A stretch of 64,000 nt of DNA from Lunularia cruciata. Taxonomy: Eukaryota; Streptophyta; Marchantiopsida; Lunulariales; Lunulariaceae. Shown one piece after another: positions 1 through 64,000 of this stretch. Every line of letters starts with the position of its first letter. The first letter of the stretch is position 1. Location: positions 18,328,243 through 18,392,242 of the forward strand of contig OX419761.1 in assembly GCA_948567375.1 (NCBI GenBank), written 5' to 3'. The translations under genes and the position numbers were made by a program. The notes below the pieces were generated by a model. It searched no databases. It was not told where the DNA came from and saw only the letters and a list, made by a program, of their open reading frames with translations.

Positions 1-260
1 CCTGCACGTGCAAGGTGTGTGTGATCTCAAGAAACCCGTCCTGTGTGGTCTCTGCCCAGTTGGGAGTTGGGGGGGTGGGTTATAACCCGCTCTGCCGGCT
101 CTCCATGAGAGAGAGAAAAGACCGCGCTTTGGGGTTCAGAGACCTGCTGTGTGATGCGCATGTGAGGATATACTGTGCAATGGAGGTGTGAGATTTGTAT
201 TGAGGAATACCCCGGGGCCCCGGGGGGGGATTGGAACAGTCAAAGATTGTAAAAAACCCG

Positions 261-975
261 AAAGCCATGATCGTTGTGCAGAGTAAAGACCGGCGCGTTG
301 GAACACCTGCTCCTTTTTTGTTCATAGGAGAGAGTTGTGCTGTGTGCTCTTTTCCTTAAAAGAAAATGCTTGGGATGGTTTATACGCAAGTTTCCCGCAA
401 ACTGGAGAAGTTGCTGCTCATTGATACCGCTTATCCGACGGGAAGAAAATTGCAAATCTTACAGGAAAAAAGAGAGAACAGTCGTCCTCAAGGCCATGGA
501 CGTTGTGCAGAGTAAGAACTGCTTCTTTTCTTAACCCTCATATTTACCCATATTTAACCATAGGAGAGAGTGCTTGCAACACTCTTTTCTTTAAAAGAAA
601 TTGCATGGGATGGTCTTATAAGAAAACTGGAGAAGTTGCTGCTCGTTGTTACCGCTCGCTTATCCAACGGGAAGAATATTACAAAACTTACAGGAAAAGA
701 GAGCGAGAAGAACAGTTGTCTTCAAAGCCATGAACGTTGTGAAGAGTAAGAACCGGGCGCGTTGGAACACCTGCTTCTTCTTTTAACCCTCATATAGTGT
801 TATACCATAGGAGAGAGTGCTTGCTGCACTCTTTTCATTGAAAGAAAATGCATGGGATGGTCTATTGCAAGTTTCCCGCAAACTGGAGAAGTTGCTGCTC
901 ATTGATACCGCTTCTCCAACGGGAAGAATATTACAAAGCTTACAGGAAAAGAGTGCAAGAAGAACAGTTGTCCTC
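261..975. repeat. Three tandem repeat units of about 230 bp
   Basis: Three imperfect direct copies begin near 261, 490 and 724. Each opens with a version of AAAGCCATGAACGTTGTG and includes a stretch reading GGAGAAGTTGCTGCTC near 404, 629 and 885, followed by a CGGGAAGAA block. The period is about 229-234 bp. Short open frames exist in the units, but the frames are not conserved between copies, so coding is not supported. The array ends about 800 bp beyond the stop codon of the ABC transporter on the opposite strand. I do not recognise the sequence. Confidence 0.85.
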
Positions 976-1768
976 AGTGAAGAGCGAACGTCCAGATCTC
1001 AAACACAAACCCCAATCGACCAGGTAACTGAGATGATAGCAACCACATCGACTGACTCGTCAATCTCAAATTCACATCAACCCTGAGGAAACTACTACTT
1101 AGGGATGTTATCCTCTTCCGCAGTGACCGTATAATCCCATTCGGCTTATCGGCCTTTGGCTTTCACCAGCAAAGATTAAAGAACTATTGCATCCCCAAAG
1201 TTTGCAGCGCAAATCTTCCAGCCATTATCCTCTTGTGACGCGTATACAAAATCAGAGGAATACTTTACAAGACTGAAGGCAAGGATTCAAGACGAATGAC
1301 TAGCTACAGCTTCTGACTCTAAAATATTTCCAAGGACTTCGGGATACATACTAAAGCTATCACTCTATCAGGAATCTATCAGTATTCAGAAGGTTTTCTA
1401 ATACATAGTTGTGAGTTGGACACAATCCAGTTGTCCATTCATGTCGTGCAAGACTACAGTCTCCCTCTCCCACCACGACTTCCTTGTGCTGTAGGGTGAG
1501 GTAGGTTCAGCACAATCACTCTGAAGAGAGAAAATCCCGATTTACAGGATGTCGAAAGTAAAATCTCCACAGTGTCTTGTTGCAGGACCCACGAGCAAAA
1601 AATCACTGACTTCCTAGACTGATTATCCATACACCCTCTTGCAGATAAAGAACTCAGTTGGTTTGATTTGGATCTACAAGCTCTGTTCTAATAACGTCGG
1701 GCACCATTCTGCTCCAGTGCTTTGGCCCTTTGGCCTTGTACTTAGTTCCTTACACAATGGACAAGAGG
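976..1768. other. 3' flank of the ABC transporter gene
   Basis: This stretch lies between the 230-bp tandem array and the stop codon of the minus-strand ABC gene. It should contain that gene's 3' UTR and polyadenylation site. I see no other coding region in it. Confidence 0.5.
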
Positions 1769-4700
1769 CTACTGATTTGTTTCAGCTCGCGCTGCGTACT
1801 CTCGAACAAGGGCCGCAAACAAGGACTGTGGCCTTTGCTGCAGTTTGGCAGGACTGTCGTACTCCTGAACATGACCTGTACCCGGATGCACCGATATTGT
1901 TAGAGGTAGCTTGAAACTATATTTGTGCGGCTAGTTAGCACCTTGAAAGTTCCGTACAACAAATATGAGGACCTGAATTTTCTCATAAACTAGCTGTGCG
2001 TGTTCACCTAATGCTCAGAACAAGGAACTAGTCGTAATTTTAAAAGAAGATGAAATAGATTTTGCAAGTTTGAGAGTAGCTGAGAGATCACAAGTAGAGT
2101 ACATACCAGCATCTAAGACAAGTACTTTGTCACTATCCATGACACTCGGAATCCGATGGGCAATGCTGATGACTGTGCTTGATGCAAATTCCTCTCTAAC
2201 GGTTCTTTGTATCACGGCATCCGTTTGCGAGTCCACAGACGCAGTTGCTTCATCAAGGAATAATATACGGCTACGTTTCAGGATGGCTCTTCCTAGGCAA
2301 AAGAGTTGTTTCTGGCCAACGCTCCAGTTGTCTCCATCATCCACCACTGCAGGAGGTACAATGATTATGAAAACAAACATGTCGTATCGGAGTTCACAGA
2401 CAAGGTGACGTACAGTCTAGTAGCTTAGCTTCTAATTCCCACCATCCAGTGTAGTAGTCCTCTGAAGGTCACTACGTCTAACTAGGAATGAAAAGACTGA
2501 TAGTCTGTACGGACTAGTAGATAGTTTCAATGGTGAAGTATAAAACCTTTGAAGTCCAATCTTTCAGGCTTCTCTTGCACGATGTGAGCCAACTGACACT
2601 TGATAAGACTCTGCACAGAATACATCCAGTCAAGTTTAAGTTGAACTCACACTAGACAATCTTAGACCAGGTGCTTCGTAGACCTTCTGATGCTTATCAC
2701 TCGGAAACATTTCGACTTCACCGCCATAGGTGCCAGAACATTGGCATTGCTGACTATAAAGCGTACCTCCATATTCTATGCAACACTGCACTGAGCACAT
2801 GGACATAGAAGAACAGGTGTAGGTGGTTCTCACACTGAATTAAGGTTTTGTGATTTAGAACTTACCTCCCAAATCTGGTCATCGCTGTGAAGCCCCAGGG
2901 GATCAATGTTCGTTCGGACGGTACCCTCAAATAAGGTCGGCTCCTGAGGAATGATCGCCAACTTGGATCGAAGATCAATGAGGCCAAGTGTTCCTATATC
3001 AATTCCGTCAACAATAATTCGTCCCGACGCTGGCTCAACTAATCTAAAAAGAGCTTGGAGGAGAGTTGACTTCCCACTACCAGTCCTCCCAACGACACCC
3101 ACTTTCTCCCCACCCCGAATGGTCAAGCTCAGGCCTTTAAGCACCAATGGAGTGTTGGGTCGGTATCGTAGCTGAAATGATAAATGCAACATTGGTCAGT
3201 GTCAGTGACACAGATTTTATTCCCCGTAGCCATGCAAAGAATAAAACTCAGGCAAGGAACATGAGTACCAAGATAGAAGAGGAAAAGGATAAGTCGGAAA
3301 GTGTGGGATCAGGGACAGGAGCAAGGTTAGAAAACTTGATCCAGAGGTTGCAGCAAATCGGTGAAGGCTCTAAGTACCTTCAAATCTTGCAACATAATGG
3401 TGCCCTCCTGGGGCCAAGCTGAGGGTGGGCGGCTGCCTTCAACAATCAGAGGCGCCTCGCTTGGAAGGTCAGAGTACTGGCTAATTCGTTCAACTGCCAC
3501 CATCTTGTTTTCAACTTGACAAATCGTCATAACGAGCCAGTAGAGGCTCAGGTTGAGTGCGAACCCGTACGATAAAGAAAGCCCAACCAGATCTGGACAA
3601 ACAAGCTATAGATGAGTCACGAGATGAACCCTCCGCAATTGTAAGATCCTGAATCACCGTATTCGTAAAAAGCAGTAAAATAGAGCGATGAAAAGAAACC
3701 GCAAGATATTACCAGGATTGACCCAGTTCTTAGGAAGCGTTACAAGGAGCAGAGCTGAGACACACAGAACAGCAGTTCCAATCATCTCCAGCCGGAAGCC
3801 AAGCCATTCATTGGCTGCATTGTTGTGGAAGTCCATTCGTATGTTGCTATTTACTCTCTCAAAATTGGTTTTACAAAACTGCTCCTGTTTCTCGAAGCAG
3901 CGAATAGTTGTGCATCCAGCAACTGTTCCCGAGAAGTGATCAATAACTGGTGCCTTAGTGATGGCGTCCATCCTTGTCAACTCCCTGGATGTGGGAATAA
4001 AATAGGCCTGCACAGAATTGACCAATATTTTCATGAGCAAGACCCTTGTTGCTCTTGGTATGCCAACCAGAGATCACAAAACCGGGAAGTAGAAGTACTT
4101 TAGCATCTCCTCAAGCTAGGCACTTGCTTCTAACTGGACTAATATCAGTTTCATCTTTTTACAGCTCTTTATAGCCAGGCATCCTAATCTTCATAAAGAA
4201 CACGATGAAAACAAGTCCGAAATGTTTTAAAAGCTTGTTCACAGGAACATCTTACTCGCGGTAGCTTTCAAACGTGTCGTACCTGACATACAAAGAAAAT
4301 GTAACTTAAGGCAAATATGACGACGAATATCGGCGGGGTCACTTGAATCATGACGAATAATATTCCCAAAGTGGAGAAGAGAACCCCTAGGATTGCTCCA
4401 AATTGAAATGCTAGTACAAGATCCAGCGTTGTCTGATCTGTGGAGGACTGTACATTCAAAAGTTCGCGATTAAAGTTAAAGTCCCGTAAATTGGTCTGGC
4501 ACAACACAACATAAATGTGCACATTGAAAATTCAAGATAATAATTTTGTAACAAGAGAGAGCTCTAACCTATATATATGACATATGCGTAACCGTGAGTG
4601 TTAGAAATGCACAGAGAGAAAACCGTGAAAAGTGATTAACATCGTAACATCGTATTACCCTGCTTAAAATTCTTCCAGATGGTGTAGTATCAAAGAAGGC

Positions 4701-7700
4701 CATTGGAGCTCTGAAAATGCTGCGTATCATGCTGCTGAAAAATTTCTGAGCAGTTTTGAGACCGACGGCAGTTCCTAATGCAGTTCGACCACACACGGCC
4801 ACCCAGCTTCCAAAAGCAAACAAGGCGTAAACACCAATAAAGAGTCCTCGATGAAATTTGGGACGATGGGCATCGGAAGTTTCGAAAGCCAGCCAGTAGT
4901 CACCACATACTAACAGCCCCTGCCACATGGTTTGGAGACCAAGCAAACCAATAACAGCTGACCATCCAAATGCTTTTGTCCCGTACATCCGGTAGTAAGT
5001 CCATGCAACACGTCCGACTCCTCTCTGTTCTTCCTCAACTAACTTTGGAACAAATTTCTTATTTTCGCTCTTCACCTTTTGTATTTCTGTCACAAGTTTA
5101 GGACTTGACAGTTGCCTGTCAAAATCTTTCTTAGGGGCAATTGGCAGCGTTGAGCTTCCCTCTACAAAGATATCGTCCGAAGACTCGTCGTTCCTGTCAG
5201 CTGCAACCTTCTCCAACGCATCAACATGAGCAGCAACTAGAGCCTCGAAATCGGTTCCTTCTTGAAGAATCTCATCATACTTGCCTGCTTGAACAATCTT
5301 GCCGTCGCGCATAACCTGCAAAAACCTCCAGATATTCAGGTAGGATTTCGTGCAACATGACATATGATTAAACAGTTGTTGAGCAAGAACTCCTGCCAAA
5401 ATTTCCTGGACATGATATCACCATAGGTCCTAATGAAGCATGCCACGCCCATGGCAAGATCGCTTCCTAAACATGCCGTGCCCGACATGCCTTTAGCTCC
5501 TGCGTGTGCCTTCGTCGATCACCGAATTCTAGGCTCTGAACACGACCTCTTGCCAAACATCCTCAGACACCGCACCAGCACAGCTACTAAAGAGAGCATC
5601 TTCGCGAGTCTACAAATTTCTAACATCAATCTCTACATCACACTAGATACATGTTTTCCTAGTTTACAAGCATTCAAAAGACCTGTTCAGTGTTTGACAT
5701 GCGTAATGATCAAATGCCAAGAACTTACGAGGATTTGATCAGCTCCATGAAGGAACTCAACTTGGTGTGTCACCAACAAAACGGTCTTGGATCTCAGTAC
5801 GCCTCGAATGCATTGCTGCGGACGCATTCACAGAACAAGGTTACGCGGATTCTAGGTGGCAACTCCCCGAGACAGCACAGCTTCCCGTACTAGCATCTCT
5901 AGACCGCTAAGGTACTTAACGAATGTCGTGCGGATGCATACAGTAGACCCATAAAAGATTTATATGTGTTTCTTCAAAGCGCACCTTAAAAAGTGCGGAA
6001 CCTGTGTGAGCATCCACTGCACTGAATATATCGTCCAGCAGGTAGACATCACAGTCTTGGTAGACAGCTCGAGCCAGCTGAATTCGCTGTTTCTGCCCTC
6101 CGCTCAAGTTTATGCCTCGATCTCCAATCTCTGTTTGATCGCCATTATCCATGAGTCTCAAATCTGTCTCCAGTGAGCAAACACGTATAGTTTCCTCGTA
6201 CCTAGCTCTATTCATGGCGAGGCCGAAGAGAATATTGTCCTCAATAGTGCCACTCTGAATCCAGGAATTCTGAGCAACATACGCTGAGCTCCCACTTATT
6301 TTCACCTGTAACGTCAATCGAGAAGCACAATCTTATAAAATGCAAGTCAAAGAATATCCAGTCGCTAGATCAGATGACTGGTATATAACCAGTGGTGTGC
6401 AAAAGCAGTTCAATGAACGGGGGATCTACACCCACGAATGACTGTAAGATTCCACCCTGGTGAAGAAGCATGAATGCAATCATAGAGTGTTGCTCAGTAC
6501 AGTGTTATAGTAGCTACCTCACAGTATTAGAATTTCCATATATCAAGTCGATTAGAAGCACTATTGCAGTTTGAGAAACTACTGAAATTGTACTACCCTA
6601 TAACCTCCTCGTCAAGACTCCAAAAAAGGTGCATAAGTCTCATATAAAGCCAAAATTCCACGTTGAAGAGAAGCGTTCATAATCTACCAGGGAGTAGTCT
6701 AACGGTACGAATCGTGCAGAAGAGAAAAAAAACGAAGAGTTTACCGTGCCAGACAACTTGGGCATTTCCCCCAGTATCGATGAAAGCAAGGAGGACTTTC
6801 CCGATCCAACCATGCCGACAATTGCGAGTAGAGAACCTTGCTTGGCCGTGATGTTAATGTCAGCCAAAGTTGGCTTGGGGCTTTCGTCATCCCAACGGAA
6901 ACTTCCTCCATCTACCGTCACAGCAATTTCTTCGCCGGGTGGAAGTCTCTCCACAATACTCAAGTCCAGCTCCTTGCTGATCATGTACTTGTCCAGTCGA
7001 TCAAGTGAAACCAGGGCTTGTGATATTGCAATAAGAGCTTGAGGAAAGAGGCGTACTGGTTCCATCAAGATCCTGAAGGTTGCAGTGGCTGTGAATACTC
7101 TCCCCGGTGTTAGCTCGATGCCGAGCACCACACACAACCCGAATGTTACCACAGAAACCACGGATGGCGACATCCATAGTAGGGCAATATTGTAGGAAAG
7201 CGAGACCCAATACTTGACCAACCAACCATATTCAGAATCTCTAAAGCTCTCCACTCGATGACGAAAGTGTTCGTCCCATGACTGAAGTTTGATAATCTTC
7301 ATGTTGTTGAGTGCCTCGGTTAAAGCTTTCAGTCTAGAATCTCTCATTTTGGCGAGGGAAGCGAGATAGCCTTTCTGGTACCTCGAGGTACTCATCGTTG
7401 CAACAACCAGAAGCACCATGGTTGTTAAACCTGCTAGCATGGCAATTCCTACAACGGAGTATAGAATCATCAGGGCAACCATAATCTGCATAGGCAGCAT
7501 CCACATGTTGTGCAGCTGTATGACAACATCACCAAGCTGTTGCACGTCGACTGACATGTAGGATACAATCTGCCCCAATCCATGATCTTGTCGTGCAGAA
7601 TTCGAGAGGCGCAAACCCTTGTGGTAGAGGGATGTTATAAGAGAGGCACGGACAAGCATTCCCAACCTGTTGCTCTGAAAATTGTAGTGATGGGCAGATA

Positions 7701-8880
7701 ACACCTGTATGACGGTGGCGAGAAATAAAATGCCTGTCAAATAGTACCCTTCGTATGGGGAAGAACCAGCGCCAGAGGCAAAATCAACAAAACGTTGAAT
7801 AAGAAGAGGACCAATATACATGACAGCCAGCCTCAGAAACGCTAAACTGCCTATTAACGACAACTTTGGCCAGAAGCTCCTGAGAAGAGCCAAGCGCACA
7901 GGATGCTCAGTGAACTCTTCGGACCACTTTGAAGTGAACAGATCATACAACCTCTCAGCGCAGTCATCAGGTGCCACGTGAGGAACATCCTCGAGCTTGA
8001 GAGGATTTTCTGCTCCTTTTCTGAGTAGAGGGTTCATCCATAACCAGGCTGCCCTACTCCGGAAATCTGCCTCTGCGTAGTCGGTGACATGGTATGCGGC
8101 ATCCGGTATCCCGTCCCCGTCAGTGTCTATGAGAGGATCGATCAAGTCTCGATTTACTTCTTCGATGATTAGACCTGTATCTCCTTTGATACTGATCACC
8201 AGCAAAAACGAGGTGACAGGGAAAATAACGAGAGCAATAACGTCATCTAACGAAGTTGGATCGTAAGGGCTAGATTTCGTCGCAAATTGGACAAGCGCAG
8301 AGAATAGGGGCCAGATGGAGAGGCAAAACAACGTAGACCACCAAAGTCGCAGAACAGAAGCGTGCTTCTTGGCAGCAAACAGTTTTTCATGAGCAACCAC
8401 GGCAGCGAAGATGAACCAACTGACGAACTGAATGGCAGCAAAAGTGAATTCCAATATAGTGGGATCCTCCCAGTTACTGACGAACACAACCCAAAACCGC
8501 CAGGCAGCAGCAAAGAAGTATACCACACAGGCAAGCCCTGTGAGAGCCACGGTGACCCTGTAGCTTTTACCAACTCCGGTTACCATAAGCTCAGTTTTAG
8601 GATAACTGCTGCCATTCTGCAGCTTACTCTCTTTTCTTCTACGCCGCACTCCCCATAGCTTAATCGCTGCCAAAACGCCTACGATGATCAAGAAGACACA
8701 GTTGACCAAAAACGAAACCACTCTCTGGGAGCATGGTTCCGTGAGGAGAAAGTACGCCTTTGCCACTTCATGTGTTGCCCATGATTCGTCGGGAAGCCTG
8801 GCAGGGCCAGCGCAGTATGACCACATTGAAGAGTACGACATGGTTATGACAGGAGCTGGTCCGACTGCAGGCGCATACAT
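1769..8880 (-). CDS. ABCC: Full-size ABCC (MRP-type) ABC transporter, 11 exons, 1,529 aa
   Basis: Exons (minus strand): 8880-6748, 6305-5985, 5815-5729, 5315-4659, 4447-4283, 4007-3713, 3592-3378, 3171-2866, 2610-2547, 2346-2107, 1875-1769. All introns are GT-AG and the exons total 4,590 nt in one frame ending in TAG. The start is the first ATG in frame (MYAPAVG); the frame is open further upstream only from a TTG. Order: extra N-terminal membrane domain TMD0, TMD1, NBD1 with Walker [10 protein letters not shown] (688-696), signature LSGGQ (778-782), Walker B DVYLLDD (797-803) and H-loop His (about 835), then TMD2, and NBD2 with Walker [10 protein letters not shown] (1319-1327), variant signature WSVGQ (1422-1426) and Walker B RILFLDE (1441-1447). 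Both nucleotide sites look intact. Known family members export conjugates and folates from the cytosol across the tonoplast or plasma membrane. Wording around YMISKELD and FSAVDAHTG is closest to Arabidopsis ABCC4/ABCC14. The substrate is not inferable. Confidence 0.95.
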
Positions 8881-10584
8881 ATCCACATTAGCGACCAATC
8901 AGATTGTTCTGCGGACCACAGCTTGTAGCTATACAATTTCTAACTCCATCCATACACCACAAATATAGCATACGAGACATCACAATTATAATGAACACAG
9001 ACGTTCCTGACGGATAGACAATGCAAATGGCAGCGATAAGAACAGAACATCGAGTATGTTGAAGTTTCAAAAGAGATTTCCAAAGGATGCTTTTTTCTCT
9101 ACTTCACAAATTCTTATCGAAACGGAAAGTCCTCTTCCGACAATCTTTCGGCCAAGACGTCAAACCCAACCAAAACAGTTCATCGACTAGTTTATTTAGA
9201 CATTCAACCAAGCATGAGCGAACAGCAGCAGGCGCTTATCACGACTTTTCCACGAGCGATCAAGAGACAGAGGGGTGTGAGATACAACAGAAGAAGGTCT
9301 CTGATCTGCCCTCTCCACAAACAGAACGCTCTCCGGTGCTCCACTGTTTTCTTATGTAGCTCTTTCTTGTGCACACATCATTAAACATTGCGGGAGAGAC
9401 ATATCGGGGATTTCTGAGGTAGCTACTACACTTCTTACATTCGTAAAACAGTTGGCCGATTCGGGCCGTCAGCGACTGACAACAGTCCACATTACAGATA
9501 TCACTTCCGCAGTCAGAACGAAATCTCACGCCTTGACTCGACGAGAGAAAAGCTCGGCGATGCCTGTTGCTATAATTTGCTCCCAATGCGAATAACGACG
9601 AGATCCAGCCCCGACGTTTCAGAAGCCAACGGTCAAAATTTTGCTGGAGCTGTTAAAATATTCCAGACTTTCAGCCCTGAGAAGTCTCTGACCTTTTAAC
9701 CTCTATGCGTACCCTGTGTAGAAGGAAGGCTCCGCACAAATTCTGAAATTTTAGCTACAGCTCATCAACGCCGCACTTAAATTCAAGATCTTTGACGGCA
9801 ACCTTTATCGTCCTCCCTCATCAATGACCAAAACAATGAGTATCTCCGGAGCACTCTGTCTGAGAAACACACAGACTCAAAAACTCTGCCTTCTTGTCAA
9901 TCAATCTCCACAGAAACATCGTCAGATGTGCGCCAGATAATTTCTCCCTTGTCAGTCCTGCTAACACCAAACTTGACACCACTCTATCTTCAAATGCCAA
10001 TTTACGCCATGCCCCCTACAATCAACTCCCATTCTCTCATAATCTCCTCGTCCTCGTCCCAAAGCCTTCGTACAGACCTCTCCCTCTCCCGTCGTGAGAA
10101 AAGGACGTGAACAGATCGGATCTTCACATCAAATTACCACCAACACCAACATCTCTATCTCTGCCCCTCGCGTGAGCTGCACATGTGAGTCAATCAGAGC
10201 ATATGAGGAAAAACCGCACATGAAAGCAAAGCTTACTAACTCGCTATCAACCAAGGGGAGTTCCGTACACCGCAATTGGCACAGGGCATGCACAACCTCG
10301 ATCTCGAGTTTCAATCCGCTTTTAAGAACCACATCCATCACCATTCTCTCTCTCTTGCTCACCTGAAGCTCCTGGTGACGACAACGAAGTCCTCATGCTC
10401 CCTCGCTCCATTGACTAACTCACAACCACGCTCATCTAGTACGAAATCTCTACCGTTAAACTACGATATCCGACGGTGTATATGACGTCCACTGTTGTCA
10501 TTCAGAATGTTCCCTTCCCCCGGCTCACCCTCGTCAACAGTCCACCGGTTGCCATGGTCTCTCGAACCTGGTCGCTACGGTTAA
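8881..10584. promoter_or_regulatory. Upstream region of the ABC transporter (promoter and 5' UTR expected)
   Basis: No convincing coding exon is visible upstream of the ABC transporter start. Composition is mixed, with a CT-rich tract around 9,880-10,100 as is common in plant 5' leaders. The core promoter and any 5' UTR intron cannot be placed from the sequence alone. Confidence 0.35.
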
Positions 10585-10806
10585 AAGGGGAAGATCGTCG
10601 CGGTGGGTCGCGCAAGTGCGGCGCTAGTTCCCCACATGGTTGTTACTATTCTTATACCCCCCGGTCAAAAGGTCGTCGACGTGACGTCGCGATTCGCGAG
10701 TGGGACAACAGCGGTAGTTGAGAGTGAACGATGGTCGCCATGGTTGGGGATCTGGAGCACTTCCACTTCTTCAATCTCGTCGCGCCGCCGAAGGCGATCC
10801 TCGTAG
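10585..10806 (+). other. GC-rich open stretch, unassigned
   Basis: This island is much richer in GC and CpG than its surroundings. One plus-strand frame is open for about 73 codons (10585-10806) and reads like protein in the middle (ILIPPGQKVVDVTSRFASGT), ending in an arginine/serine run. I recognise no family and see no partner exons. It may be an exon of an undetected gene, a gene relic or a CpG-rich regulatory island. Confidence 0.2.
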
Positions 10807-10875
10807 ACGTTATTTTCATTTGCGTACCATGATTACCTCCACGTCAAGTGACCAGCCTCATTATCCGCACGATTA

Positions 10876-11020
10876 ATGCTTCACTCAAATCCAGTCCGCA
10901 AGATGTGATTTGCGTTGCAGGATGATGCTTAATTTTATCCATCCGCAAAATGTGATGTGCGTCGCAGGAATAATCCTTCATTTAATCCAGTGTGCAGGAC
11001 GTGATTGGCGTCTCCTGCCA
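10876..11020. repeat. Three tandem 49-bp units
   Basis: Imperfect units start at about 10876, 10925 and 10974. Each has a TCCGCAAGATGTGAT-like core followed by GCGTYGCAGG. The third is more diverged. No coding capacity is evident. Confidence 0.75.
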
Positions 11021-12008
11021 ACCACTCCTTGTACAAATACGTGCGGTATATGTCTGCCGGAAAATATCAACGCGAAATATAGCTTCGGAAGTGTAAGGCG
11101 ATCAGTTACCATAGTTGTCGTACTAAGCTTAGATCTCCGTATATGTATACTGTAGTAGACTTCCCTCCTTACAAGGGGATAGTAAATCATCGATGTTAAC
11201 TCAGGTCAGGTCCACTCTAATAGTTAATTGTAGAGGGCAAACTCTTTTTGCATACTCCAAGAAGATACGCAAACGATATCTGTGTGAGTTTATAGGAAAT
11301 AAAAGAATAATATAGTTACTCAAGGAGTCCGTTTTGATGTCCTGAGTTATAGGTATGAATCTGTAGCAATGTAGAAATTTCTTTCTTTTAAGAGAGGAGA
11401 ACCATGCAATTCAGAAGATAAGTTCACTTTGTTATAATGGACGGTAAACTGAACTCCGTGCGAGACCTTCAGACCTCTACTTTATTTGAATATCGTGTCT
11501 CCGAATCCGTAAAATATAAGATATGACCATATGTATCCGTTAACTTAAAGGAAGATTATCAAAAGAAAGGTTCCTTGATGAGTTATTTAGGGTCTTTCCG
11601 TGTGGTTGCTGATTATGCAGCTAACAGTTTGGATGATTCATAAGAATGTTCATCGCTACATTAATTCGTTACTTCCATTAGAAGAAATATATATAGATAT
11701 TTGACTTTTCATTGGTTTCAAAAAACGAGTTCAATCACTTTGCGATTTCTAATTCTAAAATGTACTACCTTCAACAATCTTGAGTCATATATTGGTGGAA
11801 ATTTGCGCAAAAAATTCTTTTGTCTATCCTTTTCTATTGGTTTGGTAAATTCAGCCTCAAATGCATGTATAAGATATCCGAATTTTACACATCTCACTGC
11901 TTTAAGTTAATTGTTTGGACATGTAAAGGGCTATTTCGGTACCAGGTCGGGGCTCGCGTGTTAGGGAAAGGAGGTAAACTTACAACCCTTACATCGCTAG
12001 TTTAGTAA
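11021..12008. other. Intergenic, nothing recognised
   Basis: AT-rich sequence with only short chance open frames. No transposon terminus, RNA gene or exon was recognised. Confidence 0.5.
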
Positions 12009-12385
12009 TTGAGAAGAAGGCGACTGCGTAAGAAAAACGAAGGATGGGAAGACCCCATCAAGCCGTACAAGACAAGGGAGAGAAAAAAAGATAACATGGG
12101 GCTAAGCCCCAATAGAGCCTATATGAGTAATGTTTAGTAATGGGGCAGAGGAGTTTAGTAATGTAATTTAGTAACTAGTTTAGTAAGGGGGCAGAGGAGT
12201 GGATGTCTTTTACATCTCACTGCAGGAAGCGTATCTACTATGTAGGGCAGATTCTTCTTCTTTCCAATACTAGTGGGGCTTAGCCCCATTATACCCCACA
12301 TCTTTTCCTTATACGGTTTGATGGGTCTTTCCATCCCTCTTGTTTTCACGCGTGATCGCGTTTTTCTCTCACCTGGTATATGGTT
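12009..12385. repeat. Foldback element made of two inverted copies of the GGGGCTAAGCCCC repeat
   Basis: A plus copy at about 12009-12115 contains GAAGGATGGGAAGACCCCAT, then CAAGCCGTACAAG, and ends in the palindrome TGGGGCTAAGCCCCA. An inverted copy lies at about 12280-12385. The arms are imperfect and about 105 bp long, separated by about 165 bp. The spacer holds two GTTTAGTAA-GGGGCAGAGGAG segments about 43 bp apart. The structure resembles a MITE or foldback. No target-site duplication was identified. Confidence 0.7.
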
Positions 12386-12477
12386 TAGTACTATACGTTT
12401 CAAATGTGACAGGATTTATAACGGGAAATAGAAAGTTGTCCGTATGATTCCTAAATCTATACAATCCCACGCTGTTC

Positions 12478-12530
12478 AATGTCTCTACCTTGTACGGCCT
12501 GATGGGGTCTTCGCATCCTTCGTGTTTGTC
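12478..12530 (-). repeat. Partial copy of the dispersed GGGGCTAAGCCCC repeat family
   Basis: The reverse complement reads CACGAAGGATGCGAAGACCC, then CATCAGGCCGTACAAGG and TAGAGACA, matching the core of the family at 12,041. The palindromic end is absent. Confidence 0.7.
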
Positions 12531-14237
12531 GAACTAGCACAATTCTTGTCCCCACTCTATTGTAGTCTCGAAAGCAACAATAGTTTTCTCGCTGTTTTGC
12601 GGTTATTTCATGTCGTCTTTGTTTGCAAGATGCTTTTATATCCAAATGTAGTGAGGACTTTCTACGTCAAACAGTAAATTACAAGTAGGACTTTTTATCT
12701 CACAAAGCTTATATACTAACTCGATACAAAAGTGTTTCTATATGACATTGTAATAGTGAGGACATGTAATGATCCACAGCGCAATAGGAAATTACGGAAA
12801 GCTAATGTACTAATTCAATTAACAAATTTTTTTGCATTGTTTTTTGATAAGGATCTTTTATGCCAACAGTGCAATAAAAAGTAGGAAACTATTGATTGTG
12901 GTAAAGCTTATATACCAATTCAATTAATATATGGATTTTTTACTTTACTCTTTAGTAAGGACTTTTACGTCAGCAGTGCAATTAAAAGTAGGAAAAAAAA
13001 TTCTGATATACCTTGTGTGCCAGTTTAATCAACAGGCCCTGTCAAGTGCAAAATAATGAATCAGAGTACATTTGTATGTCAGGTTTCTAAAACTTATTGT
13101 ATAGAGTGTGTAAGGTTTCTATATCAGACTCTATACAGTAAAAGAGACACCAATAAGCCAAATAGAGCATTAGTGGACAGAGCCCTTAAAACTATACTAT
13201 ATTATAGCTACTAACCCAAACACAATTACGTTCCCAGCATATATCCCGTTGTCCCTCATATTCTAGGTGGCGCCTCAAATCCCTCTCGCAAGATTCTGAT
13301 TCATAACCTGTAGGTCACCTGGGCCCTCCTACGTCGATGTGGAGCCTTTCACGTAGAGAATATGTGGTGTTTTCCTTACATCCGTTGTTAAAAGATAAAA
13401 TGTAACTGGAACAAGCTCATTTCTGTTGCTTCACCGGGGATTGCTGTTCTCTTCAGACCCTAACTACTCCAGACGCATGCAGACGAAAAAGCTGTCTCTG
13501 ATGGTCGCTGGAGATTCGCCTCTAAAACTTAGCGCCTCCACGGTGGGTAGCACGAGTTCCATGCACAAGTGCTCTCTGATAGCAACAGTCGCTAAAAAAC
13601 TGTGAACCTCTCTTCTACCGAGAAAGGTAAGGCAAACAGGGCAAGACCTCAGAGTCCAGGGCCTCGTGCGCAAGTACTGCGAAGACGAACTGGTGGTCTC
13701 AGTGTAGTAGTGAAAGCCGCCTCTCGGGACTCGTTGACGAGGGCTGTAGTCAACGGCAGCGTCCCACAACGTGACTCGCAGATTCTAGTCTGTCCGGTCT
13801 CTTTTGCGCCGCTGAAGTCTGTCATGCAGAACAAGGTTGCTTTCGGTTGGTCTTAAACTCCAAACCGGACTAGTGGACAGAAAAAGAGATCTCAATACTA
13901 CTGTACTCTTGTAACCACTCCGCGCGAATTAATACCAGGAGCTCGACACTAGTATATATAGATGAAATAGTGAACACGGCATGGCATCTATGTAGACCTT
14001 TGAAGAATTCCATGCAAACTTAAACTCAGTTACGTTCTACCGTTCTGCAGAGCCTACTCATTAGCTCATGAAAGTGAATCAAATGAAGAATATCTCCTCT
14101 TGGTCTAACTCTATATGTTAATCGATTCTATGCATGCCAAAATTAGTAAAATATGATTTGAACGTCAGAATTCAACCTAATTTCAACAGGAGTGAAGACA
14201 ATTTGAATTATCTCATGATGGTGAAATAGTAAGATTA
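12531..14237. other. Intergenic with a GC-rich patch at 13,460-13,860
   Basis: Mostly AT-rich DNA. Positions 13,460-13,860 are distinctly GC/CpG-rich and keep overlapping open frames on both strands (101 aa minus, 84 aa plus), but neither matches a family I recognise. It could be a gene relic or a regulatory CpG patch. Confidence 0.35.
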
Positions 14238-14372
14238 ACGAGAAGGTAACCACATACAACACGAAAAGGAAGACACCATCAAGCCGTACAAGGAACCTAC
14301 AAGCCCCAATTCTACCTCTTTTGACAAAGACAACCGCTTTGAAAAAATGAAGGATGGGAAGACCCCATCATC
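14238..14372 (+). repeat. Two partial copies of the dispersed GGGGCTAAGCCCC repeat family
   Basis: The first copy (14238-14310) has GGTAACCACATACAACACGA, then a CACCATCAAGCCGTACAAGG block and AAGCCCCAAT. A second fragment at about 14345-14372 repeats GAAGGATGGGAAGACCCCAT. Together they look like a rearranged copy of the family. Confidence 0.65.
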
Positions 14373-15821
14373 AAGATCCCCTTTTGAATAAGATTTGAAC
14401 TTGGACTTTAAATTTTGAATTAGATTAAATTATATTTAATACTTAGCTTTGAATAGATCTATTTCCTGTCTTTTTCATTTCTCATCGTTTATCATGAAAA
14501 GTCTAGAATTAATCTTTTGGTTATAAATTAAATCTAATAAATAATTTATATGAACTTTGTTGCTTCTTTTGGTTTATCTGATATTTGACAATAAAGGCAA
14601 GATATAAACTTAAATTTTTCATTAAATACATGGATTCAAGATTACAAAGAACACAGACTTATCTTCATTTGTTGCAGTGGATAGGTTAAACATTCAGGGT
14701 AAAAATTCAAGATAAAAGTAAGGAAGACGATACAGAATGCATGTAATAAATATTTTATCTTATTCAATTGAAAGATTAAGATGAAATTATAAATATTCTC
14801 TATGGTCTATAACGATCATTATAGCTATATAGTGCGACCATGACTTGAGTGAGATGAAGGGATACCAGCAAACGTTTATCAATAAAATACCCACTTAACT
14901 GTGCTATGATTCGAGTGAAATGGAGATGTTGTATGAAATATATATAAATAAAATACTCACTTAAGTGTGACAATAAGTTGAGTGCTATTAAGAGATACTA
15001 CCCAACATTTATCCATAAAATACTCACTAAAGATAGAGAAATGTGCAGGCGACAATGGTGAATAGATTGAAATCATCTATAGATGTTCCCAATAACTGAG
15101 GAAATGTAAATTAAATTTCAAGTACCATTTATTTTTTGATAATAATGAATGGATAAAAAATATTAAATTATTCATTTGAATCAAATTTGTATTGAACCAA
15201 TCATCCTTGTTATAAATAGAATTTTTGCAATATTAGTATTATAATCCATACAGCAAAATCTTGATATACAATCATTGTAAGTTAGCTTATATTTAATTTT
15301 TCTACATTAATTAACAAATAAATATACAAAAACCACTCATTGATTACGGAGTTCACATCGTTAGGCTCAATCATCAGAAACTACCATTTACCACATTTAA
15401 GATGCAAATTCATAAATAATCATATATATATATAATATCCAGGGAAATGAAATTAATTATATCTCTTGGATAACTATTTTATTATCAAAAAAATTTAATC
15501 CATCAACTCAAGTATCAAAAGATACTTATTAAAAACATTAGAGTCCAACTTCACTAATAATATTATATAGCCAAAAATTCATATATGTAAAGTTTTAATA
15601 TATATTTTTACATAATATCAATTTGAAGTGTTTGATGTGGTGTCAAAAGGTTATTTTGATTTTGAATTTAATGAAATAATAGAAAATAGAATGCAAATAT
15701 AGAAGTTTTTAAAATGAATATAAAGTATACTCATTTTACAATTATAGAGGCTGAACTAATGTACTTGAGAATGAAGGCAGACACAAACTAGTTTGCGATT
15801 CAAACAAGTAGAAGAATAATT

Positions 15822-15828
<7 letters not shown>

Positions 15829-15889
<61 letters not shown>
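15829..15889. repeat. (TA)n microsatellite
   Basis: Uninterrupted TA dinucleotide run of about 61 bp. Confidence 0.95.
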
Positions 15890-15891
<2 letters not shown>

Positions 15892-16941
15892 ATGTCTACC
15901 TAATTAGTTTAAAATCCAGATTAGTAGAAGATTAATCTCAATTATAGACTTCAAGTCCAAAAAGTGAAATCAAAGCCATATATAAATATAATTTATCATC
16001 TTGAGTTTGATTTCTCAACTGTTAGACCTGTACCCTGAACTTAAAACCGTATCCTAAGTATATTTAAGTACTAACTAAACTTTTATTTTGTCTTCACAAC
16101 ATAATTTATTCTGGTTTATCAACACATTCTGCCTCTGTATCCTCAAAGATCAGAAAATTTGTGATACTAACAAATATATGTCTTAAGTAAACCATTTATA
16201 CTAAACTCTATGATTTAAATTCATGATTCTATCATCCTTCAACCTCCCGTGTATACTTAGGTTCATACCTAGAATCTTATTAAGATAACCAAATTCATTA
16301 TGCAACATCTTCTTTACACTGTGTACTTGATACCTTAAGGTATTTAATTATTCGAGGCTAATCTTCTCAATTTCAGATATGGATTTATTGGAAATTTTTA
16401 AAACAAAATCCTATAAATAATTCCCTGAAACTGAATTGAATAATGTTTTGCAAATATTAAAGTTAAATTAATATTTATTACATTAATTAATAATTAATAT
16501 TATAATTAGTTATTTATGTTTACAATTTTAACTCCAATGGAGTTTCACTTTATAATATGAACTAAAATATCCATTTGGATAATGTACATGTAACTCTTTG
16601 CTATATAAAGATACATATCATTCCTAATTACTTAATTTTATGCATAATTTAGCAAGGTATGTAATGTTTCTCACGGCAATAAATACAAAGTCCAACTAGA
16701 ATATACTTAAGTTAAAAAATTAATATGACCAAATACAAGTAAACTTTATGTCAAATGTCTTACAATAAAAACCATATTCTAACCATCCATTCTTTCAGAA
16801 AAAAGTAAAAATTACTCTTGTGTATAAACTTGTGGATACTAATCAGAATTGAGTGTAAGTATAGACACATGAGTTAAAGAATATGTTATGTTTTATGGCT
16901 AATGACAAGTGTCTACTCTAGTTATATCTTAGAAATGAACA

Positions 16942-16945
<4 letters not shown>

Positions 16946-16988
<43 letters not shown>
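16946..16988. repeat. (AT)n microsatellite
   Basis: Uninterrupted AT dinucleotide run of about 43 bp. Confidence 0.95.
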
Positions 16989-16990
<2 letters not shown>

Positions 16991-18179
16991 CCTCAATATT
17001 TTCAACTTGATAATACAGAATATGTCTTATTATCATACTAATTGATCTATCTATTTTTAGTAATATGACTATGCAAGTTACAAGATCTAAACACTTGACA
17101 TACAATAAAGAATCAACTAATATGATTTTTCTTTGGTTTATTTATAGAGTGATTCTTGTTGTAAATACATGCATATCATCTACCTAACAATGATACAAGT
17201 AAGACCATAAGAATCAAATCGAATTCATTTCTGTTTAACTTTCTCGTAATTATTATATATCTGTACAAATAAATTGCTATCAATGATTGTTATAGATATT
17301 ATAAATTTCTTATTGATACAAACTAATACAAGTGAGAAGGAAAATTTGTCCTATTTGAAATAGTAAGTTAAAAAGTGCCTATAAATAGTAATATTTTGGG
17401 ATTCATTTGAATTTGTAAGATCTTTATGATTAAATTTTCTACTTCTATTATAAAGTTTGAACTAAACCAATCAATCTAGCAGATAACAGTAATATATTGT
17501 CAGTAAAATACTCATGATTTAAATCCAATACAGCTCTTAAGTATTTAGATTATATATTTTTATTTGAATATCAAATATTACTCCATCTTTTCTCTTTCTT
17601 CTCAAGGCTATATTTATATATACATATATACTCTTGGGTATATTTAGAGTATTTTTCATAATTAAGCTCAAGTAGTTAGATTCTATGTATGTGTGAGTTT
17701 ATTATAAGTAATGATTACCTTGATATCCATATTTTATTAAATGTATTAAATATACTATTAAATTCTAGTTTGATAACTTCTAAAAAACTAGACAAGGCTT
17801 ACAACATTCCAAATAGCTCAAAAAGAACCTTACAAACACTATGTTAATCAAAAAGCAATTCATAGAGATTTTTTACCCGATAGATTCTTGATTGAAGTAC
17901 CATATATATTTATTATTAGATTTCTTTATTTGTAAATTTTCATATGATATAATGAATATATCTATTGAATTAGATCATATTCAAATGAATGCATAGTTGC
18001 TGCTTTGTGTTTCGTTTCCATTATCATCAATTGATATCATAAAATTCATTAATGATTACTTATAACTATAAGTGATGGCTATCATTTATAATTGATATTT
18101 AAAAACATATTTTCTTGGTTTGAAAGATAAGTTTATGTAAGAATAAAAAGAGTTACCAGTTACACAAAAAGAATAAACT

Positions 18180-18264
18180 GTGAAAAAAGTTTTTAGTCAA
18201 GGTAAAAAGAAGGAAAAAAGTTTTTAGTTAGTAAAAAGAAATATGTGAAAAAAGTTTTTAGTTA
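18180..18264. repeat. Three short direct repeats
   Basis: GAAAAAAGTTTTTAGT occurs three times, spaced by about 30-35 bp and separated by GTAAAAAGAA-like segments. Each unit is itself partly palindromic (AAAAAAGTTTTT). Confidence 0.75.
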
Positions 18265-19208
18265 ATTTTGTATGTTATTTATATGGTAATTACACTCTTT
18301 TGCACAATTAGTAGAGAAGTTTACGTATTTATTCTTATTTAGTTGGTCCATATTAATGGAAACCCTGGGAATATATCTAGATGAAATACTAATTTGAAGG
18401 TAGAAATTCAAGTTTTTAATCTTAAACAAAAATATTAGAGCAGTTTCAAACTGATACAAATAATATGAGAACATTCATGAAGTTTTATTATAGATACGGT
18501 TCATTTGTTGAGTTAAAGAATGTATGTAACTATTTTCTTCCTTCTTATAAGTTTATGTTGACTTTCAGATAACTAAACGCTAAATTCAATACTTGTTGAA
18601 ACACGTATGTTTGTATTACCACCTTAAGATCTTTTTTTTTCATTGAATAAAAATAAGAATAATAGCATTTACCTTAATATAATGCAAATTTACACTTACT
18701 ATCTCAAATTTTACTTTTTACGTATGATATGCATTAATTATATTAAAGGAAGTTGGATATTTATGACCTCAATTAATGTGATCCACATTAATTAGGGAAA
18801 AACTTATAGTGCTCTTGTACTTCTTTGGGTGCACCCAATATTGTATACTATTCCAATCTTCATACACTTCTTCTATATAAAACTTCAACTTCTTTCCTTA
18901 TTTATATTAATTCCTTGTTGCATATCAATACACAAATCTATCAATGTTATGAAATGTAAAATTATCAAGCTTATGTTGCAAAATTTAATCAAAATAGAGA
19001 TATGCAAGCATATCAATAAGGGCTTGTCTCTCTTGTGAAGGTATAAAGGTCATGTTGCAAAACTTTATCTACATACTACACAAGCATCGACTAGTTGTGC
19101 ATAAAATTGAGTTGCAACTAAGAATATTACTATAGTTTTGCTCGTCTACCTATTATGGTGTGCCACTTTTTGACATACAAAAATAATGCTATGAGTGGGA
19201 GAGATTTT

Positions 19209-19266
19209 GAGTGGGTGTGATATGCTCATCAGTATTTGGAAACTGATGAGCATATCATACCCACTC
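19209..19266. repeat. Near-perfect 25-bp hairpin
   Basis: Arm 1 (19209-19233) and arm 2 (19242-19266) are inverted repeats with a single mismatch and an 8-nt loop. The arm core is GATATGCTCATCAGT. The short loop would allow a microRNA-precursor-like fold or mark the end of a small foldback transposon. No transcription evidence is available. Confidence 0.8.
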
Positions 19267-19431
19267 ACCACATAATAGCAAGTTGAGTTAAGGGAACCCA
19301 ATTGGATGCTATGAGTGATGAAAATACATTTGAGCTGAAATATTATGGTTTTATCTATATTATTATCTTCTTTACAAGAGTATGAGAGAAAATCACTTTA
19401 AATACCTATAAAATTGAAAAGTAACATTGAG

Positions 19432-19545
19432 AAAATGGTGACCGCATAGAAAGCACAAAGGATAAGAAGAACCTATCAAGCCGTACAAGGGTGAGACAAA
19501 AAAGGTAAAATGGGGCTAAGCTCCAATAAAGTTTATATGAGAAAT
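19432..19545 (+). repeat. Copy of the dispersed GGGGCTAAGCCCC repeat family
   Basis: The copy contains GGTGACCGCATAGAAAGCAC, then AACCTATCAAGCCGTACAAG and AAATGGGGCTAAGCTCCAAT, in the same order as the copy at 12,009. A mutated base breaks the palindrome. Confidence 0.75.
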
Positions 19546-19560
19546 CTGCCAAAAGAGACA

Positions 19561-19563
<3 letters not shown>

Positions 19564-19598
<35 letters not shown>
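19564..19598. repeat. (AT)n microsatellite
   Basis: Uninterrupted AT run of about 35 bp just beyond the dispersed repeat copy. Confidence 0.95.
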
Positions 19599-19600
<2 letters not shown>

Positions 19601-19889
19601 ATAAATAAATAATATATGAAGATATATTAACATTCCATATAGAATAGATAGAGGTAGCATTGATATATGAAATATAAATTTTGGCATTTGGATCTAAAAT
19701 CTTTAACACTAGCAATTTCAGATTTGGAGTGTAGAATGATTAAAGTGGTTCCATAAACATGGGTCGAGTCCAACATGCTCGACACTAGTGGAGAAACGTT
19801 GCCATAAAACTTGTTGGTTAATTAGAAGTATATAGATTGCAATTATTACTTTGTACATGGCTCTAGAAGTTTCTCATAACCTTTAATTA

Positions 19890-20348
19890 GATCTCTAGAG
19901 CTAGAAGAATGTGAGTGACATTGACTGTACTCTTTGAGAATTGATTGTTCTCCAATTAGAAACAAGAACAATTGAACTAAGACAAACTAAGTGATTAATG
20001 CTTGATGGATGAGTGATTAATGTATTTGAAAGATTTAGAGAGTATGTTGAGGCAAAATAAGGACATTCAAGACCTAAAGCCACTATATGATGGCATTACA
20101 TCCAATTGGATTCCAATAGATCCATAGAGCTAGAAGAATGAGAAGCACATTGATTGTAGTCTTTGAAAATTGATTTTTCTCCAATTAGCAATTGGAACCA
20201 TTGAACTAAGGCAAAGGTTAGTGATTATTAGTGATTAATGCTTGATGGATGAGTGACTAGTGTAGCTTAAAGATTTGAAGAGTCTAATGAGGCAAAATAA
20301 GGACATCCAAGACCTAGAGCCACTATATGATGGTATTACATCCCATTG
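19890..20348. repeat. Direct duplication of about 220 bp
   Basis: Two adjacent copies (about 19890-20107 and 20118-20348) share AGAGCTAGAAGAATG, TTCTCCAATTAG, GTGATTAATGCTTGATGGAT and GCCACTATATGATGG in order. The second copy has small indels. Function unknown; probably decayed transposon sequence. Confidence 0.75.
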
Positions 20349-20499
20349 ATTATGCTTCATGATGAGGGTTTAGTGAATTTGTGACCAAAGATGCATGTTG
20401 GTAGTACATACATTTGATTATTAGTGCATACAATCTAAGGATTTGTGACTTTGAGACCATGGATGCAAGATTAGTGAATTCACTACCTAGGAGCTACAT

Positions 20500-22900
20500 A
20501 TCCGGGCAATGATTATGATCCGGGCTACTTATTGATAGATGTTTGGGAATTAAAATTTTGAGAGTATGTGGGTATATAATTAAGACCACAAATTTGACCC
20601 CTTGCCAAACACTTTTTTCTCTAGGGACATTGGAGTGTGAATTTGGGAAGCAAGAGCAGAAGAAACCACACACTTTAGGACCCACCTATGTGGAATCTAT
20701 TTGTAAGGCATTTGGGATTGTAACCAACCCATTAGTAAGGCAACTTCTTGATTTCAATGATAACTCTTTGTACTTCCTACATGGCAAGGTGTTTCTTGGA
20801 GCAGAGGAATTGTTTGAGATAGAAGTAGGCATCATGCATGGGCACTAGTAGGTCTTAGTTGCACCTTATGATAGTCACAACAAAGTCTTCCTTGATGAGA
20901 TGGCATGGTTTGTGAGAAGTGGAAATTTTGAGGTGATGTTTGCACTAGAGTGTGCAAGAAGGCAGATCTCCTTTGGTAGCTGATACACTCTCTTCACATG
21001 AATCATTTGTTTCTATTTGTAGGTGTTTGCAAGTTATTCCTCCGTCTTCTTTTTTGGCATTGGACGTATGGCATCAATTTTGGGCACTTTCATATTTTTG
21101 TTTATTGGGTTTCTTTGTCTCCTTAGGTTGGGATGTATTTCCAAGATAGTATTTTATGATATCTCCATTTCATTCTTTGGCACGGGGAGCTGAAGGGACT
21201 ACTATAAGCAATGCTCCTGATCTAGCACCTCATACCCCTTATGTGTACTTAGGGAGTATATCTCAATGTTTAATTTTTCAACACACTCTCATAACAATTA
21301 AGGTTCACCTTAATGGAGTCATTTCCATCCCTTTACCACATCCTATACCTTCCTTAAGGATAGAACCTATCCAAGATGATTCTCTTATGTAGATCTTGCA
21401 CCTATAAACGCATTTTTTCCTCATCCTCCCACCACATGACATTGGGTATGTGCTAGATGCTTATGAAAGTGGGGTGAAGGCACATCTCTGCCTACTCCAT
21501 GCTACCCTCTTTGTACTCCTATCCTCTTGTTACAAGCACTACCTGACTCATATGCATGATTACACTCTCTAGATCCTATTTAAACTTTCCTTCTAGTTTT
21601 CTTGAAACCTTGTACTTTTATTTGCATTCCATTGTTCCTACAACATCTAGAAGGCTCCATGCTCTCCTTTATTTTAAGTTCTATCTTGGTATATGAGAAA
21701 AGGAGAGATGTTTCTACTTGGACTCTATTACCTATCTTTCCACAATGGATTTTGCTGCTTCTTGTTGATGAGAGTGCCTCTTGGATTCACTAGTTTTCTA
21801 GGGAAGATTGGCTAGTTTGATTGAAGAGTATACCATTTGATCCCAAGTAATAGCTTGATGGATTATAGACTCCTATAGCCCCATGCTTTGGAGCTATTGC
21901 CTCTATCATTCCTTAATGCTAGTTAAAGCAGGGGAGTACAACAAGCAACCCAAAAAATATCACCCTCGAAACCAACACCCTTACTTCATTGATACTTTAT
22001 TGGCTCTATAGACTCTCCATCCATATCTCACATATAACCCTCCTTGTTTTGTCCATGACTACTATCTAGAAAATGAGCTACTACTTAGGGAGTCCTTCTT
22101 TGCTCTTGCTTTACTCCAATCTCCATGTTTTTTGGCAAGGGGCCTTTGGGATTGGTTTTGTGATTGTTTCTCTCATTACATACTAGATTCTAGTTTCCCT
22201 CCTCTCTTTGCTTTTTGCTAATACATTGCCTTGATTCTAATACCTCTAGGTGTTGCTTTTTTGTTTGATGCATCTTCTCTCCTTGCTCTATCAAAGTAGA
22301 TTTCCAATATTTTCTCCTTGGCTATTAAGGATGTTTTATGGTGTTTAATTACATGCATTATATGTTTATAACTTCATTGCTCCTTTTTTATTGTATTCCA
22401 TATGCAATGGCTACTTTGGGAGTTATAAGATGGTCATTATGAGCATTAGAGCCTCATTGGACATCCATCCTAATTGGGTGGTAGTCCAAGTGGATGTCTC
22501 AAATGCTGTCAATATTATTTCTTGTCCAACCTTGTTTTGGGCTATACTTTTGACAAGGGATCAGATCCCTTCCTTGATCCACTTTGTGCATACATTTTAT
22601 GGTATTGAGATACTATTAACATATAACTACCATATTGCTACAAAGGAGTTCATGCAATTGGTATCTATTTAGAGCATATGCCATGGAGATCCCTTGGGAG
22701 GATTATTATTTGCCATAATGCACTACACAACTTTTCATGAGGTTGCAATTGCATTTCCCTTGTGTTTTTTCCTTCCATCTCAAATGATATCATGTACCCT
22801 TTGAAGGGTGTAGTTTGAGATGTGTTGGCAGAGGTCATCTTCTCCTATAGGAGAGCCCAAAACCCTTACTTGAAATTAAAATCTTGGTGTGAAATCTAAG
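20500..22900 (+). pseudogene. Decayed reverse-transcriptase element (non-LTR type suspected)
   Basis: Broken plus-strand frames resemble a reverse transcriptase. At about 22,414-22,700 there is SIRASLDIHPNWVVVQVDVS followed by NA, resembling the catalytic-Asp A box of RT. About 70 codons later comes HGDPLGGLLFAIMHY, resembling the B box (QGDPLGG...F) of non-LTR retrotransposons. Upstream, 20,540-22,300 holds several open patches, including one of 101 codons, that I cannot assign. Stops and frameshifts are frequent and no FADD-type box is intact. The RT reading rests on the two short motifs, and the non-LTR class is inference. Confidence 0.5.
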
Positions 22901-23147
22901 GGAGTGAGAGTTGTACATGGATTTCAAACCTTGCATTTATAAATCCATTGGAGATAAAGGATATAGTGCTTGGCTTTACGCCTCTCTTTTGATTGAGATT
23001 TTTGCTTCGCTTTGGAAGAGTTAACCATGGACCTCCACCTACAACTAGGATTTCCATATCTAGTGCATTTAGAGCTACCAAAACAATGCATATGTGGTTT
23101 TACATACAACACATAAGGCATCCACATTTTACACTAGATGGTGAGCA

Positions 23148-23569
23148 TGTTGAATATGTTTTAATATTCTATTTAGAGATGAAAAATAATTGGATTTAAC
23201 AATAAGTGATCTACATGATCTATGGTAGAAATATCTTCTAGATGGTAGCTAAGACAACTAGATTTTGGGTTTAACTTAGGTCTTTGTGAAAACTAAGATA
23301 GGACAATGAAGAAGAGATACATGAGAAGAAGACTATAAAGAACTTATGAGAGTTTACTCATTCATTGTTGAGAGTTTTTAAGAGGTGTCTCAAAGCACTT
23401 GATTGCTGAGTCAAAATAAATGAACTGATATAACAAGAGTGTAGAAGCTTCAATAAAAACAGATTGAGAGTGTTTGGCCATGGATGTAGCTTCCAATTCT
23501 AGAAGTGAACCACACATATCTTATGTTATCACAATGAGTGGGTATTCTTGATTGAGTGAAGTTACAACA
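23148..23569 (+). repeat. 5' LTR of the copia element
   Basis: Begins TGTTGAATATG and ends GTTACAACA. It aligns along its length with 44517-44956, including GTTTGGCCATGGATGTAGCT and TATCTTCTAGATGG. The pair is clearly diverged, so the insertion is old. Confidence 0.85.
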
Positions 23570-23571
23570 AG

Positions 23572-23584
23572 AAGTATCAGAGTA
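23572..23584 (+). other. Copia primer-binding site
   Basis: AAGTATCAGAGTA lies directly after the 5' LTR and resembles TGGTATCAGAGC, the usual plant initiator-tRNA-Met primer-binding site. Confidence 0.7.
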
Positions 23585-23628
23585 AGGTTAGATTGATAAG
23601 AGGTTAGCATATAAAGATATTCATAATG

Positions 23629-24187
23629 TGTAATGTTTTGAGGATGGTAGAACTTTCAAGAGAAATATAGGAGAAGAAACATCAAGCTTCACACTCAATA
23701 GTCTGATGCATCAAAGGAACACCTTGTCTTTATTATATAACAAAGAGGATTCCCTCAAAGGAAGCTCTACCCTTGGATCAAATATAGTGATTGGTGACAT
23801 GTTAGGAAGCTCCACTCTTAGATTAGTTGCATAGATTAGTGATATGTCAGTTCTTGTCCTATATAGTTGGTCAAACAAGTTTGACAAGAGGGAATATTTA
23901 GAGAATCTTCCTATAAGGAGCTCAAAATTATATTGGGGAGAAAGCAAGTCTTTTCTCTCAAATAAGGATTATTTCTTTTCATTCTCAAGGCATAATTCCT
24001 CTGGTTTTGGCCTCCAAAATTGGCATTGAAGTTTTTAAGGTTTTTAAAGGTTTTTTTTGGCTCCTACCCTATTAGTGGAAGTAATTTTGGTGACACCTCT
24101 ATCTAATCTACTTAGTCTATCATATATAATGTCCTTCTAGATGTTACCAAGCCGAATTTCACCTTTAGATAATATGTCTTGCTAATG
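23629..24187 (-). repeat. 3' LTR of the old gypsy element
   Basis: On the plus strand it starts TGTAATGTTTTGAGG and aligns with 39242-39836 and with the solo LTRs at 41,023, 45,559 and 57,980. Shared blocks include CTTGGATCAAATATAG and TAGATGTTACCAAGCC. The terminal GTATTACA is lost. Confidence 0.75.
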
Positions 24188-24229
24188 TCTTTCCTCTTTT
24201 AAGCTGTAATGTATTTGTTGTGAAGCTAT

Positions 24230-26458
24230 TGCTCAAAATATTTCACTAACACTGGTGCATGGATCAAGTAACCTACTAGCTCCCATGTTGCCTCATATAG
24301 TGGGTATCTTTTTGAATGAACAAGATATTCAACAAGTAGATAGCGAGTACCATGGATGCATTTTGGGAAAATGAGTTCAACTTCACATTCCTCCGTTCCA
24401 TCCATGAGTGTTGGACAAGGTCAAATTTCTTGTATGGAAGGAAAGTGTGGCAATTGGGGTGCATACCTAGGTAGTAATGAAACATGGAACACTAGATGGA
24501 TCTTCATATGTGGTGGTAGCTCAAGGTGATAGGCCATTGTACCAATTTGTTAAAGGACTGGAAAGGGCCCAATAAAACAAGGTCTAAGCTTACAAGGGCT
24601 AACTAATGCAAGCTTGGTTGTGGAAAACCAAAACATGATCCCTAACATTGAACTCTATGTGCTGACAATGTGCATCTACATACTATTTTTGTTGATTTTG
24701 GGCAATCTTCAACCTATGCTTGGTGTTCTCCATACCTTGTTGGATTCTAAAAACAAAAGTGTTGACCGTGTTAACCTTGGTAGCCACCGGGCAGATCTTC
24801 ATCAAACTCAAATGTGTGAAAGGATGCTCTCCATACATAATAAAGAATATTGTGACCTATATGGATGCATTCATTCAATTAGTATAGGAAAATTCCACCT
24901 ATGGAAGTAAGGTGTCACACTCTCTTGCTCATCCAAGGTAAATTCTTAGAGCATGTCCTCAATAGTGTGATTATCCTGCTTTGTTTGTCCATCAAGCTAT
25001 GGATGGTAAGTTGTAGACATGGCCAATTTGGTTTTGAAGATGCCAAAGAGTGTTCTCCAAAACAAACTAGTGAATTGAATGCTTCTATTGATGACTAGCA
25101 CTCAAGACAAGTCATGGTGAGAAAAGATTGCATCTAAGTACAATTGAGCTAATTGTCAAGTAATCACATCCTTGGTGGTAAAACGTACATGAATCATTTT
25201 GGTAAGTTGGTTGAAAAAGACTACAATAGAGTCAAACCATACACTGGCCTTGGGCAATTCACAAACAAGATCCATGCTTACATGTTCCCAATGTTGTGTA
25301 AGAGTAGGGAGTGTGAAGGAATCAAGTGGAGGCTTGATTTGAAGCTTGATTTGGTTGATACAGTAGGCAGCTTTGAACATATTCCATTTTATCATGTTGC
25401 TCATCTTGGGCCAGTAGCAATGGCATTTGATTGCATCTAAGGTCTTGTCCATTCCAATGAGACCTACAATGGCAAAATCATGATATTCTGCTAGGATTGT
25501 GGTTCTTATGTCTACGGCCTTTAGGACCCATAGCTTGCTATCAAAAAAGGTGAGTCTTTGTGTATTGGTGACGCCTTTGGATGAACAAGCTCCTACAATC
25601 TATGGGTTTTTTTTTGTTGCAACAAGAATCCTAGGCCAAAATTCTTGGTTTATCTTGACTACCAAATCTTGATCTTTATTACCAAATTGTTTGCCATAGG
25701 CATTTAAGTGAAGGCATTTGCAAGTTGCTTCTTGCCTTCCACATATGTAGTCATCATCTTGAATCATTATCTTCACGCTGCCCGCTAAATCTATTGATGA
25801 GATAGATATGTTTATGTCTCAAGGTAGACCAAAGGTTTGTGGTCTATCTCCACTACAAATGCATTCTTGCCAAGATAGTGCTTCCAATATTTGGTTGGAA
25901 AGAAAATGACCAACTCTTTTTGTTTGGTGGTGTGATACTTGTGTTCAACCAATAATAGCATTTGAGAGAAATATGCAACTAGGTGTCATCCGTCATGTCA
26001 CTCTTCTTGTAGGAGTGCTCTTATTGCTACACTTGATGCATCTATAGCCAACTTGATTGGACATTTTGGGTTATACCATTTCAAGATAGGTGCATGTAGT
26101 AATGCATATTTCAATTCTAAAAGACTAATTCTTGTGCAATTCTCCATATCACTTCTTCCCTTTGCCAAGTAGTGCCATTAGAGGTTGTGCAACCTTGGGG
26201 AAGTCCTTGATAAACCAACAATAAAACCTCATCAATCCCAAGAAACTCTTGAGTTGGGTCTGATCTGCTAGAGCATCCCATTTTTATTTGTTTGAATTTT
26301 GATATCTTATGCTTTTACTTTATGCCCCAAGGAGTCTATTTCAGACTTGACAAACTTGCACTTTCAAATTTTGGCATACAATTGATTTTGTTGCAAAATC
26401 AAGAGGACTTCTCAAAGATGTTACTTGTGCTTGGTCATCATCATGTTGTAGATTAAGA
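24230..26458 (-). pseudogene. Old gypsy element: RT end, RNase H, integrase, chromodomain (broken)
   Basis: Reading the minus strand from 26,458 downward: the residues just after the RT active site (DILIYN), then weakly preserved RNase H. Next is an integrase zinc-binding and core region at about 25,450-25,150, with HWEHVSMDLVCELPK and FDSIVVFFNQLTKMIH. The integrase C-terminus follows (GPFQ at about 24,570). Finally a chromodomain-like segment reads YLVHSKRYPLYEATWE at about 24,260-24,330. Many stops and frameshifts make it inactive. The C-terminal chromodomain places it among chromoviruses. Confidence 0.75.
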
Positions 26459-26467
26459 TGTCTGTCT

Positions 26468-26568
26468 TGCGTATATACATTGCTACACAACATACATCGC
26501 TGTCAACATCATACACTATAAAAGCACAACTCACACATAAGTCATACATAGACTCTAAAGTGCCACAA
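26468..26568 (-). repeat. Extra copy of the U3 start beyond the 3' LTR
   Basis: These 101 bp match 27025-27125, the start of the 3' LTR, with one difference (ATTGC versus ATCGC). They lie outside the 3' LTR yet inside the target-site duplication. Both copies contain the TATA-box-like CACTATAAAAG in plus orientation. Five bases (TGTCT) between the target-site duplication and this copy are unexplained. Confidence 0.85.
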
Positions 26569-27125
26569 TAATCAGATTGCTTAACACTCTCAACTCAACT
26601 CAACTCAGATCAGTACTTGATCTGTCACTCTATAAACTGCCAACAACTGGGCACTGATTACAGTCAAGCCACACCCACTCAAGCATAGAGAATCCAGGTG
26701 ACGCTCGCCGGCCTTTGTCCACCATAGCCAGGAACTCGAAGGCTCAACATCAAAGAAGTGAGCTCTCTGGAGCTCACTTCGAAACTATACCCCCTGGACT
26801 CGAGCTAGCCCTGAAACCCTAACGGTCCCGCTGACGGCACACTCGACGGTGCAAACGGTGCAAAGTGACGGTGGGCCCCACCGTGAAGTCAGTACCCCGA
26901 ACACGAAATCTAACCATCGAAAAGTAGTCCTTGAGAAACAGCTAGAATAACTCTAACTACCATCACTGGAACTCCAGTGTCCGAGCATCTAGATGCGGAA
27001 CTACAAATGGCATGACAGCTATCGTGCGTATATACATCGCTACACAACATACATCGCTGTCAACATCATACACTATAAAAGCACAACTCACACATAAGTC
27101 ATACATAGACTCTAAAGTGCCACAA
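26569..27125 (-). repeat. 3' LTR of the methyltransferase gypsy element
   Basis: On the minus strand it starts TTGTGGCACTTTAGAG directly after a purine tract and ends CTGATTA, missing the final CA seen at the other LTR. Positions 26569-27017 align without gaps to 35900-36348 with nine transitions. An 11-bp inverted repeat with a 4-nt loop (26755-26780) lies within it. Confidence 0.85.
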
Positions 27126-27135
27126 TCGCCCCCTA
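27126..27135 (-). other. Polypurine tract of the methyltransferase gypsy element
   Basis: The minus strand reads CTAGGGGGCGA immediately before the TTGTGGCAC start of the 3' LTR. This position defines the true U3 start and shows that the 101-bp duplicated piece is U3 sequence. Confidence 0.65.
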
Positions 27136-27292
27136 GCTGGCGGTTAGGTCCCTCTAACTCCAGATAGCCATCTACTCTAAGTATATGGTATACCCTCTAA
27201 TGGGCAAAGATCAGGAGGCCGGGTGCTATGGAGCCCCATCGTTAGTCGCCTGTCTGCAATCTATACCATATAAAGAATGAACTAGCTATAGG

Positions 27293-30200
27293 TCAAGTAC
27301 ATCTAGGACATAACCATTGTCCCTGAGGAACCACCGTGAGGGGAGGAGTCATACATGCCATATGCCATCCTCTCAAACAGCTATCACACACCAACATAGT
27401 AGCAGCTCCACCAGAAGAGCCACATAACATACACCTCAAGCCTGCACGTACAAGTGCCAAGCTTGGGTCCATAGTACCATCAATGTTTGGGAGGTGGCAT
27501 GGCGCACAATTGCGCACATGATCCTTCCAAACAACACCATCACGTCCTTCTAACACAAGGACTCCAGATGGCAAAACCTCACGCACTCTCAAGACAGTGC
27601 GGCCTGTAGAAACATCAAGTGTCGTCGGTGCTGTCTGCTGTAGATATACATAGTCGCCTGGATGAAATCGACGGATCGAGGGTCTATAACTTCCTCCTCG
27701 AATGGTAGCATAGCGTAAAGTATCTCTATGCTGAGCAATCGCCAAGTTCTCGAAGGCCATCGGCATCACTCTCCGAAAGATCTCTGCCCACTGAGAACAT
27801 GTGCTCATCCATACATCAAGGTCATCCAAGTCCAAAACTACAGTAGCATCTCGACAAATGGCTGCAGGTAAATCTGGATCTCGTCCATAGAGTAGAAAGT
27901 ATGGAGAGAAGGATGCTAAGGAGGCTTGCCGGCTGAACCGATAGCCCATGGCCAACCAAGGTAACTGGAGATCCCAATCTCCCAAGTGGCCTCTCTGCAA
28001 ACCATACTTTCGCAATCCTCTCTTCACCGTCTGAACCACTCTCTCTGCTAAGCCATCTGCCTCAGGGTGATCTCGGGATGTAGTACGATGATCAATCAAA
28101 GCCTTGTCACACAAGACCTGAAACTCTCCCAAGAACTCTGTACCCTGATCAGTCAAAACCTCAGCTGGTGCACCAAAATGACTAAGAACTCGATCCAGGA
28201 ACGAGTAAGCTGTCCCTTCACTAGACTTGTCAGGAAGTGCCACCAACTCAATCCACTTGGAGAAGTGCTCCACCATCACCAAAACATACCGATGATGTCT
28301 CACAGTCAGCGGTAAAGGTCCGGCGAAGTCCAAACTCCAACGGTAACCCAATCCCATGATAGGTAATGGGTGTAACTGTGGTGTAGGAGCATTGAATGAT
28401 GCTCTAACTCGGTCACAAACCATACATCTGGCAACAAACTGCTGTACCTCGGTCTGCATACCGCGCCACCAATAATGACTTTGAAGTAAGCTATATGTAC
28501 GCTTTACTCCAAAATGTCCTAGCTCCTCATGAGCATGACGGACCAACTGTGGTCTTTGTGATGGAAGTGGTACTACTTGCACTCTACCATCCTCCCATAC
28601 ACGCAAAAGGTGTCTACCTTCCAATTTGAACCGTCTGGCTCGCTGAAGAACACGGTCTCTCTCCTTGGCCCCAATTGTGCCACCCACAACACCAGTGCAA
28701 AGATAGTCCATCACTAAGACATCATCATGAATGTCTCGCTGAACTGTACCAATATCTTCACTCTCTAGATCTGTGACCTCAATAACTCCTCCTGTATGCG
28801 TTGAGAGAGATACCACCAATGTCTCTGCAAATATACACAGAAAGGCTGATGCATGCCAACCTGGCACCATCTCCTCATCTGTCTCACCATGCCAACGTGC
28901 TCCGGTCTGATCCTGCTGGCTGGGACATGGGTTTCTACTCAACCCATCTGCATCACGGTTCACCACTCCAGGTCTGTGAACAACCGTGAAATCATACTCC
29001 TGTAAAATCAGAGCCCATTGTGCAAGCTTCCCTGAAAGCTTGTCGGACTCCATCAACCACTTCAGCGGCTGATGATCAGTGATGAGAGTGAAGGGGTTAC
29101 CAAATAGATAACATCGGAAATGTGCTACTGCCCAAACTGCTGCCAAGCACTCTCCCTCATATGAACTATACTTCACCTCCGCTGAATTGTTGGAGTGACT
29201 AGCATAGGCCACCACAAACTCCTTCTCCTCATCATCATGTTGGGTGAGCACCGCTCCAAGCCCCAACATACTCCAATCAGTGTGAACCTGAAATGGTCGT
29301 CCTCTGATCGGTCTCCTCAAAATAGGAGCAGATGTCAACCTCTCCTTGAGCTCTACAAAAGCTCTCTCCTGCTCATCTCCCCAACACCACTCCTGTGTAA
29401 GCTTGGTCAGCTTCGTCAAGGCCTTGGCAATGGCACTAAATCCTCTAACATAGCGGTGATAGAAGTTCGCCAACCCAAGGAATGCTCGCACTCTGCTCAC
29501 ATCCGTAGGCCGAGGAATACGTGCAATAGCCTCCACCTTGGTCTGCTGAACACCAAGTCCTCCGGGGTAGATAGTGTGACCCAAATACTCAACCTGCTCA
29601 TGGAAGAACCTACACTTCCCAGGATGTAATTTGAGTCCATGAGATCTCAACCTCTCAAACACCTCCAACAACTGTCTCTCATGCTCCTCCACTGTAGTGC
29701 TATATACCAAAATGTCATCAATATAGCACCGAGCAAAATCCAGTCCAGCTAGGATCCTATCCATGACCCTCTGGAACTCAACAGGAGCATTCTTCAACCC
29801 AAATGGTAAGAATCTCCACTGATATAACACATCCTTGCCGTGAGGATCAATAGCCAAAAATGCTGTCTTGGACTTATCTTCCTCCCTGATCGGCAACTGA
29901 TGATATCCCGCTCGAAGATCCAAAGTACTGAAGACCTTTGCATGCCCAATCGCATCAAAAATCTCCTCCGGTGTAGGCATGGCATACCGATCAGCCTTGG
30001 TCTGTCGGTTGATAGGACGGTAATCTCCACACATCCGCCTATCTGTATAGTTGCTATGCATATCCTTCTTGGCTGGCATCACTGTCGTTGATGCATACTC
30101 TCCATGTGAAATCTCCACCAAACCAGCCTCAAAAAGGTCACTACTCCGGCTCTGAATCAATGTCCTCTCCATCTCACTATATCGATAAGGACGTCGGAAA

Positions 30201-30406
30201 ACAGGTGTGTTGCTAGTCAGCTCAATCCGTATACCAGGTCCCTTCAGAGCACCCAAATCCTTCATACTGAATGCAAAACAACTCGTGTGACTCCTCAAGA
30301 ACCTCCAAACCCTCCGTCTTTCCTCTCTAGTAAGCTTGGGTCCAAGATCTGGCTCCCAAGTATCCTCTGTAACTATAGTAGGAGTGGAAGACGTACTGAC
30401 TGGCTG
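27293..30406 (-). CDS. Gypsy Pol: reverse transcriptase, RNase H, integrase, PHD finger
   Basis: The frame is open from just after a TAG at 30407-30409 to a stop near 27293. Counting from the Met at 30298 gives 1,001 aa. RT: RMCGDYRPIN (88-97), catalytic Asp in STLDLRAGYHQ (127), CYIDD (191-195). RNase H: TDWS (Asp341), YEGE (about 381-383), TDHQPL (Asp408). Integrase: HHCC zinc site (His590, His595, Cys625, Cys628) and Asp657, Asp717, Glu752, with the canonical 35-residue spacing. C-terminus: a PHD finger with Cys956, Cys959, Cys971, Cys974, His979, Cys982, Cys997 and Cys1000 (C4HC3), plus Trp995. No chromodomain is seen. The frame is part of a longer Gag-Pol and the listed Met is unlikely to be a true start. 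Domain calls are secure; activity is untested. Confidence 0.93.
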   Translation of the reverse strand, partial: QPVSTSSTPTIVTEDTWEPDLGPKLTREERRRVWRFLRSHTSCFAFSMKDLGALKGPGIRIELTSNTPVFRRPYRYSEMERTLIQSRSSDLFEAGLVEISHGEYASTTVMPAKKDMHSNYTDRRMCGDYRPINRQTKADRYAMPTPEEIFDAIGHAKVFSTLDLRAGYHQLPIREEDKSKTAFLAIDPHGKDVLYQWRFLPFGLKNAPVEFQRVMDRILAGLDFARCYIDDILVYSTTVEEHERQLLEVFERLRSHGLKLHPGKCRFFHEQVEYLGHTIYPGGLGVQQTKVEAIARIPRPTDVSRVRAFLGLANFYHRYVRGFSAIAKALTKLTKLTQEWCWGDEQERAFVELKERLTSAPILRRPIRGRPFQVHTDWSMLGLGAVLTQHDDEEKEFVVAYASHSNNSAEVKYSSYEGECLAAVWAVAHFRCYLFGNPFTLITDHQPLKWLMESDKLSGKLAQWALILQEYDFTVVHRPGVVNRDADGLSRNPCPSQQDQTGARWHGETDEEMVPGWHASAFLCIFAETLVVSLSTHTGGVIEVTDLESEDIGTVQRDIHDDVLVMDYLCTGVVGGTIGAKERDRVLQRARRFKLEGRHLLRVWEDGRVQVVPLPSQRPQLVRHAHEELGHFGVKRTYSLLQSHYWWRGMQTEVQQFVARCMVCDRVRASFNAPTPQLHPLPIMGLGYRWSLDFAGPLPLTVRHHRYVLVMVEHFSKWIELVALPDKSSEGTAYSFLDRVLSHFGAPAEVLTDQGTEFLGEFQVLCDKALIDHRTTSRDHPEADGLAERVVQTVKRGLRKYGLQRGHLGDWDLQLPWLAMGYRFSRQASLASFSPYFLLYGRDPDLPAAICRDATVVLDLDDLDVWMSTCSQWAEIFRRVMPMAFENLAIAQHRDTLRYATIRGGSYRPSIRRFHPGDYVYLQQTAPTTLDVSTGRTVLRVREVLPSGVLVLEGRDGVVWKDHVRNCAPCHLPNIDGTMDPSLALVRAGLRCMLCGSSGGAATMLVCDSCLRGWHMACMTPPLTVVPQGQWLCPRCT

Positions 30407-30409
30407 CTA

Positions 30410-32780
30410 CACTGGGCCCTTGGGAGCAATGGTGTCATGCTCCCGACCACTAGAGGTCCCAACCTCTGTGTGAAAAACTCCCTCCACTCTAGCTGCAAGC
30501 TCCATACGTCCTCTGGCTGCATCCCATGTGGACCAAGGGTGTAATCCAAGTAGCCCACGCTCACCTGGATGGACTCCAAGTAGACCACTCTCCCTAGTAG
30601 CTACTGGATGTGTCCCAAGAATACCATGTCCACTCGGTCCATCGCTCCCAGCATGTGCCTGAATCGTCTCGATAGGCACAGGGCTCACAAGTGTCCGAGT
30701 GGTGATGCCTATCAAGCGCATCCTACGCTGCTCTGCCAAACCAAGGCTCACAATCCAGGTCAAACAGTTCAGGTCCATAGCTTGACCTAACACTTGACGC
30801 CTGGATGCCTCTGACACTACTGGAACAGCGGTAATACCGGTGCAAAAACCCATCGCCCGCTCTCTCTCATCAGCATTGGGCTCCACCAACTGTTGTAACT
30901 GTGAGTCCCAAACAAGTCCAGGTCCTCCCTCTCAAAAAGCATGAGCCTGGGAAACTCATGAGTGTGGGAAATGCAGCTCTAGGCTGTCCAACTAGGTTCA
31001 CCACTGCCATAGGTGACCTATCAGCCACTACCACTGTCTGAGACTGACGTCCAGCATCCAAGATATCATCAACAAGAATGTGGTCTAGTCGCTGAATCCC
31101 ATCATAACTACGCTGTAGAACCTCTCTGGGTAAAAGGTTCGTCCACCAAAGACGAAGATGATGAGCCCGTGATCCCACTCTGGCTGCATCTAACAATACA
31201 GCAGGTCCCATCCAAGAATGGACCTGATGTGTACTCGCCACCACTCTAGTGCGAGAATCACCCATCAATGGAACGTTCTCCAAAAGGTAAGCTGGAGAAA
31301 CAGACTGATGAACCTGGAGATGTCGTAGTATCCGTAACATCTCCCAAAACACACCAGAACAAGGATCCTGAAGACCCAAACCGCGGCCCGCACGTGTATG
31401 TCCCTGACATGGCCATCCAGAAATCACCAAGTGAATAGGCCCATGTCTCTCTAGGTCATGCGCCCCCAATAAGGAAATGTCTCCTGGTAAGGCCTTCTGG
31501 TAACCTCTGACTGCTGACATCGGTAATAACTCCGGATACCGATAGGCCAAGTGTGCCACATGATGTAGAGATGAGACTCGCCTAGCAGTCTCATCTCTCT
31601 CTACATACAAGTACCTCTGTACTCGGATACCCGCCTGTAACACCGTAGCTAGTCCGGTGCTGATCCCACCAAACAACTCTAATAGACATATCCCCTCTAC
31701 TGGATACTGCCAAGCAATGAGTGTGGTATCCAGAGGTGTCAAAGCAATCGCCTCTAGAGGCTCATCCTCACACTCATCCCCTGATGGTACGAAGGCTCCA
31801 CTCCAAGCCTGCTGCACCAACTGATCTGCATGCTGCTGCAATGCCTCCTCTGAACTCCACAATGGAACATCCAAGGTGGATGGAACAATCCCACTCGTAC
31901 TCCATAGCCGAGTGATCTCCTCTGGTACTGGAGTATCCTCTGCATGGGCGTTCCCCTCCAACAAGTCACCAGGCCAAGTGACTGCACCGCTAAAAGCCAA
32001 AACTGATGCTGCCATGGTCCCGGATTGTAGTGAGCCAAGACTGCCACTACTAAAGCGTACTGGTAGGCGACATACCCGTCCCTCACCAGACTGCCAACCA
32101 GGTCTATAAGAGGCTGTCTCCTCCCAATAGTCAATACTGAAACCCATAGGGTATAACACTGCTCCCCCAACTAGCACATCATATGACTCAGTTATCGTCG
32201 CAATAGCCTGAGCTCTCACCACTGAGCTATCAGTCGGATGACCAGGCTGAACCTGGACAACAAGCTCCCCACGTGTGATGTACTGTGTCGAACCACCACC
32301 TAGAGATGTCTGGATCTGAAATGGACACCTTTCCACATCGGTCTTCCGTAACTCCAGACCAACAACTGCAGCCTTCCCCAACATAAGGGGCTGCGCACCA
32401 GAGTCTAACAAGACTCTCTGTGGTGTATAGACCTTCCCTGAAGGTCCCACCAAACAAAAGATCCCCCTCTGGTTATCCAATAGGACAACACCAGGTGTAA
32501 ACCGCACTCTCTCAAAGGCCAGTCTAGCTGGCAACTCCTCTAGTCTAGCCGCTGCTGCCTGCCATAAACCATTGGTCGCTGAACGGATCCCATGCTCCTC
32601 AACCAAGTCAGCTCCACTACCAACCACCTCTGCTCTAGTAGTAGGAATTGCACCATCCCTACTCTCACACAACGTGGCAGCCAACCAGAACACTGGGGCT
32701 GGGTCAACTCCCAATGTAAACATGTCACTAGCTGAAAATAAAGGATGCCGCATAATCAGCTGAGCCGCCCCCAACATCAT
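30410..32780 (-). pseudogene. Retropepsin plus cytosine-5 DNA methyltransferase region of the gypsy polyprotein (frameshifted)
   Basis: The first frame (32780-30870, 636 codons) holds the protease site LLDSGAQ at 125-131. From about residue 363 it holds a C5-methyltransferase: motif I LLELFGGISTGL (366-377), motif IV ISGWPCQG with catalytic Cys458 and AGRGLGLQDP beyond it, motif VI LLENV (499-503), and motif VIII SRAHHLR (537-543). The domain then passes to another frame (30889-30410), which carries ADERERAMGF and LGQAMDLN, matching motifs IX/X. The frame change at about 30,930-30,960 therefore falls inside the enzyme. Motif order is conventional, as in DNMT3, DNMT1 and bacterial Dcm, and not rearranged as in plant DRM. 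A DNMT3-like origin is my best guess; Dcm-like is the alternative. The expected reaction is methylation of cytosine C5 using S-adenosylmethionine. Confidence 0.85.
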
Positions 32781-32810
32781 GCTAGACTCAGTCTGTGTAG
32801 TAGCAGGTGG

Positions 32811-34652
32811 CTAACTAGCAGGTACTCCATCAGGTACTCCATCACCACCTACCACACCTGCACTGGGACGTCTAGGAACCATGGATGTCGTCTGCAATGC
32901 CTTAGATAGCGTGAAAGACTGGGGAAGTCTGACCTGTCTCCCAACCTCTCCTCTCTGTGGGTCCAACTCCACTAATGCTCCTCTAGGCTCTGGAGCACGT
33001 ACTGCACTCCTAGTCACTGCTGCAGATGCATCCACCTGTGCTGCTCCGCACATGAAGTCCAAAGCATCTCTATCACCAGCATATGAGGTGGAAGCCTCAG
33101 CACCCGAATCTGATCTCCTCTGAGCAATAGCCATACTAGCCAATCACTGCTCCAACTGCTCAATCCGAGTAGCCATAGTTGTGTCAGAAGTAAGGGCAGG
33201 TACTGCACCCCTACTAGGTGTAGATCCTCTACCACCACCTCTACCACCTCGTCCTCCATGAACTGGAGCTCCTCTACTACCTGCCATAACAGCCCTACCA
33301 CTCCGTAACTCCGGGTGTAGGTCAAAACACCGGTCACTAGTGTGACCAAATCTGTGGCAATGCTCACACTGCCTCTGTGTTGGCTGTGATGCACCAGAGG
33401 TATCAGGTCCGCTGCCCTGAGTACACTCTCTCCTATGGTGAGGTCCACCACCAGTCCAACAAGCAACACCACCACTCACTGGCTGCTGCTGACCCGAAAA
33501 TGAGGGTAAGGGTCTAACTCCACTAGGCCCTCCACTCGCTCCATAGGATCTGGGCTGTCCACCCTGTCCTCAAAAACCAACTGGGCGTGGTGCACTCTGC
33601 TGCACTCTAGAAGAAGTCACAACCGTGGATGAGGTCTCTCTACCAAATCCAGCTGTCACCACTCTCTCCTCCACCATGTTGAGCTCAATACGCTCAGCCA
33701 AACCAAAGACTACTGCCAAAGTGGGCGAAGTAGCCTGCAACAACGTAGCATCACGAACTCTACGTCGCAACTCCCTGTCCAGTATCCCATACCAAAACTG
33801 GACTGCCTGGGCCTCAGTAACTCCCTGAGTGAAATTGATCAGCCGCCTCATGCGAGTGTATGCCTCGCGTAGGCTCTCTCCAGCCTTCCGCTGGAACTCC
33901 TGCAAGCTCCTCAGCTTGTCAGTCCGCACTCCCTGGTAGTTCTGCCTCAAACATAGGAAGAACTCCACCATGGGGTTAAACCCCGGTACCACACCACCTC
34001 CTGCAGCGGTACCTCCACTCGTAGTAGCACTATCTCCAGCTAGTGCACCTCCACTAGCTCCACCAACACTACTCGAGCTAGAACTCGTGGGTACAGCCGA
34101 TCTACTCCTGGCCACCGAGCCTGAAGTGATGGAGACATAGTGTGGAGACCAATACTGTCTCCATAACTCAATCTCCTCCAAATGAGCTCTCCTGAACTCA
34201 TGGTAATCATCCATCGGTGGACCCTCCAAGTGCTGAAACAACCCCTTCCATGCCATGAAAGGTGTGAACAAAGTCGGGTTCCGCATCTACTGCAGATCAC
34301 ACCAACTATCGAACTCCTGGATGAAGTCATCCAACTCAATGGTACCCACTGTACCAGAGTAACGCCTAGGGCCTTTGGAGGCCCCATAAATCTCATCCAT
34401 GTCCCACAACAACGGTGCGGACACACCAAGTGCACTCTCAACTGAATCAGCTCCTATGTCGAACTCCAACTCAGAGTCAATCTCCTCCCTCACTGGGACC
34501 TGAGATACAGGCTGATACCGAGCACCACTCCGAGTAAACCCACTGCGTACTGCAGGGCTAACTCCTCTGGAATCTCCAAAGAACTCCGTCGTGACCACGT
34601 AACTGCAACAGCAAACCCGAACCACCAACTGCAACCGCAAGTACCCCACCAA
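32811..34652 (-). pseudogene. Gag region of the methyltransferase gypsy element, interrupted by stops
   Basis: One frame covers Gag and runs into the protease frame, broken by TAG (34287-34289), TGA (33570-33572), TGA (33144-33146) and TAG (32811-32813). The capsid-like part (34286-33570) has the usual gag features: MAWKGLFQHLEG near its start, then SLQEFQRKAGESLREAYTRM and FWYGILDRELRRRV. A serine/glycine-rich linker lies between. A zinc knuckle CEHCHRFGHTSDRC (33368-33327, CX2CX4HX4C) is followed by a glycine/arginine-rich segment. The true start codon is unclear. The stop after CDLQ is also present in the second family copy near 62,029. Confidence 0.85.
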
Positions 34653-35897
34653 ATGCCAACACCACCACGTGCCAACACCAACTAAACACCACCCACTAAT
34701 GTAACTCTACCGAGATAACTACACTAGGGGAAGGGCAACCTGTAACCTGCCATCATAACACGCACTCTCACGGTCTACAGGTCATCACTTCATGCCTCAC
34801 CGGAGAGAAACAAAGGTAGTCTGACTGGTCATCACTCCAGCCTCACCACCGAGAGCACACCAGAGCACCAACGCTCAAAAGTCAAGGCACCTCACACAAA
34901 CGTGGTGCACAAACAGGAAGCAGAGAATGGAGGGGATCCAATCACAAGAAATCTAAACGAAAACCCTCCATCTCATAACACAACACGAGACTGACTCTGC
35001 CACCATTTGGCATTTGACATAAGAGTAGTTCGTATCTAAGTCCTAAGCTACCAGGATCACCAAGAATGGGATCAAACTGCCTCTCCTAGCCAAAGCTACA
35101 TGTGTATAGATAACAGTGGCACAGTCACTATGACAACAAGTGAGGGTGGACCAGTTGGCTAGGGCACCAGTCTAAGAACAAGAGATCTAGGGGTCAAACC
35201 CTGTTGCGCACAATCTAGCAAGAAAGGCAGATTTTGCCAACCAATGACCAAGATCTACACTAAACTAGCTAGCCTCACGCCAGCAAGCTGGCTTGCTGGC
35301 CCTTCTGGCCCTTCTAGGCCTTCGTAGCCTCTCATAGCCCATAGCCCTATGCCTCGAAGCCTCGAAACGCCAAAATTCAGCCAGATGAGGAGGTTCGAAG
35401 TGGCAAAACTAGCAAAACTTCTCCAAATCTGGCCAAACAGCGAAACTCCTCCAATTCTGGCCCAAAATCTGACGTAAATCTGATGTAAAATCTGACGTAA
35501 ACCCTAAAGATGGATGTCCGCCAAATCCCCCGCTAACTTTCCACTCGAGCCAAATTGACAAAACGGGTTTTTCCAAATCACAATTTCATGAGAAGAGCTT
35601 TCCAACTCCACCTTCAATTTCACTTTCTGAGCCCAACTCGCAGCAAATTGGTCCTGCCTTCACCTCCTGAGCTCAAAATCACAACACTACTCGAAAATTG
35701 CTCCTTCTTTGCTCGAAATTTGGCCAGCGCTTCTGCACACCGTCCGCCTAACTGCCAAATTTGCATCAACTACACGAGCTTCTGCACACTAGGGAAACAT
35801 AGAACCTGAATCGAGCTACCACGATCCACCGAGCTTGGAGATACCACCAACACTCAACGTTCCTGCACCCGATTTCCCCCTGACTTCACTTCTCTGA
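34653..35897 (-). other. Long leader between 5' LTR and gag of the methyltransferase gypsy element
   Basis: About 1.2 kb without a convincing coding frame. Directly after the LTR end (GATTACA) the minus strand reads TCAGAGAAGTG. Together with the LTR end this gives ATCAGAG, a partial match to the initiator-tRNA-Met primer-binding site TGGTATCAGAGC, so the primer is uncertain. A related leader is present in the second copy (60,482-61,830). Confidence 0.6.
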
Positions 35898-36348
35898 TGT
35901 AATCAGATTGCTTAACACTCTCAACTCAACTCAACTCAGATCAGTACTTGATCTGTCACTCTATAAACTGCCAACAACTGGGCACTAATTACAGTCAAGC
36001 CACACCCACTCAAGCATAGAGAATCTAGGTGACGCTCGCCGGCCTCTGTCCACCATAGCCAGGAACTCGAAGGCTCAACATCAAAGAAGTGAGCTCTCTG
36101 GAGCTCACTTCGAAACTATACCCCCTGGACTCGAGCTAGCCCTGAAACCCTAACGGTCCCGCTGACGGCACACTCGACGGTGCAAACGGTGCAAAGTGAC
36201 GGTGGGCCCCACCATGAAGTCAGTACCCCGAACACAAAATCTAACCATCGGAAAGTAGTCCCTGAGAAACAGCTAGAATAACTCTAACTACCATCACTGG
36301 AACTCCAGTGTTCGAGCATCTAGATGCGGAACTACAAATGGCGTGACA
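35898..36348 (-). repeat. 5' LTR of the methyltransferase gypsy element, lacking its U3 start
   Basis: On the minus strand it starts TGTCACGCCATTTG and ends CTGATTACA. It is collinear with the last 449 bp of the 3' LTR but lacks the roughly 107-bp U3 start that carries the TATA-like box. The missing piece is found at the far end of the insertion. Confidence 0.88.
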
Positions 36349-36352
36349 TGTC

Positions 36353-38700
36353 ATCTAGGAAAATGATAATAGATTTATCCAAGTATGGACAAAATATATT
36401 ATTAATCAAACTCATGATAGTAGCTAGTACATTGGTTTGGCCAAATGGCATCACAAGGTACTCAAATACCAAGTGACCATACCTTGTTTGGAAGGTTATT
36501 TTATGTATGTCTTCCTCTACAATCCTAATTTGGTTGTAACCGGTCTGTAAGTTAATTTTGGTGAAATGTTTTGCCCCGTTGAGTTGATTGAATAGGTCAT
36601 CTATGTGTGAGGTAAGGGATATTTATTCTTCACCATTTGTTAATTTAGGCCCCAATAGTCAATGCACATACGCATTGTACTGCCCTTCTTCTTCACAAAC
36701 AAGACAACAACCCCATATGGTGATATGCTAGGATGGATAAACCCCTTCTGCAACATATCTTTAATTTGAGCCTTACACTCCTCCAACTCATGAGGTGATA
36801 GTCAGTATGGAGCCTTACAAGGAGATGTCTTCTTAAGACGTATCTTGATTTCATGATCTACTCTCTTTTTTGGTGGTCATCTTGAAGGCAAGTCACACAA
36901 GAAGACATCCTGAAACTCATGGACCATATCTTTCAATCTCTCAAGAATTTGTCCATTGGGCTATGCATTATGGACTTCTCTTATTAGGCCCATGAAACAT
37001 CTATCTATCTTATAGATAAATGATATCCCTATAACATAAAGAGGTATTTCTTGCATATGTGATCTTTTTTTAACCCCAATGATATTCCATTGGTGAGTTT
37101 CTCACTAATTTCTTTCTCCAACTGGCTATGGGGTTGTAGTACTCCATTTATAACATGCCTAAGATTACATCATAATGAGCTAAGCATATCACTCACCACT
37201 CAATCTCTTCTTGATACTCTCCTATATATAGTGCTACCTTTCTAGGTCATGACTCAATCCTCTCTATCTGACCATTAGGTAACTCAACTTCTTTGTTCTC
37301 ATCCTTCTCTAGATCAATCTCCAATCTTATTGCAACAAAGCAAGACAGGAAATTCTTTGTTGCTTTGAGGTCTATCAATATTATTACCTAATTGCCTTCT
37401 AAGATTCCATTCACAACAATCAATTGTGATTTTGTCTGCCCCAACCTTGGTGCACTTTTCTTCTTCCTCCCCTCACTCTTTCTCTTCTCCATTGAACCAA
37501 TAAGGCCGTGAGGTATATTTATTGGAAATCTTTGTTTTCTTAATGATTTTCCTCATCCTACTCTTCAATTTGCCTCTCCATGTTGTTCAAAGATTGCATG
37601 TATGCAGGCAAAGTGCCTCTAAGAAGTCAAGCATGACAATTGATAGCTATGTGCCCAACTTGACTGTAATGTAGCAATAATGCTTTTTTGCTTGAATCCC
37701 TTCTCCTCATGGGACTAAATCTCTCCTTTCTTTGACCCATCCCCATTCTACTTGGATAGGTCATGCTCCTTGATCTTGGAACCAAATGTGCAACATTTGG
37801 TTCTATTTGGTTCCATTTGGTCCCAATCCTATGGAACTGGTCAACCAAAGTGTGGTCTTTCGAGCAAATAATGTTGAGTTAGGACTACCTCTTCACCTCC
37901 TCCAAGCACTTTTGATATTCTTTGAGCACATGCAATGGCATAAAAAACAATGCAAGGGTTTTGTACCATTAATTCTTGGTGAATTTGCTCTTTTAACCCT
38001 CATTTGAAATTATCTAGAGCTTTTGTTGGATTCATATTAGTTATCAAAACTTGCAAATCAAGAAATACCTCCATGTTCACTTGTATGGTGTTCTTTTGCT
38101 TCAACTACCATAGTTGAGTTTGAGCCATCTGCATAGAATCTATAGATTGAAAATTCTTTGGCAGCCCTTCTCGCATTTCCTTCCAAGTGATCTCTCTTCC
38201 TTCTACCAACATTGATCATTCTCAAGAGTTATACCATGTAAGTGCTTTATCAATCTAGTGCCCACGTACAAACACACCTACAAATGATTGGTGATCTCAA
38301 TTGTGAATAATCAAAAGTATTGATTCATTCTTGAAATTCAATTTCCACTACTCCCATAGAACATTGTCCCTTGTAAGGCTTGATGTTACATACCTTCTTC
38401 ATCCATCATAACAATATGGCTTCATTGTTGACCGAGTCATTGCCATGAGTGCCTCTTCAAGTACTTTGGCTACTGGTATTGGGGTTTGGGATAAATTTCC
38501 TCCTTGGATTAGTTGATCGTTCCTAAACATACATTTTTGACTTTGCAATGCCTCCATGGTCATCTTGATTTCTTGGAGATTATTCAACATTCCCTACATT
38601 CCTTGCATTAGATCTTGCAATTATGGATCCACAATTCTTATGCATGATAAATGCTCAATAACTACTTCCTCCTTCAATAGAGAGTTAATATGATCACTCA
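36353..38700 (-). pseudogene. Old gypsy element: gag, zinc knuckle, protease, first part of RT (broken)
   Basis: Minus-strand remnants in gypsy order. Gag at about 38,600-37,900 includes ITWKEMREGLPKNFQSID. A knuckle near 37,650 reads as HIAINCHA in one frame. A protease region follows. RT at about 36,800-36,353 has GSTMRMCIDYWGLN, KNKYPLPHIDDLFNQLNGAK and EYLVMPFGQTN, and stops at FLDD exactly where the younger element is inserted. The next residues (DILIYN) resume at 26,458. Frameshifts and stops are frequent. Confidence 0.78.
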
Positions 38701-39228
38701 AGAGGAGGTATGGAATATTGGGATTACCATTGAAACTTCAAATGCTGTCATCTGTTGATAACATTTCTCACCAAAATTGTACATTACAAAATCTCTAAAC
38801 ATCATTTCCAGTCTAACCACATAATAGATTTCTACTTGAATGTTGAAAGAGAGAGGATTGGATACATTCAGATCCATTGCATCATAAGAAGATGTAGATT
38901 GTCAAATCACACTCTCTATAATATATCACCATAGGTAAAATCACTAGGTTTGGTGAATTCATTACTATATCCATGAACTCTATTCCAAAATAGTAAACAA
39001 CATATACTCTCACTTGCTCATGCTGTATGTACATAATCTTGATATGGGATGGACTTGGAAAAAAAAGCAAAGTGCATGAAATCGTCATTGAGGACCTCAA
39101 TCTCATCCTCTCTCTAAAACAATCATAATCTAATGATTGCACTATGATTTCTCCCCTCAAAATTACTCAATCTCAATAGCTCATGTTCTTCCAAGAGGGA
39201 TGATACACTCTCTTGGATTGAAACCCAA

Positions 39229-39240
39229 GCTCTAATAACA
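39229..39240 (-). other. Primer-binding site of the old gypsy element
   Basis: The minus strand reads TGTTATTAGAGC directly after the 5' LTR, two transitions away from TGGTATCAGAGC. It fixes the orientation of the element. Confidence 0.7.
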
Positions 39241-39241
39241 T

Positions 39242-39836
39242 TATAATGTTCCAAGGATAGGAGAAATTTCAAGAGAAATACATGAGAAGAAACACAAAGC
39301 TTCACACTTAGTACTCTGATACCCCGAAGGAGCACCTTGTTTTTTTATATAGCAAAGAGTATTCTTTCAAAGGAAGCTCCATCCTTGGATCAAATATAGG
39401 GATTGGTGATATATCAACAAGCTCCACCCTTAGATTAGTTGTATGAATTGGTGATATGTTGGTTCTTGTCTTATTTGGTTGGTATAACAAATTTGATTAG
39501 ATGGAATCTTTAGAGAATCTTCCTATGAGTAGCTCAAAATTGCATGGGTGAGATACCATTGGAAAGCTCTCAATGAGACAAGTGGGGAGGAGCAGGTAAG
39601 TATTTTCTCCCAAGGGGCCCTCCATGCTTTTGATTTTCAAGGCCCAATTCCTCTACATAGGCTTCTAAAATTGGCTTTGAAGTTTTTAGGGTGTTTTTGG
39701 CTCTTGCACTATTAGTAGAAGTACTCTTCTAGTGACACCTCTATCTAATATATTTATTCAATTATATATAAATCCTTCTAGATGTTACCAAGCCAAATTT
39801 CACCTCTAGATAATATGTCTAGCTAATGGTATTACA
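39242..39836 (-). repeat. 5' LTR of the old gypsy element
   Basis: On the plus strand it runs from TATAATGTTCCAAGG to GCTAATGGTATTACA, so its minus-strand start is TGTAATACC. It belongs to the same LTR family as three solo LTRs in this window. Confidence 0.78.
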
Positions 39837-41022
39837 CAAGGACAAGAAGGATATCAATCTCAAATACAAAGGTTATTGTGGATAAGTTTGATGGGAAAAA
39901 TTTGGGTCATGAAAATTGAAGATGAAGGACATGCTTATATAACAAGGGATACAAAAAATCTAGGCAAGAAACTAGAAGAAAAGACTGATGAAGAATGAGA
40001 GGATGCCAATTTGAGGGTTGTCAACATGATTTGATTGAATCTTGTTGATGAATTCTTGTATAATTTAATGAATAAGGACTCAAAATTAAAGTTTTGGTTC
40101 AAGTTGGAGAGCTTATATATGACAAAGTCCTTGAAAAATAAACTATACTTGAAACAAAAACTCTATACATTGCGGATGAAGGAATGCCAAAGCAAAACCT
40201 CTATGAGTTGATGAGTATAGACCTAATCAAGAGGATAGGGATCCTAAGGCTTTTTTTATTAGAGGTTGGACAATGGACAAAAGAAAAATCAAAAGTAGAT
40301 CTAGGTCAAAGTCTAGATCAATCAGCATTACAGCCAAGTGTTGGATTTGTGGGGAAATAGTGCATTCCAAGAAAGATTGTATGGTTTGAAGGCTTGAGAG
40401 TAATAGAGAGAAAAATCATTTCTCAAATCAAGAAATCATACTAGAGTCATCTAGATCAACTTATGATGTTCTTTGTGTTACCCAAGATAGGGACAAGTTT
40501 GAAGTCTCATGGATACTTGATTTGGGTTGCTCTTAACACATGTGTCCAAAGAAAGATTGGTTTCATATATACCAACCAATTAACGGAGGATTTATTTTGA
40601 TATGGAATGATGTGGCTTATAAAGCCATAGAGATTGGTACAATACATATCAAGATGTTGGTGGTGTTGTGAGAACACTCATTGATTTGTGGCATGTCTTT
40701 GAGTTGCAAAAGAACTTGATCTCATTAGGTACGTTGGATTCAAACAACTAGAAGTGGAGAGAAAAAATAGCATTCTAAAAAATAATGAAAGGAGCATTGG
40801 TGGTGATGAAGAGCCATAAGATAGGAAACTTATACAAGCTGGTAGGAGATATTACTATAGATGGAGTGGCTATTTTAACTTTTGAAGACAAAGATCCCAA
40901 CAATTTGATGCATCTATGGCACCTACACCTCAGCCATATGAGCAAATGAGGCCTAAGTGAATTTTCCAAGTGACAATCATTGAAGAGAGTAAAAAATTGT
41001 AAGCTAAAATTCTATGAGCATT
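39837..41022 (+). pseudogene. Copia gag zinc knuckle and protease (broken)
   Basis: Plus-strand remnants: a basic run RKIKSRSRSKSRS and the knuckle CWICGEIVHSKKDC (about 40,334-40,377, CX2CX4HX4C). About 45 codons later comes the protease start WILDLGCS followed by HMCPKKDWF, where copia elements have WILDSG. The segment ends in the GAG-pre-integrase region at CKLKFYEH, where the solo LTR is inserted. Many stops are present. Confidence 0.75.
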
Positions 41023-41911
41023 TGTAATACTCCGAGGACAAGAGAAGAGAGAAAACATAGATTTCACACTCAATCATCCCATGCTCCAAAGGAGCACCTT
41101 CTCTTTATTATATAGACAAAGAGGATCTCCTCCAAGGAAGCTCCACCATAGGATTAGGCACACAGATAGGTGACATGTCAGCAAGCTCCACCCTTGGATT
41201 ACTTACTTGGATGGGTGACATGTCCGTCATGGTCCTATCTGGTTGATCAAACAAGCTTTGATCATAGGGAATCTTTTAGAGAATCTTCTTGTAGGAATCT
41301 CAGAATCATGTGGGTGAGGTACCATTGGAAAGCTCTCGACAAGACAAACCAAAGGAGAGGGAAGGCCATCATTTCTTCAATGGGGAGGGGAATCTTCACA
41401 TTTTTAGGCCTAATTCATCTATTTATGCCTCCAAAATTGCCTTCAAAGATCTTAGGCATATTTTGGTTCCTACTCTATTAGTAGATGTCCCCTTTCGACG
41501 ATACCTCTTTCTGATCTGTTTAGTCCATCATGTGTAAGATCATTCTAGATGTTACCCAACTAATTCTCACCTTTAAATCATATATCTAGCTGGTTGTAAG
41601 GTTTCCAAGTCTATTTTGGTTTATGTCCTATTTGTAAAAGTCTCCTTTTGGTGATACCTCTTTCTGATCTGTTTAGTCCATCATGTGTAAGATCATTCCA
41701 GATATTACCCAACCAATTCTCACCTTTAAATCATATATCTAGCTATTGGTTCTAAGGTTTTAAGCCTATTTTGGTTTCTGCACTATTAGAAGAAATACTC
41801 TTTTGGTGATACTTCTATTAGATCTATTTTGACCATCATGTATAACATCATTCCAGATGTTACCAAACCAAATTTCACATCTAGATCATATGGTTAGCTC
41901 TTGGTATTACA
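41023..41911 (+). mobile_element. Solo LTR (889 bp) of the old gypsy family, inserted in copia
   Basis: Starts TGTAATACTCCGAGG and ends CTCTTGGTATTACA, giving inverted TGTAATAC/GTATTACA termini. Flanks are GCATT (41018-41022) and ACATT (41912-41916). Removing the insert rejoins the copia codons for ...FYEHCV. It is longer than its relatives because its last 150-170 bp occur three times in tandem. No internal gypsy sequence is present. Confidence 0.88.
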
Positions 41912-43290
41912 ACATTGTGTGTCAAGAAACAAGCAAAGAGTAAGCTTTTCTATGGGAGTTCCTTGCATACAAGGAATTCTAGATTGTGTACATGTTGATG
42001 TTTAGGGATCAACACTTGTAGTTTCAAATCAAGAGCACTATACTTTGTATCCTTGATAGAAAACTATTCTAGGAGAGTATGGATCTATACAATGAAGTAG
42101 AAATCATAAGTTTTCTTGATCTTTAAGCAATGGAAGGTGATGATGGAGAAACAAACATGGAGAAAAGTTAAGTGCTTACATTTTTATAATGAAGGAGTGT
42201 ACACATCATGGGATTTTGATCACTTTGCAAGATTGATGCACCACTTTACTATACTTAATACTCCTAAAAAATGGTGTAGCAAAATGGAATAATTTTACAT
42301 TCTTGGAGAACGCTCAAAGTATGTTGAGAAATGATGGATTGGAGAAGAGCTTTTGAGCAGGAGCTATAAACACAATGTGTTATTTGGTTAATATTTCTCC
42401 ATCCATTGCTCTTGAGTGTAAGATGCTTATGGAGGAATAGACAAGTTAGCTTGTAAATTAATCTTCATTGAGAGTGTTTGGATGTAATGCTTACTTTCAT
42501 ATCTCAAAAGAACAAAGGATAAAGTTAGATCCTAAATCTAGGAATGCATATTCTTAGGATATGAGAAAATTGAAAAGGATTTAGATCATGGGATCTTATC
42601 AAATGTTATCTTGTTGTGAGTAGAGATGTAGTATTTGATGAGAGTAGTATGATGGAGAAGATTACTAACAACATGTGAACTACATAAAGATAATATTAAG
42701 TTTGAGATTATTCAAATGAAAGTTAAGGTATAGGAGGAAGAGATCTCTTCTCTCATAGATTCTCAAAATGATCCACCCAAAGCAAGAAGACACAAAGTTA
42801 TAGCAGAATGTAGGTATTGTGTTAGAGATCAAAGAATGCCATAGAGATATGAGCATTCTTTGGTGAGGAGAGAATTTTATGATCTCCTCACTCAAATGGT
42901 AAGCCTACTATGTATGGGGAGGCAATGCAAGATCTAGAGAGCCAAAGATGGCATGTTGCAATGGAAAAGGTGATGAAGTTTCTTGTTCAAACCCAAACTT
43001 GGAGACTTGACCGATTACCAATAAACAAGAAGACAATTTGTTGTAGATGGACACATCAAAAGAAAGAAGGATTTTAAAACACAAGTGGAGATAAATACAA
43101 AGCAAGGTTTGTAGCAAAAGGTATAACCAAAAATAAAGTATCAACTTCAACAAGATATTTTCTCTAATGGTAAAGATCTCTTCATTTGTGTATTATTGGC
43201 AATAGCTACTTTCCATAACTTGGAGTTAGAGCAATTAGATGTTACTAATGCATAACATGGGGGATTGAATGAAGAGATGCATCAGCTAGA
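41912..43290 (+). pseudogene. Copia integrase and linker to RT (broken)
   Basis: Continues the copia frame after the solo LTR: HCVSRNKQRV, then GILDCVHVDV near 42,000, resembling the first integrase Asp box. Degraded integrase follows. At about 43,200-43,240, LELEQLDVTNA resembles the RT A box (LDVKTAF). Stops are common. Confidence 0.65.
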
Positions 43291-43296
43291 GGTTTT

Positions 43297-44220
43297 GTGG
43301 TATCAAAGAAGGAGAACCTAGTTTATAGGTTACAAAAATCATTGTATGGACTGAAATATAGCCCAAGGTTATGTTATAAGAAGTTTGATTCTTTTATGTT
43401 AAAGCAAGGCTATAATTACAACAAGTCAGATTGCTACATATACATCAAAAAGGTGTATGTGACTAGCCATTTTGATTTGATTATCATTGTATTGTATGTG
43501 AATGATATGCTGATTGATATGGAGGATATAATAAAGGTAGAGAAATTAAAAGAACAATTACAAAAAGAGTTTGAGATGAAGAATTTAGAAACTTCCAAGA
43601 GAGTACTTGGAATTGAAGTACAAAGAGATAAGAGCAAGGGAAAACTTTGTATTTCACAAAGAAGGTACTTGGAGAAGCTATTTGTAGGCTTTGGTATGGA
43701 GAGTGCTAAACTTATGAATGTTCCAATAGCAAATCATTTCAAGATATCATTGAAACAATGTCCATCAAACGAGGAAAAGTTAAGATTGATGTCTAATATT
43801 GCTTATGCTAGTGCTACGAGGAGTTTAATGTATGAAATTGGCTATACTAGACCTCATATATCATACATAATGAGTAGATATATGTCAAATCTAGAGAAGG
43901 AACATTGTAAAGTAGTGAAGTGGACACTTTTCTACTTGAAAGGTATAATAGATATTTGCATTATATTTGATATGGAGCAAGGCCAAGGAGTGATGATTGG
44001 GTATGTGGATTCTGATTTTATTGGAGATTTAGACAAGAGGAGGCCCACAATAGGATTTGTGTTTACACTTGCTAGAGGTCCTATGAGTTGGAAGTCTGCT
44101 CTTCAACCTATTGTTTGCTCTTTCAGCTACAAAAGTAGAGTATGTGGCAACAACAACAACAATGAAAGAGGCTATATGGCTACAAGGGTTAGTCAAGGAT
44201 GCTGGAATTTTAGAAAATGA
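43297..44220 (+). pseudogene. Copia reverse transcriptase/RNase H, 307-codon open stretch
   Basis: The frame is open for 307 codons. It starts inside RT with VYRLQKSLYGLKYSPR and has VLYVNDMLI at the active site, where YVDD is expected; the first Asp is replaced by Asn. RNase H begins at GYVDSDFIGDLDKRRPT and continues through GPMSWKSALQ. A frame slip within the downstream TTEAEY region gives an asparagine run encoded by AAC repeats. The missing Asp and broken neighbours indicate an inactive copy. Confidence 0.85.
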
Positions 44221-44516
44221 AATCCAAGCTTTAGTGTGATAGCCAAAGTGCTATTCACTTGGCCGAGAATCAAGTGTTTTATTCTCAAACCAAGCACATC
44301 AAAGGAAGGCACCATTTTATGGACAAATGGTGAAGTCAATCTGTAGAAGAAGTGCATAGAGGTGAATGCAGCTAATATGTTGACAAAGCCTATCCCAATT
44401 GAGAAGTTCAAGTTATATATAACTTGCTCAATGTATGATGTTGTTGATTGAGATTATATTGCTGAACACTCTTAGAAGTTTTATTGGATAGATAGAATAC
44501 AAGCCAAGGTAGAGAT

Positions 44517-44956
44517 TTTTGAATATGTCTTGATATTCTATCAAGAGATGATCAATAATAAGATTCAACAATAAACAATCTACACGATCTTTGGTAGATA
44601 TATCTTCTAGATGGCAGTTGAGACAACTAGCATTTTGAGTTTAACTTAGGTTTTCATGGAAAAATATGATAGGAAAATCAAGAAGAGACCTATGAGAAAA
44701 AGACTATGAAGAACTTATGAGAATTTACTCATTTGTTCTCAATAGTTTTCAAGAGGTATTTATAGAAGTTGATCATTGAGTGAATATCAATGAACTTATA
44801 TAGCAAGAGTGTAGAAGCTTCCAAAAAGAAGACTGAGAGTGTTTGGCCATGGACATAGCTTCCAAGCTTGGAAGTGAACCACATATCATGTGTTATCATG
44901 ATGAATGTGTATTGTTTGATGAGTGTGTATATTCTTGATTCAGTGAAGTTACAATA
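44517..44956 (+). repeat. 3' LTR of the copia element
   Basis: Follows a purine-rich tract AAGGTAGAGA and starts TTTTGAATATG, where the 5' LTR has TGTTGAATATG. It ends GTTACAATA and is collinear with 23148-23569. Confidence 0.82.
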
Positions 44957-45558
44957 GAGCCCATAAGAGCTCACAATGCCCTCTAGGACATAGTGGTTCA
45001 AATCTTATGATCCACTTGTTCCTAAGTTCAAATTGAGCAATAGTTGGACTTGCAAAGACCCCTACCTTGAATGGTGAGGGCAAACATCATGTCTTTCATG
45101 GATGGCTGTTGTACCCTATTTGATGTGGTGGTCAAAAACCCACTCTGACCAGGGTTCTTGGTTAGAGCAAGCACACAAGTGGAGCTACATTGACCATTTT
45201 CGTGAGGAAGAAGGTGGATGACTATGCACCACTATTCACCTTTGTCCTATTGGCGGTGGAAATTTTGAACCATCTCCATCACCACTTTGATGGTCTTCTT
45301 TATATTCAATACAAGATTTCCTACAAAGGAGAGGAGCACTAGTTGTCTTGCCAACTATGCTGAACTCTTACTTTTGCTAGCAAATATCTATCACCTTATA
45401 ACAATCACAAGCATTAGGTATTCATTGACATGTATATGTGGTAGGAGTTCTTGATATGTTTAGACCTCTTTCTCCAACTACTAGATGTAATTTTGGAAGA
45501 TCTATACCATCCAATAAAGAATTATGTTACTTTGTTTATTTTCCATATAGTGCTTAAG
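44957..45558. other. Intergenic, nothing recognised
   Basis: Sequence beyond the copia element. A few patches read like decayed protein, but I assign no family. By position it should be the continuation of the DNA that lies left of 23,148. Confidence 0.4.
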
Positions 45559-46304
45559 TGTAATACCAAGAGCTAACTATATGATCTAGATGTGAAATTT
45601 GGTTTGGTAACATCTAGAATGATGTTATACATGATGGTCAAAATAGATAAGATAGAAGTATCACCAAAAGAGTACTTCTACTAATAGGGCAGAAACTGAA
45701 ATAGACTTGAGAACCTTAGAACCAGTAGCTAGACATATGATCTAAAGGTGAGAATTAGTTTGGTAACATCTGGAAGGATGTTACACATGATGGACTAAAC
45801 AGATCAGAAAGAGGTGTCACCAAAAGGGGACTTCTACTAATAGAGTAGGAACCGAGATATGCCTAAAATCTTTTAAGGCAATTTCGGAGGCCTAAACGGA
45901 TGAATTAGGCCTAAAAAATGTGCAGATTCCCCCCCCCCCCCCCCCATGAAAGAAAGGCTGGCCTTCCCTCCCCCCTGCTTTGTCTCGTCGAGAGCTTTCC
46001 AACAATACCTTACTCATGTGATTATGAGATTCCTACAAGAAGATTCCCTAAAAGATTCCCTTTGGTCAAAGCTTGTTTGACCAACTAGATAGGACCTAGA
46101 CCAGACATGTCACCCATCCAAGTAAGTAATCCAAGGGTGGAGCTTGATGACATGTCACCTATCTGTGTCCTAATCCTATGGTGGAGCTTCCTTTGAGGAG
46201 ATCCTCTTTGTCTATATAATAAAGAGAAGGTGCTTCCTTGGGACATCAAATGTTTGAGTGTGCAATCTGTATTTTCTCTCTTCTCTTGTCCTCGGGGTAT
46301 TACA
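45559..46304 (-). mobile_element. Solo LTR (746 bp) with perfect 5-bp target-site duplication
   Basis: TGTAATACCAAGAGC to GGGGTATTACA, flanked by TTAAG on both sides (45554-45558 and 46305-46309). It belongs to the old gypsy LTR family and lies in reverse orientation to the copy at 41,023. A run of 17 C (45929-45945) lies inside. No internal domain remains, so it is a solo LTR formed by LTR-LTR recombination. Confidence 0.92.
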
Positions 46305-47635
46305 TTAAGCCATTATTTCTCCTCAGCTTTTGGACACTTTTGGTTGGGATCTTTGGCTTGTTTCCTCCATCTATACTTCTAAATGCTTTACTACTCTTTT
46401 TTTTTTCCTTCCGGGTATTCCATTTGGCCTTCTGGCCGCTTTCACCTTTCATGTGCTCAAGAAAAAGGTGACCACGTAGAACACATGAAGGATGAAGGAT
46501 GTGAAGACCCCATCAAGCTATGCAAGGTAGAGACAAAAGAGGTAAAATGGGACTATGCACAATAGTATCTTCATGTGCTCTAGTTGTTCACTTATTGGAT
46601 ACAATGAAAGGGATTAAGTCACAACAATAAAGATATTTAACATAAATGAAATATTCAAGATATTTCAAACACGAGAAGCTTATTACTCATCAATTTGGTG
46701 AGGTGGTTCATTAATGCCTTTGCACCAACTTTTCTTTAATATACTCATTTTTGTAACTAATGTAGATGATACTATTTCAATCCAACGACTTTTGGAGATG
46801 CTTTAGTTAATTAATTACTATAGATTACACTAATGCATACTAATTAAGAATCCACATTGTTGAAGAATTAAAATAATTAATGTGGATTTATAATGTTCCA
46901 AAAATAAAATTTAATAATTTATACAATATTATCAAGTACACAAATAAAAAAGATTTATAGAGTAACATAGTTAGTAGGGAAAAAACGTTGTAAATTTCAA
47001 TTTTATTCAATCTAAATTAGAAACTAAGCTTGTAGACCATTAGTAAAGCTTATAAACATTCTCTAGATTGAAAGCAATACTTTTGACTCTTGAAAAATAT
47101 ATGGTACAATAAATCATTAATATCATTATGCTCTTATTTTTATTTAGAGACCTTTTCTGTATTTTCACTATGAATGTGTAATATTCTAGAAATTGAAATT
47201 TTAATTCGTAGCTAAATTAGTGTTAACTTTTTTTATTCGAAGTCTCTACTAATATGGACCACCGTATTACAGATCCACACTAGTTACGATAAAGAGTGTA
47301 ATTGAAGCTTTAATAGTTATGGAACATTTTTTCTTCTTGGGTTTTCCAAATATTCATACTACAACTTCATAATTTCAGATCAAATAATGCTGTAACTGAA
47401 CAAGACTGGTCTTTATTGTAGTCAGTGTCACATGTGTTTTTCCGCAATCTCCTCATGTCCACTTCAGCACATTAAGAGATTTTACAACTGCGCTGAACTG
47501 CAGTTGAACGGTGTAGACATCGCTGGCTTTAAGAGATCACTACCATAGTAAAGTACCGTTCACCTAAAACGTCTTGTAATTTCAGTACACAGTGAACGCT
47601 CGCTCAGTGAAGAGAGATTCATAATTCATCCTTTC
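46305..47635. other. Upstream region of the PLP-enzyme gene
   Basis: AT-rich DNA with one dispersed repeat copy (46458-46560). The last 250 bp are less AT-rich and should contain the promoter and 5' UTR of the gene starting at 47636. No core element can be placed with confidence. Confidence 0.4.
46458..46560 (+). repeat. Copy of the dispersed GGGGCTAAGCCCC repeat family
   Basis: Contains GGTGACCACGTAGAACACAT, then GAAGACCCCATCAAGC and GAGACAAAAGAGGTAAAATG, collinear with 19432-19545. The palindrome is degraded to GGGACTATGCAC. Confidence 0.7.
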
Positions 47636-50600
47636 ATGGCGATGGCCACTTCTAAATTCTCGAACCGTGTCTGGAGCAGCAATTCCTCAGTGCACTTACT
47701 GAGGCCCAAAGCCACCCCTCGCCGAGTGCAGGTACAGCACCTGCGGATTTCTGCCCTCTCTGGGCTCTCTGTTCAGCCTCCATATGCTCCCCAGGTACTA
47801 CTGCTACCACCAGTTACTGTTTCTTTTGTCCTTCCAGCAGCTGGTTTAAACTTAGACGGAATATGGTTGAATCGAACTGTGCTGAGCCGTTTGTGAACCA
47901 TTCTAGTCGTTAATGTGAAGAATTGAGTTTTTTTGTCTTGTGGCTGCTAATTTGTGTTGGTATGCCTGGTGAAGAATGTATTATGTTTGTCAATTCCCGG
48001 GGTGTAAATTCTGGTGTGTCATACTGGTGGATGAGTTTTCTTCCCCGTTTTCTTTACATCGATTAGAATCAGTTTGTTGGCAGGTTTGTATTGACATCAG
48101 AAGGTGTAGAGTGATATTTCGAGCATTCTGGCGTTTGAAGTAGCCAGGGTTTAAGGGGGTTTGGGTTTGTGGAACGTTTAGTATTGACCATGGAGGTTAG
48201 CTGCACGAGAAGCCCGAGTAATCTGATCTGCAAAAGTTGGCGTGGAAGATGAGTTACATGTTAGTCTGTGGATTGGCAGATTGCTGATGCTGTCAAGGCA
48301 CTAAGGCCCGAATTTGAGGACGTAGACAGTTTAGTGGCAGTGAATTTGAAGCGTGTCATAAATGCTTACGCCAATGCTCGTGTTGGATCTCATGTAAGAC
48401 ATCTATAACTTGACAACATTTATGAGTGTATTATTGGCCACGATACGGAGGACGTGGACTTTTGGCTAGTATCGCTTGGAAGTATTGCCGTTGCTTACAT
48501 CAATGGTGGTGTTTCTCACATATTTGAATATGGTGGTGGTTTGCTGTACAGCATTTTGCCGGCACAACAGGTTACGGTCACAATGATGCTGGTGGTCGTG
48601 AAGCATTGGATCAAGCATTTGCAGAAATTGTCGGGGCGGAGGCTGCAATTGTGCGACCACAAGTAGGTTAAAACTTTTGCATTCGTTCTGCCATGATGTA
48701 CGAGGATGTAACAACTTATATCTTTGACGTCGATTCTTCAAAGCTCTGTGCTGATGGCCACCATTTCTGTCTTGTAGTTCTTCTCTGGCACGCACGCGAT
48801 TGCTTGTGCTCTCTATGCTTGTCTACGTCCTGGCGGTGAGGTAAGCTGCTGTGTTTCTCGAGAGATCGATTGGAACTGGAAATTGTTCAGTCTTGTGCGA
48901 TTCGCCGTATTCGATATGTGTATCTATATTGTGAACTCACAGAGTGTAAGAGGAAGAACTTTGAAGAACTTTGCATAGATGTAGCATTGAAGCGAGTAGC
49001 GTCTGCATATCCTGCGTGATTGGTGGTCCACATTGGATGGTTTATTTAGCCGAGACTGTGAATAACTTTTTGGAATACATCGGTTGGTTGTAGTAGTTCG
49101 GCTCCTTCCATGTCCGCTGATTATGCCGCTCCAGCTGTTGGCAGTAGCAGGAGCTCCTTATGACACATTAGAGGAAGTGATTGGTCTTCGTGGTTCATCA
49201 GGAGAAGGATCCTTGAAGGAATTTGGCGTGTCCTACAGAGAAGTTTCGGTACGGTCTAACTGCAAGATTGTCTTCTATTTCTGGTGCCGATTATCATGCA
49301 TTTGTCATGTACGTCTGCATTGTGTGATGTAAGGAGAAGGGTACAGAAAATAAAAAATTTCTACAATCACATGATAGATTCCAGTCTGCACTAGAAGCAC
49401 CTTGAAGCTCATGCACTTAATTGCCGGTATATTGATGCTGGCATATTGATTTTCAGTATGCCGTAATCCTTAAAGTTCTTTTATCATACTTAAACCATGG
49501 TCGTGTTTGTGCTGTCGAGTACAGCTCGCAGACGATGGTGGGCTGGATTGGGAGGCTCTAAGCGTAGCGGTAAAACTGGAGACACAATGCGCCCTTATTC
49601 AGCGTTCTTGTGGCTATTCATGGCGTAAGACTTTGACTGTGGCAGAAATTCAGCGTGCAATTGAGTCGATCAAAGCAAGTTTTGTGCCACATTTCTTCCC
49701 ATCTCCTTGTTGTGCTTACCTCCGCGTATGTTTATGTGCCAAAGTGGGGGAGAACCGGTTAATCCAGGAAAACATGGGCTTTGGCAGTCCTTTTGTATCA
49801 TCACAAAGAGTTTGACAAGTGATTGCTTGCTTGCCAATGCAGGCCCAGAACCCCAATTGCTGTATAGTGGTCGACAACTGCTATGGAGAGTTTGTGGAGA
49901 CCTCTGAGCCCACAGCTGTGGTACGGAACTTTCTCCCCGCATCTCGCCGTTCATCATCGCAAAGTGGATTTCGCTGCTCTACTAGAAAACATTTAGAGGC
50001 TTGAAGAATAACAGAATAACGACCTGCCTTGGAATTGTCTTTAGGGTGCCGATCTGATGGCAGGAAGCCTAATTAAGAACCCAGGAGGAACAATTGCTCC
50101 GTGTGGTGGATATGTGGCGGGGAAAGCCAAGTGGGTTCAAGCAGCTGCTGCACGTTTGTGTGCACCTGGCATCGGCATGTCTGCTGGATCCACCCCGGGA
50201 GATGTCATGCGGCTTCTTTTCCAGGGATTGTTTTTAGCACCACAAATGGTTGGCGAGTCAATTAAGGTAAGAGAAACTACCCTTGCGTTTGTTCTGTCTT
50301 TCTCATCTTACTGTGTCTGTGCAGCATTTGCCTTGTTGGATACTATGCAGTCAAGGTAACTTGTGTTCAAAAATGCGACTGGGTTTCGGAACTCCTGTTT
50401 CCAGGGAACGTTGCTTGTAGCAGAAGTGATGGCAGGAGAGGGATATAATTGCCGGCCAGCTCCACGAGTGCGGCGTAATGATATTATACAGGTTGCCTTC
50501 TTTTGCAATCATCCATAAGGAGATGGATAAGTGTAACATTGTTTGCCAGAAACCACGAACATTAGTATCCTAGTCTGCTGAAGAGTTGAAAAGATGCTGT

Positions 50601-51294
50601 GTTATAGTAGGCTGCATAGGGTCATCAAAAGTTTGTTTCCCCTTGCACCTCTTACACTGATGAAAACTTTTTGAAGAAATGCACAGGCAGTACAGCTAGG
50701 AAATAGAGAACGTTTGCTTGCGTTCTGTAGAGCTGTCCAAAAGTGCTGTCCTGTCGGATCGTACATTCAACCCGTAGCTGGAGCAACGGCGGGATACGAA
50801 TCAGAGGTATAGTGCATGATGCAACTTTCTACTCTCCTGGTTAGTGGATTTTGCTCTTGCATGAAATCTGCTGTGGTCTCCTATGTTTGTCTGTGTCGAG
50901 AAGAAAATTAAAGACATCTTTGGGGAGAAAGTGTTCCAGGAATTCTTCCAACTTAATTACTCTACTATCTCGTGAATGGCAGGTTGTCTTTGCAGACGGT
51001 ACATTCATTGATGGAAGCACAAGTGAAGTATCTTGTGATGGTCCGTTGAGAGAACCATTTGTAGTCTTCTGTCAGGTTAGCTGTCGCTCACCTTCCTTTT
51101 TGTCTTGTCTTACTGAGTCTCGGCAAATGCTTCACAGCGTGAACTTTCGCAGGAATGTTTTACACCACGTCTCGGTAATCAAATTCCTGAAGTGTACTAA
51201 ATCGAGTTTTCATTTTATCCAGGGTGGTACTCATTGGACACACTGGGCACTAGCTCTCGAAGGTGTAGTGCAGGCTCTGAGGCAGTTGCAATAG
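47636..51294 (+). CDS. Methionine gamma-lyase/aluminium-resistance family PLP enzyme, 12 exons, 460 aa
   Basis: Exons: 47636-47794, 48280-48393, 48552-48662, 48778-48840, 49135-49248, 49525-49674, 49843-49920, 50045-50266, 50405-50491, 50687-50806, 50983-51075, 51223-51294. The sum is 1,383 nt in one frame and every junction is phase 0. All introns are GT-AG except intron 6, which has a GC donor (AAA/GCAAGT). The first 50 residues are rich in Ser/Arg and poor in acids, as in plastid transit peptides. The core has GTTGYGHNDAGGRE, the Asp of VVDNCYGEFVE (about 248) and the expected PLP-binding Lys274 in SLIKNPGG, then GGYVAGK, GIGMSAGSTPGD and a C-terminal GGTHWTHWALALEG. These match the bacterial family annotated as aluminium resistance protein or methionine gamma-lyase-like (fold type I, Cys/Met metabolism related). 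Substrate and reaction are not established for this family. The gene looks intact. Confidence 0.92.
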
Positions 51295-53224
51295 ATAGGT
51301 ATAAACTTGTCCAAACACTCTCAAAATTTTGCCCTTAGAACTCAGCTGAAGGTTGTAGTTGATCAAGATCAGATTTTTTTTCAAAATTGGCAGTCCGACT
51401 GATTGGCACAGGTAGATTCAGCAAACGACCCTTTTGAGTACTTCATTGTTTTAAAGATAACGGTTTTACGTCGTTCCACTCGACGTGCCGCGGAAGGAAG
51501 CTGGAGTATTCTCTTATAAGCTTTCTTTGTAGAGCAGGCATCCCCAAGTCATGTGAGATATTGGGACGTGTGCACAACATCTCCAGTAGTAAGCACAGTG
51601 AGCACGGGAGGCGAGTGGAAACCCTAATTCAGCAACTGTTATATCAACTATCATGGTATACTAGTGGGTGTTCCTCCTGATCCCGTCAGTCCATGTTAGC
51701 CTTCTTCTCTCCTTCCCTGAGACGCTGAAAGTGACTCGCAACTCAGAATTCTTCTGTTTCGATCGGTGAGTTGTTTTATGAAGTGGGTGGTATAGAGTTA
51801 ACTGAAAAGACAGCAAGCACCTGCCTAAAGGTTTTTAGGGGTGATGGAGTTTCAGAGCCAGATTGCATGTCAAAATTCGGATCTAACGATTCCCGTAGGT
51901 CATTGTGTCGTCATCTTCTTGTCAGTTGCAGGACTAAGAATCTCTTCCCACTTCCCTGTCACTGCTTCGTTATCTCTACTCATTGATTTTCACTTCCCCT
52001 AAGATGGCAGGATTTATAAAGACTAACCAAAGGTTGATGATTGTCGCATACCGGTACTACGACCAACGGTCCTAGAGATGAAAAACCCTTTTTCTGACAC
52101 ATATTACATGAAGTTCTCAATGGAGAAGACAAAGACGTTCTCGCTCATCGATAGATGTCATCCCTGAAGGTTTGAGTTCGCGATTTAGGAGACGTAAGGA
52201 GAATCTGTGGAGATTTGAGGAGACCCATAAAAGAGAAAATTTGAGACTCGTCATCAAGAAGCGAGATAGTTGCTAACCGTTAAGGTTTGAATATCGGAAA
52301 TTTGCAAATATTTACTGGGTATAATGAGTTGTTTAGTAAGAGTCACTCGGTCCTAACTAAATAGAACAGTTTGAAAAGGAAACATGAACGAAACTTTGAA
52401 GTGGATTTTTATACGTTGTGTTGTTAAGTATAGCATATATGTGTTTTATATGATGGAGATACGGTATTTAGAATAATCGTTACACTGTTGTCAATTTTAG
52501 TTTTGGTAGGTGTACATAACATTTTTATAGATGTTTATGACGTTTATAGATATATTGGTAAGGTTATAGATATACTGGTCAATGCCCAGTGGGAGTCTTG
52601 GTTTCATCTATACCATCAATCACCATTCTCAAGTATTTATTAATACTTGTATAGCACTTTGCATGTTCCTTGACAAACTTTACCTCTCTTCCATTTGTTT
52701 CTCGAGGTGCGATTAAAGTTTAGTAGTTTCTACAAGAAAATCCCACCAATATTAAATCAATGAGTGATCTTGTTACTGTAAAAGATGGTTGTATATGCTT
52801 GTAAAACCGTGTTGAACTAACTTAACAGAAATTTTAAATTGAAAGCAATTAAATTAAGCAATATCCCAAATAATGCCAAAGTCCATATTTGAAGAGAAGA
52901 CTTGGAAGAAAATTGTTAAGACTTATCATTTATAGTAAGTAAGGAAAATTACCCTTTCAATAGCAAGAATTGCCTGAACTTATTCAGCTTAAAATTCAGC
53001 ACAATTTTTCTATGTATCTATTATAAATCTATATAAATATATATAAAAATCTATCTTTGCTCACAATTTCGATATTTATATAAGAAATTTACCAGATTTC
53101 ACAGATTTCACAAAATTGGCCAGATCAAGAGCTCTATTAGGAACGTTGACCCTCCCTCCATATCTACTAACTCCTATTTGTGGAGAAATTATCTAAGAGA
53201 TTATACACCTTCGCGGTTAGTATT
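51295..53224. other. 3' flank and intergenic DNA
   Basis: Should begin with the 3' UTR of the PLP-enzyme gene. Becomes AT-rich after about 52,300. Only short chance open frames are present, the longest about 70 codons. Confidence 0.45.
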
Positions 53225-53350
53225 CTCCTGAAATGTCTTTTGAAAAAACACGTGGCCACTTTTGCAGAAACTAGCTCGGAAAGCAGTCAGCATTCTCATA
53301 GTCTTTTGGAAAAAAGAACATGTCGTCATTTCTGTAGAAACTAGCTCGGA
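53225..53350. repeat. Tandem pair of about 68-bp units
   Basis: Two units share TCTTTT-GAAAAAA, then GTAGAAACTAGCTCGGAA or GCAGAAACTAGCTCGGAA, starting at about 53,236 and 53,302. Confidence 0.7.
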
Positions 53351-53707
53351 AGTTGAAAACACTTGTCTAAAATGGTTGTCTGTTGCTATAGTGGAATTTC
53401 TCAAGGACGTAATTTGAGCTATTTTAGGACTATGAAAGCTATTTTAAAAGCTTTCAAGCCAAGCCACCATACCATGTAAAGTGTAATTCCTACTATCGTT
53501 GGCTAGAAGACCCAAAAGATATTCCTAAATTTGTTGCCACCAGAACTATACTTCGTGAATTACCTTGAGTTGCTTGATTAGGCTATATGATGGGCAATTA
53601 TTCTTGAAAAAACGAGTACATCTTCATTTTTGCTGAGATTTCATAGTTGTGATATGTAACCCTTTTTCCCTATATATAATTGGTTTGCTTTGGCTCCGTT
53701 CAAGGTG

Positions 53708-53789
53708 TATAGTTTGGTTGAAGGACAATTTGATCCATGCATCATTACGGGATGATGCATGGATCAAATTATGTTATCCAAACTATACA
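53708..53789. repeat. 38-bp-arm hairpin
   Basis: The inner arms AATTTGATCCATGCATCAT (53727-53745) and their exact inverse (53752-53770) enclose a 6-nt loop. An outer pair GTATAGTTTGG / CCAAACTATAC extends the stem to about 38 bp with an internal bulge. The fold is compatible with a microRNA-like precursor or a small foldback transposon. Confidence 0.85.
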
Positions 53790-53949
53790 AGTATCATTGT
53801 TAGTATTCTTGTCTTAAACTTCTTCAAACTCACTATGTTACCACACTTGCATCTTACTCACGGGAGACTAAGTATCATTGCTAGTATTCTTGTCTTAAAC
53901 TTCTTAAAACTCATTATGTTACCACACTTGTATCTTACTCGCGCTAATA
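53789..53949. repeat. Tandem pair of 81-bp units
   Basis: AAGTATCATTGTTAGTATTC starts at 53789 and a close copy starts at 53870. The units are nearly identical over TCTTGTCTTAAACTTCTT and GTTACCACACTTG. The array abuts the 53.7-kb hairpin. Confidence 0.85.
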
Positions 53950-54380
53950 AAAACAGTAAGAATATTAAATGATTAATTTTAATACTGGGAACTTGTTTGA
54001 AGAACTAATTGAGTGTTAGTACTTAAAATTAGAATGCTCTCTTGAAGAGACTCACAAAAAGACCAAGAATATCAAGAATAGTCATACACTTGAGGAACTA
54101 TGACTTAGTAACCATAAATTTGTACTCCAAGGAGATGTACAGTTCATTCTAAGATAGAACAAAACATTTTTTAGCAAAGTCAGTTAATGAGTGTAAAATA
54201 CCACTAAAGGTTGCGCATTAGCAACATAAGGCAAGAGTGCTAAAATGTTGCAATTAGCTAAGGATGGTTGGAAGGAGGTAATTTATGTGACAAAGCAACA
54301 TAAACTAGAATCATGACCAAGACAAGAGAAAAACACAGAATGTTTAGCCAGCCAAATTTTTATTGGTTATAACTCAAGAT

Positions 54381-54425
54381 TATAGCACCTTTTGAAAGAG
54401 TGATAATCTATCAAAAGGTGCTATA
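54381..54425. repeat. Perfect 15-bp hairpin
   Basis: TATAGCACCTTTTGA (54381-54395) is exactly inverted at 54411-54425, with a 15-nt loop. Confidence 0.85.
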
Positions 54426-54643
54426 TAAAAGCCTTTTAACAAGCCTAAGTTTGATCTAACTCATGAGTGCAAGGCCTTGAAACATATATTTAACCATTTT
54501 GATTGAGTTAAAATTCAAAGAGACCAAAAGAGAGAAGTATAAAAGAAAGCTAAGGAAGAGAGTAAGGAAGGAAATTTTGGAACAAACACTAACCTCAACA
54601 CCTTTTAGGAAGTTGGTCTAAGGAATATGAGGTGGAAGCTAAG

Positions 54644-54846
54644 TGTAGTATTGAAAGGTTAGCCATTAATCTAATTATATATTGAGCTTATCTTGGGTCT
54701 TAAGTTTGTGCTTAAATCTAGAGTCAAACTAAGTGATATTGGTATGGCATCTTGGAGATCACTTGACTACTTTTGGAAGGATCTATTTCCAGATCTTGTA
54801 GAACTCAATTCATAATTAGATTAATGGCTAATCTTTCAATACTACA
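54644..54846. repeat. 35-bp terminal inverted repeats around a 133-bp spacer
   Basis: The arms 54644-54678 and 54812-54846 match with one mismatch. The left arm begins TGTAGTATTGAAAGG. The total of 203 bp and non-coding interior resemble a MITE, but I see no clear flanking target-site duplication. Confidence 0.8.
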
Positions 54847-55003
54847 CTAGCTCTGGGCATATAATACAATTTCTACACCCTCTCTTGGCGTATCATCTAT
54901 GGTGACTTTTGACTTAGATACACACCAACACTAAGACTAATTTTAGATGTTCCTAAGTCTCTATAGTCCTCAACTCACATATTTACTTCTTGCAATGAAG
55001 ATC

Positions 55004-55260
55004 TATTACACTTGATGCATGTAATATTCATCACAAGGAGTGCTCTAAACTCCTTGATCTCCAAATCACACAAGTTATGAAGTAGTATTACACTTGGAAA
55101 TTATGCATCTAACATTCTGTTAAGAAGAATGCTATAAACTTCTTTTCTCCATATAGCAACAGGAATGAAGTACTATTACACTTGAACATTATGTATGTAA
55201 CATTCTCTTAAGAAGAATGTTATGAACTCCTTTTTCTCCAAATCACAATAGGTATGGTGA
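55004..55260. repeat. Three tandem units of about 85 bp
   Basis: Units begin TATTACACTTG near 55,005, 55,085 and 55,171. Each has an ACATTCT-AAGAAGAATG-like middle and ends in CTCCAAATCACA or a variant. The first unit is the most diverged. Confidence 0.75.
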
Positions 55261-55336
55261 GAGAAATATAAGTTCATAAAATATTATCCAAGACAAGTTG
55301 AATTCACCTCACTTCTTTGATAATATCATGCAAATC

Positions 55337-55376
55337 ACTCTTAGCTACAAAAATGCAAATTTTTGTAGCTAAGAGT
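55337..55376. repeat. Perfect 18-bp hairpin
   Basis: ACTCTTAGCTACAAAAAT (55337-55354) is exactly inverted at 55359-55376, with a 4-nt loop. Confidence 0.88.
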
Positions 55377-57448
55377 ATGATATATTTGTCTTGTATATAA
55401 AGATCTCATTAGACTCTAAGACCAATAGATGTTGTGATCAAGATATTTTTTCCGATATCTTGATGAGACATGTTTTAAATCTAGATTTGTACTAACCAAT
55501 GAGTGAGTTGAGAAACAAAAAATATTTTGACTCAAATTAAAAATATGATGAAAGTCTATATATAAATGCCTTCAATCAAATGCAAAGGTAACAAATAATA
55601 GAAAGATTTAGTAAAATGGAAATAGAAAGAAAAATACTATTCAAAGTTGAGTACTTATACTTTAAAAGTGAAATTCAACTTCCTTATGGAATGTCAATTT
55701 TGAGAGTTTTGATTCAACCAAAGATAATATTTAAGCTGATCTTATAAACAATTCTATCATTTTGCTATAGTAAGTGGTTTGATTTGAGGAATTGTGTGGT
55801 ATAAAGGAGACAATTTAAATCTAATCTTATTTTTATTCAATTTTGATAAATTTCAAATATGGAGAATATTTAACATCCACTTTTCTTTAATATATAATAA
55901 GAAAGGGTCTCATTTTATTCTATTTTATTTAGTGTTTCTATATTTATCTTGCACTTGTACAGTTTTATTTCAAGCATAAAAATCTGCTAATTTACTCATT
56001 TATATACTCCATTTTGACATTCCTATGTCTTTTTCTTTTATTTATCTAAATCCGACTTGTGTTTAACTTTTTTAAATTGAATTCTTTGTGGTCTATTTTT
56101 CCATTGAGGATTTGGATGTCCAACAAATAATACTCCAAAACTTATGCTTTACACAATAGTGACTAGTATTGAGGATTTTCCACAATGGCATACAATAGAA
56201 AAATAAGGTCAACATTAGTGACATGCAATTGAAAACAAGGCAATGTTAGTGATTATGTTTAGATTAGAGCCTATTTTTACTTTGTACAAAAGGAGAGTTG
56301 AATATTGAAAATTTTGATTGAGTTAGGATTCTTGTTAAGTGATAATCAAATTTTCTTCTCTCAAAACTTTGATCTACTAAAGTATTATATTTTCAAAACT
56401 CTCATGTTCTTTCTTATGAATCTAAGCAATCTTAAACTTCTATGGTCATCATAGAGTTTCAATAGAATTGCTGGATGAGATGTTCTTTAAACAAAAGTTC
56501 TTTGGTCTCATTTGAAAGTAGATCATCATAACAATCAAAAATTTTCTAAGCATTCACTAGGAGAGCTAGCCCTACATTTTGGGGTGAACTTTGAGAAAAT
56601 ACTCCTCTCAAATTCCATTGAACTTTTAAGGAGGTCATCTTGGGTGTTTATCAAGGGTGATCATTCATGGAGGTTATCCAAAACTTCAGAGAAAACTTCA
56701 AAAATTTCTTAAACATTCATTTATTCTACATAAATAATTTGGGAGCATATCAATACCAATAGAGAAACATAATTGCAATCAAATCAATAGAGAAACACAA
56801 TTTTGATTGAAGTTGCAAAGATCACATGGTGTCCTATTTGATATGTGTATGGGCTATTTGTGTGCAAATGAAGAAGATATACAAACATGAAAATCCTACA
56901 CTTCCTTACTTTCTTGGAAGAAACTACTAAAAATTGGAAAAATTAGCTGCTACTTGACTTATAGATGAGAAAAAATGATGTTAAAAATAGAGTTGGTGGA
57001 AATTTCAACGATTGGTGGTGACTAAAAATTGGGAAATGAATGTATGATCCAAATGAAAATGCATGCAAAATCCAAATGAAAAAATGAAAAATAAACAAAT
57101 AAAGAATCTCCCACAAGATCCAAAGCACCTTCACCAAGCTACAACAATTGCTTCTATGTGGATGCTCAAGAATCCACAGCCAAATTTGGAAGAGATGCAA
57201 CAATCATAAAAATATAGTTGACTTTTGCTGACTTAGAATTCTCCAACTTGACTAGAGACTTATAATTATTGGCAAGAGGGATGGAAATGTAGTAAATGGG
57301 TTGAAACTATCAATTCCCTAATTCTTTTTTGTTGAGCATTTTTTGCTCTATTGATTTGTCTAGATTCCTCTCTATTTAGCAAGTTTTTTCCTATACTTTT
57401 TGTTGTGCTTTGCAAAATTTCAGATGTTTTCCTCTACTCATAAGATCA
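55377..57448. other. AT-rich intergenic, nothing recognised
   Basis: No exon, transposon protein or RNA gene is recognisable. The longest open frame is about 86 codons (minus, 57203-56943), of low-complexity aromatic and hydrophobic composition, and I treat it as chance. Confidence 0.5.
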
Positions 57449-57483
57449 CCTTATTTTACATAGGTGATCTATGTAAAATAAGG
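57449..57483. repeat. Perfect 15-bp hairpin
   Basis: CCTTATTTTACATAG (57449-57463) is inverted at 57469-57483. The 5-nt loop sequence also pairs with the upstream AGATCACC, so two alternative folds exist. Confidence 0.82.
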
Positions 57484-57979
57484 GTTTAGGCATATGCTTA
57501 TATCTTTACCACCTATTCTATCTATTGTGAATGAATGGTGTAACAAGGTTTTTTACCTTCTCTATATTTGTGAAAGCAATGCTTTAGTAATCACAATTTG
57601 TAGATAGGACTGATCAAAGTAATAATGGTAAAGATAGTGATAGATTTTCTTTGGTGATTGGAAGTAATGTATAAGTTTTGTACTAGCATCAAATGCAGAA
57701 CTTGATATTGGAATTGCTCTTCAACAACCCTTAAACATATCATCCAAGCAATTATTAAGGAGAAACAAGTAAGAGAACCTTCTTGAAAGTTGTATGTGAA
57801 CTTAATTCAAGCACAAATTGCTTGAAATTACATTTACAAAATACTCTATATTATAAAATGCATATTGAAGTAAATTAATTGTGCTCATATATTGCACTTG
57901 ATAAATATTTCATGTTCTAAGTTTTAGAAAAATATATTTTTATGTACATAAATTATTATGCTTATTTAGTACTTCATGT

Positions 57980-58513
57980 TGTAATATCATTAGCTAGAAA
58001 AATTAGCTACAAGTGAAAATATGCTTGGTAATATCTTTAGAGATGTTATGGATGATGGTCTTAGTAGATCAGACAGAGGATTCTCCAAAAGAGGACTTCT
58101 ACTAATAGAGAAAAAGCTAAAACCACACCAAATAGTTTAAGCCAATTTTAAAAGCCTACATAAAAGAATTAGGCCTAAAAATGTATGTAGATACTCTCCC
58201 TTGTTTTTCATTGAAATCTTTCCAATGGTGCCTCTTCCATGCTCATATGAGCTTTCTACATGAAGATTCCCCAAAGATACCCTTTGTTCAAACTTGTTTG
58301 ACAAACCAAATAGTACAAGGATGAACATATCACCAATCCATGCATCTTATCTAAAGGTATAGTTTGCTAACATATCACCAATCCATATATCTTATCTAAG
58401 GGTGTAGCTCCTTTTGAATGGATCTTCTTTGTTATAAAGTAAAGACAAGGTGCTCCTTTGGGGCATTTGAGTTGTTTGAGAGTCCAATCTTGTGTGCTTC
58501 TCTCTATGTTACA
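57980..58513 (-). mobile_element. Solo LTR (534 bp) with perfect 5-bp target-site duplication
   Basis: TGTAATATCATTAGC to CTCTCTATGTTACA, flanked by CATGT on both sides (57975-57979 and 58514-58518). It belongs to the same family as the LTRs at 23,629, 39,242, 41,023 and 45,559. Confidence 0.9.
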
Positions 58514-60031
58514 CATGTGCATTGAGAGTCCAAGGAAGCCAAGGAACTATAGCTATGCATACAAGAATAATTTAGTGCTTATATAAATACCACAAAAAGA
58601 TATAAGGACATGTCATTCTTGACCCTTAGCAAGAAAACCATCTAACTTGTTAAGGAATTGTCTTCAAATAATAAGTGTATTGGCCAGGTTTCTATGATCC
58701 TCTAGTTAATTGCTTTAGTAGAGTGACAAAAATACTCTTACTCCTTGAATTTTCTTACAACCTTTGAAAATATTTACAAAGAACTAAACTTATATAGAGG
58801 CAAATAAGAGATGCCTTTATGAAAGTAGATAAAATCATTATAACTTCAATAATTTAGATAGAGTGGTTAAGGAAGAAAAATTAGCTAAAATTTTGATCCA
58901 TCAACTTATCAAGGAGTCTTTTGATCTTTTACACAAGAAAATCATAAAAGTGAACTAGTGATTACACAATATTCCTATAGTGGATCCAAAGATGTATTGA
59001 AGTCAAAGGAGTAGTTTAACTTGGCAAATCTTAATAGTTATGTATATTAGATTTTGGGGCAAAATCACGGGTTAAAAGAAGTTGTGCATGTTGAATAAGT
59101 TCTCTCATTAGGATCCTTTTTTTGGGTATTATACTCCTACATTGTATATGTTAGGTTAGATGAGTTAGAAGCACTAATACAAGCTAAGGATGTTAATTTT
59201 GATCATCAATTTGTTTTACATATAAGTTATATTTAATATATTGAATATTAGCTCTTGCAATTTGTGGAGGAAGAAGGTGATAAGATGCAAGCCTTGAAAG
59301 TGCATTGATTATTGAGAAGTTCCATATTAGAGAACATATTCATTAAAACAACATCTTCTAAATTGCATTCAAGACTGGATAACTATGGAATTTGTAGCAA
59401 AAAAGAATTCAACATGTGGAAGAAGGGGTAGAAAGCTAGATCAAGCAAGCATACCAAGCAAGTTGATACAAAATACCTTGCTGAGTACCATATAAGGGCT
59501 TCTAAATAAAAATAACACTCCATGTTCTTACACAAGTAGGTAAGGATTTACCATGAATGAGATGTGTAAGACATGCCATGGCCATTAGGTATTTTGCATA
59601 ATGATTGGGCATAATGATTGGGAATATGGCCAAAATAAGTCCATTGCATGGCATAGAAAAGAAGCTCCATAAGCATTACATCATATGTTCTAAAAAATTT
59701 TCAAGTGAGTACTTCATGTCAAAATTTTCTTCTTCCTACTAAGTTAGTTTAAGTTTCACATTTATTCTTAATATATTTTATATTCTATTTATGTGTTATT
59801 TTTGTGAGAGAAAAAGGACTCAAAGAAGAAGTTGTAAATAAAAAACCCATAGACCAAGAAAAGAAAGCCTAAGGAAAAAGGTTTTTTTAGAAGGTCAAAA
59901 TATCTCCTCAAGCAAAGCAAAATCTTGCAACAATGGTTTTTCTCCTAGCTTTTATCTTATAGTGTTAAAATACCAAAGATTGACATCAAAGAAATATAGT
60001 AATACTTGTTATTGAAGCATCATAAAAGGAG
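58514..60031. other. AT-rich intergenic; last 100 bp may be the U3 start of the next LTR
   Basis: No coding signal. Around 59,950-60,000 are CTTTTATCTTATAGTG and GATTGACATC, loosely resembling the U3 start of the methyltransferase gypsy LTR. The LTR at 60,032 may therefore begin up to 100 bp earlier. Confidence 0.4.
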
Positions 60032-60481
60032 TGTCATGACATTTGTAGTGCCAAGGCTAGTTTGCTCAAACGCTAGAGTGGTAGTGTTAGTAGTCATAGG
60101 TATATTAGTATTTACTCATGGACTACTTATTGGCGGTCTGATCTCATGTAAGGGCTATTGATCACATGGTAGGATTCACAATCACTTGCACCATTCGCAT
60201 TGTTGGACGTGCAATAAATGGCACTATTAGGGTTGGAGACCTAGGTCAAGTAGAGGGGTATACCTTTGAAGTGTAACTCCAAAGAGCTCACTTCTTTAAT
60301 GTTGATCCTTTGAGTTCTTGGCTATGGTGGACAGAGGTTGGTGAGTATCACATGGAGTCTCTTAGCTAGACTAGATGTGGCTTGACTATAATCAATACCT
60401 ACTTGTTAGCAAATTGTGGAGTGAAGGATTGAGTACCTATCTGATTTGAGTGTGATTTGAGTAGACGAAGAACTGATTACA
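60032..60481 (+). repeat. 5' LTR of the older methyltransferase-gypsy copy
   Basis: TGTCATGACATTTGTAGTGC to GAACTGATTACA. It aligns with the minus-strand sequence of 35898-36348, including GAGCTCACTTCTTTAATGTT and GGCTATGGTGGACAGAGG. It confirms that the family's LTR ends in TTACA. Confidence 0.85.
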
Positions 60482-61829
60482 TTAGAGAAATGAGAGTAAG
60501 AGTGAATTTGGGTGCAAGAACTAAGATATTGGTGGTGTTTTCAAGCTTGGTTGATTGTTGGTACTTCAATTGTGGCTTAAATTTCTTTGAGAGTAATTGT
60601 GTGCAAAAGCTTTGTGTGATTCGATGCAAATTTGGCAGAAGGGCATACCGGTGTGCGGAAGTGCTAGCCAAATTTCTAAGAATGGAGTCAATTTGAGGTA
60701 ATGGGTGTTCAATTTAAGCCAAGGAGGTGAAATCAAGTTGATCTGGTGTGAATTGAGCTTGAAGTTCAAAGTTGAAGGTAGAGTTGGTAACCCAATCCCT
60801 CAAATTAGGGATTTGGAGATCCCCATCCTTCCAATTTGACTTGAGTGGAGGTTTAGTGGAAGATTTGGTAGTCAGCCAACTATAGAGTAGTTACATCAAA
60901 TTTACTTTTGATTTACTATAGGATTTATGTCAATTTTATGTTAGATTTGGTGGACGTTGCCAAAATACTCAAATTGTCAAGAAGAAAGACCTCATTTGGC
61001 ATTACAAATCTTCAAGGCATAAGGTTGTGGGCTACAAGGCTAGAAGGGCCGACAACCAACTTAAGGCTAGCTAGTTTAGATGAGTTTTCTTGGTCATTAT
61101 TTGGCAAAATCTACCCATCCTTTTAGATTGTACACAATAGGGTTTGAGCCCTAGATCTATGGTTCCTAAACTAGTGCCCTAGATAACAAGTCCACTTTCA
61201 CTTGTTATCCTAGTGATTATTCCATTAAAACCTATACACATGTAGCTTTGGCTAAAAGAGGTAGTTTGATCCCATTCTTGGTGATCCTAGTAGTTTAGGA
61301 AGTAGGTAGACACTACTATTATGTCAAATGCTAGATGATGATAGAGTTAGACAACAATGTTATTTTATGAGATGGAGTGTTTTGTTTAAATTTCTTGTGA
61401 TTGGACCCCTCCATTCTCTCCTTCTTATTTGTGCACCATGTTTGTATGAGGTGCCTTGACTTTAGAATGTTGGTACTCTGTTGTGCTCTTGATAGTGAGG
61501 ATAGAGTGATGACCAATCAAACTACTTATGTTTCTCTCCAATGAGGTACGAAGTGATGACCATTAGATCATGAGACTGTGTGTTATAATGGCAGGTTCCA
61601 GTTCACTCTTTCCCTAGTGTAGTTATCATTGTTAGAGCTAGATTTGTGGGTGGTGTTTAATTGGTGCTGGCAATTGGTGATGGTCCTTGGTGGAGTACTT
61701 GTGGTGGTAATGATTGTGGTTTGAGTTACATTGTCACATTGGAGTTCTTTGGGGATTCCAAAGGAGATAGCAATGTAGTACGCAGTGGGTTTACTTGGAG
61801 TGGCACTCAATATTAAATTGTATCTTAGG

Positions 61830-62753
61830 TCCCAATGAGGGAAGAGGTTGACTCTAAGTTGGAATTTGATACAAGAGTTGATTCATTTTAGAGTGCATTG
61901 CACCATTGTTGTGGGACATGGACAAGATTTATGGGGCCTCCAAAGGGCCCTAGTGCTACTCTGGTATAGTCGGTACCATTGAGTTGGATGACTTCATCTA
62001 AGAGTTTGATAGTTGGTGTGATCTACAATAGATCACACCAACTTCATGGCAAGGAAGGGGTTGTTTAAGCACTTTGAAGGTCAGCCAATGGATGACTATC
62101 ATAAGTTTAGGAGAGTTCACTTGGAGGAGATCAAGCTATGGAGAGAATATTGGTCTCCAAACTACCTCTCCATCACTTCAAGCTTGGTTGCTAAGGGTAG
62201 ATTGGCAATACCCACAAGTTCTAGTGGAAGTGCACTAGTTGGAGATGGTGCTACTACAAGTGGAAGTACCACTATAGAAGGTGGTGTAGTATTGGGGTTT
62301 AACCCCATGGTGGAACTCTTTTAGTGCTTGAGGTAGAACTACCAAGGAGTGCGGACTAACAAGCTAAGGAGCTTGCAAGAGTTCTAATAGAAGGTTGGAG
62401 AGAGTGTACGTGAGGCATACACTTGCATGAGATGGCTGATCAGTTCACTCAAGGAGTTATTGAGGCCCACAAAATATAGTTTTGGTATGGGATCTTGGAC
62501 AAGGAGTTACAACATAGAGTACATAATGCTATGTTATTGCAAGCTACTTCACCTACTTTGATAGTGATCTTTAGTATGGCTGAGTGTATTGAGCTCAAGA
62601 TGGTAGAGGAGAGAGCGGTGAAATCTAGACATCTAGAGACCTCATCCATAGGTGTTATTTCTTCTAGAATGCAATAGAGTGCACTACACCATGTTGGCTT
62701 CCAAGGATAGAACAGATAGCCCAAATCCAATGGAGCAGGTGGAAAGCCTATGT
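61830..62753 (+). pseudogene. Degenerate gag of the older methyltransferase-gypsy copy
   Basis: Recognisable segments: GTIELDDFI, EFDSWCDLQ then TAG (62029-62031), KGLFKHFEGQPMDDYHKFRR, LWREYWSPNYLSITSS, GVVLGFNPMVELF and LQATSPTLIVIFSMAECIEL. It has extra stops and small deletions compared with 34652-33570. At the position of the young copy's TGA (33570) it has CAA, so that stop is private to the young copy. Confidence 0.82.
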
Positions 62754-63189
62754 AAACGTCAAGACCAAGGAAAATATAAGAGAATAGAAGACCAGAGTGG
62801 AAGATCACATTGGGATACTTGGATGAGTGAAACTCCAAATGCATTTCATGAGCTTAGGCTTTGGTATTTATAAAGAGCATATAAGGCTCTTGAGAAGCTT
62901 TCTAGAGCCGCCTACTTGGCATGCAAGCTAAGCTAGTTGGAACTTCCCTAGAAGCTACCTACTCAACATGCAAGCTATGCTAGCCAAAAAGCTCCCCAAG
63001 AAACTTCTTCCTTAGCATGCATATTACCCAACACTTGGAAGGTACCAAGTACCTCTAGATATTTTTAGCTAATTCAACCTATTTGCTACTTCGTAAGTCT
63101 TGACTAACTCATTGGTAAGCTCCATATTTTTACATATTCTCTCACTCTTTGGTGTTGTTGGTGTTGGTGACGTCCTTGTCACCATGGAA
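62754..63189. other. Intergenic between two retrotransposon fragments
   Basis: No recognised feature. Two adjacent segments near 62,905-63,020 repeat an AGCTNCCTACTTGGCATGCA-like motif. Confidence 0.4.
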
Positions 63190-64000
63190 GCTTCAAACTT
63201 TTGGATAGATATTTGTGCATTCTAGAGATGAAAAAGAGGTTCACAAGTGACATAATGAAGAAGATACCCTTTCTAGAGGACTTTGTCCTCTATATGTTGT
63301 TGGTGGCCTTGTTGAATGCGGCAATGTGCAAGGATATAATCAAATTCACACTCTTCATGATCATTGATATGGACGGGAGGAGGGGAGGTGGACACAAGAA
63401 GAGAAAGAAGATGGATTAGGAACAAAAGGTTTCAACTTGGAAACATGAAAGACATGGTAGATTTTCATATGGCAAGGCAAGGCAAGTCGATAAGCAACAA
63501 GAGAAATAATTTGGGTGACATCAAAAGGGTCCTATCCAATTAGGAGTAAGTTTACGGACTTAAGTATCAAGTAGGAACAGTAGGTTACTAGAGGAGAGCA
63601 TAACCTTATCATAAAGTTGAAAGGTGAGCTCAAAATGATTGTGGTCCACATATTGTTTCTAACAATTTTGAGCAACAAGGAGATGAGATTTGGCTTGTTG
63701 GAAGGATTGGATATGGTGGTCAAGAAAGTGGAAGTATGAGGGAAATGAGATGGAAGAGGAGCAAAAAGGGAATCTAGAACAAGTGGATATTGGCCAAATT
63801 AAGGAACAAAGGAGAGAATCTAGTGCTTGCATGTTTGGAATTATTGTATGTAAACTCAACAACTACAAGACAATCATCCCAATTGGTATAGTGAATGTTG
63901 AAGAAAGCACAAAGCATATCCTCCAAGGTGCAAATTTATCATTTGGTTTGTTAATTAATTTGAGGATGATAGATCATGGACAAAGCAAGCTTGGTGCCAA
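63190..64000 (-). pseudogene. Chromovirus Ty3/gypsy integrase C-terminus and chromodomain, runs off the window
   Basis: Reading the minus strand from 64,000 downward: an integrase core end with SMIYHPQIN, LEDMLCAFFNIHYTNWDD and VVEFTYNNS. The C-terminal fold follows with YDKVMLSSSNLL and VRKLTPNWIGPF near 63,640-63,520. A chromodomain-like end (KGYLLHYVTCEPLFHL) lies near 63,230. Stops and frameshifts are present. The element continues beyond the window. Confidence 0.72.

What the first reader, a model, noticed from the sequence alone, without database searches (positions are those of the whole stretch)
30740..31700. Cytosine-5 DNA methyltransferase domain inside a Ty3/gypsy retrotransposon polyprotein
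Seen: motifs I (LLELFGG), IV (GWPCQG), VI (LLENV), VIII (SRAHHLR) and IX/X (ERERAMGF, LGQAMDLN) lie between a retropepsin DSGA and a YIDD reverse transcriptase, all on one strand and inside one pair of LTRs with a target-site duplication. Known: capture of methyltransferases by retrotransposons has been reported in dinoflagellates and a charophyte alga, to my recollection; I know no well-described land-plant family with this layout. Motif order is conventional (DNMT3, DNMT1 or Dcm), not DRM-like. Inference: the element could methylate its own copies or host DNA, making new insertions silent and so less harmful, or preparing target chromatin.
Basis: partly seen in the sequence, partly recalled or inferred. 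Interest (0 to 1): 0.92.

Follow-up and report, generated by a model that had tools for sequence, protein, structure and literature searches.

The report
Plant jumping gene carrying DNA methyltransferase
A virus-like jumping gene in a plant genome carries its own enzyme for chemically marking DNA, plus a module that probably reads chromatin; relatives occur in liverworts, peat mosses and green algae, so a kind of element first described in one alga is also present in land plants.

Summary

(1) The integrase ends in a PHD finger. (2) The termini are not a plain LTR pair but split direct repeats (B-int-A-B-A), as reported for KnitGypsy-Dnmt3 of the alga Klebsormidium. (3) Relatives occur in Marchantia, Calypogeia, Sphagnum and Closterium; in many metagenomic PHD-integrase elements (and, diverged, in Volvox) a related enzyme lies before the integrase, after RNaseH.

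So it is a new member of a known kind: the published charophyte elements extended to land plants and a wider green-lineage clade. The best mechanism is self-methylation of cDNA or new copies plus PHD-guided integration; this is inferred. dN/dS could not be tested because no relative's DNA was reachable. Novelty rests on an open-access paper library.

The parts
26463..36348 (-). whole element, 9886 bp, ends TGTC...GACA, inserted in the RT of another Gypsy element
   Evidence: repeat ends and flanks; flanking RT fragments 25815-26462 and 36335-36855
35900..36348 (-). 5' repeat B1 (449 bases)
   Evidence: 9 differences in 449 to B2, all transitions
26569..27017 (-). 3' repeat B2
27019..27126 (-). 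short repeat A1, with a purine run (AGGGGG) just upstream
26463..26569 (-). short repeat A2, forms the outer 3' end
   Evidence: 3 differences in 108 to A1 (2 transitions, 1 transversion)
33570..34412 (-). gag core (broken by an in-frame stop)
   Evidence: PF03732 E 0.0077, below its curated cut-off; aligned with Marchantia P0122
32230..32420 (-). retropepsin-like protease (LLDSGAQ), approximate, by homology to P0001
   Evidence: PF13650 on P0001, E 0.0012, below its cut-off; alignment
30740..31700 (-). DNMT3-type C5 methyltransferase domain, with a frame change near 30930-30950
   Evidence: relatives' domain:
30407..30409 (-). TAG ending ORF1, followed by CAGCCA (fits the recalled read-through motif CARYYA)
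29570..30046 (-). reverse transcriptase core
   Evidence: PF00078 E 1.7e-32
28994..29383 (-). RNase H
   Evidence: PF17919 / PF17917
28064..28561 (-). integrase (H2C2 zinc domain and rve core)
   Evidence: PF17921, PF00665
27299..27433 (-). PHD finger at the C-terminus of the integrase
   Evidence: PF00628 E 1.9e-10; PDB matches; also in Marchantia P0030
60032..62750 (+). second, older, partial copy (5' repeat and gag); its 5' repeat also lacks A

Best explanation
Shown: this is a decayed copy of a Ty3/Gypsy element whose ORF1 is gag-protease-DNMT3-type methyltransferase and whose ORF2 is RT-RNaseH-integrase-PHD, with split direct repeats; it belongs to a family of bryophytes and algae that is multi-copy in Marchantia. 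Inferred: the methyltransferase, made as part of the Gag-side protein, is carried in the particle and methylates the element's cDNA (or the fresh insertion). The PHD finger steers the integrase to chromatin with unmethylated H3K4. The new copy thus lands in quiet chromatin already methylated, which lowers its cost to the host and keeps it from being treated as foreign. Also inferred: RT-made ends lie at A-start and B-end, and the permuted B-int-A-B-A form arises through a circle opened at the A/B boundary.
For: Domain order. DNMT3 type. Catalytic residues kept: Cys 59 of 60, Glu 65 of 68, Asn 66 of 68 rows (window included) with a letter there, against a median column majority of 65%. Between window and Marchantia P0122 the methyltransferase is better kept (57-78% per 40-residue block) than the spacer before it (55%) and most protease blocks (50-68%); the gag core reaches 75-83%. 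Multi-copy: ten Marchantia Mp_ locus tags matched, six of them with a methyltransferase match; two copies in this window. ORF1 ends at a comparable place in window, P0122, P0002 and P0005 (38, 37, 32, 39 residues after HPWxxW). The nearest solved PHDs include CHD4, KDM5B, DPF3, ATXR5; the residue two before the zinc His is Gly in 55 and Ala in 7 of 62 pattern matches in the 193 proteins, never Trp. Split repeats. In yeast, retrotransposon DNMT3 domains from Symbiodinium methylate CG de novo (PMC5890265, section read).
Against: No activity is shown for this lineage: in the 2018 yeast test the Klebsormidium domain gave no methylation, called inconclusive by its authors because human DNMT3B also failed. 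Motif IV reads PCQ, not DNMT3's PCN, and Pro is replaced by Glu in 8 and Asp in 1 of 61. dN/dS could not be computed; the conservation counts use rows picked by a match to the domain. The ORF1 end is not uniform: of 13 proteins viewed, P0014 and P0038 end earlier (18 and 20 residues after HPWxxW), P0003 and P0025 end before that motif, P0001 has no HPW, P0124 and P0128 have no LGQA, and gene models P0123, P0126 and P0133 run on into RT. PHD specificity is read from sequence and recalled rules. A related element (P0113) does without the enzyme. Only one complete set of termini was seen, and a tRNA primer site was not convincing (8 of 12 matches, as good in 18.8% of shuffles).
Confidence: 0.5

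Rival explanations
1. The methyltransferase acts on host DNA or chromatin around targets (or on host defence loci) rather than on the element's own cDNA.
For: The element also carries a chromatin-reader-like PHD finger; DNMT3 enzymes act on chromatin in their hosts (established knowledge).
Against: In the window and in Marchantia P0122 it is encoded on the Gag side, away from the integrase-PHD ORF, which favours action in the particle; no methylation data were available. In the algal type it lies next to the integrase, so this argument does not hold there.
Confidence: 0.2
2. The domain no longer methylates DNA: it was kept as a nucleic-acid-binding or structural part of the polyprotein, or as an RNA methyltransferase.
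For: PCQ instead of PCN and Glu for Pro in 8 of 61; no activity of the Klebsormidium domain in yeast; RNA methylation was proposed for the LINE case in the same paper (discussion read).
Against: Catalytic Cys 59 of 60 and Glu 65 of 68 kept while the median column has a 65% majority; the fold is closest to DNMT3A/B.
Confidence: 0.15
3. Two independent captures: one into the RNaseH-integrase position in algae, another into the protease-RT position in streptophytes.
For: Two positions; the RNaseH-integrase enzymes form one clade (100/99) and the pre-RT enzymes are not one clade in the best tree; in a quick 71-row tree DNMT3A falls beside some pre-RT rows (SH-aLRT 84, long branch); MTase-less P0113 is placed beside the streptophyte clade at 90/88.
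Against: One pre-RT clade is not rejected (AU p 0.229); enzymes of the two positions are 37% identical, against about 25% to DNMT3A in the structural alignment, and both have PCQ.
Confidence: 0.35
4. Chance motif hits or a host methyltransferase fragment caught by assembly error.
For: This copy is broken, and Pfam alone is weak on it (E 3.2e-6).
Against: A gag or protease followed by the methyltransferase is seen in Marchantia, Calypogeia and Sphagnum proteins, and gag followed by its N-terminal half in Closterium.
Confidence: 0.01

Closest known systems
KnitGypsy-Dnmt3 of Klebsormidium nitens (de Mendoza et al. 2018, PMC5890265)
   Same: Gypsy domain set with a Dnmt3-related methyltransferase in Pol and, by the Fig. 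4 legend, repeats arranged as in DIRS elements (section and legend read). A K. nitens integrase-PHD protein (P0073) groups with the window.
   Different: Here in land plants. 'PHD' has no occurrence in the paper's main text (find), and sections 9-11, which I read, do not speak of a second position. Whether P0073 belongs to the published element was not established; figures and supplements were not seen.
SymbioDIRS-Dnmt3 and SymbioLINE-Dnmt of dinoflagellates (same paper)
   Same: Retrotransposon-encoded C5 methyltransferases; the DIRS ones methylate CG in yeast.
   Different: Other retrotransposon classes; the paper calls the acquisitions independent.
Plant chromoviruses (Gypsy integrases with a chromodomain; recalled, and named in listings)
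   Same: A chromatin-reader-like domain at the integrase C-terminus.
   Different: A PHD finger instead; no chromodomain match at E <= 1.
DIRS/PAT elements (recalled)
   Same: Split direct repeats.
   Different: DDE integrase, no tyrosine recombinase match at E <= 1, short target duplication.
DNMT3A/DNMT3B
   Same: Fold, motif I, motif VIII (AHR.R), C-terminal motifs.
   Different: PCQ instead of PCN in motif IV; no ADD or PWWP match at E <= 1 in the window ORFs scanned.

Membership tests
Ty3/Gypsy retrotransposon | gag, protease, RT, RNaseH, integrase in that order | tested here: met
   (gag and protease Pfam matches lie under their cut-offs)
Canonical LTR retrotransposon | one identical LTR at each end | tested here: not met
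   B1 at the 5' end lacks A, the 3' end is A1-B2-A2; copy 2 also lacks A at its 5' end
Canonical LTR retrotransposon | tRNA primer site after the 5' LTR | tested here: inconclusive
   only initiator-Met tried: 8 of 12, reached in 18.8% of shuffles
DIRS order | split direct repeats | tested here: met
DIRS order | tyrosine recombinase instead of integrase | tested here: not met
   rve integrase found, no recombinase match at E <= 1
C5-methyltransferase, DNMT3 type | closest to DNMT3 by profile and fold | tested here: met
   (on relatives P0001, P0020 and a 15-row profile)
C5-methyltransferase, DNMT3 type | motif IV PCN (as in DNMT3A) | tested here: not met
   PCQ; Q in 56 of 60
C5-methyltransferase, DNMT3 type | one clade with host DNMT3s of plants | not tested
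   no plant host DNMT3 was retrieved; DNMT3A is the only DNMT3 in the trees
KnitGypsy-Dnmt3 lineage | shared ancestry with the published Klebsormidium element | tested here: inconclusive
   integrase tree groups a K. nitens PHD-integrase with the window (15-row clade 100/100); the published element's own sequence was not to hand
KnitGypsy-Dnmt3 lineage | purifying selection on the methyltransferase (Ka/Ks under 0.2 in K. nitens) | not testable with these tools
   no DNA of relatives reached; the genome search not answered (ten calls)
Chromovirus | integrase chromodomain | tested here: not met
   no chromodomain at E <= 1, PHD instead

The most novel reading that the evidence does not exclude
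An ancient green-lineage clade of retrotransposons has rebuilt the two halves of a de novo methylation enzyme in one element: a DNMT3 catalytic domain packed on the Gag side, and a PHD reader of H3K4me0 on the integrase (the job that the ADD domain does in DNMT3). New copies are thus sent to unmarked chromatin and arrive methylated. The clade has kept the enzyme since before chlorophytes and streptophytes split, moving it between two places in the polyprotein, and it integrates from a circularly permuted intermediate.
Probability: 0.2. Interest if true: 0.85.

Novelty: new member of a known kind. Interest (0 to 1): 0.6.

Why it matters
Why a transposon would carry the enzyme that hosts use to silence transposons is an open question. 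The published cases are algae (dinoflagellates, a charophyte). Here relatives are in Marchantia polymorpha, a model plant, at several annotated loci, so selection, activity, PHD binding and methylation of new insertions become directly testable. It also means that 'DNA methyltransferase' gene models in bryophyte annotations can be transposon genes.

Tried and rejected
dN/dS between methyltransferase and RT: not possible. No DNA of relatives was reached. Four viral-contig scans: searches confirmed nothing; one search gave 14 loci and one search gave 17. I viewed motif strings of the 14 and the ORFs of one of the 17 (L015); these look like phage or bacterial-type enzymes; the other 16 were not looked at. 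The genome search 'own' did not complete.

First structure job (P0001, 15 rows) gave pLDDT 47.7 and was not used; the second (P0020, 34 rows) gave 86.1.

Stops as cytosine-deamination scars: of the four ORF1 in-frame stops only one falls where relatives have Arg or Gln; dropped.

tRNA-iMet primer site: not better than shuffles. TAGCARYYA occurs 7 times in the window on both strands, so the read-through idea rests only on its place at the ORF1 end.

Prokaryotic (Dcm) origin: 14 phage-contig methyltransferases score up to 59 bits on the family profile against 75 for DNMT3A fragments. That set was picked partly by its AGWPCQ letters, so it is biased; motif IV does look Dcm-like.

Rows dropped: 71 rows entered the quick methyltransferase tree, 34 the careful one; dropped were the Volvox row, both phage rows and 34 other element rows. 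In one search, 6 of the 19 rows labelled pre-RT carry no protease or gag themselves and were labelled by kinship. The integrase tree has the window and 53 of the 193 proteins; 20 of its 54 rows have an unknown state, and much of its backbone is unresolved.

Families not listed by the fold search are not thereby excluded.

Full report
What is there. The minus strand from 36348 down to 26463 is a 9886-bp retroelement. Its ORF1 runs, in one frame, through gag, a zinc-knuckle region, a retropepsin-like protease and most of a cytosine-5 methyltransferase. Four in-frame stops (codons at 34289, 33572, 33146, 32813) and a frame change near 30930-30950 break it. ORF2 (27293-30298 as listed, open up to the TAG at 30409) has RT, RNaseH, H2C2 and integrase domains and ends in a PHD finger (PF00628 E 1.9e-10, cut-off passed).

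PHD finger. The nearest solved fingers include CHD4, KMT2D, PHF12, DPF3, KDM5B, KAT6A, KDM5A, PHF21A and ATXR5 (60 of 85 matches shown). From memory, several of these read unmethylated H3K4, and H3K4me3 readers need a Trp two residues before the zinc-binding His. At that position a zinc-ligand pattern finds Gly in 55 and Ala in 7 of 62 matches in the 193 proteins; the window has Gly. I therefore predict H3K4me0 reading; this is inference.

Termini. The 449-base repeat B is at both ends (9 differences, all transitions; the tenth listed lies one base outside the element). A 108-base repeat A occurs twice at the 3' end, on both sides of B. In element orientation: B1 - ORFs - A1 - B2 - A2. The 5' repeat of a second, older copy (from 60032, about 73% identical over the repeat, 79% over gag) also begins TGTCA and runs from B directly into the leader, without A. 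So the missing 5' A is unlikely to be damage to one copy. A purine run lies just before A1. A normal LTR reading would be A+B, with the inserted form being a circle opened at the A/B boundary; this is inference from one complete copy. The Fig. 4 legend of de Mendoza et al. says the same kind of thing of the Klebsormidium element: repeats as in DIRS, domains as in Gypsy. The flanks are parts of another Gypsy RT.

ORF1 end. ORF1 stops at a comparable place in Marchantia P0122, in P0002 and in Calypogeia P0005 (37, 32 and 39 residues after HPWxxW; 38 in the window). Of 13 proteins viewed the others do not add to this: two end earlier after the motif, several end before it or lack it, and the gene models P0123, P0126 and P0133 run on into RT. 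In the window the stop is TAG followed by CAGCCA, which fits the tobamovirus-type read-through motif CARYYA (recalled). None of the four other stops has it. It is a single case.

Relatives. Three protein searches gave 59, 63 and 103 proteins, 193 distinct in all; two of the searches scored only the 7995 candidates sharing most words. Named hosts with a methyltransferase match: Marchantia polymorpha, Calypogeia fissa, Sphagnum troendelagicum, S. fallax, S. jensenii, S. balticum (27 residues only) and Closterium sp. NIES-53/54 (N-terminal half); Volvox reticuliferus has a partial, diverged one. Klebsormidium nitens appeared with a PHD integrase fragment only. Ten Marchantia Mp_ locus tags matched, six with the methyltransferase and four with the protease alone. 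Of the 193, 38 show PR-MT, 11 GAG-PR-MT, 11 RT-RH-IN-PHD, 5 RT-RH-MT-IN-PHD, 2 RH-MT-IN-PHD and 10 MT-IN-PHD (Volvox among these); the rest are shorter fragments or mixed gene models. So the enzyme has two places: before RT (seen in one protein in P0011, P0123, P0125, P0126 of Marchantia and P0133 of Sphagnum), and between RNaseH and integrase (seen in seven metagenomic proteins).

Trees. In the integrase-PHD tree (54 rows) the window lies in a 15-row clade (100/100) with Marchantia and Klebsormidium. Of the other 39 rows, 17 have the enzyme directly before the integrase, also on the deepest branch under midpoint rooting; 2 (P0113, P0091) have RNaseH and integrase without it between, and 20 are unknown. 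P0113, a full PHD-Gypsy polyprotein without the enzyme, lies beside the 15-row clade at 90/88. In the methyltransferase tree (34 rows) the RNaseH-integrase enzymes are one clade (100/99); one clade of pre-RT enzymes is neither found nor rejected (AU p 0.229). In the quick 71-row tree DNMT3A, on a long branch, falls beside some pre-RT rows, so a single origin of the element enzymes is not shown. One capture with relocation and two captures both remain possible.

Mechanism. Shown: domain content, order, conservation, termini. Inferred: Gag-side synthesis puts the enzyme into the particle, where it can methylate cDNA; host maintenance keeps the mark; PHD directs the integrase. De Mendoza et al. 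discuss cDNA methylation, protection from editing or recognition, and slowing of transposition as possible benefits. They found CG activity for the Symbiodinium DIRS enzymes but none, inconclusively, for the Klebsormidium one.

Literature. Eight searches of the open library (listings capped in some, e.g. 20 of 570 and 20 of 166 papers) gave one paper that I recognised as being about such elements, PMC5890265 (outline with abstract, sections 9-11 and passages read). PMC12344493 (passages read) mentions DNMT3 in retrotransposons of streptophytes and dinoflagellates, citing it. The passages seen of PMC5784723, PMC9516144, PMC10952607 and PMC6453930 do not mention element-borne enzymes in bryophytes. 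Most subscription papers and bioRxiv are outside the library, so this is not proof of absence.

Verdict. A real and well-supported feature; a land-plant member of a published kind, with added anatomy (PHD integrase, two positions of the enzyme, ORF1 end before RT).

Noticed in passing
window 60032-62750 (+): Second, older copy of the same family: 5' repeat and gag with frame changes; no match beyond 62750.
   Followed up: partly
window 25815-26462 and 36335-36855 (-): The element sits inside the RT of a different Gypsy element (nested insertion).
   Followed up: partly
window 4569-8898 (-): Parts of an ABC transporter gene (PF00664, PF00005), probably a host gene.
   Followed up: partly
window 43297-44220 (+): Ty1/Copia-type reverse transcriptase fragment (PF07727).
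   Followed up: no
window 8001-12000 against 20001-24000 and 56001-60000: CpG observed/expected swings from 0.96 to 0.07 and 0.03 within the window, as if some stretches had long been methylated and others not.
   Followed up: no
P0100 residues 894-948 (metagenome protein): A weak Tudor-like match (PF21743, below cut-off) after the PHD finger: this algal-type element has a longer, perhaps chromatin-binding, C-terminal tail.
   Followed up: no
P0182, P0183, P0186 (Closterium): Motif IV reads GWECQG: Glu for the Pro next to the catalytic Cys.
   Followed up: no
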